Origin: Rhodothermales bacterium
GTDB taxonomy: Bacteria > Bacteroidota > Rhodothermia > Rhodothermales > UBA10348
Length of the DNA stretch: 64,000 bases
Assembly: GCA_028284865.1 (NCBI GenBank)
Contig: JANQQV010000018.1
Coordinates: 1-64,000 of the forward strand
Direction: 5' to 3'
Made by a program: the position numbers and the translations under genes. Position 1 is the first letter of the stretch. Each line of letters opens with the position of its first letter. The notes below the pieces were generated by a model that did no database searches, had not been told where the DNA came from, and was given only the letters and a program-made list of their open reading frames with translations. Shown piece by piece: positions 1 through 64,000 of the stretch.

Positions 1-2
1 CC

Positions 3-2045
3 ATTTACGACTCGGATGACAGTCAGCGGGTGATTCGCGATCTGATGAACCGCTTCGGGATCGACACGCAGCAGACCCGGCCCCGCGCGATCCAGCACCT
101 GATTTCAGGCGCCAAGAACCGAATGGTCGATCCGGGTGAATATGCCCGCTTGGCGGCATCCCCTCAGCAGGAGCGAGCAGCGGAACTGTATCAGCCTTAT
201 CTCGATGAGCTGCGCCGCGCCAATGCGATGGATTTCGATGACCTGCTGCTCAAACCGCTTCAGCTCTTCGACAACAATCCAGATGTGCTTGAGAAGTATC
301 AGAATCGATGGAAATACGTCCACATCGATGAGTACCAGGACACGAACAAGGCGCAGTACCTGCTGGCGAGGACGCTGGCCCGCAAGTTCAACAACCTGTG
401 TGTCGTTGGTGACGACGCCCAGAGTATCTACGCCTTCCGCGGTGCGGACATCACCAACATGCTCTCGTTCCAGCGGGACTATCCGAACGCGACGACCATT
501 CGCCTGGAGCAGAACTACCGGTCGACCGAGAACATCGTGAAGCTGGCGGATTCGATTATCCGCAACAACACCAAGCAGATCGACAAGAAACTCTGGACAG
601 ACAACTCGAAGGGTGATCCGGTCATTCTTCTCGAGTCCATCTCCGAGCGGGATGAGGCTCAGAAGGTCGAACGGCGCATCCGGGACGTACAGGTCCGACT
701 GGGCCACATGTACAAGGACTTTGCAGTCCTCTACCGCACGAATGCCCAGAGTCGTTCCCTTGAAGACGCGCTGCGTCGTGGCAGCATCCCGTACCGGGTA
801 GTCGGTGGCGTATCCTTCTATCAGCGCCGCGAGATCAAGGATGCGTTGGCCTACCTGCGCCTGGTTGTGAATCCAAACGACGTCGCCAGCCTCCGACGCG
901 TCATCAATACGCCCACCCGAGGCATCGGCGCAAAAACCCAGGGCGAACTTTGGGCCTTTTCTGCCCGCCACAATCTTGGAGCGTGGGATGTGCTTGAGCG
1001 CATCAGTGAAGTGGGTCTTCCGGGACGAGCGACCAATGCGGTAGCCGGCTTCCGGGACATGATCAACAAATACCGTGAGCTGGCCGCTACGGATGATGCA
1101 GAAGATGTCGCCCGCGCACTAATCAAGGACACCGGGCTGCTCGAGGAGTTCAGGAAGGAAAACACCCCTGAAAACCTGGTACGCTGGGAAAACGTGCAAG
1201 AACTCCTGAATGCCATCACGGAGTTCTCCCGGTCGAACGAGGACCAGGAAGCGGCCGCGCCGGTGGTGGACGACGAGTCTTCAACACGTCCGGACGGTTC
1301 GCTGAGCGCCTTTCTGCAGGAAGTCTCGCTGCTTACCGACGCAGACGAGGCCCAGGACTCAGAGAACCGGGTGACCCTGATGACGCTGCATGCTTCAAAG
1401 GGTCTGGAATTCCCGGTGGTTTTCCTCGCCGGCATGGAAGAGAATCTTTTCCCGTTGCAGATGGCTGCCCAGGACCCGACCGAACTGGAAGAAGAACGTC
1501 GACTGTTCTACGTCGGCGCGACCCGAGCCAAGCAATTGCTCTTCCTCTCCCACGCACGGAGTCGATTCCGCTTCGGAGAGCAGACGCCCATGGTGCGCAG
1601 TCGCTTCCTGGAAGAAATCGACGCATCGCTTGTCCGTACCGAAGCGGGGCAGCCTTTCGATCCGGACAAGGATCGGTTCAAGAGCCGGGGTTCCTCCAGC
1701 GGTCTGTCGTATGACACGATGGATCCGTACTACTACCGCAAAAACCTCCGGGAAAACCAGAGTTCACCCAAAGGGCGGCCGCGCGTGGTCACCCGTTCCT
1801 CTGGCGGATCGGCTCCCTCCTCTTCGCCCAAACCAAAGGCTCCGTCCGGGCAACGGATCGTGTACGACGAAGAGGAAAGCCAGGCCCTGGCGCCGGGCAT
1901 GCAGGTGGAGCATCATATTTTCGGTGCCGGCGAAGTCGTGTCCATGGAGGGCACGGGCCAGCAAATGAAGGCAGTCGTTCATTTTGAAGAGGTCGGACCC
2001 AAGAAACTGATGGTTCGTCTGGCCCGACTGCGCCGCATCGGTTGA
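3..2045 (+). CDS. pcrA: UvrD/PcrA-type ATP-dependent DNA helicase (5' truncated by window edge)
   Basis: This is the C-terminal 680 or so residues of a superfamily 1A 3'-5' helicase acting in DNA repair and replication restart. The frame is open from base 3, so the start and the Walker A motif lie upstream of the window. Visible motifs in order are DEYQDT (motif II), VVGDDAQSIYAFRGAD (III), QNYRST (IV), TLHASKGLEF (V) and FVGATRA-type YVGATRAK (VI). A Ser/Pro-rich linker follows, and then a small C-terminal Tudor-like domain around GMQVEHHIFGAGEV, as in PcrA/UvrD where it contacts RNA polymerase. Motif order and the C-terminal domain make the family assignment secure. PcrA and UvrD cannot be separated without the missing N-terminus, but PcrA is the usual name outside Proteobacteria. 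Confidence 0.93.
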   Translation: MYDSDDSQRVIRDLMNRFGIDTQQTRPRAIQHLISGAKNRMVDPGEYARLAASPQQERAAELYQPYLDELRRANAMDFDDLLLKPLQLFDNNPDVLEKYQNRWKYVHIDEYQDTNKAQYLLARTLARKFNNLCVVGDDAQSIYAFRGADITNMLSFQRDYPNATTIRLEQNYRSTENIVKLADSIIRNNTKQIDKKLWTDNSKGDPVILLESISERDEAQKVERRIRDVQVRLGHMYKDFAVLYRTNAQSRSLEDALRRGSIPYRVVGGVSFYQRREIKDALAYLRLVVNPNDVASLRRVINTPTRGIGAKTQGELWAFSARHNLGAWDVLERISEVGLPGRATNAVAGFRDMINKYRELAATDDAEDVARALIKDTGLLEEFRKENTPENLVRWENVQELLNAITEFSRSNEDQEAAAPVVDDESSTRPDGSLSAFLQEVSLLTDADEAQDSENRVTLMTLHASKGLEFPVVFLAGMEENLFPLQMAAQDPTELEEERRLFYVGATRAKQLLFLSHARSRFRFGEQTPMVRSRFLEEIDASLVRTEAGQPFDPDKDRFKSRGSSSGLSYDTMDPYYYRKNLRENQSSPKGRPRVVTRSSGGSAPSSSPKPKAPSGQRIVYDEEESQALAPGMQVEHHIFGAGEVVSMEGTGQQMKAVVHFEEVGPKKLMVRLARLRRIG

Positions 2046-2099
2046 AACGTCCCTGCGGGCTCCCACACTTAACGTCCCATTCCCGTCATCCCTGGTGCC

Positions 2100-3128
2100 A
2101 TGCGCGTCCTCTCTTTGACTCTCGTTCTTGTCCTTCTTGCAGGCTGTGCCTCCGATGAGCGCACGTCCCTGGTGGTCTATTCGCCCCATGGAAAGGAAAT
2201 GCTGGCGGATTCAGAGCAGGCATTCGAGGCTCGGTACCCGGACATCAACGTGCAGTGGATCGACATGGGCGGACAGGACGCTTATGATCGCATTCGCACC
2301 GAGCGTGCAAACCCAACCGCCAGCGTATGGTGGGGCGGTGATGGACCCACATTTTCGCGAGCCGCTTCTGAAGGGCTGCTAGCCTCATACACACCGACCT
2401 GGGCGGATGCCGTCTCCGCAGAAGGGCGGGGCGAGGACGATATGTGGCTTTCGACGTATCTGACTCCCGAAGTGCTTCTGCTGAATGAGCGGACGGTCCC
2501 TGAAGGAGAACGTCCGATGGATTGGGACGAATTGCTGGAGCCGGAATGGGCGGATCGAATCATCATCCGGTATCCATTGGCCAGTTCCACGATGCGAACC
2601 ATCTGGGGAGCACTGATCATGCGGCAACCAACGGTCGAAGATGGATATCGCTGGCTGGCGCAGCTGGACGCGAACACGAAGTCCTACGCGGCCAATCCGG
2701 CTCAGCTGTATCTCAGCGTTGCGCGCGAGGAAGGAGATGTGTCCCTGTGGAATATGCCTGACACGTACATCCAGAGGGACAACGGATTTCCGTTTGACTA
2801 CGTACTACCCTCGTCAGGCACACCGGTGCTGCAAGATGGCATCGCCATCGTTGCGGGTGCTCCCGCTCCGGATGCGGCCCGGCTCTTCTATGAGCATGTC
2901 ACCTCTGATTCGGCGCTGGTTGACCAGGCCACCCGGTACTACCGCATCCCCGCGCGTACAGACCTCGACCCCGACACCCTTCCGCGATGGATGATCGAGA
3001 ATGCCATTCCTGAAATGGACGTCGACTGGGAACGCCTGTCCACCGAGGGCCCGACCTGGATGCAGTACTGGGATGAAAACATCAAAGGGCGCGGGGCGGA
3101 ATACCTGGAAGAGAACCCGGGTAGCTGA
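2100..3128 (+). CDS. ABC transporter extracellular solute-binding lipoprotein
   Basis: A 342-residue lipoprotein. The N-terminus has a hydrophobic segment ending in a lipobox (LLAGC) with the acylated Cys at about residue 16. The body has the bacterial solute-binding protein type 1 / iron-type fold signature: an early SLVVYSPHG strand, ARYPDINVQWIDMGGQDAYDRI, a hinge region with PEVLLLNE, and late AGAPAPDAARLFYEHV typical of Fe(III)- or phosphonate-binding family members. It should capture a small ligand in the periplasm and pass it to an inner-membrane ABC permease. No permease or ATPase lies next to it, so the ligand and partner are unknown. It starts 54 bp after pcrA and is convergent with dusB. 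Confidence 0.8.
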   Translation: MRVLSLTLVLVLLAGCASDERTSLVVYSPHGKEMLADSEQAFEARYPDINVQWIDMGGQDAYDRIRTERANPTASVWWGGDGPTFSRAASEGLLASYTPTWADAVSAEGRGEDDMWLSTYLTPEVLLLNERTVPEGERPMDWDELLEPEWADRIIIRYPLASSTMRTIWGALIMRQPTVEDGYRWLAQLDANTKSYAANPAQLYLSVAREEGDVSLWNMPDTYIQRDNGFPFDYVLPSSGTPVLQDGIAIVAGAPAPDAARLFYEHVTSDSALVDQATRYYRIPARTDLDPDTLPRWMIENAIPEMDVDWERLSTEGPTWMQYWDENIKGRGAEYLEENPGS

Positions 3129-3153
3129 AACAGGCCCGAAGTAGTCGTCGCAA

Positions 3154-4224
3154 TCAGCCTTCGACCAGCGGAAGCGCAGCTTTCGCTCGGGTTGCAGTCG
3201 GCAACGAGGCCTTCACCGCAACGGCGCGCACATCGGCGGGAACGCTGAGATTGGCGTCGTCCTCGTCGAAATTGAGTAGCACCTCCAGCACCCCATCCAT
3301 GGATTTCTCTTCCATGATGAGCGTTCGCAGTCGGCTGGCTCCGCGGAATCCTTTGAAGTAGCCACCATACATCCGGCGCATTTCCAGGACTCCCTTCTTT
3401 TCACCCAGCCACTCGCACTTCAGCGCAAGGTGTTCGGCAACAACCTCGGTGCGCTCACGCCACGTCGGCGGAGGAGGTACTTCCCCGGTCTCGCGATAGA
3501 TCTTGGCATTGCGGAAGATCCACGGGTTACCGATCGCACCCCGACCGACCATCACGGCATCCACTCCGGTTTCGTCGAACATCGCTTCAATCTTCTCCGG
3601 CGTGGTGGCATCACCGTTTCCGATGAGCGGAACCGTCATGCCTGACTCTTCCTTGATCCGGCGAAGCCACTCCCAGCGCGCTTCGCCCTTGTACATCTGC
3701 TTTCGAGTTCGGGCGTGCACGGCCAGTGCCTGAATGCCGGTTTCCTCCAGCATGCGGGCGACTTCCAGGATCTGGATGGTCTCATCGTTCCATCCGAGAC
3801 GGGTCTTGACTGTTACCGGACGGGATGACTCTTCGATGACAGCCGCCGTGATCTCCTGCATCTTCGGCAAGTTGCGGAGAATGCCGGCACCGCCATCCTT
3901 GCAAACGACCTTCTTGACGGGGCAGCCAAAATTGATATCGATGATATCCGGGCCTACCGCATCCACGATGCGCGTCGCTTCCCTGACCTGATCAACATCA
4001 CCCCCGAAAATCTGGATGGCGACCGGTCGCTCTTCCTCGTAGATATCCAGCTTCTGATGGGATCCGTCTGCGCCGTACGTGAGCCCCCCTGAAGAAATGA
4101 ACTCAGTGTAGAGCATATCAGCCCCGAACCGCTTGCACATCAGGCGAAACGGTGGGTCAGACACATCTTCCATGGGCGCCAGGAAGATGGGGCGATCTCC
4201 AAAGTCGATTCCGGCAATCTGCAT
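3154..4224 (-). CDS. dusB: tRNA-dihydrouridine synthase, DusB-like
   Basis: A flavin-dependent enzyme that reduces specific uridines in tRNA to dihydrouridine. I chose the ATG at 4224 (MQIAGIDFG) because the TIM-barrel opening PIFLAPMEDVSDPPFR follows directly; an upstream ATG at 4299 would add 25 unconserved residues. Visible signatures are APM (FMN phosphate site), INFGCPVKKV with the catalytic Cys in GCPVKKVVCKDGGAG, VKTRLGW, LAVHARTRKQMYKG, IGNGD and VMVGRGAIGNPWIF. The length of about 356 residues fits the DusB/Nifr3 class, slightly long because of a C-terminal acidic tail. It is transcribed toward the solute-binding gene and shares a 220-bp intergenic region with the divergent phosphodiesterase. 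Confidence 0.92.
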   Translation of the reverse strand: MQIAGIDFGDRPIFLAPMEDVSDPPFRLMCKRFGADMLYTEFISSGGLTYGADGSHQKLDIYEEERPVAIQIFGGDVDQVREATRIVDAVGPDIIDINFGCPVKKVVCKDGGAGILRNLPKMQEITAAVIEESSRPVTVKTRLGWNDETIQILEVARMLEETGIQALAVHARTRKQMYKGEARWEWLRRIKEESGMTVPLIGNGDATTPEKIEAMFDETGVDAVMVGRGAIGNPWIFRNAKIYRETGEVPPPPTWRERTEVVAEHLALKCEWLGEKKGVLEMRRMYGGYFKGFRGASRLRTLIMEEKSMDGVLEVLLNFDEDDANLSVPADVRAVAVKASLPTATRAKAALPLVEG

Positions 4225-4443
4225 CCGGGTCGAAATGGGGCTAAGTGAATGGAATTCGGGCGTTTCTAACAGGCCAGCGTAAAACAGGAGGTCTCGCAAG
4301 CGGTTCCAAGCCAGCCAAGTGCGTTCCGTTACAATTTGAACAAGATCGCCGCGAGCGCTGTCTTATCGGTGGGCCGAATGATATTCTTTGGTTCTGGCGG
4401 GCAATTCGTGCGCTCAAGACTCCTCACACTTCTGATCAGAACC

Positions 4444-5691
4444 ATGACACGTCATCTGACTCCGCTTCTCCTGATTGCAATCTTGCTCACCGGGTGCAGC
4501 ACTGCGGACAATGGTGGCGATGTGCCTGCCGACATTGAGAAAACGGTCATTCTCATGTCAATTGACGGAATGCGTTCGCATTACATCGACTGGTTCGACA
4601 CCCCCAATCTGGATCGCCTGATCGCCTCGGGAGCACACGCTGACGAAGGCATGATCTCGTCCTATCCCACCAAGACCTTTCCGAATCACTACACGATCGT
4701 AACCGGTCTCCGGCCGTCGAATCACGGCGTGGTATCCAATTCCATGTATGATCCGGACATGGATGACCGCTTCACCATCTCCAATCGTCAAGCTGTGGAG
4801 AATCCGGCCTGGTGGTCGGGAGGCGAACCGATCTGGACGGCCGTGGAAAAAGCCGGGGGTGTTGCCGCCACGTTCTTCTGGGTAGGTTCGGAATCGCCAT
4901 TCGACGGCGTTCGCCCAACCTACTGGTACCAGTACAACGGTAGCATCCCAGGGGCCGATCGTGTAGATCAAGCCCTGGAATGGCTCGATATGCCGGACGG
5001 AGAGCGTCCGAATTTCATTTCGCTGTACTGGTCCGAGGTGGATGATGCCGGGCACAGAAATGGTCCACGCGCGCCGGAAACTGGCCAATCCGTCGCAAAT
5101 GTGGACGGATACATCGGGCGGCTGCTCGATGGTCTCGAAGAGCGCGATTTGTTCGATCGGGTGAACATCATCGTTGTCGCCGACCACGGAATGGCCCAGC
5201 TTTCACGCGATCGGGTCGTGGCGCTCGATGACTATGTCGACCTGGCCGACATCGCATTCATGGATAGCAATCCGCTCGTCGGGATCTGGCCGGAGGATGG
5301 AAAGACGCAAGAGGTATTCGAAGCGCTTGACGGGGCCCACCCCAACCTGCACGTCTGGTTGAAAGAGGACTTTCCGGCGCGATTTGAATACAAAGATCAT
5401 CGTCGCATTCCACCCATCGTCGGACATGTGGATGATGGATGGAGCGTCACACGCTCCCGCGCTGCGCTGGATGCGAATCCGAATCTGTTTACAGGTGGAA
5501 CGCACGGATATGATCACGAGCTGGAATCCATGCGCGCCGTGTTCATCGCCCATGGTCCGGCTTTCCGCGATGGCGTGACCATTGAGCCGTTCTCGAATGT
5601 CGAGATCTACAATGTTATGGCGGACATCCTTGGCGTCGAACCCGCGCCAAACGATGGCACGGCTGGCACGCTTGACGCCATCATGGAATAG
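4444..5691 (+). CDS. ENPP-like nucleotide pyrophosphatase/phosphodiesterase lipoprotein
   Basis: A 415-residue member of the alkaline phosphatase superfamily, nucleotide pyrophosphatase/phosphodiesterase branch. The ATG at 4444 gives a clean lipoprotein signal (LLIAILLTGCS); an upstream in-frame ATG at 4336 would bury it. Metal and nucleophile motifs are in the family order: MSIDGMR (metal Asp), YPTKTFPNHYT (nucleophile Thr in the TFPN context, then NHY), SLYWSEVDDAGH (metal Asp and His), VADHGM (metal Asp-His) and TGGTHGYDHE (metal His). It probably hydrolyses phosphodiester or pyrophosphate bonds of nucleotides or phospholipid head groups outside the cytoplasm. The substrate is not deducible. 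The next gene starts 33 bp downstream on the same strand. Confidence 0.88.
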   Translation: MTRHLTPLLLIAILLTGCSTADNGGDVPADIEKTVILMSIDGMRSHYIDWFDTPNLDRLIASGAHADEGMISSYPTKTFPNHYTIVTGLRPSNHGVVSNSMYDPDMDDRFTISNRQAVENPAWWSGGEPIWTAVEKAGGVAATFFWVGSESPFDGVRPTYWYQYNGSIPGADRVDQALEWLDMPDGERPNFISLYWSEVDDAGHRNGPRAPETGQSVANVDGYIGRLLDGLEERDLFDRVNIIVVADHGMAQLSRDRVVALDDYVDLADIAFMDSNPLVGIWPEDGKTQEVFEALDGAHPNLHVWLKEDFPARFEYKDHRRIPPIVGHVDDGWSVTRSRAALDANPNLFTGGTHGYDHELESMRAVFIAHGPAFRDGVTIEPFSNVEIYNVMADILGVEPAPNDGTAGTLDAIME

Positions 5692-5724
5692 CTGCACGCA
5701 CGGCTCGATTATCCAGAATCCACT

Positions 5725-6870
5725 TTGACCTACCTCTACCAGGAACACCAGTCCTTCTTTGCGCAGGTAGCCCATCCTATCGAATCGCTGGGTGGCGCCG
5801 AGCTCGAAGAGCTCGGCGCCACAAGCATCGACCCCGGGTATCGCGGAGTCCAGTTCAGCGCCTCGCCTGATATCCTTCGCCGCATCGTCTACTGCGCGCG
5901 GATTCCGACACGCATCCTGGCGCCCCTGGCCGTTTTCGACTGTCACTCGGATCGCTACCTCTACAAACGCGCCTGCGAAGAGGTGGACTGGCTGGATCTG
6001 ATCGGTGTCGAGAAGACCTTTTCGATCTTTGCGACCGTCTCCAACAGCCGGATTCGGCATTCGAAGTATGCCGCACTCAAACTGAAAGACGCGATCGTTG
6101 ACACCATCCGGAAGGCGACCGGCTCGCGACCGAGCGTTGATCGTCACAACCCTGATGTCTCGCTCAACCTGCATATCGAGAACAATCGCGCGACCATCAG
6201 CCTGGACGTTGCTGGTCGGTCACTTCATCGCCGCGGCTACCGGATGGAAGCCCTTGAAGCGCCCATTCAGGAAACGGTAGCAGCATCCATGTTGCGCATG
6301 GCGGACTGGGATGGCACGTCTCCCCTGCTCGATCCCATGTGTGGTTCAGGAACGATCCTGGCAGAAGCTTTCATGATGGCAGCGAACATGCCGGCCCAGA
6401 TCCTGCATGACCGATTCGGTTTTCAGCAGCTGCCCGATCATGATGAGGGTGCATGGAAGGCGCAGCGAAGGTCGATCGATGGAGAGATCAAGACGGTCCC
6501 CGATGGGTTGATCTGTGGATCAGATATCCAGACTGAGGCTATTCGCCTCGCCCGGATCAATCTGGACAGGCTCAAGGGGTCCAGCGCCGTCCATTTGGAG
6601 CAGAAGGACTTCCGACATCTACCTGCTTATGAGAACGGCGTGATCGTCACCAATCCTCCCTACGGGCTTCGCATCGGCAACAGGAACGCCATCGGCGATC
6701 TCTTCAAAGCCTTCGGAGACTATCTCAAGCAGAAATGCACTCACTCCACGGCCTTCATCTATGTCGGCAAACCTGCGCTCCTCAAGAGTGTCGGATTGCG
6801 TGCTTCATGGAAAAAGGAGTTGGTGAATGGCGCGCTGGAAGGGCGATTGGCACGATACGACCTGTATTGA
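5725..6870 (+). CDS. THUMP-domain class I SAM-dependent RNA methyltransferase (RlmL-N/YpsC-like)
   Basis: A 381-residue rRNA or tRNA base methyltransferase. The frame has no ATG near the N-terminus; a TTG at 5725 (MTYLYQEHQ) starts right at the conserved ferredoxin-like and THUMP portion, so a TTG start is likely. THUMP spans roughly residues 60-160. The Rossmann domain shows LLDPMCGSGTILAEA (SAM-binding loop) and the catalytic N-P-P-Y in VTNPPYGLRIGN, typical of N2-guanine methyltransferases such as the N-terminal half of RlmL (23S rRNA m2G2445). The C-terminal RlmK-type half is absent, as in YpsC proteins. Exact target base is inferred, not shown. Confidence 0.88.
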   Translation: MTYLYQEHQSFFAQVAHPIESLGGAELEELGATSIDPGYRGVQFSASPDILRRIVYCARIPTRILAPLAVFDCHSDRYLYKRACEEVDWLDLIGVEKTFSIFATVSNSRIRHSKYAALKLKDAIVDTIRKATGSRPSVDRHNPDVSLNLHIENNRATISLDVAGRSLHRRGYRMEALEAPIQETVAASMLRMADWDGTSPLLDPMCGSGTILAEAFMMAANMPAQILHDRFGFQQLPDHDEGAWKAQRRSIDGEIKTVPDGLICGSDIQTEAIRLARINLDRLKGSSAVHLEQKDFRHLPAYENGVIVTNPPYGLRIGNRNAIGDLFKAFGDYLKQKCTHSTAFIYVGKPALLKSVGLRASWKKELVNGALEGRLARYDLY

Positions 6871-6912
6871 CCAGTAGAGCAACCTTGCCCTGATTGTGAC
6901 CGTACAGCCGTC

Positions 6913-6927
6913 TGGCCGTCACGGCCA
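6913..6927. repeat. 15-bp perfect palindrome (7-1-7) before the NTF2-like gene
   Basis: TGGCCGT-C-ACGGCCA lies 36 bp upstream of the ATG at 6963. The dyad could be an operator half-site pair or part of a small hairpin ending the methyltransferase transcript, but there is no U-run. No regulator is assignable, so this is only a recorded structure. Confidence 0.3.
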
Positions 6928-6962
6928 CCACTCATTGGAACCACTCAGAACCCTTTCCCATC

Positions 6963-7532
6963 ATGCCCAGAAACGTTTCTGCCTATCTGACGCTATTCGC
7001 ATTCCTCTTCCTGCTGGCCGTGCCTGCATTCGCCCAGGAAACCCGGGAAATTCCCGATGCTGATCCAGCCGACGTCGAATCCGTGGACGCCATCATTGCG
7101 GCGGTTTATGGTGTAATCTCCGGTGAAGCAGGTGAAGTGAGAGATTGGGATCGTTTTCTGACCCTCTTTCATCCGGAAGCCAAACTGATTCCCACGGCCT
7201 GCAATCCCGAAACCGGTGAGTGTGGCATGAATCACTTCTCGCCGCAGCAGTACATCGAAGTGGCAACACCGTATTTCATGCAGAACGGCTTCTTCGAGAC
7301 TGAACGACACCGTGTCGAAGAGTACTATGGCTCCATGGCCCATGTCTTCAGCACGTACGATTCCTTCCAGTCCGCATCGGATACGGAAGCATTCAATGCA
7401 GGCATCAATAGCTTCCAGATCTTCAACGACGGCAGCCGCTGGTGGATCATGAACATCTTCTGGCAGGACCAGAACTCAGCCGGGCCGATTCCAGCCGAAT
7501 ATGGTGGAGATCTGCCTGCGAAGACCTGGTGA
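6963..7532 (+). CDS. Secreted NTF2-like (SnoaL/DUF4440-type) protein
   Basis: A 189-residue protein with a cleavable signal peptide (hydrophobic core LTLFAFLFLLAVPAFA, cleavage near AFAQ at about residue 22-23). The mature part has the layout of the NTF2-like superfamily: an N-terminal helix (ADVESVDAIIAAVYGVIS), WDRFLTLFHPEAKL, an HVFSTYDSF strand and a closing WWIMNIFWQDQ strand. Members are either small enzymes or ligand-binding pockets, and no catalytic set is obvious here. Two cysteines (CNPETGECG) may form a disulfide. A second, unrelated-sequence NTF2-like secreted protein lies at 62905-63387. It is convergent with the aminotransferase. Function unknown. Confidence 0.7.
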   Translation: MPRNVSAYLTLFAFLFLLAVPAFAQETREIPDADPADVESVDAIIAAVYGVISGEAGEVRDWDRFLTLFHPEAKLIPTACNPETGECGMNHFSPQQYIEVATPYFMQNGFFETERHRVEEYYGSMAHVFSTYDSFQSASDTEAFNAGINSFQIFNDGSRWWIMNIFWQDQNSAGPIPAEYGGDLPAKTW

Positions 7533-7550
7533 TCAGCGTGATCGAGGTGC

Positions 7551-8747
7551 TCAGCTGGCCTCGAGGGCGGCAACGATAACGTCGAGGGCTTCCACCAGAA
7601 CAGGCTCACTGATATTGAGCGGTGGTGCGATGCGCACCAGATTGTTTGAATGAAGCGTCCATCCCAGCAGGACGCCTCCTTCCAGGCAACTCTGAACAAC
7701 CCTGGCCGTGCGTTCGGCATCGTCGAGGAGCATGCCCAGCATCGCGCCTCGTCCGCGGACTTCTACGACCGCCGGGTGACCCAGTCGTTCACGTACGACT
7801 TCTTCGATCCATTTCGCGCGCTCAGGGAGTTGCTCATTCTGCAGCACACGCAAGGTCGCGCGTGCGGCGGCACATGAGACAGGATGCCCACCAAACGTGG
7901 TCACGTGACTCAGCGGAGGGTCATTGCGAAAAGCGCTCATCAACTCTCGTGATGAGACGAAGGCACCGAGTGGCATGCCACCAGCCATCGCTTTCGCCAG
8001 CGTGATGATATCGGGTTGGACACCGAATTGCTCGAAGGCAAACAGCGAGCCTGTTCGCCCGAACCCGGTCTGGATCTCGTCGAAAATCAGCAGCGCTCCG
8101 GTCGCCGAGCAGCGATCGCGCAACGCCCGGTGCCATTCGTCGGAAGGCACGATAATGCCGCCTTCACCCTGGATCGGCTCGGTGATCACGCAGGCAACAG
8201 AGTCGTCGATTGCTGAAAGAGCGTCCACATCGCCAAACGGCAGGAAGGACACATCCGGAAGCAGCGGAAGAAACGGATCGCGGTAGACGTCCCTTCCAGT
8301 CACGGAAAGAGAGCCGTGTGTGTCCCCGTGATACGAGTTCCGGAAACCGATCATTCGCGATCGCCCCGTCGCCTTCTTGGCCAATTTCAGCGCGCCCTCA
8401 TTGGCTTCAGTGCCGGTCATCGTGAAGTAGACCGAGTCGAGCCCATCGGGAAGGGCATCCGCAAGCTCGGCAGCGTACCCGGCTTGATGCTTCTGGACAA
8501 ACTCCCCGTAGACCATCACGTGGAGATGCCGATCAATCTGCTCCTGGATGGCGCCAATTACCGCAGGGTGCCGATGTCCCAGAGACGAAACCGCTATTCC
8601 GGAGATCAAGTCGATCACCCGTGACCCGTCCTCCAGGTAGAGAAACGGTCCTTGGGCTCGATCCACCGATAGTCCAATCGGCGCATCGGATGTCCATGCC
8701 AGAGCCTGTTCGAAGTCCTTGTTCACGCAGTTCGGGGTCGTTTTCAC
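7551..8747 (-). CDS. Class III PLP-dependent aminotransferase (acetylornithine/4-aminobutyrate type)
   Basis: A fold-type I aminotransferase of about 398 residues. Visible family motifs are LEDGSRVIDLISGIAVSSLGH, FTMTGTEANEGALKLA, GFRNSYHGDTHGSLS, ITEPIQGEGG, LIFDEIQTGFGRTG and the Schiff-base lysine in TLAKAMAGGMPLGAF. It likely uses an omega-amino donor such as ornithine, lysine or 4-aminobutyrate with 2-oxoglutarate. The start is uncertain: GTG at 8747 or GTG at 8726, both just before the first conserved residues; an ATG at 8819 would run into the divergent his leader promoter region. It sits head-to-head with the histidine operon but belongs to a different aminotransferase class from HisC, so it should not be read as the missing HisC. 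Confidence 0.85.
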   Translation of the reverse strand: MKTTPNCVNKDFEQALAWTSDAPIGLSVDRAQGPFLYLEDGSRVIDLISGIAVSSLGHRHPAVIGAIQEQIDRHLHVMVYGEFVQKHQAGYAAELADALPDGLDSVYFTMTGTEANEGALKLAKKATGRSRMIGFRNSYHGDTHGSLSVTGRDVYRDPFLPLLPDVSFLPFGDVDALSAIDDSVACVITEPIQGEGGIIVPSDEWHRALRDRCSATGALLIFDEIQTGFGRTGSLFAFEQFGVQPDIITLAKAMAGGMPLGAFVSSRELMSAFRNDPPLSHVTTFGGHPVSCAAARATLRVLQNEQLPERAKWIEEVVRERLGHPAVVEVRGRGAMLGMLLDDAERTARVVQSCLEGGVLLGWTLHSNNLVRIAPPLNISEPVLVEALDVIVAALEAS

Positions 8748-8840
8748 CGTATCGTAACGGCATGCGCCAATGCGTGTCCTATATTGGCAGTTCCGAAACG
8801 TGATGCTGCCAGCCAGCAATGCGCTTCAGAAACGTACGAC

Positions 8841-8936
8841 ATGACCCGCACTTTCCTCCATATCGCCTTCTCGCCACTGGCCGCCCATCACGGTCACGAG
8901 CATCATGGCGTTTGTCCTTCGGACGATCGGGAATAG
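8841..8936 (+). CDS. hisL: his operon leader peptide
   Basis: A 31-codon ORF (ATG 8841, TAG 8934-8936) placed 82 bp before hisG. It encodes six histidines (positions 7, 16, 17, 19, 21, 22), five of them within seven codons (HHGHEHH). This is the hallmark of ribosome-mediated attenuation: shortage of charged His-tRNA stalls the ribosome at codons 16-22 (bases 8886-8906). A terminator and a competing antiterminator follow directly, and the stop codon lies inside the 5' arm of the antiterminator, as the mechanism requires. A possible -10 box (TATATT, 8780-8785) lies upstream, without a convincing -35. The peptide itself is expected to have no function beyond sensing. Confidence 0.85.
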   Translation: MTRTFLHIAFSPLAAHHGHEHHGVCPSDDRE

Positions 8937-8967
8937 TCTGCGCAGTCCCTTTTTGCAGAGGCATTCC
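8930..8967 (+). promoter_or_regulatory. his attenuator: antiterminator hairpin
   Basis: GGAAT (8930-8934) pairs with ATTCC (8963-8967), and TCTGC (8937-8941) pairs with GCAGA (8955-8959), separated by a 2x3 internal loop. The 3' arm overlaps the 5' arm of the terminator stem (8959-8969), so both cannot form together. A ribosome that reaches the leader stop at 8934-8936 covers the 5' arm and lets the terminator form. One stalled on the His codons leaves it free. Pairing was worked out by eye. Confidence 0.72.
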
Positions 8968-8996
8968 GGTCGTTCCGGGATGCCTTTTCTTGTTTT
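8959..8996 (+). terminator. his attenuator: Rho-independent terminator
   Basis: An 11-bp stem (8959-8969 with 8975-8985, one G-U pair) with the 5-base loop TCGTT is followed by a T-rich run to 8996. It lies 23 bp after the leader stop and 23 bp before hisG, in the standard attenuator position. Read-through is required for hisG-hisDB-hisH expression unless there is an internal promoter. Confidence 0.88.
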
Positions 8997-9018
8997 ACAC
9001 CCATTTCAGTTTGTTCTC

Positions 9019-9879
9019 ATGAGTCAGCGCTTGCGCCTCGCCATCCAGAGTTCCGGACGTCTCTCCGACGACACAACCGACCTTCTCAAAGCATGCGGAA
9101 TCCGGATTTCCCGTCCCGATCGCAAACTCCGGATGATCTCCGAGCATTTTGACATCGAGATTCTGTTTGTCCGTGACGATGACATTCCTGGCTACGTTGC
9201 TGACGGTGTAGCTGACGCAGGTGTCGTGGGCGAAAACGTTGTTCTGGAAAAAAACCCCGACGTTGAGCTGCTGGATCGTCTTGGCTTCGCCAAATGCCGC
9301 CTGGCCATTGCTGTACCGAAGACCGAGACTTACAACAGCCTTGAGGATCTGAACGGGAAGAACATTGCGACCTCATACCCTGGGCTATTGGGTCGATACT
9401 TTGAGGAGAAGGGCATTGACGCCTCCATCCACGAGATCTCCGGTTCTGTTGAGATCGCTCCGGGCATCGGCCTTGCCGATGGCATTTGCGACATTGTCAG
9501 CTCCGGGAGCACGCTGATTTCCAACGGCCTCAAGGAAGTGGAGACCATTCTTCGCTCCGAGGCGCTTCTGATCGGATCGCCTGACCTGAGCCCGGAAAAG
9601 CAGGCCATTCTGGATACGCTTCGCTTCCGCATCCAGTCGGTGCTCAAAGCGAAGAAGCACCGCTACATCCTCATGAATGTCCCCAACGAGTCCATTGACC
9701 GCGTGAAAGACATTCTGCCTGGTATGCGTGCCCCGACCGTCATGCCTTTGGCCGAGGAAGGCTGGAGCTCTGTCCACAGCGTGATCCCCGACCGGGCTTT
9801 CTGGGATGTGATCGACAATCTGAAGGATGCCGGCGCGGAAGGCATGCTGGTCATTCCGATCGAAAAAATGGTGCTCTAG
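9019..9879 (+). CDS. hisG: ATP phosphoribosyltransferase, long form
   Basis: This enzyme catalyses the first, feedback-inhibited step of histidine synthesis, ATP plus PRPP to phosphoribosyl-ATP. The ATG at 9019 starts exactly at the conserved [19 protein letters not shown]; an in-frame ATG at 8905 lies inside the leader region and is rejected. Two periplasmic-binding-like lobes contain [29 protein letters not shown] and the PRPP loop region [22 protein letters not shown]. The last 75 or so residues ([25 protein letters not shown] onward) are the ACT-like regulatory domain of the long HisG form. At 286 residues it is typical length and does not need HisZ. The next gene starts 2 bp downstream. 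Confidence 0.96.
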
Positions 9880-9881
9880 TC

Positions 9882-11732
9882 ATGCGGGTGATCACAGAAG
9901 CCAACGCGGTCTCCATCGACGAAATCATTCGTCGACCTGCGCTCGAAGCGCGGGACATCTCTGCTGACGTCCGCAGCATTTTGGATGAGGTTCGGACCAA
10001 CGGCGATGCTGCGCTCCGCTCGTTTACAAGCGCTTTCGATGGCGTAGAGCTCGACTCGTTGACCGTCTCAACGGCCGGGGCCATCATTCCGGACGACCTC
10101 CAGGAAGCGATCACGGTGGCCAGCCGCAACATAAGAGCCTTTCACGAGGCCCAGAAGGAGCCGGTCAAGGAGGTCACCACGACCAATGGGGTGCGGTGCT
10201 GGCGAAAATCGGTCGCTATCGAGCGAGTCGGCTTGTATGTACCCGGCGGCACGGCGCCTCTGTTTTCATCCGTATTGATGCTCGCCATTCCTGCAGCCGT
10301 TGCTGGCTGTACCGAGATTTTGCTCTGCACACCGCCCGGTGAAAAGGGCGAGATCGATCCAGCTATCCTTGCCGCTGCGAGGGAAGCGGGCATTTCGGAG
10401 GTAGTCCGGGTGGGTGGCGCTCAAGCGATTGCCGCCATGGCTTACGGTACCGAATCCGTTTCACGCGTGGACAAGATCTTTGGACCCGGCAATCAGTGGG
10501 TGGACATGGCCAAGCGATTGATTGCTTCCGACGGCATCGCCATCGACTTGCCTGCAGGCCCGACGGAGGTCGGCATCCTGATTGATTCCACGGCGAACCC
10601 GGCTTTCGTCGCCGCCGACATACTCTCCCAAGCCGAACACGGCACGGACAGCGACGTGCTGGTTGTCGCCACAGAGGCCGTGAACACCGATGCCATTCTG
10701 AATGCTGTTGATGCGCAATTGGCTGAATTGCCACGAGCTGATATCGCCCGGCAGGCGTTTGCGCATTCTCGCATTGTGGTCGCTGATGGACGCGCAGAGG
10801 CCGTTGCGTTGATGGACGCCTATGCGCCAGAGCATCTCATCATCCAGACCCATCATGCTGCTGCACTGGCAGAGGAAGTGACCCACGCGGGATCTGTGTT
10901 CATCGGCCCCTGGACACCGGAATCCCTCGGAGACTACGCCTCGGGGACCAATCACACGCTTCCGACCAACGGTGCGGCTCGCGCCTATGCCGGCGTGTCG
11001 CTGGATTCATTTGTCCGGAAGATCACCTTCCAGGAAGCCACACCCGAAGGCCTCGACGAACTGGGCAAGCATGTCGAAGTGATGGCGCGTGCAGAGCAGC
11101 TGGAGGGCCACGCCCAAGCTGTCGCGATTCGCCGCGCCTCGCTGGACGCGACTTCTACGCGCACGGGGTTTGTCCGACGCAAAACCAACGAAACCGATAT
11201 CGTCATCCAGATTGATCTGGATGGTTCGGGGCGTTCAGATGCGCGTACGGGGTTGGACTTCTTTGATCACATGCTGGATCAGATTGCCAAGCACGCGCGC
11301 ATTGATCTGACGGTCCGGTGCGATGGCGATCTGGAAGTCGATGAACACCACACGATTGAGGATACCGCGTTGGCACTTGGCTCAGCGCTGGATCAAGCTC
11401 TTGGCGAGCGTCGCGGTATCCATCGCTACGGATTCACGGCTCCAATGGACGAAGCCCTGGCCCAGGTGGCTATTGACTTCTCTGGACGCAGCTGGTTGGT
11501 CTGGAATGTCAGCTTCTCGCGGGAGTACGTCGGCGATGTCCCCACAGAGATGTTTGCTCACTTCTTCAAATCGCTTTCGGACAACGCGCGCATGAACCTG
11601 AACATCCAGGCTTCAGGTGACAACGAGCATCACATCATCGAATCCGTCTTCAAAGGATTCGCTCGCGCCTTGGGCATGGCCATCCGTCCAACCGGCGATG
11701 ATGCGTTGCCGAGCACGAAAGGAAGCCTTTAA
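9882..11732 (+). CDS. hisDB: Fused histidinol dehydrogenase / imidazoleglycerol-phosphate dehydratase
   Basis: One 616-residue frame contains two complete histidine enzymes. Residues 1 to about 425 are HisD, the final two NAD-linked oxidations of histidinol: [64 protein letters not shown] (Zn-region Gln/His), YAPEHL and [15 protein letters not shown]. Residues about 430-616 are the HisB dehydratase domain: [11 protein letters not shown], the Mn-binding [12 protein letters not shown] and [18 protein letters not shown]. No HAD phosphatase domain is present. The join is only a few residues long (around [15 protein letters not shown]), and no stop, start or ribosome site is visible there. hisC, which commonly lies between hisD and hisB, is missing. 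It overlaps nothing and follows hisG by 2 bp. Confidence 0.93.
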
Positions 11733-11752
11733 ACCCAGTCTGCGGTCCACCC

Positions 11753-12337
11753 ATGAGCCAGGTCGCCATCATCAAGTACAACGCGGGCAACGTTCGCTCG
11801 GTGCAGTTCGCCCTCGCTCGTCTGGGCATCGAGCCGATCCTGACCGATGATCCGGCGGCGCTCCGCGCCGCCTCCCACGTCATTTTCCCCGGCGTTGGCG
11901 AAGCGTCGTCAGCGATGCGCTACTTGCATGAGCGAAATCTCGTGGACACGATCACGGGATTGACTCAGCCGGTGCTCGGCATTTGCCTTGGCCTGCAGCT
12001 GATGTGCCATCATTCTGAAGAAGCGGACACCGAGTGCTTTGGCATCTTCGACACCGGGGTGAAGAAGTTCGTCGGCGATGCCAAGATTCCGCAGATCGGC
12101 TGGAATACTGTGCATCACGACGGCTCCGGCTTGTTCAAAGGAATCGCCCAGGACGCCCACTTCTACTTCGTGCATTCGTACTACGCCGAGACAAGCGAGC
12201 AGCAGGTTGCTAGCACGGAGTATATCGTGCCCTTCGCGTCGGCCATGGTGCATGAGAACTTCCACGCCGTTCAATTCCACCCGGAGAAAAGCGCTACTGT
12301 CGGCCAGCAGCTGTTGGAGAACTTCCTGGCGATATAG
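11753..12337 (+). CDS. hisH: Imidazole glycerol phosphate synthase, glutamine amidotransferase subunit
   Basis: A 194-residue class I glutaminase that feeds ammonia to HisF. The catalytic Cys is at about residue 78 in GICLGLQLM, and the His/Glu pair is at about 176/178 in VQFHPEKS. The oxyanion region is IFPGVGEASSAM. It is normal length and starts 20 bp after hisDB, so it belongs to the attenuated operon. Its partner hisF, and also hisA, hisI and hisC, are not in the window and must be elsewhere in the genome. Confidence 0.95.
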   Translation: MSQVAIIKYNAGNVRSVQFALARLGIEPILTDDPAALRAASHVIFPGVGEASSAMRYLHERNLVDTITGLTQPVLGICLGLQLMCHHSEEADTECFGIFDTGVKKFVGDAKIPQIGWNTVHHDGSGLFKGIAQDAHFYFVHSYYAETSEQQVASTEYIVPFASAMVHENFHAVQFHPEKSATVGQQLLENFLAI

Positions 12338-12400
12338 GTCGGCCACTGAATCATCCCCATTTGGCCTAAACCAGCCGGGAATCCGTCCGATACCTTCAAC

Positions 12401-12718
12401 ATGTTGGTTTTTGCTCTGATAGTGATCCTCATCGGACTCGTGGCCAAGTTCATCATGCTGGCCATGGAGGTCGGCTCGTGGGATGAACGCGACCACGAGC
12501 CCGAGAACTTCGTCGAGAAAGAACTGGGCAGGCAGCTGGCAGATCAGAAGTTCGAGGAGACGCTTCAGCGGGTGATCGTTCAGAAGCGTGAATCCATGAC
12601 CAATCCAGAATGGATGACGCCTGAACATATGCTGCCCGAGGAAAAACTTCGCCGGGAACGTGGTGTCTGGTCACCGCAGATGCCTGGCGTGGTTCATTCC
12701 TCCGACATGGACGCATAG
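12401..12718 (+). CDS. Small single-pass membrane protein, unknown function
   Basis: A 105-residue protein with an N-terminal transmembrane segment (LVFALIVILIGLVAKFIMLAM). A charged cytoplasmic or periplasmic tail follows, rich in Glu/Arg and low in hydrophobics (FVEKELGRQLADQKFEETLQRV looks helical). I do not recognise a family. It follows hisH by 63 bp on the same strand and could be read from the his transcript. Codon use and an absence of better frames in this stretch support it as real. Confidence 0.55.
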   Translation: MLVFALIVILIGLVAKFIMLAMEVGSWDERDHEPENFVEKELGRQLADQKFEETLQRVIVQKRESMTNPEWMTPEHMLPEEKLRRERGVWSPQMPGVVHSSDMDA

Positions 12719-12792
12719 GGTCGATCCCGGGTCGAATTGCTGAATCCGGGCACGTATACAGACGTAGTGAGGGCTGAACAAACCCAAGCCCC

Positions 12793-14241
12793 ATGCGCCG
12801 CACCATTGCCCTTTTCGCGCTGATATTTGCCATCTCTCAGGCAAATGCACAATCCTTCGTCGCTTTGAAAGCAGCAGTCGAGTCGGCTGACCCTGCAGAT
12901 CGTGCGCAGTTGGTAAGTGACTTCCTGGCGTCGACGACAAAGCCGCATTTTGAGAACGATACCACAGCGGTCTTCCTGTGGCAGGGCAGTGCGTCGTCCA
13001 TGTTGGTGACGGGAGATTTCACGGGGTGGTCGTCGCAGGGCAGAACGATGGAGCGGCTTTCCACTACCAACCTCTGGTATCGCATCGACACCTTTGAAGC
13101 CGATGCCCGACTGGACTACAAGTTCATCCGAAGCGGCTCCAGCTGGATTCTCGATCCTGCAAATCCGCTGCGTGTGCCGGGCGGTTTTGGACCGAATTCT
13201 GAATTGGCCATGCCCGGATACGTGCAGCCCTGGGAGATTGAAGAAGACCCGGCTGCGGCGAAAGGCCAGCTGGACAGCCACACCTTCGCCAGTTCCATCA
13301 TGGGAAATTCCAGGCAGGTTCAGGTCTATCTGCCTGCGGGATATGATGCCAGCCGATCAGAAGCCTACCCGGTAATCCTGTACCACGATGGGTCGGACTA
13401 TACCAACCTGGCATCCATCAAGAACACGCTCGACAACCTGATTCACCAAGAGCAGGTCGAGCCGATCGTAGCCATTTTTGTCAATCCGCTTAACCGAGAA
13501 GCGGAGTACGCCACCAGCAGCACGACCACATTTACTCGGCTGATTGTCGAAGAGCTGATACCATGGGTGGAGGCGAATTATCACGTTTCCACGGTGGCAT
13601 CGCGACGCGCTGTCACCGGTCCATCGTACGCTGGCCTCGCATCTGCGCGCCATTGTTTTGAGCATCCCGAAGTGTTTGGTCTGTGTGCTCCCTATTCCCC
13701 CTCGTTCTGGGTGTCAGGTGGAGCGTTGCTGAACGAGATGTCCCAGGCCGATCTGTCCAACATCAAGTGGTACGTTGAGTGGGGCACGTACGAAGGCAGC
13801 ATCACGACTACCGGCGCCATGTTTGAGGGCATCTTGACCCAGCACGGAGCGACCTACAAAGCCAATGTGTGGAATGAGGGCCATTCCTGGGGCATGTGGC
13901 GTGCACATCAGGATGACATGCTGACGTTCTTTTTCCCCGGAGCGAATGCGACGTCCCGATCTCAGCTTGACCTTCCGAAAGAGAAATTTGGTTTGGAACT
14001 GTATCCCAATCCTACCTCTTCGAAGGCAACAGTGGTATTCAGCCTACCGGCTCACGGACCGGTCAGGGTGTCCCTCCATGATATCCTGGGCCGGGAAGTA
14101 TCGCTTGTCTTCGATGAGTCTCTTCCAGCCGGTGAACATCGGGTTGCGCTGGAGCGACCCGCCAAAGCCGCCGGAATGTACTGGGTCCGCGTGGCCTCCG
14201 ACTCCCATGCTGAACAGGCTGGATTGATGATGCTTCGATAG
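12793..14241 (+). CDS. T9SS-exported esterase with N-terminal CBM48-like domain
   Basis: A 482-residue secreted hydrolase. A signal peptide (cleavage after ANA, near residue 19) is followed by an early-set/CBM48-like domain at about 45-140 (VFLWQGSASSMLVTGDFTGWS, LDYKFIRSGSSWILDP). Next is an alpha/beta-hydrolase of the Esterase-D/enterochelin esterase type at about 155-385, with YLPAGYDASRSEAYPVILYHDG. The candidate nucleophile is the Ser in VTGPSYAG and the candidate His is in NEGHSWGMWR. The C-terminal 80 or so residues (ELYPNPTSSKATVVF, VSLHDILGREV, GMYWVRV) form a T9SS type A sorting domain, so the protein should be exported across the outer membrane. The substrate is unknown; Fes-like enzymes cleave ester bonds in siderophores or carbohydrate esters. 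Confidence 0.85.
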   Translation: MRRTIALFALIFAISQANAQSFVALKAAVESADPADRAQLVSDFLASTTKPHFENDTTAVFLWQGSASSMLVTGDFTGWSSQGRTMERLSTTNLWYRIDTFEADARLDYKFIRSGSSWILDPANPLRVPGGFGPNSELAMPGYVQPWEIEEDPAAAKGQLDSHTFASSIMGNSRQVQVYLPAGYDASRSEAYPVILYHDGSDYTNLASIKNTLDNLIHQEQVEPIVAIFVNPLNREAEYATSSTTTFTRLIVEELIPWVEANYHVSTVASRRAVTGPSYAGLASARHCFEHPEVFGLCAPYSPSFWVSGGALLNEMSQADLSNIKWYVEWGTYEGSITTTGAMFEGILTQHGATYKANVWNEGHSWGMWRAHQDDMLTFFFPGANATSRSQLDLPKEKFGLELYPNPTSSKATVVFSLPAHGPVRVSLHDILGREVSLVFDESLPAGEHRVALERPAKAAGMYWVRVASDSHAEQAGLMMLR

Positions 14242-14336
14242 GCCTTCGCTGCATTGACCGTCTCTTCTTTTGAATGCCGGCCGAAGAAGACGTAGATTTG
14301 CCGCCCCTCCCGCTCTCCGCCGCGGGATGGGAGGAC

Positions 14337-14425
14337 GGAGGGGTGGCGGAGCCTGGCTGAACGCACCGGTCTTGAAAACCGGCATACCTTTGCGGGTATC
14401 GTGGGTTCGAATCCCACCCCCTCCG
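14337..14425 (+). tRNA. tRNA-Ser (anticodon TGA)
   Basis: An 89-nt class II tRNA. The acceptor GGAGGGG pairs with CCCCTCC (14418-14424), with discriminator G at 14425. The anticodon stem ACCGG/CCGGT-type flanks loop CTTGAAA with anticodon TGA. A long variable arm (CATACCTTTGCGGGTATCG) marks a serine tRNA, and the T arm is GTGGG-TTCGAAT-CCCAC. The CCA end is not encoded. Its 3' end is the integration site of the island that follows. Confidence 0.95.
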
Positions 14426-14429
14426 CATC
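14412..14429 (+). repeat. attL: tRNA-Ser 3' end, left copy of 18-bp direct repeat
   Basis: TCCCACCCCCTCCGCATC covers the T-stem 3' strand, acceptor 3' strand and four following bases. An identical 18-mer lies at 60792-60809. Sequence identity stops on both sides (GAA versus TGT before; AAC versus CAG after), as expected for an integrase core site. Confidence 0.88.
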
Positions 14430-14432
14430 AAC

Positions 14433-14470
14433 AAGCCGCAACGCATTGTTAAGCAGTGTGTTGCGGCTTT
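14433..14470 (+). terminator. Rho-independent terminator after tRNA-Ser (island-borne)
   Basis: A 13-bp stem (14433-14445 with 14457-14469, one G-U pair) with an 11-base loop ends in TTT and is followed by GCTGTTTT. Since it lies inside the left att site it came with the island and now ends tRNA-Ser transcription. Confidence 0.8.
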
Positions 14471-15056
14471 GCTGTTTTGCCACCTGACGTCTAGGGTGAC
14501 GATTTTGCCTCCTCAGCGAGTACCGCTTTCGTCGTAGATACAACTGGGAGGCAATACAGCCACTACACCTTGATCAGGATCTTCAGGACTCAGCAGCCAT
14601 CGAAACTCCCGGTTGGGAGCTGGTCCTCATGACTCTTTGATGTTCAAACTCTCATCGAGAGCTATCAGATTTTCTCACTAGTACTCCCTAACTAACCACC
14701 CGTCTACCTCGCATCCTACTGTAGGGAAGAACTGGAAACGCAAATAGACTCCAGGTGGAAACCGTGCCGGAATTCGTTCTGAACAAGAATGCCCAAAACA
14801 ACGGAGATCATGAGGTTCACAACCTCACCAAGGGATGCTCATTCCTTCCCTCGACTGAGAATCAAATCAAGCTGGGGCGGCATCCCTCCTGCCATGGTGC
14901 GGTGGCGCATGCAAAAGGCAAGTGGCCTCGACACCGAATCAATGGGTGCTACTACTGCTGCAACACATGTCATACGTCCTGACCTGCTAGTCCTCCAAAT
15001 CGGAGCCGATTCGTTAATAACCACATGTCATTTTCAACGAGGTACTGGAATTGATT
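14471..15056. other. Left island end: no convincing gene
   Basis: About 590 bp with only short overlapping frames (for example 14755-14982 and 14789-15094). None has a signal peptide, recognisable motif or sensible start context. I see no repeat or transposase remnant. It probably holds the left attachment arm and the promoter of the LpxR-like gene. Confidence 0.5.
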
Positions 15057-16073
15057 ATGCGCATTCTAGCCGCTCTAGTCATGCTCGCAATTAGCGCCGA
15101 TTCGGGGCTGGCGCAAAGCTACTCAGGATTCGCTTTTGAAAATGATGTCCTGGACGTCCTCGTCCCCGACACCACTTGGTCGAATGACGACGAATACTAT
15201 ACCAACGGAGTGACCTTCACTCATGCACGGATGCTATCAGAGACTCCTCAGCTAGGTCGCTTTCCGTTGTTTTTCCCAATCCGTAAGAGCGGCTCAGCGG
15301 AGAATGCAGAGCAAGAGTACTATTGGTTTCAGGAATTCATCGTATCCCAGCTAATGTACACTCCTCGGGACATTGAGCAGGAGAATCTCCAGCCAAATGA
15401 CAGGCCATTCGCCGGTCTACTGATGGCCAGTGTTGGTTACGACGCCATTAAAAAGGACTATGCAGCGCGACATCATTTCAGGCTCCGTCTTGGCGTGAGC
15501 GGGGAGCTGGCTTTTGCTGGCAAGACGCAAACCTGGGTACACAACAACATCACAGGTTCTCCTGAACCCCTAGGGTGGGATACGCAGGTACCTAGTGCGA
15601 TTCGTTTTCAAGTTGAATATTTCACTACCCAACGACTGTGGGGATGGAAACGACTCCAACTGTTTTCAAACCTCAGCACCACGCAGGGCAACACCTTTTC
15701 CCGGTTTGAGCAAGGCTTGACTCTCGTACAAGGAACAGGGGGAATAATTCCATTGGGCCCTTTGACGCCAACATTTGTTGGGGAAGATGAAGACCTGACC
15801 AGCTCAGCTGATGAATCTTCATCAGTCCGATTCCGAGTTATCACAAACATCACAATTCGGGAGTCACTGTACAACTTTACCTTCGGAGCCAGCGAAAAAG
15901 ACTCCTATCCTGGAGTAGATCCAAAGGTTTTGATTTTCGACTATGTAGTTGGCGCGGAGCTCCTGGTGGGACCTTACTTGCTTTCATACCGACAAGTCAT
16001 GCGGACAAAAGAGTTCTCCCGGGGCAGACATCATGCTTACGGATCCCTGTCCCTTACGCTATTCAACAATTAG
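15057..16073 (+). CDS. LpxR-like lipid A 3'-O-deacylase (DUF2219 family)
   Basis: A 338-residue outer-membrane beta-barrel enzyme candidate. The signal peptide (MRILAALVMLAISADSGLAQ) is followed by the family's N-terminal block: FENDVL with the active-site Asn-Asp, then NDDEYYTNGVTFTH. Later blocks are MYTPRDI and RPFAGLLMASVGYD, and then alternating strands with aromatic ends (FRLRLGVSGELAF, WKRLQLFSNLSTTQGN). LpxR removes the 3'-acyloxyacyl group of lipid A in the outer membrane, changing recognition by hosts or cationic peptides. I chose ATG 15057 over the TTG at 15051. It is the first gene in the island. Confidence 0.82.
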   Translation: MRILAALVMLAISADSGLAQSYSGFAFENDVLDVLVPDTTWSNDDEYYTNGVTFTHARMLSETPQLGRFPLFFPIRKSGSAENAEQEYYWFQEFIVSQLMYTPRDIEQENLQPNDRPFAGLLMASVGYDAIKKDYAARHHFRLRLGVSGELAFAGKTQTWVHNNITGSPEPLGWDTQVPSAIRFQVEYFTTQRLWGWKRLQLFSNLSTTQGNTFSRFEQGLTLVQGTGGIIPLGPLTPTFVGEDEDLTSSADESSSVRFRVITNITIRESLYNFTFGASEKDSYPGVDPKVLIFDYVVGAELLVGPYLLSYRQVMRTKEFSRGRHHAYGSLSLTLFNN

Positions 16074-16291
16074 GATCACCGGGATTGTTCAATTTGTATA
16101 GCTGATTGCAGCTGTACTTCAGAAGAATTTGGAACTCTTCAGCGGTTTGCACGACGCGCGAGTACTGAGAATGGCTTCTATCTGCACGATTTTGAATTAG
16201 TCGCCGATGGTTTTGGCGGTCAGAATCTCTTGGCGCTCCTCAGAGGCCAAACGGTCCGCGTTTCTGTCTTCCCGCTAGAGCCGTATCGACC

Positions 16292-17395
16292 ATGAAACGA
16301 CTACCATTCTGCACCATCGCCCTACTGCTCTTTGTCGGTTGCCAAGCCCCACGTGAAGAGGTGTGGCTTGATGATATTGAACCGATTCCAGTGACGGCCG
16401 AGTCCTCGACATCAGATCCGTCCCTGTATTCGGATGAGCCCCTTGAGATGGCCGACTATTTCGAACAGGTCGGTGAGGTCCAGTTGTCGGACGATGTTGT
16501 ATTGGGTGGCATGAGTGGCCCAACCATTGGTCCGCAAGGGCAAATCCTCATGCTGGACAGTGAGCAGGCAGTCCTGTTCGATTCAAACGGAAATATGATT
16601 CGTCATGTCAGTCCCGAACTATGTCATCCGGGTTTTGACTTTCAACCCAGAAAAGCGCATTTTTTGGCCGAAGGTGGGTTTCTTGTTTTAACAAACATGG
16701 GGCAAGGGTTCTGGTTTGGCGCTGATGGACAGTGCTCTACCAAGTTTCCGCACCAGGTATTTCAAAGTCATTTTGGGCTCAAGCAAGATTCTTCCGTGGT
16801 CACCTACCGTGTCAATAGAAATGACTGGCAAATCAAACGCTACGGCTCGCAAGAGGAAGATGTCGCAAATCTGTTTACTGGGTTCCCTCCTCGAATGCTG
16901 AGTAGATACGTCGGAGGTGGAATAGTACCGGGCAATCAGAATGATTGGTTTATTGCAGCCTCTCATAGCCCTTTCGTCTACAGATTTCGAGAGGGTCGAT
17001 TCGAAAAGCTCGGATACATCCCTCCCTATTACAACCCGATTCAAACTGATTTGACTGAGGAAGAGCAAACAAACGTTCAAGCCATGATGAAACGTACGTC
17101 TCTGATCATGAAGGAGTCTTCCTCTACAGGCTGGCTCTACAACCTCGACACAGACTTGCTTGTCCTCCGCTTCCTACGCGTCGAAGATGGCACTGCCGAC
17201 AAACGAACTCCCGGAGCTTTGCACATCATGGATTTCGACGGCAATCCCATTACGCGCGGCCCATTGTTCTTGGGCGAACTGAACCCGTTCGATTTTGCCA
17301 ACGGATCCATGTACCTCCGCGAATATGACCAGAGCGGACTCGAAGATGCATCGCTGAATCCGAAGATCGTTGAGTACCGTTTCATCGGCCGTTGA
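16292..17395 (+). CDS. Propeller-like lipoprotein, tandem family member 1
   Basis: A 367-residue lipoprotein (lipobox LLFVGCQ, Cys at about 16) and the first of four tandem paralogs. Right after the anchor comes the family N-terminal block EVWLDDIEPIPV..ESSTSDPSLYS, then DYFEQVGEVQLSDDVV. Repeats suggest beta-propeller blades: IGPQGQILMLDSEQAVLFDSNG, GGFLVLTNMGQGFWFGADGQC, HSPFVYRFREGRFEKLGYIPPYY. It ends in LNPKIVEYRFIGR. Two conserved cysteines (LCHPGFDF and DGQCSTKFPH) are kept in all four copies. No family name is certain; six-bladed propeller lipoproteins of Bacteroidota are the nearest type. It shares high nucleotide identity with the next gene (25 bp away), indicating recent duplication. 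Role unknown; surface or periplasmic sensing or scaffolding is possible. Confidence 0.75.
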   Translation: MKRLPFCTIALLLFVGCQAPREEVWLDDIEPIPVTAESSTSDPSLYSDEPLEMADYFEQVGEVQLSDDVVLGGMSGPTIGPQGQILMLDSEQAVLFDSNGNMIRHVSPELCHPGFDFQPRKAHFLAEGGFLVLTNMGQGFWFGADGQCSTKFPHQVFQSHFGLKQDSSVVTYRVNRNDWQIKRYGSQEEDVANLFTGFPPRMLSRYVGGGIVPGNQNDWFIAASHSPFVYRFREGRFEKLGYIPPYYNPIQTDLTEEEQTNVQAMMKRTSLIMKESSSTGWLYNLDTDLLVLRFLRVEDGTADKRTPGALHIMDFDGNPITRGPLFLGELNPFDFANGSMYLREYDQSGLEDASLNPKIVEYRFIGR

Positions 17396-17419
17396 TCCAC
17401 AATCATCACTCTCCAGTCC

Positions 17420-18535
17420 ATGCGCGTTCGCCACCAAATGCTCTTGCTTGTCGGAATGCTGGTTGTTATCGGCTGCCAAACACCACAAGAACGAGTCTGG
17501 CTGGATGATATTGAGCCTATTCCGGTCTCGACCGAATCGTCAAATTCAGACCCTTCGCAGTACACCGATGAACCTCTAGCCTTTGACGACTATTTCGAAC
17601 TGGTCGGTGAAGTCCAGTTGTCGGACGATATCGTGTTCGGAACTAGAACTTCAATTATTGTCGGCCCGCAGAGACAAATCCTGGTGTTGGATTCCGAACG
17701 GGATCAAGCTGGACTTTTCGATACATCAGGAAATCTCATGGCAATTCTCAACCCGGAGGCATGCCATCCTGGATTTGATTTTAAACCCATGAAGGGCTTC
17801 TTCCTGCCGAATGGCGGCTTTCTGGTATTGACACTGATGGCGCAAGGATTCTGGTTTGACTCAGAGGGGGCGTGCACCGCCAAACTTCCTCATCGACCTT
17901 ATTCCAGTATGTTCGCGTTGCGAGCCGATTCGTCTCTGTTCGCCGTGCGAGCCGAACGTGAATCTTGGCACCTCCTTCGATTCGGCACCAAGGAATCAGA
18001 GGTGGACACGTTGTTTTCTGGTATTCCGACTCGCTTGAGCTCACGATTCGTAGGTGGAGGTCTCGTGCAGGGGTCCGGCGATGACTGGTATTTGGCTGGA
18101 ACTCACAGTCCATTTGCTTATCGCTACCGTGCAGGGAAATTTGAAAAACTGGGATACATCCCACCGTACTATAACCCTCTTCAAGAGGACCTGACGCAGG
18201 AGGAGCAACAAAATGTGGACGCATTGATGGAGCGGATGTCGGAAATGAGTAGGTCCAGCTCAGCAACAGGATGGCTAAATCAATTGGACCACGATCTGCT
18301 GGTTTTGCGATACATGCGCGTGGACGATGACTCAATCGAAAGGCCAAATCCCGGTGCTTTGCACGTTGTTGATCTCGACGGCAACCCGATTACCAAAGGC
18401 CCTCTCTTTTTGGGCGACATCAATCCATTCGAGTTCGCCAACGGCTCCATGTACCTGCGCGAATATGACCAAAGTGGCCTGGACGATGCCCCGCTGAATC
18501 CGAAAATCGTCGAATATCGGTTTGTCGGACGATGA
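17420..18535 (+). CDS. Propeller-like lipoprotein, tandem family member 2
   Basis: A 371-residue paralog of the preceding gene, with lipobox VVIGCQ and the same opening (RVWLDDIEPIPVSTESSNSDPS). It has the same conserved cysteine sites (ACHPGFDF, GACTAKLPH), the same mid-domain HSPFAYRYRAGKFEKLGYIPPYYNP and the same ending (LNPKIVEYRFVGR). The two genes are near-identical over their last 150 bp, so this is the youngest duplication in the array. Its TGA overlaps the ATG of the next copy (ATGA at 18532-18535), so the copies are translationally linked. Confidence 0.75.
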   Translation: MRVRHQMLLLVGMLVVIGCQTPQERVWLDDIEPIPVSTESSNSDPSQYTDEPLAFDDYFELVGEVQLSDDIVFGTRTSIIVGPQRQILVLDSERDQAGLFDTSGNLMAILNPEACHPGFDFKPMKGFFLPNGGFLVLTLMAQGFWFDSEGACTAKLPHRPYSSMFALRADSSLFAVRAERESWHLLRFGTKESEVDTLFSGIPTRLSSRFVGGGLVQGSGDDWYLAGTHSPFAYRYRAGKFEKLGYIPPYYNPLQEDLTQEEQQNVDALMERMSEMSRSSSATGWLNQLDHDLLVLRYMRVDDDSIERPNPGALHVVDLDGNPITKGPLFLGDINPFEFANGSMYLREYDQSGLDDAPLNPKIVEYRFVGR

Positions 18536-19674
18536 TCAGTCTCTCAAAACCAATGCGATTCGAATGGCATCAGCTCATACTGGCAATTGTTCTCGTTGCC
18601 TTGATGCCGGGCTGTCACCACAGCGATAAACGTGTTTTTCTAGACGACCTCGAACAGATTCCCGTTTCTGACCTGTCTTCCAATTCGGATCCGGACCTGT
18701 ATTCGTCGACACTATTGGATTTTGAAGACTATTTCCGTCGATCACGGGAAGTCCGACTCTCGGACGACATACTCTTTGGAAATCGTATCAGCTTGGAGGT
18801 CGGACCGCAAGGTCAGTTCATTGTGATGGACACCGAAAAAGCAGGCCTATTCGACGAGTCGGGTGGTTTGATCGCACACGTCAGCCCTGAGAATTGCCAT
18901 CCTGGATTTGATTGGAACCCCGCAGTGGCTCGCTTCCTTCCGGATGGCGGGTTTCTCGTGACCGGATGGAGGTCCGAAGGGTTCTGGTTCGACGAACAAG
19001 GCGTTTGCACGTCAAGGTTTCCTCACAGGTATTCGTGGACACATATGGACATGACTGCAGACTCAACTGTTGTTTTTGCCCGCTTTTTAGGTCCTGAGGC
19101 GAATCTGATACGACTAGGGCCGCGACAGGCAAAAGTCGATACCGTCTTCAGCGGCACCAGCACTTTGATGCAAAACAATATGCCGGCGGGTGGTCTGGTA
19201 GCAGCCAAGGACGATATCCACTTTCTGGTAGTGGGTCACAGCCCATTCGTATACCGAATTGATGGCAGCCGAGTTGAAAAACTGGGATATCTCCCTGAAT
19301 ATTTTCGGCCCGTCGAACGCGATATCACCTCGGAGGAGCTGGCAAATCAGCAGGCATTCTTCGCTCGAGCCCAAGAGATTTTGAGTACAAACAGCATCAC
19401 GGGATACCTGTACGAGCTCAGCGATGATTATTTACTCATTCGTCACTCCAACGTCTCGCACACCAATCCTGACGAATCGAGAAGGCCTATTGGAGCTATT
19501 CACGTGATGGACAAAAGAGGAAATCCGGTAACAAGCGGCCAATTCTTTTTGATGGACCTCAATCCGGCGACATTCTCCCGCGGGTCCATGTTTGTTTTCG
19601 ACTATGGGCTAGAAAACGAAGGTGATGCATCGATCAATCCAAAAATCGTGGAATACAAGTTCATCAAGCGCTGA
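18532..19674 (+). CDS. Propeller-like lipoprotein, tandem family member 3
   Basis: A 380-residue paralog. The ATG at 18532 overlaps the previous stop; an alternative ATG at 18553 (MRFEWHQLIL) gives a tighter signal peptide with lipobox LMPGCH. The opening RVFLDDLEQIPVSDLSSNSDPD and the blocks NCHPGFDWNP, GGFLVTGWRSEGFWFDEQGVC, HSPFVYRIDGSRVEKLGYLPEYF and INPKIVEYKFIKR follow the family plan. It is more diverged than members 1 and 2. The spacing of the two conserved cysteines is preserved. Confidence 0.75.
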   Translation: MISLSKPMRFEWHQLILAIVLVALMPGCHHSDKRVFLDDLEQIPVSDLSSNSDPDLYSSTLLDFEDYFRRSREVRLSDDILFGNRISLEVGPQGQFIVMDTEKAGLFDESGGLIAHVSPENCHPGFDWNPAVARFLPDGGFLVTGWRSEGFWFDEQGVCTSRFPHRYSWTHMDMTADSTVVFARFLGPEANLIRLGPRQAKVDTVFSGTSTLMQNNMPAGGLVAAKDDIHFLVVGHSPFVYRIDGSRVEKLGYLPEYFRPVERDITSEELANQQAFFARAQEILSTNSITGYLYELSDDYLLIRHSNVSHTNPDESRRPIGAIHVMDKRGNPVTSGQFFLMDLNPATFSRGSMFVFDYGLENEGDASINPKIVEYKFIKR

Positions 19675-19737
19675 CCTTCGCACAGACTTTAATTTGCAAG
19701 CGTTGCGCCCCTTCGCTCACTAGTCTCCCAAAAAAGC

Positions 19738-20850
19738 ATGAGAACGATTGCACTATTCCTGGTCCTCATTTTGACCATCTCTGCATGCAGTTCAGAGCGG
19801 AAGGAAGTGTGGTTGGACTCCCTCGAGTTGATTCCGGTGAGCTCCGAGTCCTCTACTTCTGACCCTTCACTCTACTCGAATGAAGTACTGAGCTTTGATG
19901 ACCTCTTCGAAAAGGTCAGCGAGATTCAACCTTCGGATGAGATCGTTTTCGGAGATCAAGCTAACCCCGTCATTGGCCCGCAAGGACAGCTCCTGATGAT
20001 GGATGGAAAAATCGCCGGGCTGTTCAGCTCTAATGGCCAGCTCATCGCTGAAGTGACTCCGGTATCGTGCAATCCGGGGTATGAATGGACGCCGAGACGG
20101 GCGCAGTTCTTGCCCTCAGGCGGCTTTCTAATATTCGGCTATTCTCGCAGCGGGTACTGGTTCAACGACCAAGGAGAGTGTACTGGAGTTTTCCCGCACC
20201 AGCCATACACGAGGGCTGTCGTTTTCGCCCCCGACTCGAGCGTTTTCGCCGCCCAACTTTCAAACCCGGAGTGGCACCTCGTCAAGTATGGCCCGTCGCC
20301 GGACGATGAAGAAGTGCTTTTAAGCGGACCCAACACGCAACTTGCCACCCGAATCATCGCTGGTGGATTGACCAGAAGCGGTGACGGTGACCTCTTCATT
20401 TCGGCTTTTCATAGCCCATTCGTCTATCGATACAGAGCAGGAAAACTGGAGAAACTGGGGTATCTCCCAAGCTTCTTCGATGCGATTCCGAGCGATCTCA
20501 CGGAGGCCGAGGTCAATAGTTCAAACCTGGCCATGGAGAAAGTGAGGCAGGCCATAACAGATCACAGCTCCACAGGGACGGTCTTTCAGTTGGACCAAGA
20601 CAAAATCATGGTCAGCTTTATCAATGTAGACCACCCCTCCTCTCCGCCTGAAAGTCGCCTTCCAATCGCCTTGCACATCATGGACACGGATGGATACCCC
20701 ATCACGAAAGGCGTGCTTTTTCAAGAAGATATACGACCAGCTTACACGTCCAACGGATCCATCTATGCCGTTGAGTATGATGAAAGAGGATCGGCCGACG
20801 CCCTGCTGAATCCAAAGATTGTTGAGTATCGGCTGAAAGAAGGATTCTAG
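19738..20850 (+). CDS. Propeller-like lipoprotein, tandem family member 4
   Basis: A 370-residue paralog with lipobox TISACS. The family opening EVWLDSLELIPVSSESSTSDPSLYS, then SCNPGYEWTPRRAQFLPSGGF, GYWFNDQGECTGVFPHQPY and HSPFVYRYRAGKLEKLGYLPSFF match the other copies. The end is LNPKIVEYRLKEGF. It follows member 3 after a 63-bp gap that may hold its own promoter, whereas members 2 and 3 overlap. A fifth, distant relative is at 46754-47965. Confidence 0.75.
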   Translation: MRTIALFLVLILTISACSSERKEVWLDSLELIPVSSESSTSDPSLYSNEVLSFDDLFEKVSEIQPSDEIVFGDQANPVIGPQGQLLMMDGKIAGLFSSNGQLIAEVTPVSCNPGYEWTPRRAQFLPSGGFLIFGYSRSGYWFNDQGECTGVFPHQPYTRAVVFAPDSSVFAAQLSNPEWHLVKYGPSPDDEEVLLSGPNTQLATRIIAGGLTRSGDGDLFISAFHSPFVYRYRAGKLEKLGYLPSFFDAIPSDLTEAEVNSSNLAMEKVRQAITDHSSTGTVFQLDQDKIMVSFINVDHPSSPPESRLPIALHIMDTDGYPITKGVLFQEDIRPAYTSNGSIYAVEYDERGSADALLNPKIVEYRLKEGF

Positions 20851-21169
20851 TTGTACTTCGACTCCTAGCCGCACAGAAAAGGACTGGTTACTGTGATTGG
20901 CTTTGTGGCGGACGCCTACGATCACACCTCTTGTCCGTGCACGTGATTCGATCAGAAGTGGTCACCCACTTTCCCGGCTTCATGCGAGTGTCTACTCCGC
21001 ATGCGGTCGTCCCGCCTCGATTTCCTCTATGTACAATTCCAGTTTCAGCGTCCTTGACGGCCATGAATCGGTTGAAAGTTGAAGTGACTCGTAAATCTCA
21101 GGGTAGGCCTATCCGAGATTGATCCGGTAGTCACGATCAACCAATTGTGAACGCTTCCACAAACAAGAC
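20851..21169. other. Intergenic stretch, no gene seen
   Basis: About 320 bp between the tandem lipoprotein array and a convergent small lipoprotein gene. Short frames at 20897-21122 lack any support. No hairpin with a U-run was found directly after 20850. Confidence 0.45.
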
Positions 21170-21197
21170 TGGGGGAGTGCCATCAGGCACTCCCCCA
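21170..21197 (-). terminator. Strong terminator hairpin of the small lipoprotein gene
   Basis: A perfect 12-bp stem (21170-21181 with 21186-21197) with loop ATCA. Read on the minus strand it follows the lipoprotein stop by 8 bp and leads into AGTCTTGTTTG, a weakly U-rich tail. On the plus strand it could also end transcripts from the array. Confidence 0.7.
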
Positions 21198-21204
21198 ATA
21201 AAAC

Positions 21205-21467
21205 TCAACCGCCGCCAGAAGGAGGATCCTTTTCAGTCGTATCGGCACTTGTAGACATTCCTCCTCCCAAATCGAGACCTAGAGAGTCCAATTGAACGTA
21301 GATGTCGCCTAAATGACCAGACGGCATGACCGTTGGGGGACTGACAATCTGCACATTCACTTCGCTGGAATCATCGATAGGCGAGGAATCACAAGCGGTC
21401 AAGAATAGGGAGCCAAAAAAAAAGCCCCGGCGAGGCGAAGGGCATTGTAGAGGGAGTGGTTTTTCAT
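21205..21467 (-). pseudogene. Small lipoprotein gene with frame break in a T9 run
   Basis: The minus-strand ATG at 21467 begins MKNHSLYNALRLAGAFF, a signal-peptide start, but the frame hits TGA 22 codons later. Immediately after the GC-T9-GGC run (T's complementary to 21415-21423) the neighbouring frame reads GSLFLTACDSS, a perfect lipobox. It then runs for about 65 residues to the stop at 21205, ending in the Gly/Ser-rich tail TEKDPPSGGG. Adding one T restores a single small lipoprotein of about 87 residues. The break may be a sequencing error, a phase-variable homopolymer, a slippage site or a true mutation. The downstream half alone could also start at TTG 21402 but would lack an export signal. 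Family unknown. Confidence 0.6.
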
Positions 21468-21638
21468 TTTCACAAAGGTTTTCGTGATTGAAGAGTGCAC
21501 CTTCATGACACGGTCGTCTTGAGAGTGCGACTACCTTTGCGAGTTAGAGCGGTCTTGTGTCAGCTCTTTAGTTCTATTGCACTATTTGCGTTGGTCGTCA
21601 TCGACTAAATTCTTGTCCACTAGTCTTCGCTTGCACCT

Positions 21639-24600
21639 GTGATTCCCCGGTTTATTGCTCAAACCACATTGTTGGTCACAGTCTTGGGAATTTGCACCAC
21701 TCTCAAGCTGAATGGTCAGTCGCGTCTGTTGGATTCACGGGACACCATGACTCAAGGAAACGGATTATCGTCCTCCACAACTCACTCAATGTTGCGGATG
21801 AATGACGGCCAGATAATCCTTGCCTCACAGGAAGGCGTCCAACTAAAAACATCTCGGCACGCCATTGAAGACTATTGGTTGGATTCGGCAACCACCATCT
21901 TATCGAGTGATTGGATAATTCGTCTCGTTCGAGTTTCCGAAGACGAAGCCTTGATAACGACTGGACCTGGGGAGACGTATCTCCTTGATTCCTCGACCAA
22001 GGAGACAAGCTATGTCGATACTGACGACTTGGAATGCAAAGACCCTGAATCGACATCGGCTCCTTCGGAATCCCAGCAGCACGAAGGATCAGAGGTGCTT
22101 TGGTCCAGTGTTGACGGTCTTTGGCTCATGCCAGACCTATATTCTCCTTGCCTTCGTTTCTCCAACCTTCCCGATGAGTACCGAGGGTGGGTCAGCACCT
22201 ACACCCGAGATTCAAGTGGTTGGTGGATTGGGACTCGAGAAGATGGTTTGTGGAGATTCGAAATCGACCAGAACCAGCCAACCAATGTTCTCAACAGCTA
22301 CAAGTTACCGGTTCCTGGAGGGCGGATTCGGTCACTGTGGAGCACGGGAGACGCCATCTGGATTGGTACCTCAGGTGCGGGGTTGCTGAAGTACGACTCG
22401 GAGTCTGGTACGGTTGTGCAGTTTAATAGGTACAATTCCGACCAAACCAAACTATCCGGTTCCATCGTTTCTGGCTTCGCCCAGCTTACAGACACGCACT
22501 TCTTGGTGGCCACAAGAAGGGGCCTCGATTTGATTGACTCCGATTCCAATCGGGCGATTCCGATTTCAGGACCGATTGATACTGAATCTGGCGAAACAAG
22601 ACCTGAATTAACTTTCCTCTACGTAGACGATTGGGGGACAATTTGGATTGGACATCAGGCAGGTATCACCCTCACTTCAATCCCAGCCATCCTTGCCTCA
22701 AACATTCGATTGTCAGAAATAGGTGCCGAAGGGCCGGTTTCTGAAATCGTAAAGCATCCTAGTACGGGACGCATCTGGCTAGGCACGAATGGGAATGTCA
22801 TTTCAGTCGATTCCTCTGGACAGGACGTTCGATTCGAAATGGATGTGGGTGCAGTCACGGGCTTCGTTGCGAACAACACAGTCACACATATTGAGTTCGA
22901 CGAGAATAGCACGCTGGTTTCGACAGGCTCACACGGGTTTGTCGTCCGAGATGGGCTAGGTAGTTGGAATTCTGTATCTCTGCATTCCACAGGCAACGAG
23001 TTGGATATTCCGGCAAGTGCAAATGCCATTCGGGATTTCGAAGAGTTCGAAGGCAATGTATTTACAGGGACTTCCGGAGCCGGCTTGATTGAAGTGTCTT
23101 CTTTTTCCCCGCTGAGAATAGCGAGAAGTTTCGACAAACCAGTTGCGACTATAACCGCTGTCTCACGCACCCACGATCACCGTCTGCTTGTTGGGACACA
23201 AACTAGAGGTGCCCATTGGCTTCATCGAGATTCGTTAGCACTTCGTCCGGCACTGCCTTGGTTGGATTTGAAAGAGATGGTGGACTATGGAATCGTCCAT
23301 GACGTTGCCTCTTCCTCAGACAATCTGCACTTCGCAGCGACGTCAGCAGGTCTCATTCATTGGAGAGCGGATGATTCATCGTGGAGCTATTGGTCGTCTG
23401 AGCATGGATTGCCAGCCGACCTAGTCAACAATGTCTTGCCAGTCGACTCAACGCTTGTGTGGTTTACTACCGAAAAGGCCGTTTGTAGATGGGATCGAGC
23501 AAAAGAGACTCCAAGCTGCCTTAGTGTTTTGGAGTCCAGTTCTTTGGAGTCTATTCAACCCAGAACATTGGAGTTGTCCCATGAAGAGTTGATTATCGGA
23601 GCCACGAATACGGTCAGAATGTTTCCGACTGGCCTCTTCGGGGCCGATTTTGTCAGACCTCCTTTGCCCCTCTCAACAAGCTTGAATAGCGATCAAGGAG
23701 ACTACGTGAGAGAACTCGAACACGGAGGGCAAACGACTTTGAACTCTTCCACAAGCGTTGTCACTTTAAACGCTGAGCTTTCAAAATTCGATGGAGCCGA
23801 AGAGGTCCTCATTCGCTATCAACTTCTCGATAGTGATCCCAACCCAATCTCAATCGCAGGTACTGTTCTCGAAGTCGTGTACCACGAACTGCCGCACCGC
23901 ACCGAACCCTACACATTCAATTTAGAGGTCCGCGATGGGTCTGGACTGATCCACTCGACGAGTTATTCCTTCATTTTGCCCCTCCCTTTCTGGCAAACTC
24001 TTTGGTTCATCGTTGCGACTGCGATGACCGTTGCTGGCGCAATCGGTTGGCAATTCAGAGCATGGTTCAACAGACGAAGAAGAGAGTCACGCGAGCTACA
24101 AATGGCATTGGCATCTGCACGCGAAAAAGAGCGAGGGGAACTGTCGCGCCAAATCCACGACTTGTCTCTTCAGAATCTTTACGTCGTCAAGATGCAGCTC
24201 GATCACTTGGGGAAAGCAGAAAACGAACGAATGGTTGCGAGCATATATCAATCATTGGACCGATCAATTGTAGAGCTGAGGCGCCTGTGTGGCGAATTAC
24301 TCCCACCCTCATTGGGTCCATTCGGACTTGAATCTGCTGTTCGATCTCTCGTTCAAGGAGTGGCATCTGCCAACTCCGACTTGCAAATCGATCTAAATAT
24401 TAAAGTCGGTGAAGAGCCAAGTACAGAGCATGCGCTCGCTGGCATTAGGGCCCTGCAAACATCTGTAGCAAATGTTCTCAGGCACGCGAAAGCAAATCAC
24501 CTTTCAATTCGCGTAAAAAGCGATAACTCCTTGCTGTCCATCGAGGTGAAAGATGATGGTGCTGGCTTCTCAGTCCCGACTTCGCTACTCACTCTTGCAA

Positions 24601-24734
24601 GAAATCGTCACTACGGATTGTTGGGGCTTCACGAATTAGCGAGACAGTTTGGCGGAAGCTTTGTTGTCGATTCCGAGCCGGGACGTGGCACCGTCCTGGT
24701 CTTCACGATTAGTACCTCTGAACAATCTCAATAA
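21639..24734 (+). CDS. Sensor histidine kinase with periplasmic propeller and Y_Y_Y-type domains (HisKA_3)
   Basis: A 1031-residue membrane kinase. The GTG at 21639 is the first start giving a signal segment (ending near LNGQS). The periplasmic part to about residue 640 has two-component propeller repeats (GLSSSTTHSMLRMNDGQIILAS, WWIGTREDGLWRF, IWIGTSGAGLLKY, TIWIGHQAGI, GLPADLVNNVLPVDSTLVWFTT). It is followed by a Y_Y_Y-like sandwich and a transmembrane helix (WQTLWFIVATAMTVAGAIGW). The cytoplasmic part has a HisKA_3 dimerisation domain with phospho-His at about 840 (SRQIHDLSLQ). The HATPase has the N-box Asn near 945 (SVANVLRHAKA), DDGAGF and HYGLLGLHELA. It belongs to the NarL-type kinases and pairs with the regulator 25 bp downstream. 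The ligand is unknown; the neighbouring lipoproteins are plausible partners or targets. Confidence 0.88.
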   Translation: MIPRFIAQTTLLVTVLGICTTLKLNGQSRLLDSRDTMTQGNGLSSSTTHSMLRMNDGQIILASQEGVQLKTSRHAIEDYWLDSATTILSSDWIIRLVRVSEDEALITTGPGETYLLDSSTKETSYVDTDDLECKDPESTSAPSESQQHEGSEVLWSSVDGLWLMPDLYSPCLRFSNLPDEYRGWVSTYTRDSSGWWIGTREDGLWRFEIDQNQPTNVLNSYKLPVPGGRIRSLWSTGDAIWIGTSGAGLLKYDSESGTVVQFNRYNSDQTKLSGSIVSGFAQLTDTHFLVATRRGLDLIDSDSNRAIPISGPIDTESGETRPELTFLYVDDWGTIWIGHQAGITLTSIPAILASNIRLSEIGAEGPVSEIVKHPSTGRIWLGTNGNVISVDSSGQDVRFEMDVGAVTGFVANNTVTHIEFDENSTLVSTGSHGFVVRDGLGSWNSVSLHSTGNELDIPASANAIRDFEEFEGNVFTGTSGAGLIEVSSFSPLRIARSFDKPVATITAVSRTHDHRLLVGTQTRGAHWLHRDSLALRPALPWLDLKEMVDYGIVHDVASSSDNLHFAATSAGLIHWRADDSSWSYWSSEHGLPADLVNNVLPVDSTLVWFTTEKAVCRWDRAKETPSCLSVLESSSLESIQPRTLELSHEELIIGATNTVRMFPTGLFGADFVRPPLPLSTSLNSDQGDYVRELEHGGQTTLNSSTSVVTLNAELSKFDGAEEVLIRYQLLDSDPNPISIAGTVLEVVYHELPHRTEPYTFNLEVRDGSGLIHSTSYSFILPLPFWQTLWFIVATAMTVAGAIGWQFRAWFNRRRRESRELQMALASAREKERGELSRQIHDLSLQNLYVVKMQLDHLGKAENERMVASIYQSLDRSIVELRRLCGELLPPSLGPFGLESAVRSLVQGVASANSDLQIDLNIKVGEEPSTEHALAGIRALQTSVANVLRHAKANHLSIRVKSDNSLLSIEVKDDGAGFSVPTSLLTLARNRHYGLLGLHELARQFGGSFVVDSEPGRGTVLVFTISTSEQSQ

Positions 24735-24759
24735 ATACACCCTCGGCCGGTTGAGTAAC

Positions 24760-25428
24760 ATGGAGCAAATTTCAGTCGTTGTGGGAGATGACCATCCTGT
24801 TTTTCGCTCAGGTATCGAGAGCATTGTCCGGTCCGATGCCAGGCTGCGCTTGGTTGGAAGCGGAGCGAATGGCAAAGAGGTTCTTGACCTGGTCCTTCAG
24901 ACAAATCCAGATGTTCTACTGCTCGATATGTCTATGCCGGAGATGGATGGTGTAGAAGTTTCTCGTTCTCTTCGTCGCGATAGGACGAAGACGAAGATAC
25001 TACCTTTGAGCGGACACGCAGAGAGAGAGTATGTTATCGGAGCATTAGAGGCCGGATGTAGTGGGTATCTGTTGAAAGATGAATCACCCGCTACTATCGC
25101 TACTGCCATTTTGCAAGTTTCGCGTGGAGGCGTTTTTGTTTCAAAACAACTGGTTAAGGGCGCACATGGAAACTTCGTCAAAATCGCACAGGGAGAACGT
25201 TTGCAACGCGATAGGTTGATTGCAGAACTCGGGATTACCCCGAGGTTACTAGAGGTGCTGATAGAGGTAGCCGAAGGGCTTTCAAACGAACAAATAGCTG
25301 ATCGTTTGTTTAAATCGCCGCATACCGTCAGAAATCAAGTGGAATCTCTCAAATCGATTGCAGGCGTTAATACTCGACCTTCATTAGTTGCCTGGGCCTG
25401 GCGAAATAGATTTACAGCTCCTTTCTGA
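24760..25428 (+). CDS. NarL/LuxR-family response regulator
   Basis: A 222-residue regulator. I chose ATG 24760 (MEQISVVVGDDHPVFRSG), 25 bp after the kinase stop; the longer frame from 24649 overlaps the kinase ATPase domain. The receiver has acidic Asp10-Asp11, phosphoacceptor Asp56 in LLLDMSMPEMDG, Ser84 in PLSGH and Lys106 in YLLKDE. The C-terminal helix-turn-helix is LuxR-like (LGITPRLLEVLIEVAEGLSNEQIADRLFKSPHTVRNQVESL). LTPRE is changed to ITPRL, but the rest of the motif is intact. It is the natural output partner of the upstream HisKA_3 kinase, probably controlling island or envelope genes. Confidence 0.88.
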   Translation: MEQISVVVGDDHPVFRSGIESIVRSDARLRLVGSGANGKEVLDLVLQTNPDVLLLDMSMPEMDGVEVSRSLRRDRTKTKILPLSGHAEREYVIGALEAGCSGYLLKDESPATIATAILQVSRGGVFVSKQLVKGAHGNFVKIAQGERLQRDRLIAELGITPRLLEVLIEVAEGLSNEQIADRLFKSPHTVRNQVESLKSIAGVNTRPSLVAWAWRNRFTAPF

Positions 25429-25887
25429 CTTGATTAGGCGTCCCGCCTTTTCAGTTAATTGCACTTTGACTACACCGTAACCCCAAAACCTGAGACACAT
25501 ATTTAGTGTCCTGTTAGTCTGGAGGTTCTTGATGTCACTCGAGCCTATGTCTGAATTTAGGGCTAAATGCCATATGTAGATTCATGTAAACGATCAGATC
25601 CCCGATCTCCTCGTTTACTAGTCGCTTTGCTGCGTGGTTTAGTCGTCGCAAATTTCCGAGTATGCGACGAGTTGTTCAGCTACTAACTCGGTGCAACGAG
25701 ATAGCGGATTGTCTCCAAGCATTCTGCGCGTGAATCGGTCGGTTCTGACCCTTCATTGATGTATATCACTTCACGCATCTGATCCATCACGCTACAATTG
25801 GTTCAAAATGACTACCCATGAGTGCAACATCCTGGTTAGAGTGATTACCCGTTATCAGGGGATTTTCTACGAGCTCACTAATTATCC
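25429..25887. other. Intergenic stretch with weak terminator
   Basis: About 460 bp without a gene. A small hairpin AGGCG-TCC-CGCCT (25436-25448) followed by TTT may end the kinase-regulator transcript. The rest is AT-rich and likely contains the promoter of the peptide gene; no other structure was recognised. Confidence 0.45.
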
Positions 25888-26166
25888 ATGAGATTCACCA
25901 TGAACTACTCTCGATCAAAGAAGGGTTTCTCCTACCTAGCCGTGATTTTGATTCCGGTCTTCGGATTCATTTCCGGTACAGCGATATCCTCCTCTTTCAC
26001 ACTCCCCGCTGAGGCAAGGCCGGACTGCAATAATATGGTTTGCGACTGGAACGAAGAAGAAACTCCACCCTGGCATTGCGACTGGAACGTGGATACTAAA
26101 TGCAATCTTTACGAGCAAGGCAACGAGTGTGGAACCGATGACACCTGCAATCCTGTAGGCATGTAG
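25888..26166 (+). CDS. Small Cys-rich secreted peptide (cassette 1)
   Basis: A 92-residue precursor (or 88 from the second ATG at 25900). A basic n-region (NYSRSKKG) and a hydrophobic segment (FSYLAVILIPVFGFISG) are followed by a leader end resembling LPAEA, then a mature part of about 45 residues beginning RPDC. This mature part has six cysteines and a doubled CDWN motif (VCDWNEEE, HCDWNVDT), and ends GTDDTCNPVGM. The layout, a small exported peptide directly before a propeller lipoprotein, recalls the NVEALA peptides of Bacteroides, but the sequence is not clearly in that family. A hairpin separates it from the propeller gene. Even cysteine number suggests disulfide bonding. Function unknown. 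Confidence 0.65.
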   Translation: MRFTMNYSRSKKGFSYLAVILIPVFGFISGTAISSSFTLPAEARPDCNNMVCDWNEEETPPWHCDWNVDTKCNLYEQGNECGTDDTCNPVGM

Positions 26167-26175
26167 ATCATCAAT

Positions 26176-26218
26176 TTGGCGCCGGGTGGGCGAATAATTC
26201 TCGCTCCCCCGGTGCCAA
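26176..26218 (+). promoter_or_regulatory. Long hairpin between peptide and propeller genes
   Basis: TTGGCGCCGGG (26176-26186) pairs with CCCGGTGCCAA (26208-26218), and inner GGGCGA pairs with TCGCTCCC-side bases around an AT-rich loop. It starts 10 bp after the peptide stop. There is no clear U-run, so it may be a leaky terminator or an RNA-stability element that raises peptide output relative to the genes downstream. Confidence 0.55.
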
Positions 26219-26240
26219 TAATTGTACCAGACCAGCAGAC

Positions 26241-27386
26241 ATGACGAAAACTCGAATGAAAGGGCTTTGGGTTGTGATTACATCCTGTCTATTGATGACT
26301 AGTTGCGCTGCCAACAAAGATAATCACGACAGTAATGACCACCCCAACATCTTATCAATTGCCGAGTCACGTTCGAACATCTTCTCGATCAGATCTGACT
26401 CGGCCAAATATTCTGAAGACCCTGGCATTCAGTCAGCCTACCAGGCTCTAATCTATAATTACAACCAGTCAATCGATTTAGATTTTGGAGAACGTCAGTC
26501 AGTATATCTAGGAGAAATAACAAAAATATCCTTTTCCTCGAAAGGATTAATGTTTGCACTTGATCATTCGTTTGCAACAATTCATGCGATTGATAGGGAT
26601 GGACACTATATCAAAAGTTTAGGATCACCTGGATCTGGTCCCACAGAATTATTTCGTCCAACTTCATTCGGTATCATTGGCGATTCACTTCTGGCGGTTG
26701 CTCAAGGAAATCGCACTATTAAAGTCCTTCGAATAGGTGCAGAGTACAATCTAGAATTTCTGAATGAATTCGAGCTGGACTACAATCCGGAATCAATTGA
26801 AGTTTGTCACGACCGATTAGTGGTTAGAGGCATGAATCCAAGTGGTGAGCCTGAGCCGACACTAATACATATGTATAATATACACGGTGAGCTACTCTTG
26901 TCCTGGGGAAAGATTTATGATGCTGAGACATCGATCATGAGAAACAGATTGTCGTCAGGCAGAACCATAACCTGCGACGAGAATGGTATTAGCATTATTT
27001 ATGAGTACATACCAGCGATTAATAGATATGATAATGATGGTGCAGTTCAATGGAGTGCCGAAGTACAAGATTACTTGCCCATCGACATTCGCATGGAAAA
27101 AGGTCGGAGTGGGAACGATGAACTGAGATTTGGGCGGCCCTTACCAGGGATGCTATTTACAAGGAACGTTGTATCCCTACCGTCCGGTATCATCGTCCTT
27201 CAATCCTTAAGAGTTCAGGAAGGCTCACGCCCTGCAATCATCACTTTTCTACTGAATCCCTCAAATGGTGCCTCGGGTGTCATTGCGGAAAGTGAGATTC
27301 CGTGGGTGTACGCAAGTAAGTCCTTGGACGCCTTTGCTTTTCTTTCGACGAATCCGGAGCCTCTAATCACCTTCAGCTACCAATAG
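26241..27386 (+). CDS. Six-bladed beta-propeller lipoprotein (cassette 1)
   Basis: A 381-residue lipoprotein, lipobox LLMTSCA (Cys at about 22). After a linker the propeller begins around residue 80 with YLGEITKISFSSKGLMFALDHSFATIHAIDRDGHYIKSLG. It contains the family's hallmark turn GSPGSGPTELFRPTSFGI (the GxGPGEF-type motif of Bacteroidota six-bladed propellers), then LLAVAQGNRTIKVLRI and later blades. It sits between the Cys-rich peptide gene and the thioredoxin-like gene, the same order as in cassette 2. A role in binding or sensing the peptide at the outer membrane or in the periplasm is inference. Base composition is AT-rich. Confidence 0.75.
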   Translation: MTKTRMKGLWVVITSCLLMTSCAANKDNHDSNDHPNILSIAESRSNIFSIRSDSAKYSEDPGIQSAYQALIYNYNQSIDLDFGERQSVYLGEITKISFSSKGLMFALDHSFATIHAIDRDGHYIKSLGSPGSGPTELFRPTSFGIIGDSLLAVAQGNRTIKVLRIGAEYNLEFLNEFELDYNPESIEVCHDRLVVRGMNPSGEPEPTLIHMYNIHGELLLSWGKIYDAETSIMRNRLSSGRTITCDENGISIIYEYIPAINRYDNDGAVQWSAEVQDYLPIDIRMEKGRSGNDELRFGRPLPGMLFTRNVVSLPSGIIVLQSLRVQEGSRPAIITFLLNPSNGASGVIAESEIPWVYASKSLDAFAFLSTNPEPLITFSYQ

Positions 27387-27401
27387 TTTACGTTGACTAA
27401 A

Positions 27402-27995
27402 ATGAGCAACACACGGCTTGTACTGATCTTGTTTCCGATATCAGTCCTCCTTGGAGTTCTGTGGTATTCGTTTTCATCGAGTGACGCGAATGGCCATACC
27501 GAGATTGAAAACTCGACTATCTACACTCCAAAGCCACGCTTTGACTCAGGGTGGCAAGTTGCCCTCATATACATAGGTTCAGCAACTTGCGAGGCTTGCA
27601 GTATGCCTGGGGTCAGTGGGAACGTCGAGCGCGCAAAAATTGCGATACAAGAACGGAGCATTGAGGAGGGGTTGATGTTCTCAGCAATCGGTGTCGCGAT
27701 CGATTGGGATGCAGAAGAAGGGCTGGGACATCTTCGTCTGAGTGGAGCATGGGACGAACTTGTGAGCGGGGCAAATTGGATGAATTCCGCAGCATATAGG
27801 TATATCTGGGAGAAATCATATGCCCCTGCCTCTACCCCGTCAATCACTGTACTGGCTAGAAAAGTACTCATTACGGATGGAGGACCTCAGGTCTCCGAGC
27901 AAAGAGTTCTTAAACAGGTTGTAGGAGTCCACCAATTAAATGAATGGTCAGAAAGTGGATTTGATCACCTGCCGGCTGTCATACCTGGTTCGTAA
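27402..27995 (+). CDS. Membrane-anchored thioredoxin-like CxxC protein (cassette 1)
   Basis: A 197-residue protein with an uncleaved or lipid-free N-terminal membrane anchor (RLVLILFPISVLLGVLWYSF) and a periplasmic thioredoxin-like domain. The strand VALIYIGSATCEACSMPGV places a CEAC redox motif at the usual end of beta-1, and APASTPSITVLA supplies the cis-Pro strand. The central helix region is longer than in TlpA. ATG 27402 is used; TTG at 27393 is possible. It ends cassette 1. A redox role for the Cys-rich peptide next door is inferred from context and from the matching order in cassette 2. Confidence 0.65.
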   Translation: MSNTRLVLILFPISVLLGVLWYSFSSSDANGHTEIENSTIYTPKPRFDSGWQVALIYIGSATCEACSMPGVSGNVERAKIAIQERSIEEGLMFSAIGVAIDWDAEEGLGHLRLSGAWDELVSGANWMNSAAYRYIWEKSYAPASTPSITVLARKVLITDGGPQVSEQRVLKQVVGVHQLNEWSESGFDHLPAVIPGS

Positions 27996-28204
27996 TTGAA
28001 TTAGTAGCAACAACCACGCGTAAATTAGTCAGCTAATGAACTTCAACGGCATGGTTAGTCCTCTTACGCTTTTCTTGCATAGAACACTAAAAATTCACCC
28101 GTCGGATTACCGCTAGTTAATAAGAACCCATACTCCGAAACAGGACAGAACGACGCCGAAGTCACCCTACTGGTGAAGTGCTGATCTGCGATTTCTCGAG
28201 AGCA

Positions 28205-29100
28205 TACATTGATTAGTCTGGGAATGATGTCGCTGAAACCGCTATTAACGGCCCTAATAACGACGACGTCACTTTACCGACAATAACAGTCACTCCCAGC
28301 CCCGAGCACAGTCGGAGATATCCGCATAATATCGTCATGGAACGCGTTTCAATTTCGCTTGTTAGGGAGGGTGTGATTAAAAGATGTAGGCGCCCTCGCA
28401 TGGCAACGCGCGTCAACACCGACGAGTTGCCGTGAGGTCGACGCTCCTGATCATGTCGTAAATGGTCGGTCAACATACGGGGTCATATAAGGATATCCCA
28501 ACATTTGAGATAGATCTGACAAGCGCGCCTATTCCAAGACTGGCACCGACCCAGAACAAGGACAGCACCAGAGCCCGACTTATTCCATGGGCACACTGAG
28601 TAAGACAATCAACTCGAGTTTCCAGGACTAATATGCTGATATGGTTACCAGATACACCAGTAACAGCGCCGCCATCATCACCCAACCAAAGGCCTTCTTG
28701 ACCTCGTCAGTGAATAACGTAAATAGGTTCTGCTTGATGATCTCATATCCTCAGGGCGTAGATAAGCCTTCATTTCCCGCTCAATGAACTTTCTTGCCAT
28801 TAGGTTCGGCCCGCAGAAGTCCACATTGAAATAGCGGGTGTACTGTTGCTCCCCCGCACAATTCTGAATGGCCGCTCCAAGAAAGTGTATCGTCAGCCAG
28901 GCCTGCCACTTGAATCCTCAAACGCCTCCACAGGTGAGGGCTGCACGATCTCACGGTCCACGACCCAATCAAAGGCTCCGACCACTTAATGGCTAACAGA
29001 TAGCTGAACACCCCCGTCGACTTGGGAGTAGCTGTATGAGAATTAAACTCGTGAATATGAGTTCAGCACATCCGCGACATACCAGGCCGTGTTAAAGGCT
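28205..29100 (-). pseudogene. Decayed 3' end of an RND efflux pump gene
   Basis: No intact frame, but fragments in shifting minus-strand frames match in order the C-terminal 300 or so residues of the intact pump at 31969-35190. The pairs are IQVAGLADD versus IQLAGLAEY, FWVGASLGIGALVRSISNVGIS versus the FIWTGANFAEGAFIG region, RRPHGNSSVLTRVAMRGRL versus LRPHGQPSVLMRLAVRERL, and GLGVTVIVGKVTSSLLGPL versus GLAVTVIGGLVSSTVLGPL. Nucleotide similarity is also evident (for example GTACTGTTG near 28850 and GGCCTTCTTGAC near 28691). Many stops and indels show long decay. It abuts the 3' end of the cassette 2 thioredoxin gene. Confidence 0.78.
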
Positions 29101-29119
29101 ATTGGCTTCACTAAACACC

Positions 29120-29659
29120 CTATAGGGCATTGGGGTTTGGGTTACTAACACGATGTACAATGTCATTCATCATTTTGTCGTCCATCAACCCGATCCACGC
29201 TTCTTCAACGGTATTATCTCCCCCCACCAGAAGAACAGTCGGAGTACTTAAGATTCCCAATCTACCCAGACCCATTCGTATTAAGCGATCATGACTCACA
29301 TTGTTTTCCGTTAACATACGCCTCTGCTCTAAGAGCAGCGGTTCGGTTAAAGAAGAGTCAACTGCAATCACTAAAGACGCCTCAAACGCACCGTTTTTCT
29401 TTTGTTTTGACAATTCACTGTAAAATGGCAGGCTTCGTCCACAATAAATACACGTTGGACTAACGATGAATAGCAATTTATGATCTCTTCCATCTGGCAG
29501 ATAGCCTGATGGTATTTCTAAACCAACCAATTGGGAATTGAAGGACTGATCTGCACCAACCGATTGTCCATTGTTAAACTTTAACAAAAGGACTGCCCCC
29601 AATGCTAGGAGAAGCACTGCGTGAATGGTTATTTCAGTATGTTTATTTATGGTCACCAC
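29120..29659 (-). CDS. Membrane-anchored thioredoxin-like CxxC protein (cassette 2)
   Basis: A 179-residue protein with an N-terminal transmembrane anchor (ITIHAVLLLALGAVLLLKF). The periplasmic redoxin fold has LLFIVSPTCIYCGRSLPFYSEL carrying a CIYC active site, and LGILSTPTVLLVGG carrying the cis-Pro, in the TlpA/ResA style. It follows the propeller gene by 33 bp on the same strand, as the last gene of the peptide-propeller-thioredoxin order. The sequence is well diverged from the cassette 1 protein outside the fold motifs, so conserved gene order is meaningful. Likely a thiol-disulfide oxidoreductase; the target is inferred to be the neighbouring Cys-rich peptides. Confidence 0.72.
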   Translation of the reverse strand: MVTINKHTEITIHAVLLLALGAVLLLKFNNGQSVGADQSFNSQLVGLEIPSGYLPDGRDHKLLFIVSPTCIYCGRSLPFYSELSKQKKNGAFEASLVIAVDSSLTEPLLLEQRRMLTENNVSHDRLIRMGLGRLGILSTPTVLLVGGDNTVEEAWIGLMDDKMMNDIVHRVSNPNPNAL

Positions 29660-29692
29660 CAGCTGTTCTATGTATTACGCCTTCACTGCCTG

Positions 29693-30784
29693 TCAGAAAC
29701 TAAATTCATAAGCCGTGACACTCGTGTCCGTCACTTGAGAATACATAATACCGTCATAAACACTCGTATAAGAAGTTCCAAAAGGCAACATAATCGTTTC
29801 TTTATAACTACCCGTGTTCACCTCGTACACATCGATGTTTGCCTTCCCACCGTCTGGCAACTCTGTTCTGAGTAGGACATACAGATATTTTTCATCAACG
29901 CTTATAGGACCATTTAAATAAGAGGATCTCGGTACCAGGTTGGGCAACTCCGGTTTTTCTACTTGCGGCCCTGACTCGCTAAAATAGTAGTCAGGAGTGG
30001 AACGCACATATTCTATTTGATAATTGGAGTCCATCTTTACAATAATCGGATATAGCGAGGAGACATAAATCGTTCCATTGTCTTCAGTAGACCTCAGATA
30101 TCCGTTCAAAAGCAGACTTTCCGCTATCGACTTTGTCTTTGGAAAAGCATCAAGGACCTCTACTCCTTCTTCAGTATTCACAATCATCGGAGAAGTACCC
30201 GCAAATACAATAAACATTTGATCTCCTGTTTGTGGCTGCACGGACATTCGTTGCAATGTGCCACCTACCTCTACATTAACAGACTCTAAATACTCTCCCT
30301 GTTCATCAAAAGCGCTGACTCTGTTTAATGAGGAGTCAAGTACATAAACCTTCTTTTCTGGCCCGATGCTCAGATCAATCGGGTTATAAAATTCTCCTGG
30401 GCCCTCACCAGTTCCATTCCCGATTTGCAGCAGAAGGTTACCTGACAAATCGTAATACTTAATCCGATAGTCACCATAGTCGAATACATATACACCGTTG
30501 GAGTCTGCCATCAGGCCTCCAGGTCTATAGAGAATATCACCAGAAGGGTCACTGTCTCCAATAGTAAATTTCTCCTTTAGTGGAGTACTCCGGAATTGTC
30601 GGTCTTGCAAACTTTGATGGATCAGTTGTTGCTCCCAAACATTCGGGATGCCAACCATGTCGGCTTGAGTATGGGAATCCGAGTCTGGCCCGTGCGAGTT
30701 AGCCAGGCCCGAATCTGATCTCTGACATCCTACGGTTGCGACAATAATCAGAGTTGCAGCAACAATATTGCCGACTGGAACCAT
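29693..30784 (-). CDS. Six-bladed beta-propeller lipoprotein (cassette 2)
   Basis: A 363-residue lipoprotein with lipobox VATVGCQ (Cys at about 20). Propeller blades include GDILYRPGGLMADSNGVYVFDYGDYRIKYYDLSG, the hallmark GNGTGEGPGEFYNPIDLSIG, and KKVYVLDSSLNRVSAFDEQGEYLESV. The last blade ends SVTAYEFSF. The GEGPGEF turn and D-x-S/R repeat ends place it in the Bacteroidota six-bladed propeller group. It lies between the two Cys-rich peptide genes and the thioredoxin-like gene, mirroring cassette 1 on the opposite strand. Confidence 0.8.
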   Translation of the reverse strand: MVPVGNIVAATLIIVATVGCQRSDSGLANSHGPDSDSHTQADMVGIPNVWEQQLIHQSLQDRQFRSTPLKEKFTIGDSDPSGDILYRPGGLMADSNGVYVFDYGDYRIKYYDLSGNLLLQIGNGTGEGPGEFYNPIDLSIGPEKKVYVLDSSLNRVSAFDEQGEYLESVNVEVGGTLQRMSVQPQTGDQMFIVFAGTSPMIVNTEEGVEVLDAFPKTKSIAESLLLNGYLRSTEDNGTIYVSSLYPIIVKMDSNYQIEYVRSTPDYYFSESGPQVEKPELPNLVPRSSYLNGPISVDEKYLYVLLRTELPDGGKANIDVYEVNTGSYKETIMLPFGTSYTSVYDGIMYSQVTDTSVTAYEFSF

Positions 30785-30833
30785 GATAACAATGGTTGAA
30801 ATAACAATAACACCCTGGAGGGCATCCTAGTGT

Positions 30834-31073
30834 CTAAATGGGGATACCGTCAGAATTAAAACACATGCGGTAGCTCATGTGACTTTCTTCATCCAGGCAC
30901 AAATATGTTGCGCACGGTTCCTGACCACCAAGACAACCAAGAGCATAGCACGCGAAGAACCCCTCGCATTCTGGAATCGCTTCTGCTGAAGCATTTATCG
31001 GTCCGATAATGCCTGCTGAAAACAAGGCTAGGATCACGATGGTCAACGAGAGTAATAGTCGTATCGTTTTCAT
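30834..31073 (-). CDS. Small Cys-rich secreted peptide a (cassette 2)
   Basis: A 79-residue precursor starting at ATG 31073 (MKTIRLLLS); the longer frame from 31187 overlaps the neighbouring peptide gene. The signal segment RLLLSLTIVILALFSAGIIG leads to INASAEA and a mature part of about 48 residues beginning IPEC. It has six cysteines in the pattern P-x-C-x5-C-x4-C-x-GGQE-x-C-x4-C, then a sixth near the end (YRMCFNSDG). The second peptide shares P-x-C, the C-x4-C step and the GGQE block, so the two are paralogs. Function unknown; a secreted bioactive or signalling peptide is possible. Confidence 0.65.
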   Translation of the reverse strand: MKTIRLLLSLTIVILALFSAGIIGPINASAEAIPECEGFFACYALGCLGGQEPCATYLCLDEESHMSYRMCFNSDGIPI

Positions 31074-31113
31074 TTTCAATTGCAGTGTATAGTCCATGAG
31101 ATAGAAGAATGAA

Positions 31114-31374
31114 TCAATAGTTATGAAAACACCCAGCAATAGTGGTACTAGGGCCATTTTCAGTGCAAGGTATGTCTTCGGAATCACAGCAAAAAATGAT
31201 TACTCCGCAGTTTTCCTGACCACCATCACACTCAAAACTTGCACACGTCCCTTGGCACACTGGAACGGCGGCGAACGCTAGCTTATTTGCTCCGAAGGTG
31301 GTAAAGCTAACCACCAGTGCCAAACCCAAAATCATTACAAACGAGATTCCGAGTCTTGTAAAAGGATTGTTCAT
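31114..31374 (-). CDS. Small Cys-rich secreted peptide b (cassette 2)
   Basis: An 86-residue precursor starting at ATG 31374 (MNNPFTRLG). A hydrophobic segment (ISFVMILGLALVVSFTTFG) is followed by a leader end near AFAA and a mature part beginning VPVC. It has eight cysteines: P-x-C-x3-C-x4-C-x-GGQE-x-C-x5-CC, then two more (DIPC, IAGC). It ends in FHNY. It is the first gene of cassette 2, 40 bp before peptide a. The larger frame from 31446 is possible but its extra residues do not look like an export signal. No known family recognised. Confidence 0.65.
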   Translation of the reverse strand: MNNPFTRLGISFVMILGLALVVSFTTFGANKLAFAAVPVCQGTCASFECDGGQENCGVIIFCCDSEDIPCTENGPSTTIAGCFHNY

Positions 31375-31446
31375 CTGTACATCGCTTGTGTTTGAAGTAT
31401 TCACTACAAACGAGCTATCGTTTGACAAACGAACGATACGATTCAA

Positions 31447-31968
31447 GATGTCATTTCAAATAGTAACTATATACTAATTCCAGAAGGACAGAGAATCCCG
31501 ACGGGGCAGTTTGACTTGCGTTTCCTTTTCTTCGGTCTAGATTTAGAAACGGGCATATATGGGTAAGACAATGGATCGATTCTGTGCTACGATTGAGGTG
31601 CACGAATGACAAGCTCGCGATGACGATTCAGTCATTATTCGTTCATCGTTTCAGGACAAGCCGGATCATTTCAACCTGGAAGACAAGATGACAAGCTATC
31701 AGAACCTGGAGCCGTCCACCTGTTAATTCCATTGAGCAAAAATTGTGGTCGCAGCATTTGGTTGTACGTCAAAGCCAGACAGTCCCCGTGTTTTCTAGAA
31801 ATTGGAAAAGAAAAGTCACACGATGGTCATCGTGGCATGGCGAGATTCTTGTCATTCCCTTCGACGATATTCTTGATGCTCCGATATACACTTTAACCTT
31901 TTGCTGTTGCTAGAAGGCCCTCATGCCTTGAGGAGGATTGTCTCGGTTGTTGCTAGATCAATTTTGCG
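31447..31968. other. Intergenic stretch upstream of cassette 2
   Basis: About 520 bp between the peptide genes and the 3' end of the intact RND pump, both on the minus strand. No gene, transposase remnant or clear terminator was recognised. It should hold the cassette 2 promoter. Confidence 0.45.
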
Positions 31969-34900
31969 TTACACAGAAGCAGATAGTCCATGTATTTGTT
32001 TATATGAAACGCCAGCACACGCCACCAGCGGCCCCAAAACTGTTGACGACACCAATCCACCAATTACCGTCACGGCCAGCCCCAACCAGAAGTCCGAGTT
32101 GTCGGGAAAGGCAATCATGGGAAGCATGGCGACCACGCTTGTCAACGTAGTCGTGATCATTGGACGCAGTCGTTCTCGCACCGCCAGACGCATTAATACC
32201 GAAGGCTGTCCATGCGGGCGAAGCTCTCGGAATTGTCGATATCGATCCGTCAAGAGAATCGCGTCGTTGACGGAAATGCCAACCATCAAGATGGTCCCGA
32301 TGAAGGCTCCCTCTGCGAAGTTTGCCCCGGTCCAGATGAAGGCGAGCGCCAGACCCACACCCGCCATCGGGACGCTGAGCATCACGATTAAGGGCAACCT
32401 CCAAGACTCGAAAACCGACGCCGTGACCAAATAGACAAGGATCAGGGTGGCCAGCATCACCCATCCAAAGGCTTCCTTGACTTCATCCGTGAAGAAGGAA
32501 TAGCTGCTTTGCCTGATCTCGTATCCGACTGGGGTTTGGTAGGCCTCTAACTCTCGCTCTATGAAGGTGGAAGCCATCTGATTGGGCCCCCGAAAATCGA
32601 CGCTGATGTATCGGATGTACTGTTGGTCTTCCCTGACGATACTGGTTGGTCGCTCGACCACATTGTATTCCGCCAAACCCGCCAGTTGAATTTGCAGGCT
32701 GTCCCGGACAGGCAACGGTTGCACCACAACGCGATCCATGTCCCGATCATAGGCTCCTTTCACTTCGAGCCGAACGGGTAACTGAATGTCGCCGTCCATG
32801 TCCGAATAACTGAATGGGACGCGAGAACGGAAGTACGGACGCAGTGCACCAGCTACTTCCATGGCCGATACACCGCTTCTTGCTTCTGCGTCGGCATCCC
32901 AATCAATCGAGAGCACTTGCCGAGCTTGCTGGAAGCGGCCGGAATAGCTTGAATTGCCATCGACACCAGCCACTCTTCTACTTCTTCCGTGTAGATATCG
33001 AGAGAAATCGGCCACCATGCGGTCCAAGTCTTCGTAGTTCGGACCAACCGCTTCGAGTCGATATCCGCTTTGACTCGACCCGAACCCGCTGGAGTACCCA
33101 TTTTGAACGAGGCCGTATACAGAAATGTAGATCCCGCCCACGTTGACAGCTTGCGATATCAAACGCTCTCTGAGGACGTAGGGCCCGCTGGTCAAAAGCG
33201 CCTCTGGGTAGAACTGAACCCTCATGGAAGCTGACGATTCTCGCACGTCAACCAGCGTTCTGGAAACAGATTCGGACGCCAACGCCGTGTTTTCGAACTC
33301 CGCCATCAGCGTATCGGCTCGCCCAATCGGATGCCCCGGAGGAAAGGTCATGCGCACTGTTACCTCAGGCCGCCTCTCCCAATTCCATCCTGCACCGAAG
33401 GACACCTCACGCGTGAATTTGCGCATCACGCCTCCAGCCGCCGGTTCGAGCCACTCACGAGTCCACTCAACCGGCCCCCAATCCATCACGTCATTGTAAA
33501 GCGAAGCCAGTCGCACGCGAGGGTCGTCAGCTGATAATTCTGTCGAATCGGCAGTTACCAGTCGCGTTGGTATCTCCCAAATCGGAACGCCCAGCAGCAA
33601 AATCAGCGCCAGGAGCGTGATTTTGGGGAATCGAGCCGCCCATTTGTACGGAACAGCGCTCCATCTGCGCAGCCGACCACGTCGCCGTTCATGCGCAGGC
33701 ACCACCGGAAGAAAACGTCCGACGACGGGGACGAGGAGCGCGGCCGTCACCAGAGAGGCCGTCATGGTCAGGGCGACCAAGATGCCAAACGGAAGGAACA
33801 GCTCCTGCAGGTCGCCGCTGAGGTAGACCAAGGGCAGCATCACTGCAATTGTCGAAAGCGTACCTCCCACTAAGGGAAGCCAGACCGTCTTCAACGCCGC
33901 CCACTCGCCTCCCTTTCCTGGTCGCGCCTGAAGCTGCTCGACAACGACGACCGCATTGTCCACCAAAAGCCCAAAAACCAGAACCAGGCCGGCGATGGTC
34001 AAGAGGTTCAGAGTCAGCCCAAGTGGACCCAAAAGTAGAAATGCCATGCTGAGAGAGACGCCCACGCTGAACAGTACGACCAGGGTGGCCCGCAAATTCT
34101 GAAGCATGAACAGGAGGACAAAAACAACCAGCAGGAGTCCGAGTCCGCCCCGAGTCTGGACATCGCGAAGCTGCTCGCGAATTTCTTCGCTTCGATCATC
34201 GGCAACCAGCAGCCGCACATCTGAAGGCAGTTCATCACGCAGCTGCTCAATCGAAGCGTGAATCGCTTCCGCAACCTCAATCATATGACTCGCACGGGCG
34301 CGGTCGATCCGCATCGTGATCACCGACTGCCCATCGATTCGGCTGATCGTGCGAACGGGTGCGGGTCCCGTTGAAATCTCGGCCACATCCGATAGTCGGA
34401 TGCGCTCCCCGTTGCGCCCGCCGATCACCAAGTTGTGGAGGTACGCAGAGCGCTCCATGGACGCCCTGAACAACAGAGCCGATCGGCCTTTCCCGCGCAA
34501 GCTCCCGTAGGCCTCGTCTCTCAGTTCCTGCCTGACACTGAACAAGATTTCATCAGGACCCAGGCCATATGCGGTCAGCTTCTCCGGATCAAGAGAGATG
34601 AGCACCTCGCGAACGGTTCCTCCAATTACTTCAATTTCAGCGATCCCACCGATGCTGAGTAGTCGTGCCTTTACCGTTCGCTCGGCAAGCGTTCGCAACT
34701 CGTCGGAGGACATGGGGCCAATAACCTGTAACGACATGAACCCCTGTTCGTCCTTGAGCTCCTCAGGGATTTGCTTGGTCAAGCGCGGCGTGACACGGTC
34801 CGGCAGTACATCTCTAAGGATCGTCAGCTGCTCGTTCAGCTCTGCCACATACAGACTTACTTCGGTTTCCTCGTGTATGGAAACCGTGACCTGCGCCGTT

Positions 34901-35190
34901 CCTTCTCTCGAGAAGCTTCGGATTTCGTCCGTCCCTGGGACCCGTTGTACCGCTCGTTCAATGGGCGCAGTTACGTAGCGCTCCATCGACCGTGGCGAGG
35001 CGCCTGCCCAGGAGGCGGAGATCGTGACCGAAGGCAATTCGATTTGCGGCGCCCATTCAAGCGGGACGGATCTCAGCGCGAACAAGCCTGCAAGGAAGAT
35101 GGCCGCTGACCAAGCCAAAACACCCACCGGACGGCTCAACCACGCGGCAAACCAGGCAGGAGTGCTATCTGTTTGTCGCCTGTCAGGCAT
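31969..35190 (-). CDS. RND efflux transporter, inner-membrane pump subunit A
   Basis: A 1073-residue resistance-nodulation-division (AcrB/HAE-type) transporter. It has an N-terminal transmembrane helix (VGVLAWSAAIFLAGLFALRSVPLEW), a large periplasmic loop, and a TM cluster with the proton-relay region LVFGLLVDNAVVVVEQ. In that region Asp-Asn replaces the Asp-Asp of AcrB, as in many HAE1 relatives. A second periplasmic loop is followed by a C-terminal TM cluster (ILMVGISVNDAILLTDRY, RPMITTTLTSVVAMLPM, TVLGPLV). Its start overlaps the end of the second pump gene by 8 bp, so the two are probably co-translated as a heteromeric pump. A decayed copy of its 3' third lies at 28205-29100. Confidence 0.92.
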   Translation of the reverse strand: MPDRRQTDSTPAWFAAWLSRPVGVLAWSAAIFLAGLFALRSVPLEWAPQIELPSVTISASWAGASPRSMERYVTAPIERAVQRVPGTDEIRSFSREGTAQVTVSIHEETEVSLYVAELNEQLTILRDVLPDRVTPRLTKQIPEELKDEQGFMSLQVIGPMSSDELRTLAERTVKARLLSIGGIAEIEVIGGTVREVLISLDPEKLTAYGLGPDEILFSVRQELRDEAYGSLRGKGRSALLFRASMERSAYLHNLVIGGRNGERIRLSDVAEISTGPAPVRTISRIDGQSVITMRIDRARASHMIEVAEAIHASIEQLRDELPSDVRLLVADDRSEEIREQLRDVQTRGGLGLLLVVFVLLFMLQNLRATLVVLFSVGVSLSMAFLLLGPLGLTLNLLTIAGLVLVFGLLVDNAVVVVEQLQARPGKGGEWAALKTVWLPLVGGTLSTIAVMLPLVYLSGDLQELFLPFGILVALTMTASLVTAALLVPVVGRFLPVVPAHERRRGRLRRWSAVPYKWAARFPKITLLALILLLGVPIWEIPTRLVTADSTELSADDPRVRLASLYNDVMDWGPVEWTREWLEPAAGGVMRKFTREVSFGAGWNWERRPEVTVRMTFPPGHPIGRADTLMAEFENTALASESVSRTLVDVRESSASMRVQFYPEALLTSGPYVLRERLISQAVNVGGIYISVYGLVQNGYSSGFGSSQSGYRLEAVGPNYEDLDRMVADFSRYLHGRSRRVAGVDGNSSYSGRFQQARQVLSIDWDADAEARSGVSAMEVAGALRPYFRSRVPFSYSDMDGDIQLPVRLEVKGAYDRDMDRVVVQPLPVRDSLQIQLAGLAEYNVVERPTSIVREDQQYIRYISVDFRGPNQMASTFIERELEAYQTPVGYEIRQSSYSFFTDEVKEAFGWVMLATLILVYLVTASVFESWRLPLIVMLSVPMAGVGLALAFIWTGANFAEGAFIGTILMVGISVNDAILLTDRYRQFRELRPHGQPSVLMRLAVRERLRPMITTTLTSVVAMLPMIAFPDNSDFWLGLAVTVIGGLVSSTVLGPLVACAGVSYKQIHGLSASV

Positions 35191-38100
35191 CCACCCTTAC
35201 CACCAGCGAGTAGAGCACGGGGACCACAATCAAGGTCAACAACGTCGCGGCAACCAGGCCTCCGGTGATGACAATAGCCATAGGAGCACGCAGCTCAGCG
35301 CCTGGGCCGAGCCCAAGGGACAACGGCAACAATCCAAACGCCGTTGTGACCGTCGTCATGATGATCGGACGAAGACGATCCCTTCCGGCTTCCATAATGG
35401 CCGGCATGAGCTTGACCCCGGTCGCTCGGCGTTGGTTGATGAAATCAACTTTGACAATGGCATCGTTGACCACAATACCTATCAAGACGACACATCCGGT
35501 AAGGCTCATCAAATTGACCGTCTGTCCCGTCACAAGCAGAATGAGAGCCACGCCGGAAAGCGCCAGCGGAACGGTCAACAGAATGACCAACGGTTGAACT
35601 AGGCTTTCGAACTGCGCCGCGAGAATCAGATAAACCAGCAGGATCGACAACAGGAAACTGATGCCGACAGCACGAAGGCTGTTTCTGAATGCCTCATTCG
35701 CTCCACCGACTCGTAGGCGCACGTTCGTCGGAAGCGCGGGCACGAGCTGGGCTTGGATGGCGTCGGTGGCATCATCGAGATCTGACTGGGCACTTACGTC
35801 GGCAAGGATGCGAAGGATGGGAATCTGGTCACCTCGCATCAACGAAGCGGGAAGCAGCACGTACTCGGCCTTCAGGAACGTCGATAGCGGTAGCAGTCCC
35901 CCTTGTGTCGGAACGGGTTCGGCCAGCAACGCCTCAACGGTTGCTTTCCGAGGTGTACGCAGAAGAATCGGAATCTCTTCGTTCACCGACCGCAAATCGG
36001 TAGCATGGGCGCCGCTGGCCGCTGCCTCCAACTGGGTCGTGAGTTGGGCCGATGATACGCCGTACCGAGACATGGTCTCTCGATCGAAGCTAAGTCGGTA
36101 AGCCGGCACTTCGAAATCGTCGGACAGCCGCACGTTGACCAGCTCTGGCATCTGCTCCAGCGAGCTCAACGCCGTCGACAACACCGGTGCCCCATCCTCT
36201 CGTCGCTCCACAAGCAGGTCGATAAACAAATCTGATTCTTCGTTCGAAAGCAGCATCTCCAATTGCGTGCGCTCTGAGGCCACCTCAATCTGCACATCCT
36301 CTGGGGTTGTCAATGATTGAATGGCTGAAATCGCCTCTTCCAAATCAACACCGGGCGAAAGCATAGCCAACAAATCCGCCTCGTACGGCGGACGGGGATC
36401 GATCTGCAGGCGAGATTCGTCGCGCTCACCGATGTCTGATAGAATGTGCTCAAAGTCAGGCGAATCCAAGGCAAAGGCTTCGAATGAACGTGTGCGCTCT
36501 GAGACCAGCTCCAAATCCGCGTCCGCAGGAAGGGCGAGGTGAACGTTGATCCGCCCTTGGTTGGTTTGAGGCACCACTTCCCGATTGACATTCATGCCAA
36601 CCCAGCCACCCAGCATGAGAAATAGCAACGCACCCACACTCACGGCCAGGCGATGCTTGAGGGCACCAGACAACAGTGTCTCATAGAACCGAAGCACCGG
36701 GCCTCCCGTTCGAGAATCTGAGTCTTCTGAAAGGTCTTGATCCTCTGCACTGGTCCAAGCGGCGACCAACGGGACCACGGTCAAACCAACCAGCAGTGAT
36801 GCAGAGAGAGAGGCCACGATGGCTAGTGACTGATCAGCAAACAGTCTCCCGGCCAGCCCCTCAACCAACGTCAACGGCAAAAAGACAGCTACGGTGGTTA
36901 GCGTACTGGCCGTGATGGCCCCGGCTACTTCTGATGCCCCCTGAATGCCGGCTTCTCTCTCGCTCAAACCACCTTCCCGTAGCCGAGCTATGTTTTCGAC
37001 TACGACGATGGCATTGTCCACCAGCATCCCCACTCCGAGGGCCAGCCCGGACAACGAAATCAGGTTGAAGGAGATGTCCATCACCTCAAACAAAATGAGG
37101 GATATCCCCAATGAAAGGGGAACGGCCAGACCAACAGCCAGCAGTGCCCTCTTTCGTCGCAGAAACAACAAGAGCACCAGCAAGGCGAGCAAGCCACCAA
37201 AAAGCACCGCCTGAGTCAAGCCGCTGATGGCTTCCTCGATAAAAACACTCTCGTCGACGACGACATCTAAGCGGATGTCATCCAGGTCTTCCTGCAGTTC
37301 GAGCAGGGCTTGGCGCACCTCTTCGGACGCACGGACGGTATTTGCATCTGGTCGACGTTCCACCAACAGCATCAACGTTTCGGTACCGTCGTACCGAACC
37401 AGTCCACGCCGTTCATCTACTCCCTCTCGAACCTCTGCGAGATCTCGGAGTCGGATCGGGCGATCCCCGCTCCAGGACACAACGGTCGACGCAATGTCCT
37501 GTACGGTTTCGAATTCACCGGTCACTTCAACCGAGTAGCGAAAAGGTCCCCGCCTGATCGATCCCCCAGGCTGTGCGACGTTTGCAGTACGCAGCGCCGA
37601 TTCCAATTGCACCAGATTGACACTATGCGCTGCGAGTGCGGCAGGGTCGAGGCGAACATCAATTTGCCGATCGAATCCGCCCGTCACGATCACCCGAGCC
37701 ACGTCCCGCAGTTGCTCAATTCTTCGGGCAACGACTTCCCGTCCGAGCTGCTTGAGCGCACTCAAGTCTGCCTCTAACCCCTCAGACCCACCATCGTCTC
37801 GTGACAACGCCACGATCATGATGGGTTTGTCGTTTGGATCTATCCGGAGTACGATCGGGCGATCCGATTCCTGTGGCAAGGAGTCTCCAAGTCGATCCAG
37901 CTGCTCGCGGACATCGAGCATGGCCAGATCCAGGTCTGTATTCCAGCCAAAGTCCATCCGAACCATGCTTCCGCCGAGCATGCTCCGTGACGTCAGGCGT
38001 TGTAAGCCGTCAGTTCCGGAAACGGCTTCTTCTATTCGCTCGGAAATAGCTCGTTCAACCCGCTCGGGCGGCACATCCGGATAGGGGGTCCATACGACAA

Positions 38101-38236
38101 GCGTCGGATACCGAAGGTCAGGAAGCAGGGAAACGGGTAGACGTACGTAAGCGACCAACGCCAATACAGACACGAGCAAAAAGAACGCCGTGACGGTTAC
38201 TGGCCGATTGAAACACGCCTGAACCAGTCGTTTCAA
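35183..38236 (-). CDS. RND efflux transporter, inner-membrane pump subunit B
   Basis: A 1017-residue AcrB/MdtBC-like RND protein. It starts VTVTAFFLLVSVLALVAYVRLPVSLLPDLRYPTL, the usual first helix and PxxLLPD motif. The relay region is GVGMLVDNAIVVVENIARL, again with Asp-Asn. The C-terminal cluster has GIVVNDAIVKVDFINQRRA and RPIIMTTVTTAFGLLPLSLGLG. It lies between the adaptor (4-bp overlap) and subunit A (8-bp overlap). Two adjacent and different RND genes with one adaptor match the MdtBC-type heterotrimer arrangement. No outer-membrane factor is encoded nearby, so a chromosomal TolC-like channel is presumably used. Confidence 0.93.
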   Translation of the reverse strand: MKRLVQACFNRPVTVTAFFLLVSVLALVAYVRLPVSLLPDLRYPTLVVWTPYPDVPPERVERAISERIEEAVSGTDGLQRLTSRSMLGGSMVRMDFGWNTDLDLAMLDVREQLDRLGDSLPQESDRPIVLRIDPNDKPIMIVALSRDDGGSEGLEADLSALKQLGREVVARRIEQLRDVARVIVTGGFDRQIDVRLDPAALAAHSVNLVQLESALRTANVAQPGGSIRRGPFRYSVEVTGEFETVQDIASTVVSWSGDRPIRLRDLAEVREGVDERRGLVRYDGTETLMLLVERRPDANTVRASEEVRQALLELQEDLDDIRLDVVVDESVFIEEAISGLTQAVLFGGLLALLVLLLFLRRKRALLAVGLAVPLSLGISLILFEVMDISFNLISLSGLALGVGMLVDNAIVVVENIARLREGGLSEREAGIQGASEVAGAITASTLTTVAVFLPLTLVEGLAGRLFADQSLAIVASLSASLLVGLTVVPLVAAWTSAEDQDLSEDSDSRTGGPVLRFYETLLSGALKHRLAVSVGALLFLMLGGWVGMNVNREVVPQTNQGRINVHLALPADADLELVSERTRSFEAFALDSPDFEHILSDIGERDESRLQIDPRPPYEADLLAMLSPGVDLEEAISAIQSLTTPEDVQIEVASERTQLEMLLSNEESDLFIDLLVERREDGAPVLSTALSSLEQMPELVNVRLSDDFEVPAYRLSFDRETMSRYGVSSAQLTTQLEAAASGAHATDLRSVNEEIPILLRTPRKATVEALLAEPVPTQGGLLPLSTFLKAEYVLLPASLMRGDQIPILRILADVSAQSDLDDATDAIQAQLVPALPTNVRLRVGGANEAFRNSLRAVGISFLLSILLVYLILAAQFESLVQPLVILLTVPLALSGVALILLVTGQTVNLMSLTGCVVLIGIVVNDAIVKVDFINQRRATGVKLMPAIMEAGRDRLRPIIMTTVTTAFGLLPLSLGLGPGAELRAPMAIVITGGLVAATLLTLIVVPVLYSLVVRVDA

Positions 38237-39483
38237 AACGTGAACTCCACTACGTTACCGACAGCAATACGCGCATCATGGGACAAAGAGTGATGCCCAG
38301 AAACCGCAACAGAGTCTCCAGCTACAAGCGGTTCGATGATCTCAACAAAATCGCCTGAACGGCGACCCGTCGTCACATACGTCCACTGGGCCCTGCCTCC
38401 TTCAATCACAAATACCAGGTCGCGCCCTTGCCGAACCAACACCGATTCGGTGGGAACCACGAGTCTGCCTGGAAGGCGATCCGTCTCAAGATCCACATAC
38501 GCAAACACGCCAGAAATAAAGGTCCGGTCCCGGTTGTTAATGGCGACTGTAACCGTCCCGGTGCCCGTTGCAGGATCAACAACCGGATTGATGGAGTGGA
38601 TGCGCCCCGTGACGGTCGTATCTCCGACGGCCGGAATGCGCACCCTCGCCGACGCCCCAGGCGACAGACCGATCAAGTCTCCCTCGAGCACACTGACTTC
38701 TACTTTCATTCGCGAGTCGTCAAGTAGCGTCAGGATTTGTGCCCCCACCGTGACGCGCTGGCCAACTTCAGTCTGCAAGTCCGCCATGCGGCCCGAAATA
38801 GGTGCTTCCACTCGCATGCGCGAAGCCAGGAGCCGTGCTCGTTCCAATCGCTGCTCGGCTTGAGACAGTCCCGTAACCACGGCTTCAACTTCTTCCCGGC
38901 GAGCTCCGGATCGCAAAACGGCTACTTCGTATTCCCGCCGCGCCTGGCGATACTCGTCCAGCGTCAGTGCGCCTTCCTGATAAGCGCTTTGGGCTCGTTT
39001 GAAGGTCTCCTCGGCCCGTACCAATCGGGTCGAATCGGGCGAAGCCGCCTGAGAGCCGGCCAATCGAGCTGCGTACTCGATCTGAGCATTCAATAGCTCT
39101 GTCTCTGCTTCGGCGACTGATATGAGTTGCTCCTGGTCCTCGAGTCGAAGCAGCATGTCGCCAGCAGACACGAACTGGCCTTGCTCGAACGGCCGCTCTG
39201 TTACGATGCCCGTAGCCTGAGAGCTGATTTCTGCTTTTCGCCAGGGAGCCATGTGACCGGTTGCCTCGGCTCGGAGAACAAAGTCTGTGGGCTCCACGAC
39301 CATGACATCCACTACGGCATTGGACGTGGTCCTTTCAGCCGTTGGCCGGTCTTCTTCGGATTCTTCGGCCCCTACAATTGCTGGCCACAATGCGTATCCG
39401 GAAAGACCAACCACGGCTATGGCCAGTATCACGCCTGCTACATGCCAGGCTTTGATGCCTCGGCGCTTCTTCTTGTCCGTCAT
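38233..39483 (-). CDS. RND efflux periplasmic adaptor (HlyD/AcrA family)
   Basis: A 416-residue membrane fusion protein with an N-terminal anchor (AWHVAGVILAIAVVGLSGYALW). A lipoyl/barrel-sandwich half follows (VLRAEATGHMAPWRKAEISSQATGIV, PFEQGQFVSAGDMLLRLEDQ), then a coiled-coil hairpin (about 120-220, rich in Glu/Arg/Ala). The second lipoyl half is RVEAPISGRMADLQTEVGQRVTVG, and beta-barrel and membrane-proximal domains end in SGHHSLSHDARIAVGNVVEF. It is the first gene of the three-gene efflux operon and bridges the RND pump to an outer-membrane channel. The 210-bp region upstream is shared with a divergent propeller lipoprotein gene. Confidence 0.92.
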   Translation of the reverse strand: MTDKKKRRGIKAWHVAGVILAIAVVGLSGYALWPAIVGAEESEEDRPTAERTTSNAVVDVMVVEPTDFVLRAEATGHMAPWRKAEISSQATGIVTERPFEQGQFVSAGDMLLRLEDQEQLISVAEAETELLNAQIEYAARLAGSQAASPDSTRLVRAEETFKRAQSAYQEGALTLDEYRQARREYEVAVLRSGARREEVEAVVTGLSQAEQRLERARLLASRMRVEAPISGRMADLQTEVGQRVTVGAQILTLLDDSRMKVEVSVLEGDLIGLSPGASARVRIPAVGDTTVTGRIHSINPVVDPATGTGTVTVAINNRDRTFISGVFAYVDLETDRLPGRLVVPTESVLVRQGRDLVFVIEGGRAQWTYVTTGRRSGDFVEIIEPLVAGDSVAVSGHHSLSHDARIAVGNVVEFTF

Positions 39484-39693
39484 GGGGATGTGCGTTTGGC
39501 TTTCCTGAAAAAACGCAATCGGAGGCGAAAGCGAAAGGTAGTAGAGTTCCCTGTTGATTGATCCCTCAGATGGTCAGGAGTTTCCCGCTATTGGGGCTTT
39601 AGTACAATCACACCAACGACCCAGTGGTCGTCGAAACTGTTGACCGCAATGCGTTAATTGTCCATCCGCATAGACAAGCTCTGGTTATTCCCC

Positions 39694-40824
39694 ATGCGAC
39701 TCCTCAATTCTGCATTCAGCACCCTCCTTTTCGGCTCTCTGGTGGTCGGATGCAACAGCGGACCTGATCCTGACCCTCGTTTCGTGACCAATCCAGACGT
39801 TCCTGACGGCAACGAACAGGCACTCAGCAACATTCAGGCGGAAGTTGTGGCCACGTTTGGGGGTGAGTCCGACAATCTGGACGAGGTGCTGAGCGGTTGG
39901 TTTTATCTGACTGTTGGCCCAGGTGGACAGATCGTGGTTATGGACAACCAAACGAATGAACTCAAGTCTTTCGATGGCGAAGGACGTCACTTGTGGACTG
40001 CTTTTGGACCAGGAGAGGCACCGGGTGAGATCAACAACGCGGGTCAGCCGCACTTTGGTAGCGATGGCAAGATCTATTTACCGAACCAGGGTACTGCTCG
40101 ACTCGATATCATTTCCGCAGAAGGAGAGTTTGAAACCAGCCTTGATTTCACCGAGATGGGCTTGGATCGACCCGCGTTTCAGGGCTTTTTGAGCGACTCG
40201 ATCGCCGTGTTTTACAACTGGCGCAGAGGATCCTACGGGGGACTCTTCTCTACTGTCTCTGTCGGCGACCAATGGAGTTTCGCGGACTCGTTTTTTGTAG
40301 AGTTTGAAAACGATGAACCCGCCGACGCTCGATTGATTTCTTGGCTGGAATCTGCCGCAGTAGATGGGTCCATTGTCGTCCCGAATCAACATGCCTTCGA
40401 GCAACGTGTCTACTCGCCATCGGGCGAATTGATGAAGACCATGACCCGAGAAAAGACTGGTCTAGTCGGTATCCAGCTGGTCGAAAGCGAACGGGGATAC
40501 GGCCAGGTTCAATACAGTCGCCAGCAAGCACCATGGGTACTCGATGATGAATGGTTGATTGTTCTGAGCCGGTGGACGCTCAACTGGGAAGAGCTCATCG
40601 ATTTCATGATCAACCCTGTCGAGGGCACGCGCCCTCCAGCAGACTCCCGTGAATCCCTTGATTTCTACACGCGTGATTGGGAGCTCGTTTGGTCGCTTGA
40701 TGCGGACCAAATTTCCGAGGTATTCAACGGACCCATCTACGCAACGGACAGTGCCGGTCACGTCTACACGTTTGATACGGATACAGGGATGGGGTACAAG
40801 TACCGGTTGAAGGTCAGTAAATAG
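39694..40824 (+). CDS. Six-bladed beta-propeller lipoprotein
   Basis: A 376-residue lipoprotein; ATG 39694 gives MRLLNSAFSTLLFGSLVVGC with the Cys at 20, whereas the upstream TTG at 39658 would add an odd extension. Blades include WFYLTVGPGGQIVVMDNQTNELKSFDGEG, the family turn FGPGEAPGEINNAGQPHFG, and DGKIYLPNQGTARLDIISAEGEF. It opens a block of eight propeller genes and is divergent from the efflux operon. The acidic, low-lysine composition is like that of its neighbours. Ligand and role unknown. Confidence 0.75.
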   Translation: MRLLNSAFSTLLFGSLVVGCNSGPDPDPRFVTNPDVPDGNEQALSNIQAEVVATFGGESDNLDEVLSGWFYLTVGPGGQIVVMDNQTNELKSFDGEGRHLWTAFGPGEAPGEINNAGQPHFGSDGKIYLPNQGTARLDIISAEGEFETSLDFTEMGLDRPAFQGFLSDSIAVFYNWRRGSYGGLFSTVSVGDQWSFADSFFVEFENDEPADARLISWLESAAVDGSIVVPNQHAFEQRVYSPSGELMKTMTREKTGLVGIQLVESERGYGQVQYSRQQAPWVLDDEWLIVLSRWTLNWEELIDFMINPVEGTRPPADSRESLDFYTRDWELVWSLDADQISEVFNGPIYATDSAGHVYTFDTDTGMGYKYRLKVSK

Positions 40825-40857
40825 TCGGCGTCGATTCGCCGACAGAATCGAACAGCC

Positions 40858-41925
40858 CTACTTAACGAGACGATAAACAGCTGCCATGGGGTACTCTTCG
40901 TCCGGTTGAACGACCAACGTGTCGTGTTCACCAGCCCAAATAAACGCGAAGGGCACTTCCTCATTGGGGCCGTCATACACGATCTCAATCAACTCGCCTT
41001 GGGTATCAAAAAGTCGTTGGGTGCGGCATCGGGTGATGGTTTCACCTGCTTTTGCGGCAGCTTGGTACTTCTCGACGGTATCCGGTTCACACGGCCAACG
41101 AACATTGGTGAACACGTAGCCAGTGTCAATTGCCGTCAGGTCCACCTCCACAGGAAACATGGCAGACAAGTTTCCATTGTCGAATCGGGTTAGCACCGGA
41201 GGTAGCATATTTCCTTCGCTTTCGGCAACGTATTGCTCACCTTTCAATTGATCAGTGAGCTTCCAATAGCCATCCGCGAAGGCGTGACCAATGAAGACGG
41301 AGCCATCGAGGACTTCGCAACCAACGCCGATGCTAAACCCGCGAGGGGGATCGTCGACTCCAGGCAGTCTGAATTCTCTCTCATTCAAGACGGCCCCGGT
41401 TGTGCGATCAATCACATACGTGTGGTTGCCATATGACGCACTCATCGAGCGCGTTAGAACCATCCTATTTTCGTCAAGCCATCCGCATATACCAGCTCGA
41501 TCAAAGCCAAATTCATTCACAGCCGTGGAGCTTTCGAATTCGCCAGCCATGGAATAATAATCAATTCGCGTCCCGCGCTGATTCGTGAAATGAATCTGAT
41601 TGTTGACGAACCATGCTTTGCCAAAGCGAGAAAGCTCTCCGGGACCCTCTCCTTTCGAGTCTACCGTCCACAAATGGTCTCCCGAAGCCGAATAGACAAC
41701 TATCTGACCGCCTGGGCTATCCGAAACCACGATCTGTCCGTCAGGACCAATCGAGGCCGCAGAAATGGCCTGAAAGAAGATATCTGAGTCTTCGTCCCCA
41801 ATTGTGAACTTAAGCTCGTACCGCTGATCGCCGAGCTGGATGTTCTGCATCTGTGCCAAAGCGTGGTTGCCAAATGCCCCTACAGCGACAACCAGTGCCA
41901 GGAGACATTTATCGACTCGATTCAT
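40858..41925 (-). CDS. Secreted six-bladed beta-propeller protein
   Basis: A 355-residue protein from ATG 41925 (MNRVDKCLLALVVAVGAFGNHALAQ), with a signal peptidase I site after ALA and no lipobox. Propeller blades include ISAASIGPDGQIVVSDSPGGQIVVYSASGDHLWTV, the turn KGEGPGELSRFGKAWFV, and NQIHFTNQRGTRIDYYSMAGEF. Its start codon overlaps the stop of the preceding gene (TCAT at 41922-41925, read ATGA on the minus strand). It is the last of a three-gene minus-strand operon of propeller proteins, convergent with the lipoprotein at 39694. Confidence 0.75.
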   Translation of the reverse strand: MNRVDKCLLALVVAVGAFGNHALAQMQNIQLGDQRYELKFTIGDEDSDIFFQAISAASIGPDGQIVVSDSPGGQIVVYSASGDHLWTVDSKGEGPGELSRFGKAWFVNNQIHFTNQRGTRIDYYSMAGEFESSTAVNEFGFDRAGICGWLDENRMVLTRSMSASYGNHTYVIDRTTGAVLNEREFRLPGVDDPPRGFSIGVGCEVLDGSVFIGHAFADGYWKLTDQLKGEQYVAESEGNMLPPVLTRFDNGNLSAMFPVEVDLTAIDTGYVFTNVRWPCEPDTVEKYQAAAKAGETITRCRTQRLFDTQGELIEIVYDGPNEEVPFAFIWAGEHDTLVVQPDEEYPMAAVYRLVK

Positions 41926-43082
41926 AGTTCCAATGGTGTGGTTCTGGCTAGTACTGGGTTGCCCTCTGGGTCTACGAAGGAGATCAATAATCGCCCCGAA
42001 GAATCGGCGTCCCATACGCGAACTCTGCTTCCGGTCTGCGAGTCGAGATCGAGCCGGACACGTTCCTCGAATCCATTTCGTAGGCTGAATACATCAACGT
42101 ACGTCTCTGGTGGCTGATCATCAGCGTACGTGAATGAAACACCGAATCGCCCTCCCGGCAACGTGACAACTTGGGTGTTCCACACGCGAATCACGGACGA
42201 TTGCTTGCCGATTCCGGCGAGGTGTAATGTCAGCACGCGACCTTTAGTGCCCTTCGGGGCTTGAGCAGGGCTTTCGATCACGAATCCCGGATCGGGCCCC
42301 AGATCGGCCGGAATGGTCATCGCTTTGATTTGACCAAAGCCGTTCGTCAGCAAAGGAACGACGACTATCTGCCCCGAATAAAGCTCAGGAACGATGACCA
42401 CGCGAGCCTCACTGCTTTCCGACTGCATCCAAGCGGAACGGAATGCTCTTAACATATTCGCTCGAAAGGCGTGAAGCGGATTGTCTAAATCTACCACCTG
42501 ACTGGGGTGGACCACCGACGCCTTGATCATGTCTTGATCCTGACTGAACCGATGAACCAATAATTCTGGCTCGACCCATAACGTAGCTGGCTGATATGCC
42601 ACGACCCATTCGTCGGAAGTTGGATCGACATGAAGCAGATCAATAGCCCTTCCTCCGAAGAGACCTGCGGAAACACTTTCCATCAAATCGCCCTGATTTG
42701 AATACGCGCTGAATTGGCCATTCGAAATATCATACGCGAGCAACGAGTCGGAGCCAGCGTCAATCATCGAGACTATCCGCGAAAACTCTCCGGGGCCGGA
42801 GCCCGCTGATCCCAACTGAGCTAACTCGTTGCCCTCGCTGTAAAAATGTCGAAGGGAGTTCTGGGACTTTTCAACGAGAAACGCTGAACCGTTGGCCGCC
42901 AGAATGGCCATCCAGGGCTCATCCAGAAATACGCCGCTTTCTTCGTGGCCTACGGACCATTCAACCTCAAGCTGAACACCGCGGGTGTCCTCCCACGACT
43001 GCGCAAATGCCCAGACCGGGGACACTGAGCAGAGGGTAACGGCCAACAGAATGCCTTTGGCGCCGGTCTGATTGGTTCTCAT
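41922..43082 (-). CDS. Secreted six-bladed beta-propeller protein
   Basis: A 386-residue protein with a cleavable signal peptide (GILLAVTLCSVSPVWAFAQ). The mature N-terminus VQLEVEWSVGHEESGVFLDEPW closely resembles that of the next gene upstream (LEVEWELGGEESGVFFTSPRD), so these two are direct paralogs. The propeller turn is GSAGSGPGEFSRIVSMIDAG. It overlaps both neighbours by 4 bp (ATGA), which indicates translational coupling across all three genes and roughly equal amounts of each protein. Confidence 0.75.
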   Translation of the reverse strand: MRTNQTGAKGILLAVTLCSVSPVWAFAQSWEDTRGVQLEVEWSVGHEESGVFLDEPWMAILAANGSAFLVEKSQNSLRHFYSEGNELAQLGSAGSGPGEFSRIVSMIDAGSDSLLAYDISNGQFSAYSNQGDLMESVSAGLFGGRAIDLLHVDPTSDEWVVAYQPATLWVEPELLVHRFSQDQDMIKASVVHPSQVVDLDNPLHAFRANMLRAFRSAWMQSESSEARVVIVPELYSGQIVVVPLLTNGFGQIKAMTIPADLGPDPGFVIESPAQAPKGTKGRVLTLHLAGIGKQSSVIRVWNTQVVTLPGGRFGVSFTYADDQPPETYVDVFSLRNGFEERVRLDLDSQTGSRVRVWDADSSGRLLISFVDPEGNPVLARTTPLEL

Positions 43083-44227
43083 TTCGCTTCTACCAATTTG
43101 CCTCGGCCCAGAATGGGCACCATCTCTTCTGTGTAGTAGAGGAAGTAAACTTCATCTGTCCCACTACCTCTAAGAAAAGTTGGACCAATGCCACTTTCGA
43201 CAATTGGGAGATCAAAGGTTATTGAATGACGACCAACGTGCAGACCGGTCTGATCAAAGGCGTCGATCCAAATACCATCCATGCCGCTCTCTTCTGAAGA
43301 AAAAACTATTCCGATTCCGCCGTCTTTCAACGGTAAAGTGACATGTGCGAAGTTGTGGATATCTGCGAAATGCACGCCATCTCGTCCGTATGACCCCAAG
43401 GCATTTCCATATTTGTTGCCAGCGGCTCTCATCTCTTCTCGACTGATTTCCAGCTTGGTGGCATGCGGCAGCGTCGATTCATTTGACACTCGATGAACGA
43501 CGGACTCTCCAAAGTCACCCGATTCAAACGGTATGGAAACCCAAGTTCCCGTATAGTATTTCGGCACAACTAAGACCGCTTCTCGGTCTGATCCCCGATA
43601 CCACGATCCGGCCAAATAGGTGAGGATGCTACGTGCGGTGAAGGCATACACTGGATCCTCGACATCCAGAAACTCCGTAGGGGCCAAAGCACCTCCTCCC
43701 GATATCTCATCATCCAGATCAGCCCAATGGGCCAAAGGACTGTTGGCGTCTCGTTCTTGTGCCTCCTGCAGAAAAGCGATCCGATCGGTGGCCGAGTCAT
43801 ATGCTCCCAACCACATGAGACGCGAGGAAATACCAGGCAGCGTGATGTGCCTCACGAGCCGACCGGACGCATCAAATTCTGCAAGTCGGCCACCTCGGCG
43901 GTCATGAGCCAAGACGCCTTCGTTGGGCATGGCAAGCAGGCTGGTCACTTCGGAGAATTCCCCGGGGCCTTGGCCTTCACGGCCAATAGTCCTTACTTCT
44001 TCTCCTGACTTTGTGAACATGCGGATTTCTAGATCGCGCCGGTCGCTCAAGTATAAGTACTCCCCCGCGCCGATTACCAGGTCGCGAGGAGAAGTGAAAA
44101 ACACCCCACTCTCTTCTCCCCCCAACTCCCATTCCACTTCCAAATGCCAAGGGGACTGGTCCAATTGGGCTGTGGCCGGGGCGGTCCCAAATGCGACCAG
44201 AAAAAGGCCAACGAGAATGCGTTTCAT
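43079..44227 (-). CDS. Secreted six-bladed beta-propeller protein
   Basis: A 382-residue protein from ATG 44227 (MKRILVGLFLVAFGTAPATAQ), cleaved after ATA. Blades include SPRDLVIGAGEYLYLSDRRDLEIRMFTKSG and the turn GREGQGPGEFSEVTSLLAM. It is the first gene of the three-gene propeller operon and is paralogous to the second. A 133-bp divergent promoter region separates it from the lipoprotein gene at 44361. A longer frame from 44287 is possible but would destroy the signal peptide. Confidence 0.75.
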   Translation of the reverse strand: MKRILVGLFLVAFGTAPATAQLDQSPWHLEVEWELGGEESGVFFTSPRDLVIGAGEYLYLSDRRDLEIRMFTKSGEEVRTIGREGQGPGEFSEVTSLLAMPNEGVLAHDRRGGRLAEFDASGRLVRHITLPGISSRLMWLGAYDSATDRIAFLQEAQERDANSPLAHWADLDDEISGGGALAPTEFLDVEDPVYAFTARSILTYLAGSWYRGSDREAVLVVPKYYTGTWVSIPFESGDFGESVVHRVSNESTLPHATKLEISREEMRAAGNKYGNALGSYGRDGVHFADIHNFAHVTLPLKDGGIGIVFSSEESGMDGIWIDAFDQTGLHVGRHSITFDLPIVESGIGPTFLRGSGTDEVYFLYYTEEMVPILGRGKLVEAK

Positions 44228-44360
44228 CGACGTATGGATGATGAATGGGAGGGAATGCAACTTGAAGGACACCGTGGCAAAAGACAATAGGCGAATTTAC
44301 CCCACTTTTTGACGGATCAAGCCACTATCATAGAGTGATCAACCCGCCCTCTGTTGCCCT

Positions 44361-45506
44361 ATGCGTCTTCTAGCCCTCGCCATCGCGATTATTGCTGTCG
44401 GTTCAGGTTGTGTCAACAATTCTGACGGAGAACTCAACTCGACCGATGTTCACAACCCCCGTTTAGGTATTTGGCAGGATGCAGCGGAGCCGCCGGTGCG
44501 GTTTGTTCTCGAGCAGACTTGGGGCGTTGAGGACGGTGAGCCAGAAGACATGATCGCACGAATTGGTCGCATCGTGGTCGATCAGGCAGGCAATCTGTAC
44601 TCTCTCGACGGGCAAAGTGCGACGCTGACGTCATGGGATTCTGAAGGACAACATCGCTGGACGCTTTCTGGGGAAGGCGAAGGCCCAGGAGAGTTCCGGT
44701 ATGCGTTCAGCATGGTACACGATGGAGATGGCTCCCTGTATGTGTTCAATCAATCCGGCACCCGAGTCGACCGATTCTCAACGGAGGGTCAGTTTCTGGA
44801 GAGCACACCGACAGAATCAGTGGGGTATGGAAGTCTAGGCGGAATCGGGATGCCTTCGCCGGATGTGCTGGTTGCGTCCGAGAGGGTTTCTGGAATATGG
44901 GGTGCCGGAATACGGGTATTGCGACGCGAGAGCAGTGGATGGGTTGCTGCTGATTCGTTCAATATCGACCAGTCTGAGGGACAGGAGGTACCACCAGGAT
45001 TGTTCTCGGGCCCGCCCGTTCAGGTATTGGGCAAAGCGGTCGTCAATGGCCACGTCTCCCGCTATCAATTCGAATTCCGGGATTTGACGGGACAGGTAGA
45101 GCGAACCGTGACCAGATCTGTTCAGGGTTTGGTGCCGCCTGGAGTCGCCGTCGACGGAAACAGTCGCATGATTGCCATCTTCAGTCAACTTGGGACAGTG
45201 CACCTAGCTGCAGACGGGTTTTACTTGGTTGAAGCCTTTTGGCCTGACCAAGATATCGATCCCAACGCCGAAGCCACGATCATGCTCAAAACACGGCGAA
45301 CGGACCAGCCCTGGAGCAATCAGAGCACGCTAGACGTCTTTGATTCCGATTTTCAGCTTCTGTATTCCATTGAATCAGAAGGCAGAGGCCACGAAGCGTT
45401 CGGGCGGGTGCTTGCATCCGATACTCAAGGCCGGATCTACGCCGTCACCAATGCTGAATTCCCTCAAATCGGGCGATACCGGGTTGAGATCTCTGCGCCT
45501 GAATAG
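44361..45506 (+). CDS. Six-bladed beta-propeller lipoprotein
   Basis: A 381-residue lipoprotein with a short signal MRLLALAIAIIAVGSGC (Cys at 17). Blades include IGRIVVDQAGNLYSLDGQSATLTSWDSEG, the turn GEGEGPGEFRYAFSMVHD, and GSLYVFNQSGTRVDRFSTEG. It is closely related in layout to the lipoprotein at 39694. Its stop lies 1 bp from the stop of the convergent gene at 45508, so no terminator fits between them. Confidence 0.77.
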   Translation: MRLLALAIAIIAVGSGCVNNSDGELNSTDVHNPRLGIWQDAAEPPVRFVLEQTWGVEDGEPEDMIARIGRIVVDQAGNLYSLDGQSATLTSWDSEGQHRWTLSGEGEGPGEFRYAFSMVHDGDGSLYVFNQSGTRVDRFSTEGQFLESTPTESVGYGSLGGIGMPSPDVLVASERVSGIWGAGIRVLRRESSGWVAADSFNIDQSEGQEVPPGLFSGPPVQVLGKAVVNGHVSRYQFEFRDLTGQVERTVTRSVQGLVPPGVAVDGNSRMIAIFSQLGTVHLAADGFYLVEAFWPDQDIDPNAEATIMLKTRRTDQPWSNQSTLDVFDSDFQLLYSIESEGRGHEAFGRVLASDTQGRIYAVTNAEFPQIGRYRVEISAPE

Positions 45507-45507
45507 A

Positions 45508-46635
45508 TCACCGAAGAACTTCGATATGGCGCTTGACGACGGTTCCGTTTTCTTGCAGTTGAAAAATGTGGCCATCGCTCGAAATGGTGACGATTCCCCC
45601 TCCGGGCATCAGTTCTCTCCGTTCGTCAAGAGACAACGAGTACACCAGATTCCATTCAGCATCGAATAGGTCCACAATAGCATCTCTTTCTGCCATTGGA
45701 AACTGCCCCGAAGCATCACGCATGCTATACCATTCTTCGCCACTCTTGAAGTTTGTCGGCCAGTTGGCCCGTCCCATCCACCAACCCGACCCGATCGACC
45801 GTGGCGCGTTGAGGGCGGAGAAATAGCGAACCATGCGGTTGCCTCGCATATCGAATACATAAGGAGGTATCAGCCCTTCGAAACTGCGTCGCATGTCGCC
45901 AAGGTGTTCGCCTTCTAGCGAAAACATTCTGTAGGCGTAGTCGAAAGGATGAGCAACAATGATTGTCCCGCCCGCAGTCACTTCAACATAGGGTGGGATG
46001 CGCATTCCCTCGGGCGCACCGCCAAGTGAAAGTGCTTCATACTCGAAGGAGTGGACGATAGCTTCAGCATCCAGGTCGACCACATTGATCTGCAATGCAT
46101 ATCGATCCGCAATGGGCGATGCGAACACCACAAGGCCTTCGGAAGTCGCTCCAACCATTGACGGTTGCCTAAGCCCCAGCAAATCCATATTGGACCTGTC
46201 CAGAAAACGGCCGGAGGTTGTGAATCGGCTTGTATTTCGTTGCATGTCCTCCTGGACAATCAAAATGGAATCCGCCGCTAAAAACAGGCCTCGAGGGCTA
46301 GAAAGCTCGCCTGGAGCCTTTCCCGGGCTGGAAAAATTCGCGAGCCAAGTACCATCAGAAGAAAACTTCTTGATCACGGCCTGCTGTAAATCGAGGATGT
46401 ACACAAATCCTTTCGAATCCGAGACAATCCCGAATGGGGCAGTAAGCAAGGCCTCTGGCGGCCCCGATTCATCGCCAAACACAGCAACCGTAGTTACCCG
46501 AATGCGCTCGTTCGGATCATCGGGTTGATCGGGCATTCTGGGATTCTCGACAAGGAACTGGGCCTGGGAAACGGGAGCAAGAGCTGCCAATAGCAAGCCA
46601 ACTAACGCCAAGCCATGAGCGATTCGATTCTTCAT
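45508..46635 (-). CDS. Secreted six-bladed beta-propeller protein
   Basis: A 375-residue protein from ATG 46635 (MKNRIAHGLALVGLLLAALAPVSQAQ), with a signal peptidase I site after SQA; an ATG at 46659 is an alternative. Blades include PFGIVSDSKGFVYILDLQQAVIKKFSSDGTWLANF, the turn SPGKAPGELSSPRGLFLA, and a last blade with DGHIFQLQENGTVVKRHIEV. It is tail-to-tail with the preceding lipoprotein gene and head-to-head with the next one. Confidence 0.75.
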   Translation of the reverse strand: MKNRIAHGLALVGLLLAALAPVSQAQFLVENPRMPDQPDDPNERIRVTTVAVFGDESGPPEALLTAPFGIVSDSKGFVYILDLQQAVIKKFSSDGTWLANFSSPGKAPGELSSPRGLFLAADSILIVQEDMQRNTSRFTTSGRFLDRSNMDLLGLRQPSMVGATSEGLVVFASPIADRYALQINVVDLDAEAIVHSFEYEALSLGGAPEGMRIPPYVEVTAGGTIIVAHPFDYAYRMFSLEGEHLGDMRRSFEGLIPPYVFDMRGNRMVRYFSALNAPRSIGSGWWMGRANWPTNFKSGEEWYSMRDASGQFPMAERDAIVDLFDAEWNLVYSLSLDERRELMPGGGIVTISSDGHIFQLQENGTVVKRHIEVLR

Positions 46636-46753
46636 GATTTCAGCCGGGTTCATCATCATTCACCTTTGCTCAAAGTCTGAGAAAGCATGCGCGATTCCAA
46701 TAGTATTCCTGTACCATGTGGCTTCAGGCAAAATCGAATAGGTAGTAGTCATC

Positions 46754-47965
46754 ATGACCATGCAATCGCTTTCAGACGGTATGGTGCGCGCACTCGCCAC
46801 TCTTTGTGTACTGGTTCTTCTTGGGACCCTCGCGTCCTGTTCTAGCGAACAGGACGCATCAGTCGGACCCACTTCATTTGATGAAGTTGCTCTCGAGGCT
46901 GCCCAAGAGGCGCTCCTATCCCGTTATGAATTATCACCCTACGATGCGTCTCGGGATCCACTGCCTCGCACATCCAGCTTCGACGAGTTGTTTGAACCGG
47001 TTGGACTGTTGGAGTTTTCGGACAGTCTGCTTTTCAACGAACTGTCCAATGTGCAGATCAATAGTCGAGGGGAGCTTGTAGCCGCCGATATGCGGGCAGA
47101 AGTCGCTTATGTCTTCCACCCGGACGGAACGCTCAAGACCATCCTCGACCCCACCCAGTGCTTTCCTGGTTTTTCGGGTACACCCAGATTGGTCGAGCTA
47201 AACGATCACGATGGGATCACCATCATGTACATGGGTTCGCCCCTGTCATTCCAATTCGGTGCCGAGGGCGAGTGCATTGGACCCGTTGATGTTGGCGAGT
47301 GGAACCCGAGCGCTTTCTCGCTAAACGGGGACCGATTGTTCGGTTTCAATATCGAACGAGACGAATGGTCTGTTTGGGAGATGGTGGACTCGACCAAACA
47401 GGTGATTGTATCTGGGAGCGAGTTCGCGAAGCTGAATAACAACTATTTCAGCAACACAGGCGATCTCATCGCCATCGACGATTCCACTCTGGGTATCCTG
47501 TTTCGGCATTCGCCCCATGTCTGGCGACTCTCCCTTTCAGACAGCTCCTTGTCACTCATGGGAGAGGTGCCGCCTGATTTCGTAGAAACCAAAGAAGACA
47601 TTCCGCCTGGCGCTGTTTCCCAGGATCAGATCAACGAAGCCCGTAAACGGATATGGGAGGGCAAGTCGCGTACGTGGGGGTACTATCGCCTTGCGGAGGA
47701 TCTGATCATTGTGTATCACACAAACAGAGGTAGAGAACCTTTTGTGTCTTCAACAAACAGCCTGGGGCTTCGCATCATGGATCTGACTGGCAAGACGATC
47801 CACGCAGATCCCATCACTATGAAGGGGTACATGACGCAGTTTGTTGCCGCCCGGGACGGCTTGTTTTTCAGACTACTGAACGAGTATAGGGATGAGGAAG
47901 AGCGTCTTCGCCGAAATCCTCCGTTGCTAGTGTATCGCTTTGTCCCGCCTTCTCCCGCGTCTTGA
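46754..47965 (+). CDS. Propeller-like lipoprotein, distant fifth member of the tandem family
   Basis: A 403-residue lipoprotein (lipobox GTLASCS). Starts at 46754, 46760 or 46781 are possible; the last gives the most compact signal peptide. It follows the plan of the four paralogs at 16292-20850: SSFDELFEPVGLLEFSDSLLF, QINSRGELVAADMRAEVAYVFHPDG, QCFPGFSGTPR with the conserved Cys, and GAEGECIGPV with the second Cys. It continues with HSPHVWRLSLSDSSLSLMGEVPPDF and the ending NPPLLVYRF. The match in order and in both cysteines shows common origin even though identity is low. It is separated from its relatives by 26 kb. Confidence 0.72.
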   Translation: MTMQSLSDGMVRALATLCVLVLLGTLASCSSEQDASVGPTSFDEVALEAAQEALLSRYELSPYDASRDPLPRTSSFDELFEPVGLLEFSDSLLFNELSNVQINSRGELVAADMRAEVAYVFHPDGTLKTILDPTQCFPGFSGTPRLVELNDHDGITIMYMGSPLSFQFGAEGECIGPVDVGEWNPSAFSLNGDRLFGFNIERDEWSVWEMVDSTKQVIVSGSEFAKLNNNYFSNTGDLIAIDDSTLGILFRHSPHVWRLSLSDSSLSLMGEVPPDFVETKEDIPPGAVSQDQINEARKRIWEGKSRTWGYYRLAEDLIIVYHTNRGREPFVSSTNSLGLRIMDLTGKTIHADPITMKGYMTQFVAARDGLFFRLLNEYRDEEERLRRNPPLLVYRFVPPSPAS

Positions 47966-47993
47966 TTCCAACAACTCATCCTTCCGAATTGTG

Positions 47994-49193
47994 ATGACTG
48001 GTCGCCCATTGGTTTTTATTGCCATCCTGATACTATCTGGTTGTTCACCCTCTGAAGAGATAACAGTTACTAGTGCCTCCCGTGAGATCATCGACGGGTA
48101 CGAATTGGTGCGCGTCAGCGGGCTGAACAGCGTCGAGCCGGTGATTCTGGATCCCGTGCTTTCGATCGGTTCCGAAGACGGAGACGACCCATTTCTGTTT
48201 GGCACAATCAAAGGCGTCAACGCCGATAGCGAAGGCAACATCTATATCCTGGATTCGCAAGCAAGCGAACTGCGCGTGTTTTCGCCTGAAGGACAGTACT
48301 TGAAAACTATCGGGCAGTCCGGAGTAGGCCCAGGCGAGATCGATGAGGCCAATGGCTTCACGATACTGCCTGACGATACCATATGGCTCTACGATCATGG
48401 ACAGTGGCGGGTGAAGGTGTTCAACACTGAAGGCGAGGAAGTAGAGTCCCACCCGCCTGTCGTTATGAGCTACGGATGGTTGTGGAGCGGAACGGTGGAC
48501 CACAAAAAACAGATCTGGAAAGGCTCTTCGATGCTTGATGAGAACTTCCAACGTCCGCCAAAAGATGGCTTCAATGAGACCGCCGGAACAGCATTCATGA
48601 TCGCCTATGACACGCTAACCGAGCGTGCAGATACCACCTGGCTGGGACGAGTCTCTGGAATGTATTACTCCATCACGATGGACCGTGGCTTCCGCAACAT
48701 GGGATTGATGTACAGCCCTTCTCGGGCACAAACCGTGTCCCCTTTCGGAGATGGCTTCTGGAAGGCCGCCGGGTATGATTATGAGTTTGCCAGACTCAAT
48801 CGAGCTGCCGACACCACCATGATCGTCAAAACGGATCTAGTACCCGTCCCCGTCACACAAGACGACAGAGACCGGTACATCGACGCCGTTGGTACTCAGG
48901 ATCAGAAGATGGTGACAGCGGCAAATGAGATCGCTGGAAAGATGCCAGAATACAAGCCGGCCATTCAAGGGATAGTAGTGGACGACGACGGCGATGTCTG
49001 GATTACCCGATACGCAGATGCCGGAGAATTGACGACCATCGACTCATATTCCCCCAACGGAGAGTTCCTGAAGTCTTTTCATTTGAATGTCCCACTTCTC
49101 TCCTACTTCCCTCCCCGTATAAAAGATGGCCGTGTTTACGCGCTGGCATATCGGGAAGATGGTGTGCCGAGCATTGTAGTCTTTGAATTGTAA
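47994..49193 (+). CDS. Six-bladed beta-propeller lipoprotein
   Basis: A 399-residue lipoprotein from ATG 47994 (MTGRPLVFIAILILSGC, Cys at 17); the frame from 47940 overlaps the preceding gene and lacks a proper signal. Blades include IKGVNADSEGNIYILDSQASELRVFSPEGQYLKTIG, the turn QSGVGPGEIDEANGFTIL, DTIWLYDHGQWRVKVFNTEG and a late IQGIVVDDDGDVWITRY. It follows the previous lipoprotein by 28 bp and is the last of the propeller block. Confidence 0.77.
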   Translation: MTGRPLVFIAILILSGCSPSEEITVTSASREIIDGYELVRVSGLNSVEPVILDPVLSIGSEDGDDPFLFGTIKGVNADSEGNIYILDSQASELRVFSPEGQYLKTIGQSGVGPGEIDEANGFTILPDDTIWLYDHGQWRVKVFNTEGEEVESHPPVVMSYGWLWSGTVDHKKQIWKGSSMLDENFQRPPKDGFNETAGTAFMIAYDTLTERADTTWLGRVSGMYYSITMDRGFRNMGLMYSPSRAQTVSPFGDGFWKAAGYDYEFARLNRAADTTMIVKTDLVPVPVTQDDRDRYIDAVGTQDQKMVTAANEIAGKMPEYKPAIQGIVVDDDGDVWITRYADAGELTTIDSYSPNGEFLKSFHLNVPLLSYFPPRIKDGRVYALAYREDGVPSIVVFEL

Positions 49194-49516
49194 TCTATCG
49201 GTCGGCTATTGCCAGAAAAACTCCTCGAAATGAAGAGCAGTCAACTCAGGTGTATCGATATGCTCCGTGTGGATACACGACCAACGCGAGAGCAATGGAA
49301 ACAGGTAGAGTTTTCCTGGGAGTATTTCGTCTGTTCGGGGGCCTAAGTGATCAGATCGACTTCCTTTCAAGCAATAGCATTGCTGTAGATCACACGTTAA
49401 ACGGCTCTGTTAGTGTCGTCGTGTACAAAGCAAACGGAGCGAAGAGTGAGACACATTCCCGTTGCGCTATTGCGAATGCTATTCGAATCATTTCCTAACT
49501 CAATATTAACAACGAT
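49194..49516. other. Intergenic stretch, no convincing gene
   Basis: About 320 bp. A frame at 49250-49498 (82 codons) has no motif, signal or start context that supports it. Base composition shifts to AT-rich here, at the border between the propeller block and the receiver/ATPase pair. Confidence 0.4.
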
Positions 49517-50221
49517 ATGTGGAGCGTAATTAAGCAATTGTGGAATAAGTTATTTGGCAAGGGAACTGCTTCTGTGTTCAACCTTAGCGTCTCGATACCG
49601 AGGGAGCAACTGCTGAGAACCGGAAGAATCTTGCTTGTGGACGATGAAAGACCTGACTTAATCGACGATCTGGAAAACGATGGATTTTCGATCGACTATC
49701 TGCCTGATCTCAAAAAGACAGATATGAATCGAATTACATCTGGAAGATATGACCTCCTAATTCTAGATTTTGGAGCGGTTGGAAGTGATTTTGGTGACGA
49801 TGAAGGTCTTGAACTACTTCGAATAAGCAAACGTACTAATCCGGCTATGGTTGTTCTGGCCTACACTTCAAAGGCTCTTCCGTCGAATTTAGCTGACTTC
49901 TACCGGTTGGCGGACAATGTTCTAAACAAAGATGCTGGTATTCGAGAGTCATTCGAAAAAATTGAGGAGGCCTTGAATAAGGCAAAGGCGATATCAAACC
50001 TATGGCCTGCATTTCTAAACGTGAAGGGGGTGGCAACTGGAAGTAAAGAGGACTACGACCTACAGAAAGCATACATGAAAGCACTTGGCAGTCAGGATGA
50101 TCTGAAGGCATTTAAAATGTTGGTTTCCGCAAAAAGTGGTAAAGAATCGCGCAGTACGATAGGAGATGTTGTGGTTGATAAGTTGATTGAATTTGGATTA
50201 AAAGCTACGATTGGTGCTTAA
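49517..50221 (+). CDS. Receiver-domain protein without DNA-binding output
   Basis: A 234-residue protein. After a short amphipathic N-terminus it has a CheY-like receiver: RILLVDDE (acidic Asp42-Asp43), phosphoacceptor Asp84 in YDLLILDFG, Thr117 in VLAYTSK and Lys138 in VLNKDAG. All phosphorylation residues are present. The C-terminal 90 residues are mostly helical and charged and do not resemble any DNA-binding domain. The next gene, an ATPase with a candidate phospho-His, begins 1 bp after the stop, so the two probably form a dedicated pair. Output could be protein-protein interaction. It is AT-rich relative to the propeller genes. Confidence 0.72.
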   Translation: MWSVIKQLWNKLFGKGTASVFNLSVSIPREQLLRTGRILLVDDERPDLIDDLENDGFSIDYLPDLKKTDMNRITSGRYDLLILDFGAVGSDFGDDEGLELLRISKRTNPAMVVLAYTSKALPSNLADFYRLADNVLNKDAGIRESFEKIEEALNKAKAISNLWPAFLNVKGVATGSKEDYDLQKAYMKALGSQDDLKAFKMLVSAKSGKESRSTIGDVVVDKLIEFGLKATIGA

Positions 50222-50222
50222 T

Positions 50223-51299
50223 ATGCCTTCGTTTTCGGAACTCAAACACGTATCTATTCTCCCCATTGTTGATCTCGACAGAATCGGACCGCCCATTGAT
50301 GGGACTACTCATTCGGCTCCAGGCTGCTGTGCCAAGTTTTATAGCAGATCTGCAAAATGTTATGACCACTACTCGGCCTTGAAGGCATCGAAACATGACA
50401 ATGAGTTGGTCCAATGTCCATATGGTTTCGCTTCCTACAAGTTGACTTTAGGAGCCACTACTGTCGGGATGACGGGCTTTGTTCCATATCCAAGAATTGG
50501 AGGAGCAAATGAAAGACAGCGGGCTAAAGACTATCCTCACAACAAAATTGTTCGTACAGCCCTTGGGCGTATAAACACAGCATTAAAGCACTTCGATGAG
50601 AAATTTCGAGAAATCGAAAAGACGTTAATAGAGCGATACGCTACGGCTCTTCATGAGATACGCAAACTAAACCGAGTCGTCAAACAGCAAGCTGAACGAA
50701 TATGCAGAAAAGAGTCTCCTGAAAAACCAGACCAAGCCAATAAGTCCGTCGTTCGAATTTGGAAGAGTGCAGAACTAATGTCTCAACAATTCGAAATTGT
50801 TGAGGTCATGGCAAATGAGGAACTTGCTAATCTACCTCTCAATGACACATTCTCGGTCTATAGAATGTTCGACAAAGTAGTTAGGATCTACAAGTCCCTG
50901 CATCCGAAACGTTTGTCGATAGAAGCCACCGGCTTAGACAATCATGATATTCGTGCATGTGATAAAACATTTCCGATAATCGCTACCGTGCTGGTTGAGA
51001 ATGCTCTGCGGTATGGTCTAGTCGATACCATGGTCACAGTAAATGTGCATTCGAATAGTCAGCAAGTCGAAGTGAGTGTGAGAAATTATGCTCTTTCCAC
51101 AAAAAAACTTGATGACTCGGTCTTTAAAAGGGGCTTCCGAGGTCCTAGCGACAAAGAAGGCTCTGGAAACGGACTGTATGTGGCTCAGCTAGTTGCAAAA
51201 CAGCACAATACTAAGATTACCATCTCTACATCAGCTCCGACTTCGGGCAAAGTAGTACATTCATTCGAGGTGGTCTTTCCGCTGGCAAAAAGGACGTAA
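50223..51299 (+). CDS. Histidine kinase-like ATPase with Cys-rich N-terminal domain
   Basis: A 358-residue soluble protein. The N-terminal 100 residues carry Cys35-Cys36, Cys46 and Cys65 (SAPGCCAKF, SAKCYDHY, VQCPYGFASY), followed by LGATTVGMTGFVPYPR. This spacing recalls PocR-type ligand domains, but I am not sure. A coiled region with ALHEIRKLNRVV (His144) looks like a HisKA phosphoacceptor helix. The GHKL ATPase has an N-box (VLVENALRYGL, Asn260) and G2 (KEGSGNGLYVAQLVAKQ), while the G1 DxG motif is not obvious (VSVRNYAL). No transmembrane segment is present. ATG 50223 is preferred to TTG 50211, which would overlap the receiver gene. Confidence 0.68.
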   Translation: MPSFSELKHVSILPIVDLDRIGPPIDGTTHSAPGCCAKFYSRSAKCYDHYSALKASKHDNELVQCPYGFASYKLTLGATTVGMTGFVPYPRIGGANERQRAKDYPHNKIVRTALGRINTALKHFDEKFREIEKTLIERYATALHEIRKLNRVVKQQAERICRKESPEKPDQANKSVVRIWKSAELMSQQFEIVEVMANEELANLPLNDTFSVYRMFDKVVRIYKSLHPKRLSIEATGLDNHDIRACDKTFPIIATVLVENALRYGLVDTMVTVNVHSNSQQVEVSVRNYALSTKKLDDSVFKRGFRGPSDKEGSGNGLYVAQLVAKQHNTKITISTSAPTSGKVVHSFEVVFPLAKRT

Positions 51300-51866
51300 G
51301 ATTTGCACTTATCCGATCCAAAGTTCTCCGTCTAACAATCTCATTCTGCGGTCTCACAGTTCTGGCGTGCTAGTCTATAACCAGTTTCTTTTGGTAGGTG
51401 GGCGTTAGCACACCGCAAATCGGCCAGCAAATACTGCTATTGTCTTGTTGCGAAGTATGGGAGACTACTTACTGTTTATTGACAATCTAGAAGTAAAGAT
51501 TATGGTGCTGCGGCAAAATGCACGCAGAGGCTTAGTGGCTGAACACCTAGTAGTGAGCGGTAGCAGAGGCTTGCCCCGTCCCTGAAATTGCCTTCTCGGA
51601 CCACATCCAAGCATATAAACGCTTACGTGTTGATCATCATGCGGTGATTGTCGGAATACCTGCTGATTTATTCCTATCGGGCATTCTATGAATTCACCCG
51701 AGATAGGTATGTATTCTGAGATGCGGTCTGAATCAACAATAGTCAAGGTTGTAAGTCGGATATGGCCGTAGAAATGGTAATTCGGGACTAAAAGAGAGCG
51801 ACTACCTTGTCATACATTGTGTTGTTGAAGTCACTTTCGATTAATGAATACGGTGAGCTTGCAGTA
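51300..51866. other. Intergenic stretch, nothing recognised
   Basis: About 570 bp of AT-rich sequence after the receiver/ATPase pair. Short frames (for example minus strand 51465-51746) have no supporting signal. It separates the signalling pair from the secreted-protein genes that follow. Confidence 0.4.
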
Positions 51867-52904
51867 ATGAGTAATTGTTCGGTTTCAAAGGTCAGAGAAA
51901 ATGTCCACAAGGTCTCCCTGCCCCGGGCCATATTCCTGACTTTTGTGATCCCTGCAATTATTGTTCTGAGTTCATGTGATTCTAATGAGTTAGCTGATCC
52001 AAACCGTCCCCCATTAGTCGATTCTTCGGGAGTTGAGCAAATTCCACCAATCGATTCCAGAATCGCATTTGTACGATATTTTGGGCCTACACCGGCAACT
52101 GCGGACAGTAGCTGGTTGATGATAGCCGAACTAGATTCCCCTTTCCAAGCATCGCGGCTGGCAACTGCCACCCAAATATTTAGGCCTAGGTTTAACCCGG
52201 CAAAAACCAGAATTGTATTCAGTGACGTCCGCAATTTCTGGCGACCTTTTGTGTCTGATATTGATAGTGGACCGGTATATGAGCTTCCCGGCACGCGCAA
52301 CACGCAAGTAGACTCACGAACGATTTCCTGGACGAGTGACCAGTCGTTTACCGCGTCGCACACGTTTGCTGCAACGGCCTCAACTTTCACCTACGAATTT
52401 GAGAGCGAAATCAAGGAGACAGTCAGCACTTCTTATTTCACAACAGGATCGGACCTAGTCGATGGTCAACAAATCGTATCTCGCGATCCTTTTGGCTCCC
52501 AATTCAGATCGCTTGACCCGACAACAAGAATAATGCGCCTCCCGTCATGGGCAGACACGCTAGACGCCTGGGGCAACGAAATCTCTAGGTTTGTTTCTCA
52601 GAGTGAATGGACCTCGGAGATTGCCGGAGTCGCCCGCCCAAGCGCGGTAAATGGTCCACTACAAGTTTTTGTGGTTGGCGCGGAGGAGGTAAACCTAAGA
52701 TGGTTTCCACTCCCGGGCGGCCACAACGCAACATCTCCAGTCTGGGTTGGACAGGATTCTCTGTTAGTCGTGGGCACTACCGATCCTTCTCTTGACGGTG
52801 GCACCACCATTTATCTGCTGGATGTAGATCTTGGTACGTTCTCAGTGTGGCTAGATTCCTCAGTCATGCCAGGTACCGATTTCATTGGATTCCCTGACTA
52901 TTAA
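51867..52904 (+). CDS. TolB-like (PD40-type) lipoprotein
   Basis: A 345-residue lipoprotein from ATG 51867. A long basic n-region (SVSKVRENVHKVSLPRA) precedes the hydrophobic core and lipobox IIVLSSCDS. The body has WD40-like/TolB repeats: RIAFVRYFGPTPATADSSWLMIAEL, PRFNPAKTRIVFSDVRNFWRPFVSDID, PVWVGQDSLLVVG and IYLLDVDLGTFSVWL. Such proteins fold as beta-propellers exposed in the periplasm or at the surface. It precedes the T9SS metallopeptidase gene by 151 bp on the same strand. Role unknown. Confidence 0.65.
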   Translation: MSNCSVSKVRENVHKVSLPRAIFLTFVIPAIIVLSSCDSNELADPNRPPLVDSSGVEQIPPIDSRIAFVRYFGPTPATADSSWLMIAELDSPFQASRLATATQIFRPRFNPAKTRIVFSDVRNFWRPFVSDIDSGPVYELPGTRNTQVDSRTISWTSDQSFTASHTFAATASTFTYEFESEIKETVSTSYFTTGSDLVDGQQIVSRDPFGSQFRSLDPTTRIMRLPSWADTLDAWGNEISRFVSQSEWTSEIAGVARPSAVNGPLQVFVVGAEEVNLRWFPLPGGHNATSPVWVGQDSLLVVGTTDPSLDGGTTIYLLDVDLGTFSVWLDSSVMPGTDFIGFPDY

Positions 52905-53055
52905 AATGGGGAATTTTTGTCAGCGTGAATGGGGCGAGATGACTACCGCACCCCGGCTTTGATCTCTTTGATTCTCTTTGGAACCAACTGATACGTTGAT
53001 CAGGGCAAACGCTCATGGTCTGACCTATCCACAGACCTGAGGGGCATTCAATCCA

Positions 53056-55221
53056 ATGAGAGTCTACATCGCCATAGCATTTCTGGGGCTTTCGATAGTC
53101 GCAAACCAAGTCATTGCACAAGAGGCCGACTCGAAACTAACGGCTTTCGCTGCTCAATTCGGAGATAAGGCCGAAACAAGATTTTCGCCAGTGGACCATG
53201 GCAGGTTTGCCGTAACTTCTGCTAGAATCGCCACTCATGAGACAACTCTGGGTGAACAGTCTGATGTGATCGTCAAGAATCTCACATCGGATATGTTTTC
53301 TGAACGCGAAGTGTTTGTCGCCACTCAGTCTCTTCCAACTCTAGGCGGTGGTGCCAAGAAGCTGTACCAGCAAACTTTCTTGGGGTTGCCAGTTTTCGAC
53401 CACGGCATTTGGGTATATGCAAACAGATATCCGTCAGGAAGGCCGATTGGCTCGAGTGAGGACGGAAGATGGGACATCTACGATCCGGACTCTAGAGATC
53501 ACATGACCCCATTGACGATCGATCGCATAACGTCCAAAACTGCTCTCGACATCGAGACAGAGGGACGGCGAAATGTGGATTTGAATCGCGCGACCATTTT
53601 GGCCACATCTGAGCTGGAAGGGATTCCCTCAACGGTCGAGTTGGGATATCTGAAGCAGGAAAACGGATCGTTCATTCCAGCGTACCGCGCAAGCAAAGCA
53701 AATGAATACGGTACGGTTTACGTGACCATCGACGCGAGGGACGAGTCCGTGATATCCAATACGGGGCTCAAAGCAGGTATTCAGTCTGACCACGCGACTA
53801 TCGACTTTCGTCACACGAGCCGGACAGAGGGAATGTCATCATTCTGCGCTGACAATACGGCTACCAATCTTGAAAACGCGGATGTTTATCGGAATGCACA
53901 AACCATCGATAGCGGCGTGACGGATTCAATTCTTCTCTATCTGTGTCCTGCTGTCGGTGGGAAGTATAAGCTCACTGGCAAGTTTGGTAGTGTTCACAAT
54001 GATGGAGATACATCCAACGGAGATGAAGTTGAGGAAACTGTAGGGGACGACTTTGACTACAGTACCGGCACAGTGGATTTTGATCAAGTCCAGGCCTACT
54101 TCCACATGACCACATTCAATCAGTGGATGCTTACCAATTATCAGGACTATTACGACTCGGGTCCTGATACTCTAGTTCTCGACTACACGATTCCGGACAT
54201 TGATTTCTATATCGATTCGGATGTTGGGGGTCCACAGGTAACCGGGTCAGCCACCGTAGAGTTTAACACCTACGATTCTGCGTCAAGCGCCTATTGGACA
54301 CACGAACCAGCAGTGATCGCTCATGAGATGGCGCACATCCACCAATACATTTTCACCTCTTATTACGTCAGCGGTGCAAGTAGCCTGGACGAACACTTGG
54401 CATTGGGAGAAGGAATGGCCGACTGGTGGGCCATCTTCTATCGTAATCAGTTGTATCCACCGACAAATGAAGAGACTATTCTAGGCGACTACGCGGGAGA
54501 CTGGGAGCGTGATGTAGACAACACTATTTCCTGGTCAGACTTGAAGGATGCAACGACAAGAGATGCTGACGGTGATGGTCTTCTCACAGCGGCAGACTAC
54601 TATGACATGTCCATGGTGATCTCTGGATCTCTGTGGGACTATTGGAAGGACGAAGGATCAGAAGTGCCCCACATTATTCAGCTTGCTGCAGACGCTACAC
54701 CAGACACTTCCCCGGATTTCATGGATTTTCGGGACGCCGTAGTCACTGCTGCTGACGGGTGCTACCAAAAAACTGCCAGTTCGCCGGGCAACATATTTTG
54801 CTGCTCTGGGACATGCAGCGATGTGGCGGAAGATGCATTTGACGACCACGACGTCGACTCAACAACTGACGGTGAAGCCAACAATTATTGGACCGGAATG
54901 GGAGCCAAAGGAGTCGCCTCTGGACTATTTGCGAATGAGGATGACGGAATTGAGTTACCGATGAGCTTTGTGGTGAATTCGTACCCCAACCCATTCACAG
55001 ATCAGCTTCAATTCGACATTGCGATGCCGGAAGAGGGAGTTTTCAAGGTTGAACTATTTGACCTCCTCGGTCGATCAATCTACTCCCATTCATCAGAGGC
55101 ATCAGGCCAAGGTGTATACACCTTTGTGGTGGACAGTAGCCCACTCTCCCCCGGTTCGTATGTCTATCGGATTTCGAGTCTGGCTGACACAAGAGAAGGC
55201 ACAGTTGTGAAATTGCGCTAA
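53056..55221 (+). CDS. T9SS-exported gluzincin metallopeptidase (M36/M4-like)
   Basis: A 721-residue secreted zinc peptidase. The signal peptide ends near VIAQ (about residue 22). A propeptide of the fungalysin/thermolysin type follows (KKLYQQTFLGLPVFDHGIWVY, KQENGSFIPAYRAS). The catalytic region has HEMAHIHQ (HExxH, about residues 425-429) and, about 25 residues on, LGEGMADWW supplying the third zinc-ligand Glu. Two Cys clusters near the end of the catalytic domain (DGCYQKT, NIFCCSGTCSDV) probably form disulfides. The last 80 residues (VVNSYPNPFTDQLQF, VELFDLLGRSIYS, GSYVYRISS) are a T9SS type A sorting domain, so the chromosome's T9SS must export this island protein. Peptidase family assignment between M36 and M4 is uncertain. 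Confidence 0.82.
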   Translation: MRVYIAIAFLGLSIVANQVIAQEADSKLTAFAAQFGDKAETRFSPVDHGRFAVTSARIATHETTLGEQSDVIVKNLTSDMFSEREVFVATQSLPTLGGGAKKLYQQTFLGLPVFDHGIWVYANRYPSGRPIGSSEDGRWDIYDPDSRDHMTPLTIDRITSKTALDIETEGRRNVDLNRATILATSELEGIPSTVELGYLKQENGSFIPAYRASKANEYGTVYVTIDARDESVISNTGLKAGIQSDHATIDFRHTSRTEGMSSFCADNTATNLENADVYRNAQTIDSGVTDSILLYLCPAVGGKYKLTGKFGSVHNDGDTSNGDEVEETVGDDFDYSTGTVDFDQVQAYFHMTTFNQWMLTNYQDYYDSGPDTLVLDYTIPDIDFYIDSDVGGPQVTGSATVEFNTYDSASSAYWTHEPAVIAHEMAHIHQYIFTSYYVSGASSLDEHLALGEGMADWWAIFYRNQLYPPTNEETILGDYAGDWERDVDNTISWSDLKDATTRDADGDGLLTAADYYDMSMVISGSLWDYWKDEGSEVPHIIQLAADATPDTSPDFMDFRDAVVTAADGCYQKTASSPGNIFCCSGTCSDVAEDAFDDHDVDSTTDGEANNYWTGMGAKGVASGLFANEDDGIELPMSFVVNSYPNPFTDQLQFDIAMPEEGVFKVELFDLLGRSIYSHSSEASGQGVYTFVVDSSPLSPGSYVYRISSLADTREGTVVKLR

Positions 55222-55364
55222 ACAACGCATGAGTTACTTGGGTCCGACATCAATGAGTAGAATCGCCAGATGATATTCCTCTCTTCTTGAGGCTACAAAT
55301 GCGGAATCGCAAGGGGAAGATTCAATCTTCTTTTTTTGTGGTCTGTTAGTGTAAGAGTGTTAGC

Positions 55365-55390
55365 AAAAAGTGGTGAATCACCACCACTTT
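55365..55390. repeat. Inverted repeat downstream of the peptidase gene
   Basis: AAAGTGGTG (55367-55375) pairs with CACCACTTT (55382-55390) around loop AATCAC. It lies about 145 bp past the peptidase stop in a 320-bp gap that holds no gene. There is no U-run on the plus strand, so a terminator role is doubtful. Confidence 0.4.
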
Positions 55391-55541
55391 GAGTTAAATC
55401 GAGAGGCTTCACTAATCAAAGATCTTTCCGCAATACATGTGTATTTAGCGGGCTTGTGGTCGTCGGAACGGTTACTTAGAGGGGAGCTCTAGCTATCTAC
55501 ATATTTGCCTGACATTACCTGGATAGTATTTTTGGAATAAA

Positions 55542-56333
55542 ATGGATTCTATCCTTTCAGTATTTGCCAATTTGTGGGATCCTATTTCGATTCCCACTGG
55601 TGCTCTAATCGGTCTACTTTTTGCAAAACTCTGGAGCAAGTTCAGAGGCAGAGTGATTCCCATTCGATTTGAAAAACAAGTACAATCACTCGCCATTTCA
55701 AGCAATGATGCATTCTATGGGAATGTTGAAGTGCTTTACAACGGTCGGCAAGCAAGCAATTTGTACATGGCCCGCGTTGTCCTTTCCAATGAAAGCCACA
55801 GAGACCTGATAGATGTCGAAGTACAGATCGGGTTCAGAGATGGTACAACATTCCTAAGTGGAGGCGGGTCAATTGATGGGTCGCTCAGCAGCCTTCAATT
55901 TGCTCCCGCTTTTCGTCAACAGCTGCAAGAGTATCTTGACCTCCCGGATGATGAACAGACACACCTACTTGTAGAACCCTTAATCAAGAATCGTTTTTTT
56001 GTGATTCCAGTCCTCAACAGAAGCACTTCAGTGTCGTTCGCTTTCTTAGTGGAAGAACCCGAAGGAGCTTTTCCACAACCGATCGTTTCGATTCAGCATG
56101 AAGGTGTCAAACTCTCCGAACGCGCGGCGCTTCCATTGATTTTTGGAATTCGAAGCGACATTGCTGCTCTCGTTGGATTGGCTGCAGCACTCATGCTATT
56201 TTGGGGTTTGGCAGGATATTTCGACCAGAAATTATGGCTGATGATGACCGGAGTGGTGCTTGGAGGAACAGCAGCTCATTTTGGCGCTGCACTTGTCAGA
56301 TTGTTTAAGGCGGTTGTCAAGATTCTCACCTAA
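55542..56333 (+). CDS. Membrane protein of unknown family
   Basis: A 263-residue protein with one N-terminal membrane segment (ISIPTGALIGLLFAKLW). A soluble middle domain of about 160 residues looks beta-rich (GNVEVLYNGRQASNLYMARVVLSNESHRDLIDVEVQIGF). Two C-terminal helices follow (IAALVGLAAALMLFWGLAGYF and LWLMMTGVVLGGTAAHFGAAL). The middle domain resembles immunoglobulin-like receptor or ATPase-regulatory domains only in a general way, and I do not recognise the family. It stands alone between the peptidase and the next secreted protein. Confidence 0.6.
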   Translation: MDSILSVFANLWDPISIPTGALIGLLFAKLWSKFRGRVIPIRFEKQVQSLAISSNDAFYGNVEVLYNGRQASNLYMARVVLSNESHRDLIDVEVQIGFRDGTTFLSGGGSIDGSLSSLQFAPAFRQQLQEYLDLPDDEQTHLLVEPLIKNRFFVIPVLNRSTSVSFAFLVEEPEGAFPQPIVSIQHEGVKLSERAALPLIFGIRSDIAALVGLAAALMLFWGLAGYFDQKLWLMMTGVVLGGTAAHFGAALVRLFKAVVKILT

Positions 56334-56600
56334 TCTGTCCAGATGCCAAGCGCAATTAGCGGGTTCGCTTGCGAATGAGCATTCTGGAATACAGAGCTGT
56401 AGATCTGCCCGATGCGTACTTCCACCGAGTCTTGAGGGGGAGAGCAAAACAGTATATCTCTACTGGGCATTTCCGCATTTTGAGTTGGTGAGCACTGGAT
56501 CCCCCACTTTCTGAAAAGTGGGCGCAGCTTGCCTCGATTCCGCCAGCCGATATAAAGCCCCACGTCAGCAACCCCGAAAGTGCCTGCTTGTCTATTGATC

Positions 56601-57761
56601 ATGGGAGGCTCGACTACCTATCTGATTCTGCCGATTCTGCTGAGCACACTTGCGCTGCCAAGCCAGGCCTTTGGTCAACGGCAGTTCGTCACCATTGCTG
56701 GGCAAGTACACTCGGCCACTTCAGGTGCGGCACTTCCTGGAGCCAACGTCTTCGTTTCGGGCACGACAATCGGAACGGCAGCTGACTTCGAGGGCCGTTT
56801 CGAGTTTCGGTATCCCAAAGGGCAGCAGAGTATCGAAGTTGTAGCCTCAATGGTTGGTTTTGACGGAAAAAGCCAATTGATCGAGATAGCAGGGTCGAAT
56901 ACGATTGTGGTCAACTTCGAACTGGAAGAGACTACTTACCAGTTGGAGGAAATCACAGTCGCCTCGTCCAATGAAGACTGGAGGGTACTCCTACGCCAGT
57001 TTCAAAATTTGGCATTCAGCACAACTCCAGCTTCAAATCAATGCATGATCGTTCAGCCTGAGTATCTGAGCATCAGCCGAATAAATCACGCAGATCGTAT
57101 TCGAGCCACGTCAAATCAGCCATTCGAGTTCTTGAATGAAGCCTTGGGATACAGAGTAAGGCTTCATTCTCCACGCATTGAGGGTGGAGCGGACGGATTT
57201 CAATGGGAGGGGAATCTTCAATTCGAAGAATTTGAGCCCGAAAGCGCATCTCAGCTCGAAGAATGGCGCTCGAATCGCAGAACTGCCTTTCTTGGTTCGC
57301 CCCGACATTTCTTTGCGTCTCTGTCGAGGGAAAGTTTGACTGAAGAAGGGTTCTACGTCGCCACAACCCATCGCCCGGGCATCGTGTTTGAGCATCGGGT
57401 GGCACCCAATGCCGAGGAATATGTCAGTGTGGAATTGGCTGATCCCACGGTTCCAACTTGGGCTGTACGATTCGAAGGTGTGCTTGCCGTTTCTTACCAA
57501 GGAGAACGCGAGTCCATGTCGTATCGACGATACCAGGACGAGAGTGGTCAACGTCAGCGCAGTCCTGCTGAAGCAAGCCAGAGAAGACTCATTCCTCGGG
57601 AATCTCAACAGTCCTGGCTAGAGCTAAATGATGAGTTTCTGATCGTGGACAGTCTCGGAAACGAGTACGGCCATTTTGCGGCCAAGCGGTATGGATATTG
57701 GGAATGGGAGCGCCTGTGTGAAGCCCTTCCTCTGGACTATTCCCCGACTACCAAGGAGTAG
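56601..57761 (+). CDS. Secreted protein with CarboxypepD_reg-like N-terminal domain
   Basis: A 386-residue protein from ATG 56601 (MGGSTTYLILPILLSTLALPSQAFG). The first 80 mature residues form a carboxypeptidase-regulatory-like beta-sandwich (VTIAGQVHSATSGAALPGANVFVSGTTIGTAADFEGRFEF, ending VVNFELEETTYQLEEITV), as seen at the N-terminus of TonB-dependent receptors and DUF5686 proteins. The remaining 270 residues have no beta-barrel signature that I can see and end in a charged tail. It could be a surface or periplasmic protein that kept only the regulatory domain. A GTG at 56580 is an alternative start. Confidence 0.7.
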   Translation: MGGSTTYLILPILLSTLALPSQAFGQRQFVTIAGQVHSATSGAALPGANVFVSGTTIGTAADFEGRFEFRYPKGQQSIEVVASMVGFDGKSQLIEIAGSNTIVVNFELEETTYQLEEITVASSNEDWRVLLRQFQNLAFSTTPASNQCMIVQPEYLSISRINHADRIRATSNQPFEFLNEALGYRVRLHSPRIEGGADGFQWEGNLQFEEFEPESASQLEEWRSNRRTAFLGSPRHFFASLSRESLTEEGFYVATTHRPGIVFEHRVAPNAEEYVSVELADPTVPTWAVRFEGVLAVSYQGERESMSYRRYQDESGQRQRSPAEASQRRLIPRESQQSWLELNDEFLIVDSLGNEYGHFAAKRYGYWEWERLCEALPLDYSPTTKE

Positions 57762-58063
57762 TGGGGCTTTATATCAAGCGTTTTTTGCGGAATCGTCGGA
57801 GGCCAGTTTGTTCCGGAGGCCTAAGTTGCGACATATTGTTATTCCCCCAGCCATGATGCTTACAAGCAGATTGATCTCTTTGCTTGGATTGCATTTAAAG
57901 CCGCGACCTTGACACTAGTAGCCAAGTGAGCTTACTCAACGGTCGGGAATGCACTGATGCACGCAATAGGTAATTCTGCTCCTATGTGTAGATGATGCGA
58001 GGTTGAAAATGGAACAGGGGTTAATTAACATGGTATCACAGAGTAACGACACCTGATAGCGCC
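57762..58063. other. Gap between cargo and integration module
   Basis: About 300 bp with no gene recognised. It marks the change from envelope cargo to the HTH/integrase module and is AT-rich just before 58064, where the promoter of the HTH genes probably lies. Confidence 0.4.
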
Positions 58064-58438
58064 ATGTCCGTCATTCGATACCGCGATTACCACCCACTTG
58101 CTCCACTGCAGCCGCATGAACTGCGCTACCTCCGCGAGTCTTTGGGCTGGAGCCAGGCCAAGATGGGATCATTCCTGGGCAAAACGAAGGTTACCGTGCA
58201 TCGCTGGGAGCAGGGCCAGTTTGCGCCTGATGATGTGACGCTCGGAGCGCTGCATCGTCTTTGGTACGAAGTCTTTGGAGACTACGAAGGGCCGTACAAG
58301 AATATGTATGCGGGGCAAGAGCCTGCTCCAGCGCCTCTTGTAGCTGCAGATAAGCTTGCGACCGTTGCACAGGCGCTACTTATAGGAGGCGTCGCGTTTT
58401 TCCTGGCAAAGGGCATCATGGTGAGCGATGATGAGTGA
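58064..58438 (+). CDS. XRE-like HTH protein with C-terminal membrane helix
   Basis: A 124-residue protein. An N-terminal helix-turn-helix of the Cro/C1 type is clear (ELRYLRESLGWSQAKMGSFLGKTKVTVHRWEQGQFAP). The last 30 residues include a hydrophobic helix (VAQALLIGGVAFFLAKGIMV), unusual for a soluble repressor and suggesting a membrane-tethered regulator. It overlaps the next gene by 11 bp. Position next to the integrase suggests control of island excision or of the module itself. Confidence 0.7.
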   Translation: MSVIRYRDYHPLAPLQPHELRYLRESLGWSQAKMGSFLGKTKVTVHRWEQGQFAPDDVTLGALHRLWYEVFGDYEGPYKNMYAGQEPAPAPLVAADKLATVAQALLIGGVAFFLAKGIMVSDDE

Positions 58439-58982
58439 ACCTATCCTGGTTACTGGCGCTCAGCTTGCAATACTCCTTCAGGTCACACCTGCAGCGCTTA
58501 GCAAAGCCGTCAGGAATGGCCATCGCTGTGGCGGCTATGATGTCGGTGCGTGGGCCGAGCGAGGCAAGAATGGGCGCGTGAAGGGCTACAACATTGCAAG
58601 AGAGACGATGTGGGCATTGATGATGGGAGCAGTCTCGCCTGGCAATGCGCTTGATTTACAGGACAAAACGCCTGAATTACCCGCAAAACGAGATTTTTGT
58701 GGCGGAAGTGTTCCTACAAGGCAACAAGCGGCGGGCATTCCAAAGCTGGAGCCCAGGCGCCGCTCGACCCATGAAACGACCCATGATCCGGGCGTTTTGC
58801 CAAGCACTGGCGGCCTTCGGGGAGCTGCAACGACTGTTCAGCCGAGCAGAGAGGAGCTAATTGGTGAGCTATTGGCGCTCCTCATCCAGCGATATCAACC
58901 TCACATCCAGCAGTTTTTGAAAAAATGCTGGAATGCCGCGCAATCTGGGGGCTCAACTCAACCTTCGGGAGCCAATCGTTAA
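58428..58982 (+). CDS. Island module protein with N-terminal HTH-like domain
   Basis: A 184-residue protein starting at tandem ATGs (58428, 58431) inside the end of the previous gene. The N-terminus (LVTGAQLAILLQVTPAALSKAVRNGHRCGGYDV) looks like a winged-helix or MerR/excisionase-type DNA-binding segment. The middle is low-complexity and basic, and the C-terminus is helical (REELIGELLALLIQRYQPHIQQFLKKCWNA). I do not recognise the family. Overlap with the HTH gene indicates a shared transcript. Confidence 0.55.
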   Translation: MMSEPILVTGAQLAILLQVTPAALSKAVRNGHRCGGYDVGAWAERGKNGRVKGYNIARETMWALMMGAVSPGNALDLQDKTPELPAKRDFCGGSVPTRQQAAGIPKLEPRRRSTHETTHDPGVLPSTGGLRGAATTVQPSREELIGELLALLIQRYQPHIQQFLKKCWNAAQSGGSTQPSGANR

Positions 58983-58991
58983 CCGAGTCCA

Positions 58992-59408
58992 GTGGAAAGG
59001 CAGCTACACATAACCTCGGTTGATCCTTCTGGCCTGCGGCGCATGCTGCAGGATGTGATCACAGAGGAGTTAACCTCTCTTAGAGAGGAGGTAGCGCATT
59101 TATCCGAGCAGCTTCGCTCGTCGCGGCGCGTGATTACCCACAAAGAGGCGACCCTCTACTTCGACGAAGACATAAAGCCCGCCACGATCATCGAGTACAT
59201 CCAGTACCGCGGGCTACCTGCCTACAAGAATGGCCGCAAGTGGTTCATCTACTTCGAGGACTTGATGGACTGGCAGATTGGGGCTATCGGGTTTGCCGAG
59301 AAACGCACGGAGCCCTGCGTGGTGCCGCCAAGGCATTGGAGGCAAGAGAGAGGCTATCTCCGTTTGCTTGCCGAGCAAGCCGACATGTTCAGCGCTCTTC
59401 CCGCTTGA
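58992..59408 (+). CDS. Excisionase-like HTH protein
   Basis: A 138-residue protein with a GTG start at 58992. An N-terminal coiled segment (MLQDVITEELTSLREEVAHLSEQLRSS) is followed by an HTH_17-like domain: VITHKEATLYFDEDIKPATIIEYIQYRGLPAYKNGRKWFIYFEDLMDW. This is the usual shape of island-borne recombination directionality factors and MerR-like excisionases. Its 3' end overlaps the 3' end of the convergent integrase by 20 bp. A role in excision is inferred from domain and location. Confidence 0.68.
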   Translation: MERQLHITSVDPSGLRRMLQDVITEELTSLREEVAHLSEQLRSSRRVITHKEATLYFDEDIKPATIIEYIQYRGLPAYKNGRKWFIYFEDLMDWQIGAIGFAEKRTEPCVVPPRHWRQERGYLRLLAEQADMFSALPA

Positions 59409-60639
59409 GGATGCCCAGCAGCTTGTCGTCGACCTCGCGCGATCGCACCTTTTTGACGTAGGCCTGCGTGGTCTTGATGTCTCCGTGCGAGAGCGTATCT
59501 GAGATCCGCTGCACCGGCACGTTGTTGCGATCAAGATGATAGGTCCAGGAATGGCGGGCCATGTGGGTCGTGATGGGCGTAGCGATGCCCGCCTTCTGCC
59601 CAGCAATCTTGAGCAGCTTGTTGATCTTGGCCGTTACGCGCTTGCGCGCCTTGAAGCCTGCCTCAGATGAGGGCGAGACGCCCGCTGGAATCTCGGGGAA
59701 GATGTAAGCATCCGGTGCCTTGTTCAGCCAGCCGTACTGCCTCAGAATGCGAATAGCCGTAGGCGAGAGCATCATGGGGTAGGCTACTTGCCCGGTCTTG
59801 AGCATCGTGTAGCTCAGGCGGTAGCCATCGCCCTCGGGCTCGATGTCTTGGCCCCGCAAAAAGAGCACGTCCGAGATGCGCATCCCAGCCGCGTGAAAGG
59901 CAAAGACGAAGTAGTTGCGCACGTCGGCCGTTTTGCCCGTCAACTCGGCATCTTCGAGCGCGCAGACCTCCTCGAAGGTGAGCTTACCCTTCTCGGCGCG
60001 CTTCTTACGGAGCGAGAGGTTGAAGAAGGGGTTCTTGTCTTGCGGAAAACGCCCCTCGCGTATCTGGATATAGAGCACCGAGCGAATGTAGCCCAGGTTC
60101 TTGGAGACGGTGTTGGTGCCATTACCGTGCACTTTGATGAGGTAGGTCTCAAAGCCGCTCAGGAAACCCACGGTCAAGTCGCGATAGGGAAGGCGCGGCT
60201 TACCAAGAGAAGACTCGCAGTAGGCTGTCAGCTTGGCTAAGACCGGCGTATAGGCATCGACCGAGCCATGCTGACCCCGCTCCCGAAACGCCTCGATGCG
60301 CCTAGCAAAGTCTTCCAAGAAGTCGTTCGGCTTCTGCGAGCCACCGCTTGCGATCAGTTCCTTGATCTCTTTGGTATCGATATCGCGTCCGCTCGTAACG
60401 GCGTCGATGAAAGCGCCTTCGGCCTTCTCGAGTAGTTGCTTAATGAAGCGGTTGATCTTGGCGTGGTGGCGGTTAGTCTTGCGAACCTCGCGCTGAGAGG
60501 CGTTCCACTCCTTCTCCTTGATGCTGATCTGGATCGAGAGCGTCGAGCGCTGCCCACGGTGGTGTAGCACGAGGTAGAGCGGTATGCTCCCGTCGGGCGA
60601 ACGCTTGGACTTCCAGGGGACGATGCGGGCTTTGGGCAT
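59389..60639 (-). CDS. int: Tyrosine recombinase/integrase of the island
   Basis: A 416-residue site-specific recombinase. An N-terminal arm-type DNA-binding domain (about 1-100, with SIPLYLVLHHRGQRSTLSIQISIKEKEWN) and a SAM-like core-binding domain (about 105-215) precede the catalytic domain. Catalytic residues are in canonical order: Arg254 (AAGMRISDVLFL), Lys281 (MLKTGQVAYP), His359-x-x-Arg362 (THMARHSW), His385 (LSHGDIKTTQ) and Tyr394 (QAYVKKV). All are present, so the enzyme looks active. It is of the Bacteroidota integrase type (arm-DNA-bind_5 / phage_int_SAM_5). The gene is transcribed inward from the right att site, starting 152 bp from it, and recognises the tRNA-Ser 3' end. Confidence 0.93.
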   Translation of the reverse strand: MPKARIVPWKSKRSPDGSIPLYLVLHHRGQRSTLSIQISIKEKEWNASQREVRKTNRHHAKINRFIKQLLEKAEGAFIDAVTSGRDIDTKEIKELIASGGSQKPNDFLEDFARRIEAFRERGQHGSVDAYTPVLAKLTAYCESSLGKPRLPYRDLTVGFLSGFETYLIKVHGNGTNTVSKNLGYIRSVLYIQIREGRFPQDKNPFFNLSLRKKRAEKGKLTFEEVCALEDAELTGKTADVRNYFVFAFHAAGMRISDVLFLRGQDIEPEGDGYRLSYTMLKTGQVAYPMMLSPTAIRILRQYGWLNKAPDAYIFPEIPAGVSPSSEAGFKARKRVTAKINKLLKIAGQKAGIATPITTHMARHSWTYHLDRNNVPVQRISDTLSHGDIKTTQAYVKKVRSREVDDKLLGILKREER

Positions 60640-60791
60640 TGGTCAGGTCAACAAGAAGGTGACGATTATGGTGACGATAAATGACCAGATTACCAAGAGG
60701 CTTCGCTAGGTCTCACCCAACAATACACTGTAAAAGCCCTAGAAACCGCGAAACCAGTCGAAACCCCGGTGAAACCCAACCAATACTGTGT

Positions 60792-60809
60792 TCCCACCCC
60801 CTCCGCATC
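60792..60809 (+). repeat. attR: right copy of 18-bp tRNA-Ser 3' end repeat
   Basis: Identical 18 bp to 14412-14429 and in the same orientation. There is no tRNA body here; upstream sequence (CAATACTGTGT) is unrelated to the T arm. It marks the right end of the island, 152 bp from the integrase start. Confidence 0.88.
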
Positions 60810-60816
60810 CAGCGAG

Positions 60817-60850
60817 AACCCCGGCTGCCGAAAGGCAGCTGGGGTTTTTT
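60817..60850 (+). terminator. Strong terminator, probably the original tRNA-Ser terminator
   Basis: A 13-bp stem (60817-60829 with 60834-60846, one G-U pair) with a GAAA tetraloop is followed by six T's. It lies 8 bp beyond the right att repeat, exactly where the tRNA-Ser terminator would be in an unoccupied chromosome. Confidence 0.9.
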
Positions 60851-60877
60851 GCTTTCGGGAGGGAGGAAGCTCGCTCC

Positions 60878-62188
60878 GTGAGGGCCGAACGAGCAACAGA
60901 TCACATCCTCCTCTCGTTACCTTCCCACCAAGCAACCTTCCGCTCCGGCTCATTGTCCTCCCGCCGCTCTTCCTTGCTGACCTACGCCCCGCTGCTCATC
61001 GCATTCGGGTACGTATGCGTCGTTGCCATCACCGGCGCCGATATGGAGACACGCACTCGAGGACTGCGCTACTGGTCCCTGCTCGGAATGGCCGTCTTTG
61101 CCATTGCGGCGCCTCACGTCCTGTTGCCCGACCGCAACCTTCGCCTGATGCAGCGCCTCAACCGATCGCCCGAAAAACTACTTCGGCATCAGTTTGAACA
61201 GTGGCGGCCCGTCGTCTGGCTGTTCATCATCCCGGCTGTGTTGGTGGCGTTCTGGGATCCGGGGCATTTCGCGCAGAATCTGGGAGATAAATCCCTCCAC
61301 TTCGCTTCGACCGCCCTTCTGCTGCTGGGTGTCTCCCTGTACAGCTTCCTGTGCTATGTCCGGATTGGCCCCGTTTCCCAGTCGTGGCAGGAAGGGACCC
61401 GGGGAGATTGGTACCGCACAATGAAAGAGAATTCCCCTGGCGGATTCGCCGTACCAGAGGGCATGGTCCCCGCCATGCTCGCCACGCAAAAGGTTTTTGC
61501 CTTGGGGATCGTCGTACTTGTTGCTTCGGCTTACCTCGGACAGTCCGTCCACATGTTGCTCGAGGTGCTGCCCGGGATAGTCCTGGTGACTAGTACGCTG
61601 TATTCGATGAAGTCGAATGCCGGGCAACACGACCACGCCTACTACGCCACCAATGCATTCTATGGCGAAGTATTCCGGAGTACGGGCGGAATGCGCACGT
61701 CGGCCCGGGAAGCACTTCCGTTCCGCTCTGTTTATTGGTGCCCCAAGCGCTACCGATCGCATTTGTGGGCGCTGCTCAATCAGTTCGACCGCAAATTGCC
61801 TCTCGGAAGATTGATGGTAGTTGCACATGGATTGCTCTGGGTCCTCTTCTACATTGATGCCTCGAGCGCAACCGTGACTGCCTATCTGATCCTTCTGGTC
61901 GTTACCAAGAACGCAGGCAGCCACGTGCTCACCAGACCAGACCTGGCCCCACTACCGTTTCACCTGGGCCGTCAGCCCATCCTGGGCTGGGTGTTCACTC
62001 GTTTTTTTGTGAACCTGCGTTGGACCATGCCATTACTGGCCAGTTTGATGATTGTCGCCCTTTTCGAACCCGCACTTTCGTATGCGCATGCCTTCGGCTG
62101 GGCACTTATCGACACCGTCGTAGGATTTGCAACGGCTATCTTCTTCACTTTCAGAACCGAATACCGCTATCGCCGCCGTCTCGCCTGA
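60878..62188 (+). CDS. ABC transporter permease-like polytopic membrane protein
   Basis: About 436 residues with roughly ten transmembrane helices (LLTYAPLLIAFGYVCVVAITG, YWSLLGMAVFAIAAPHVLL, VVWLFIIPAVLVAFW, FALGIVVLVASAYLG, LMVVAHGLLWVLFYI, WTMPLLASLMIVALF and others). I recognise no named family from sequence, but the next gene is an ABC ATPase overlapping by 62 bp, so it is most likely the membrane part of that exporter. No ATG is suitable: GTG 60878 follows a purine-rich GGGAGGAAG site, and TTG 60974 starts right at the first helix. It lies just outside the island, and its promoter must be between the tRNA-derived terminator and 60878. Confidence 0.68.
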   Translation: MRAERATDHILLSLPSHQATFRSGSLSSRRSSLLTYAPLLIAFGYVCVVAITGADMETRTRGLRYWSLLGMAVFAIAAPHVLLPDRNLRLMQRLNRSPEKLLRHQFEQWRPVVWLFIIPAVLVAFWDPGHFAQNLGDKSLHFASTALLLLGVSLYSFLCYVRIGPVSQSWQEGTRGDWYRTMKENSPGGFAVPEGMVPAMLATQKVFALGIVVLVASAYLGQSVHMLLEVLPGIVLVTSTLYSMKSNAGQHDHAYYATNAFYGEVFRSTGGMRTSAREALPFRSVYWCPKRYRSHLWALLNQFDRKLPLGRLMVVAHGLLWVLFYIDASSATVTAYLILLVVTKNAGSHVLTRPDLAPLPFHLGRQPILGWVFTRFFVNLRWTMPLLASLMIVALFEPALSYAHAFGWALIDTVVGFATAIFFTFRTEYRYRRRLA

Positions 62189-62822
62189 ATCGCTTCGCCT
62201 GACCGGCCTTTCCAAACGATACGGACAAGGTCCACCGGTCATCTCTGACTTGACCCACACCTTTGTGCAGGGCTCAGCAACGGGGTTGGTTGGACCCAAC
62301 GGGTCCGGGAAGACCACATTGCTCCGCCTGCTGTCCGCCGTTGCGTATCCGACGACCGGAAGTGTTCAGTATGGCGATCTGGATATTCACGCCCACCCCT
62401 TCACCTACCTGCGACATGTTGGCCAGGTCTACGCCGATGCCCAGCTACCTCAGCACTTGACGGCTGTTGAGCTGCTTGAGTGGATTCTTCGAGAGCGTGA
62501 AGACTGGGATGGCAATGGCTCTGCTCGCGTTGAGCAGATGCTCGACGCCGTGCTCTTGGATGAACGTCGGCACAATCTGATCGGCACGTACTCAAGTGGT
62601 ATGATCCAGAAGACCCAACTGGCCGTTGCACTGGTCGCTCGCCCCAACGTATTGCTGCTGGACGAACCGTTTCGCGGATTGGATTCCGAAGCGACATCGG
62701 CAGCGCTTGAACTCGTGGATGATTTCCGCAAGGCTGGAGGTCTATTGCTTATCGCCAGTCACACGCGTGCTTTGCTGGACCAGTTCTGTGACGAGGTCAT
62801 GGACTTGACCGATCGAGGATGA
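62127..62822 (+). CDS. ABC transporter ATP-binding protein
   Basis: A 231-residue ATPase. Walker A GPNGSGKTTLLRLL, Q-loop region VGQVYADAQLP, signature TYSSGMIQKTQLAVAL, Walker B VLLLDEP with FRGLDSE (D-loop) and the H-loop His in IASHTRALL are all present. The signature is SSGM rather than LSGG, as in some heme-exporter or ABC-2 type systems. The start is uncertain: TTG at 62127 lies inside the permease gene and there is no ATG before the conserved SLRLTGLSKRYG. The pair probably forms an ABC-2-like exporter of unknown cargo. Confidence 0.87.
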   Translation: MQRLSSSLSEPNTAIAAVSPESLRLTGLSKRYGQGPPVISDLTHTFVQGSATGLVGPNGSGKTTLLRLLSAVAYPTTGSVQYGDLDIHAHPFTYLRHVGQVYADAQLPQHLTAVELLEWILREREDWDGNGSARVEQMLDAVLLDERRHNLIGTYSSGMIQKTQLAVALVARPNVLLLDEPFRGLDSEATSAALELVDDFRKAGGLLLIASHTRALLDQFCDEVMDLTDRG

Positions 62823-62904
62823 AAGTCTTTGGTCCGAGTGGAAAGGGAGGATGCCTGTGATTTACCATAGCGAAGCCCAATCATCTCAAAACCCGTTCTA
62901 GAAC

Positions 62905-63387
62905 ATGAAACGCATTCTTCTGGTCGCACTGACTCTACTGGTCCTTCCCGTTGCGGCCCAGGACACCCTCGAGGAACTGGACGCTTATTGGGCCGAAGTC
63001 TCAAGGACCGTAGCCGACGGCGATTTTGAAGGCTATGCGGCCGTCTACCATCCCGATGCGGTGTTGGTTTTCGCATCAAACGACCAGTCTGTCCCGCTTC
63101 AGCAAGCACTTGACGGCTGGAAGGCGGGTTTCGATGCCACCGCCAGCGGAGCCATGACTGCATCGGTTGACTTCCGGTTCTCTCAGCGCTTGGTCAGCGA
63201 GACAACAGCGTGGGAAAAAGGCATCTTCAGCTATCGCTCGGAGAGCGATCAAGGTGAAGGTGGCGCCATGGTGCACTTCACCGCCCTCAGCGTCAAGAAA
63301 GGTGGTCAATGGCTGATGCTGATGGAAAACCAGATGGAGCAGGCGACACAAGCAGAATGGGACGCACTGGCGCCGAAAGAGAACTGA
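62905..63387 (+). CDS. Secreted NTF2-like (DUF4440/SnoaL-type) protein
   Basis: A 160-residue protein with a short signal peptide (RILLVALTLLVLPVAAQ, cleavage near residue 19). The mature part is a single NTF2-like domain: LEELDAYWAEVSRTVADGDFEGYAAVYHPDAVLVFAS, then strands VDFRFSQRLVSETTAWEKGIFSYRS and the closing VKKGGQWLMLMENQM. This matches DUF4440-like proteins of ketosteroid-isomerase fold. No catalytic set can be named. It follows the ABC ATPase by 82 bp. Confidence 0.75.
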   Translation: MKRILLVALTLLVLPVAAQDTLEELDAYWAEVSRTVADGDFEGYAAVYHPDAVLVFASNDQSVPLQQALDGWKAGFDATASGAMTASVDFRFSQRLVSETTAWEKGIFSYRSESDQGEGGAMVHFTALSVKKGGQWLMLMENQMEQATQAEWDALAPKEN

Positions 63388-63449
63388 TTCGCCAGCCCCA
63401 AAAAAAGACGACCCGCTGAATTGCCCGGAAGAATCGAGGGCGGAAACGG

Positions 63450-63998
63450 CTACTGTGCGGGCGTCAACTCCGGGACGACGTCTGAGCGCTCAAAGCGCTC
63501 CTTGACGATGGACACACCGAATTCCTCGTCCCCGATTCGGGCATACTGGAGATCGCCGACCCATTCCACCATGGCGGCATCGGGTTCCATCGGCGAATCC
63601 GTTGTTCGGCTCTCGAAATGATAGAGGCCGATGCCTGCGGCGTAGCGAAACGAGATGAATCCGTTGTCGCCGTTCTGATCGCCCCAGAAATGCTCATATC
63701 TCGCGGTTGAGTCAACAGGGACCGTCTGTCCTCCGACCTGGATGGCGGTCGCCTCTCCCACCATGTTCATGTCTTGCTGGGAAAACGGGGACTGCCAGTT
63801 GCAATCAGACATGCCCATGTTCGATGCTCCCATCAGATGGATGCGACCGCGCTGTTCACGCGTGTAGCATTGAGCCTGTCGGATCAGCCGATCCTCTGAA
63901 TATGTCTGTACCAGAACGAAATAGTCATCGACCCCAGCAACGGGCGCCTGAATAGCGGTGACGGTGAAGCGCAGAAAAGCCGGGTCAATGGACTCTCC
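63450..63998 (-). CDS. Hypothetical protein, N-terminal part beyond window
   Basis: A minus-strand frame open from the right edge of the window to a stop at 63450, at least 182 residues. Features visible are AGVDDYFVLVQTYSEDRLIRQAQCYTREQRGRIHLMG, then ATAIQVGGQTVPVDSTARYEHFWGDQNGDNGFISFRY and VEWVGDLQYARIGDEEFGVSIVKERF, a beta-rich pattern. I recognise no family. An internal ATG at 63833 is not the likely start, because the frame continues upstream without stops and with similar composition. Confidence 0.65.
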   Translation of the reverse strand, partial: GESIDPAFLRFTVTAIQAPVAGVDDYFVLVQTYSEDRLIRQAQCYTREQRGRIHLMGASNMGMSDCNWQSPFSQQDMNMVGEATAIQVGGQTVPVDSTARYEHFWGDQNGDNGFISFRYAAGIGLYHFESRTTDSPMEPDAAMVEWVGDLQYARIGDEEFGVSIVKERFERSDVVPELTPAQ

Positions 63999-64000
63999 AT

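Follow-up and report, generated by a model that had tools for sequence, protein, structure and literature searches.

A peptide, propeller lipoprotein and redoxin cassette that recurs in constant order across one class of Bacteroidetes-like bacteria

The mau operons hold a trio of small cysteine-rich protein, propeller and thioredoxin-like protein, and ERp44 and AGR2, single-cysteine PDI-like proteins with a thioredoxin fold, handle cysteine-rich secretory cargo through mixed disulfides. In the one Bacteroidales genome sampled (G424), NVEALA (PF14055) peptides are followed directly by 6-blade propeller lipoproteins, an arrangement present in several copies; the propellers belong to PF17170, PF15869 or PF13970, and a signal peptidase, a CTSC protein or a DUF1573 protein is encoded nearby. 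No published function was found for these NVEALA peptide-propeller loci in the literature searched. Bacteroidetocins, which contain cysteine, require a thiol oxidoreductase gene for full activity (PMC6671954). PedC, the dedicated thiol-disulfide oxidoreductase of the pediocin PA-1 system, increases the potency of its peptide (PMC4919988).

Here we describe two cassettes in a 64,000-nucleotide stretch of DNA (the window), each encoding one or two exported Cys-rich peptides, a propeller lipoprotein and a thioredoxin-like protein (redoxin). The original prediction knew of no description of such a three-part unit, and none was found in the literature searched. The parallel that it drew with NVEALA holds for architecture, in that the gene for a short exported Cys-containing peptide immediately precedes that for a 6-blade propeller lipoprotein. 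The NVEALA peptides, however, form another family with fewer cysteines, and a profile search of G424 found neither cassette redoxin family. Membership of NVEALA was rejected, there being no PF14055 match in the cassettes' own genome, the window peptides or families A or C. Bacteroidetocin regions likewise place a small Cys-containing secreted peptide beside a thiol oxidoreductase, but have a double-glycine leader, an ABC peptidase-transporter, a 5-TM protein and no propeller, and their peptides have four cysteines, one with a net charge of +2 (PMC6671954). Neither double-glycine leader nor ABC peptidase-transporter was found in the window, whether next to the cassettes or in the interval that separates them; the cassette peptides carry Sec-type signals. 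Pediocin PA-1 differs in its Gram-positive ABC export, its cationic peptide and the lack of a propeller lipoprotein (PMC4919988).

All seven predicted ORFs were found in place, on opposite strands and in the same order in both cassettes: peptide(s), propeller lipoprotein, thioredoxin-like protein. Cassette 1 (plus strand, 25888-27995) comprises peptide C (25888-26166), which has a Sec signal peptide, matches the class C HMM (E=9e-9) and has ~40 relatives (closest L154); propeller lipoprotein 1 (26241-27386); and redoxin 1 (27402-27995), for which the ATG at 27402 was taken as the start and a TTG at 27393 is a possible alternative. In cassette 2 (minus strand, 31374-29120), the two peptides predicted within 31374-30834 resolve into peptide A (31374-31114; class A HMM, 1e-16) and peptide B (31073-30834; class B HMM, 6e-16), both with signal peptides, followed by propeller lipoprotein 2 (30784-29693) and redoxin 2 (29659-29120). 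The intergenic gaps are short (75, 16, 41, 50 and 34 bp), thus both cassettes appear operon-like. A scan for known RNA elements found none, and promoter and terminator scans gave scores no better than shuffled sequence. The cassettes were noted to have diverged strongly; the propellers are 13% identical and each cassette belongs to its own lineage. This identity and the separate assignment of the propellers to type 1 and type 2 HMMs led us to reject the idea that either cassette is a recent copy of its counterpart.

Both propellers score above the curated cut-off of PF17170 (6-bladed beta-propeller) and both possess a lipobox Cys. The propeller fold was also modelled for propeller 2, which is predicted to be NHL-like: the AF2 model (pLDDT 75, pTM 0.76) matches the Brat NHL domain in Foldseek at E=7e-14. 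HMMs built without the window sequences place propeller 1 in the type 1 lineage (1e-46 vs 3e-16 for type 2) and propeller 2 in the type 2 lineage (8e-55 vs 8e-15 for type 1). The window holds more than 12 propeller genes, with paralogous propeller arrays adjoining cassette 1. Cassette 1 also adjoins a two-component system whose N-terminal sensor region is large; this system was rejected as a conserved partner since it does not adjoin other cassettes.

The type 1 peptides form family C (6 Cys) and the type 2 peptides families A and B (6 or 8 Cys). Peptide C has a mature part of ~50 aa with six cysteines spaced C-x4-C ... C ... C ... C ... C, and the mature part of peptide A has eight, with a CC..ED.PC motif. 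Family B usually has eight; the peptide B of the window has six. Cys number is even in 62 of 64 mature peptides, which are therefore very probably disulfide-bonded, judging from their sequences. They are acidic (median net charge -2 to -6), with about one Trp, one His and one Met each, none of which is conserved in the alignments of families A, B and C. No known peptide family was matched in a Pfam scan of the window peptides and families A and C. Outside the window's order, peptide A gave three matches in the phylum at E 0.003-0.008, which we judged to be chance. Conserved families, fixed Cys spacing and purifying selection (dN/dS below 1; 0.09 for one family C pair) support these short Cys-rich ORFs as real genes.

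The redoxins proved less uniform than the CxxC disulfide catalysts that had been predicted. Redoxin 2 has an N-terminal membrane helix, a SPTCIYC motif (active site CIYC) and a TPT cis-Pro; its CxxC and cis-Pro are in register with StoA/ResA/TlpA profiles, and profile A6 matches StoA (3erw) at E=1.8e-4, consistent with a predicted thioredoxin fold of StoA/ResA/TlpA type. The type 2 redoxins are StoA/ResA-like with a CPYC motif, and 10 of 16 members match Thioredoxin_2; redoxin 2 shares the membrane anchor with StoA/ResA/TlpA, but its family is a separate one, tied to the cassette, in which three members have lost the second Cys. The contig scan for type 2 redoxins used a profile narrower than A6, which was too divergent. 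Redoxin 1 carries an N-terminal membrane helix (residues 3-26), a GSATCEAC motif (active site CEAC) and a cis-Pro-like TPS. Its family has no Pfam or PDB match and its putative thioredoxin fold is assigned from the motif; an hhalign comparison with redoxin 2 gave a weak match in the right register. Unexpectedly, among 44 aligned type 1 redoxins the motif is CxxC in 9, CxxS in 25 and CxxA in 9, the second Cys thus missing from 34 of 43, and the redoxin 1 of the window, with CxxC, goes against the majority. The family does not conserve both active-site cysteines, as a dithiol oxidoreductase family would, and many members may therefore be limited to a single-thiol, mixed-disulfide partner role. 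A dithiol catalyst fits type 2 and the window's redoxin 1, but not most of type 1 nor the three type 2 exceptions.

Within one class of Bacteroidetes-like bacteria, dozens of loci carry the cassette, always in this order. Of the 245 genomes of the class, 14 have type 2 redoxins; type 1 redoxins are present in 29 of 114 genomes of the order and also in a second order. A propeller adjoins 46 of 56 type 1 redoxins, that is 32 of 40 full-length homologs within the order and, by our reading of the neighbourhood listing, 14 of 16 outside it (binomial p ~1e-68 against an assumed propeller frequency of 2%). A propeller lies downstream of all 19 peptide A matches, with a type 2 redoxin also within 4 kb in 16, and, compared by coordinates, ~34 of 41 peptide C matches have a type 1 redoxin within 4 kb. 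The order peptide(s)-propeller-redoxin is the same for both separate redoxin families and all three peptide families, and holds in six families of the order and in the second order. This agrees with the original suggestion that the linkage is probably selected.

Propeller and redoxin distances correlate at 0.85, and the unit is therefore inherited together. After controlling for the propeller, peptide distance still follows redoxin distance (partial r 0.38, p=0.002). For type 1, no peptide-propeller coevolution beyond shared inheritance was detected (partial r -0.16). In type 1, CxxC redoxins go with 8-Cys peptides and CxxS/A redoxins with 6-Cys peptides (Fisher p=0.01, from few independent events). 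Redoxin 2 is constrained (dN/dS mostly 0.14-0.3), while the peptides and propellers of type 2 evolve rapidly.

We lean, with some reserve, towards a dedicated unit that makes and handles exported disulfide-rich mini-proteins, which the redoxin matures or holds and the cognate lipoprotein binds. The sequences support a first step in which Sec would export one or more 75-100 aa precursors, with cleavage after AxA-like sites probably yielding acidic 45-60 aa peptides with three or four disulfides. The membrane-anchored, periplasm-facing redoxin would then engage its peptide in disulfide exchange, acting in type 2 as a classical dithiol CPYC enzyme. The usual type 1 redoxin, with one Cys, could form a mixed disulfide only, and we therefore propose that it keeps hold of the peptide, or isomerises it, until pairing is correct. 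ERp44 and AGR2, proteins of the eukaryotic ER, are a tentative parallel. Net oxidation would come from the general VKOR system of the genome; VKOR is present in 30 of 31 relatives. The 6-bladed propeller lipoprotein may bind the folded peptide as cognate receptor, carrier or neutraliser. More speculatively, the peptide might serve as signal or antagonist, either on the cell surface or towards neighbours. The thiol oxidoreductases of bacteroidetocins and pediocin speak for such a unit as published analogues. The lack of a dedicated exporter gene in the cassette counts against it, as do the missing peptide-propeller coevolution signal and the lack of a Pfam or PDB match for redoxin 1.

Two rival explanations amount to alternative versions of this last step. 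In one, possible but on the doubtful side, the peptides would serve as bacteriocin-like weapons, with the propeller giving immunity or self-protection and the redoxin as maturation factor. On this view the cassettes bear the marks of a conflict system, being patchy (absent from all six other genomes of the window's genus), multi-copy (up to eight type 1 redoxins per genome), A+T-rich (GC on average 8 points below the flanks, lower in 29 of 31 loci) and often broken; the rapid sequence change of peptide and propeller in type 2, the two-peptide arrangement and the bacteroidetocin precedent point the same way. However, the peptides are acidic where typical bacteriocins are cationic, ABC exporter and double-glycine leader are lacking, peptide and propeller show no coevolution signal, and no cassette was found in viral contigs or plasmids. 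The other, which we consider unlikely, takes the peptide as a pheromone-like ligand and the propeller as its envelope receptor. The gene pair is ligand-receptor-like, NVEALA-propeller pairs look similar to it, and cassette 1 neighbours both propeller arrays and a two-component system, but other cassettes lack that system, the cassette encodes no signal-transducing domain and the missing coevolution signal again argues against it.

Assembly of a redox enzyme, with peptide and propeller as small and large subunits (compare MauA/MauB with MauD), or chelation of metals by the peptide for a neighbouring RND pump, seems improbable. The parts resemble those of mau operons, and in four genomes cassettes have one and the same RND operon next to them. 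Most cassettes, however, have no such operon alongside, even Cys numbers fit disulfides, families A and B have no PDB match, methylamine dehydrogenase light chain (MauA) included, and families A, B and C conserve neither a cofactor Trp nor any His or Met. The idea that ordinary envelope genes and chance Cys-rich ORFs lie together by accident, for which the abundance of propeller genes in these genomes might speak, does not survive the tests of co-occurrence and selection: the peptide families are conserved, with fixed Cys spacing, even Cys counts and dN/dS below 1, in a gene order fixed at dozens of loci.

Extending the dedicated-unit reading, we tentatively suggest, as a bolder claim that may well prove wrong, a kind of bacterial system not described before: exported disulfide-rich mini-proteins would be made with a membrane-anchored redoxin, which has one thiol and keeps or isomerises them through mixed disulfides, and with a cognate propeller lipoprotein that binds them, and the whole would spread as a cassette through a class and mediate cell-cell interactions. 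The two-copy curiosity has grown into a system that recurs and can be tested; its three peptide families and one redoxin family are new, absent from Pfam and with no PDB match where tested. From it one may approach, in concrete terms, both the unexplained pairing of peptides with propellers in Bacteroidetes, as in NVEALA loci, and the way in which a redoxin with one thiol could work on exported disulfide-rich peptides in a bacterium.

The peptide, propeller lipoprotein and thioredoxin-like (redoxin) cassette is a real and recurrent system; its occurrence in two copies, as originally noted, is confirmed and much extended to other genomes. All seven ORFs named for cassettes 1 (plus strand, 25888-27995) and 2 (minus strand, 31374-29120) are present in the window (contig C22; genome size 3.48 Mb), and the gaps between genes are 16-75 bp throughout. 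Both propellers pass the PF17170 cut-off in a Pfam scan; the window peptides and redoxin 1 had no Pfam match and nothing meaningful in NCBIfam. Propeller models built with the window sequences left out assign propeller 1 to type 1 and propeller 2 to type 2 by at least 30 orders of magnitude in E-value. Judged by sequence, the cassettes are different lineages, and the genome therefore carries one of each. They lie on opposite strands and flank a decayed RND permease fragment (28100-29090, minus strand), which corresponds in several frames to residues 775-1063 of the protein encoded at 31969-35190. Propeller lipoprotein-like arrays lacking Cys-rich peptides are also present (four genes at 16292-20850 and about eight at 39658-49193). 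A large sensor histidine kinase and LuxR-type response regulator (21639-25428) sit immediately upstream of cassette 1; this pair is not conserved next to cassettes at other loci.

The same gene order was recovered beyond the window for both types. With redoxin 1 as sole query, so that the search was not circular, homologues were found in 29 of 114 genomes of the order (up to eight per genome), and a propeller lies directly upstream of 32 of 40 full-length homologues. About 40 peptides with the family C pattern (CExDxC..C..[N/G]C[D/N]..C.T..C) precede these propellers; the window peptide at 25888, itself a seed of that model, matches it at E=9e-9. Class-wide, 17 of 245 genomes have family C members. 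Redoxin 1 reaches a second order (family f16), accompanied there by propellers and 6-Cys peptides; in one such genome a single propeller-redoxin pair is preceded by a tandem run of three family C peptides (locus L203, 4561-5297). Some dithiol redoxin 1 copies stand outside any cassette, as in family f12 and phylum outlier G306; these may represent the ancestral state.

For type 2, redoxin 2 alone gave four distant matches among 60 relatives. Two of these come from genomes G016 (another genus of the same family) and G040 (another family), where a pair of Cys-rich peptide ORFs is followed by a propeller lipoprotein and the redoxin, as in cassette 2; wider searching brought the total to about 24 loci. 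Across the 245 class genomes peptide A occurs in 12, all within the 14 with redoxin 2. A propeller lies downstream of peptide A in 19/19 matches; in 16/19 the same strand also carries a redoxin no more than 4 kb away. Since peptides adjoining redoxin 2 supplied the family A and B models, only the lack of convincing peptide A matches elsewhere, in 395 phylum genomes, counts as independent.

The peptide ORFs are coding: most comparisons give a dN/dS under 1, and the clearest pair within family C gives 0.09. In type 2, evolution is fast for peptides and propellers alike, with ratios up to about 1 and some above; redoxin 2 is mostly at 0.14-0.3. The mature peptides are acidic. Family A (Cys spacing ending CC..ED.PC..C) and family B (PECG..C.AVGC.GG..CA) are remote relatives by sequence comparison. 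Cys counts are even in 62 of 64 mature peptides, excluding four truncated or frameshifted/chance matches; being related sequences, these do not count as independent. Family B members with Cys loss have lost two. Even counts and paired losses are strong evidence, at the sequence level, that the mature peptides are disulfide-bonded.

Redoxin 2 resembles StoA and ResA in profile comparison; redoxin 1, a putative thioredoxin-fold protein, has GSSxC motifs and TPQ at the putative cis-Pro position. Among 44 aligned redoxin 1 active sites, 25 are CxxS, nine CxxA and nine CxxC, and three type 2 redoxins have CPYS or CPYT. Single-thiol forms cannot complete a dithiol cycle, so the mechanism would shift from oxidase to mixed-disulfide partner; the proposed disulfide catalyst is to that extent revised, while a role in maturing the peptide is likely. 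Peptides with eight Cys accompany 4/5 CxxC cassettes and those with six or seven 22/26 CxxS/A cassettes (p=0.01, from few independent events), although cassette 1 breaks this pairing with a 6-Cys peptide and a CEAC redoxin. A VKOR gene is found in nearly every relative and could supply net oxidation.

AF2 predicts a 6-bladed fold for propeller 2 (pLDDT 75, pTM 0.76; low confidence at residues 1-45 and 266-287). The nearest structures to this model are Brat and other NHL domains, and it resembles BF0058 (4raa), an exported protein of B. fragilis, as well. Propeller distances correlate with redoxin distances at 0.85. Peptide distance tracks the redoxin once the propeller is controlled (partial r 0.38), and partial correlation found no peptide-propeller tracking beyond the redoxin. 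This favours coupling of peptide to redoxin and leaves the receptor idea specifically unsupported.

Four genomes, from two families, have a related MFP-RND-RND efflux operon (31969-39483 in the window) next to cassettes: the window's own (G000), G016, G079 and G078 (loci L014, L170 and L166 outside the window). MFP identity is 52-55%, and that of the second permease 50-60% in G016 and G079; at L170 a propeller ORF and the start of the MFP-side gene share 4 bp. Peptide export through this pump is possible, though most cassettes have no such neighbour.

Cassette GC averages 8 points below the flanks (lower in 29/31 loci, p=5e-9), and cassettes are patchy in distribution and often broken. Searches of viral contigs and plasmids found none. 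In the window, the ORF at 59389-60639 looks by eye like a tyrosine recombinase/integrase.

The nearest published analogue of the peptide and oxidoreductase half is the bacteroidetocin regions (PMC6671954). NVEALA had no mention in the open-access literature searched, and a description elsewhere is possible; for DUF5128, PF17170, PF15869 and BF3164 together, a single unrelated paper matched there. At the Bacteroidales NVEALA locus L125 (15201-18224), consecutive genes encode a peptide, a propeller, a Peptidase_S26 protein and a protein of 203 aa that contains CTSC. The proposed maturation or sensing function is supported in part: maturation by the redoxin is likely, and coevolution lends the receptor role no support; binding of the peptide by the propeller is plausible.
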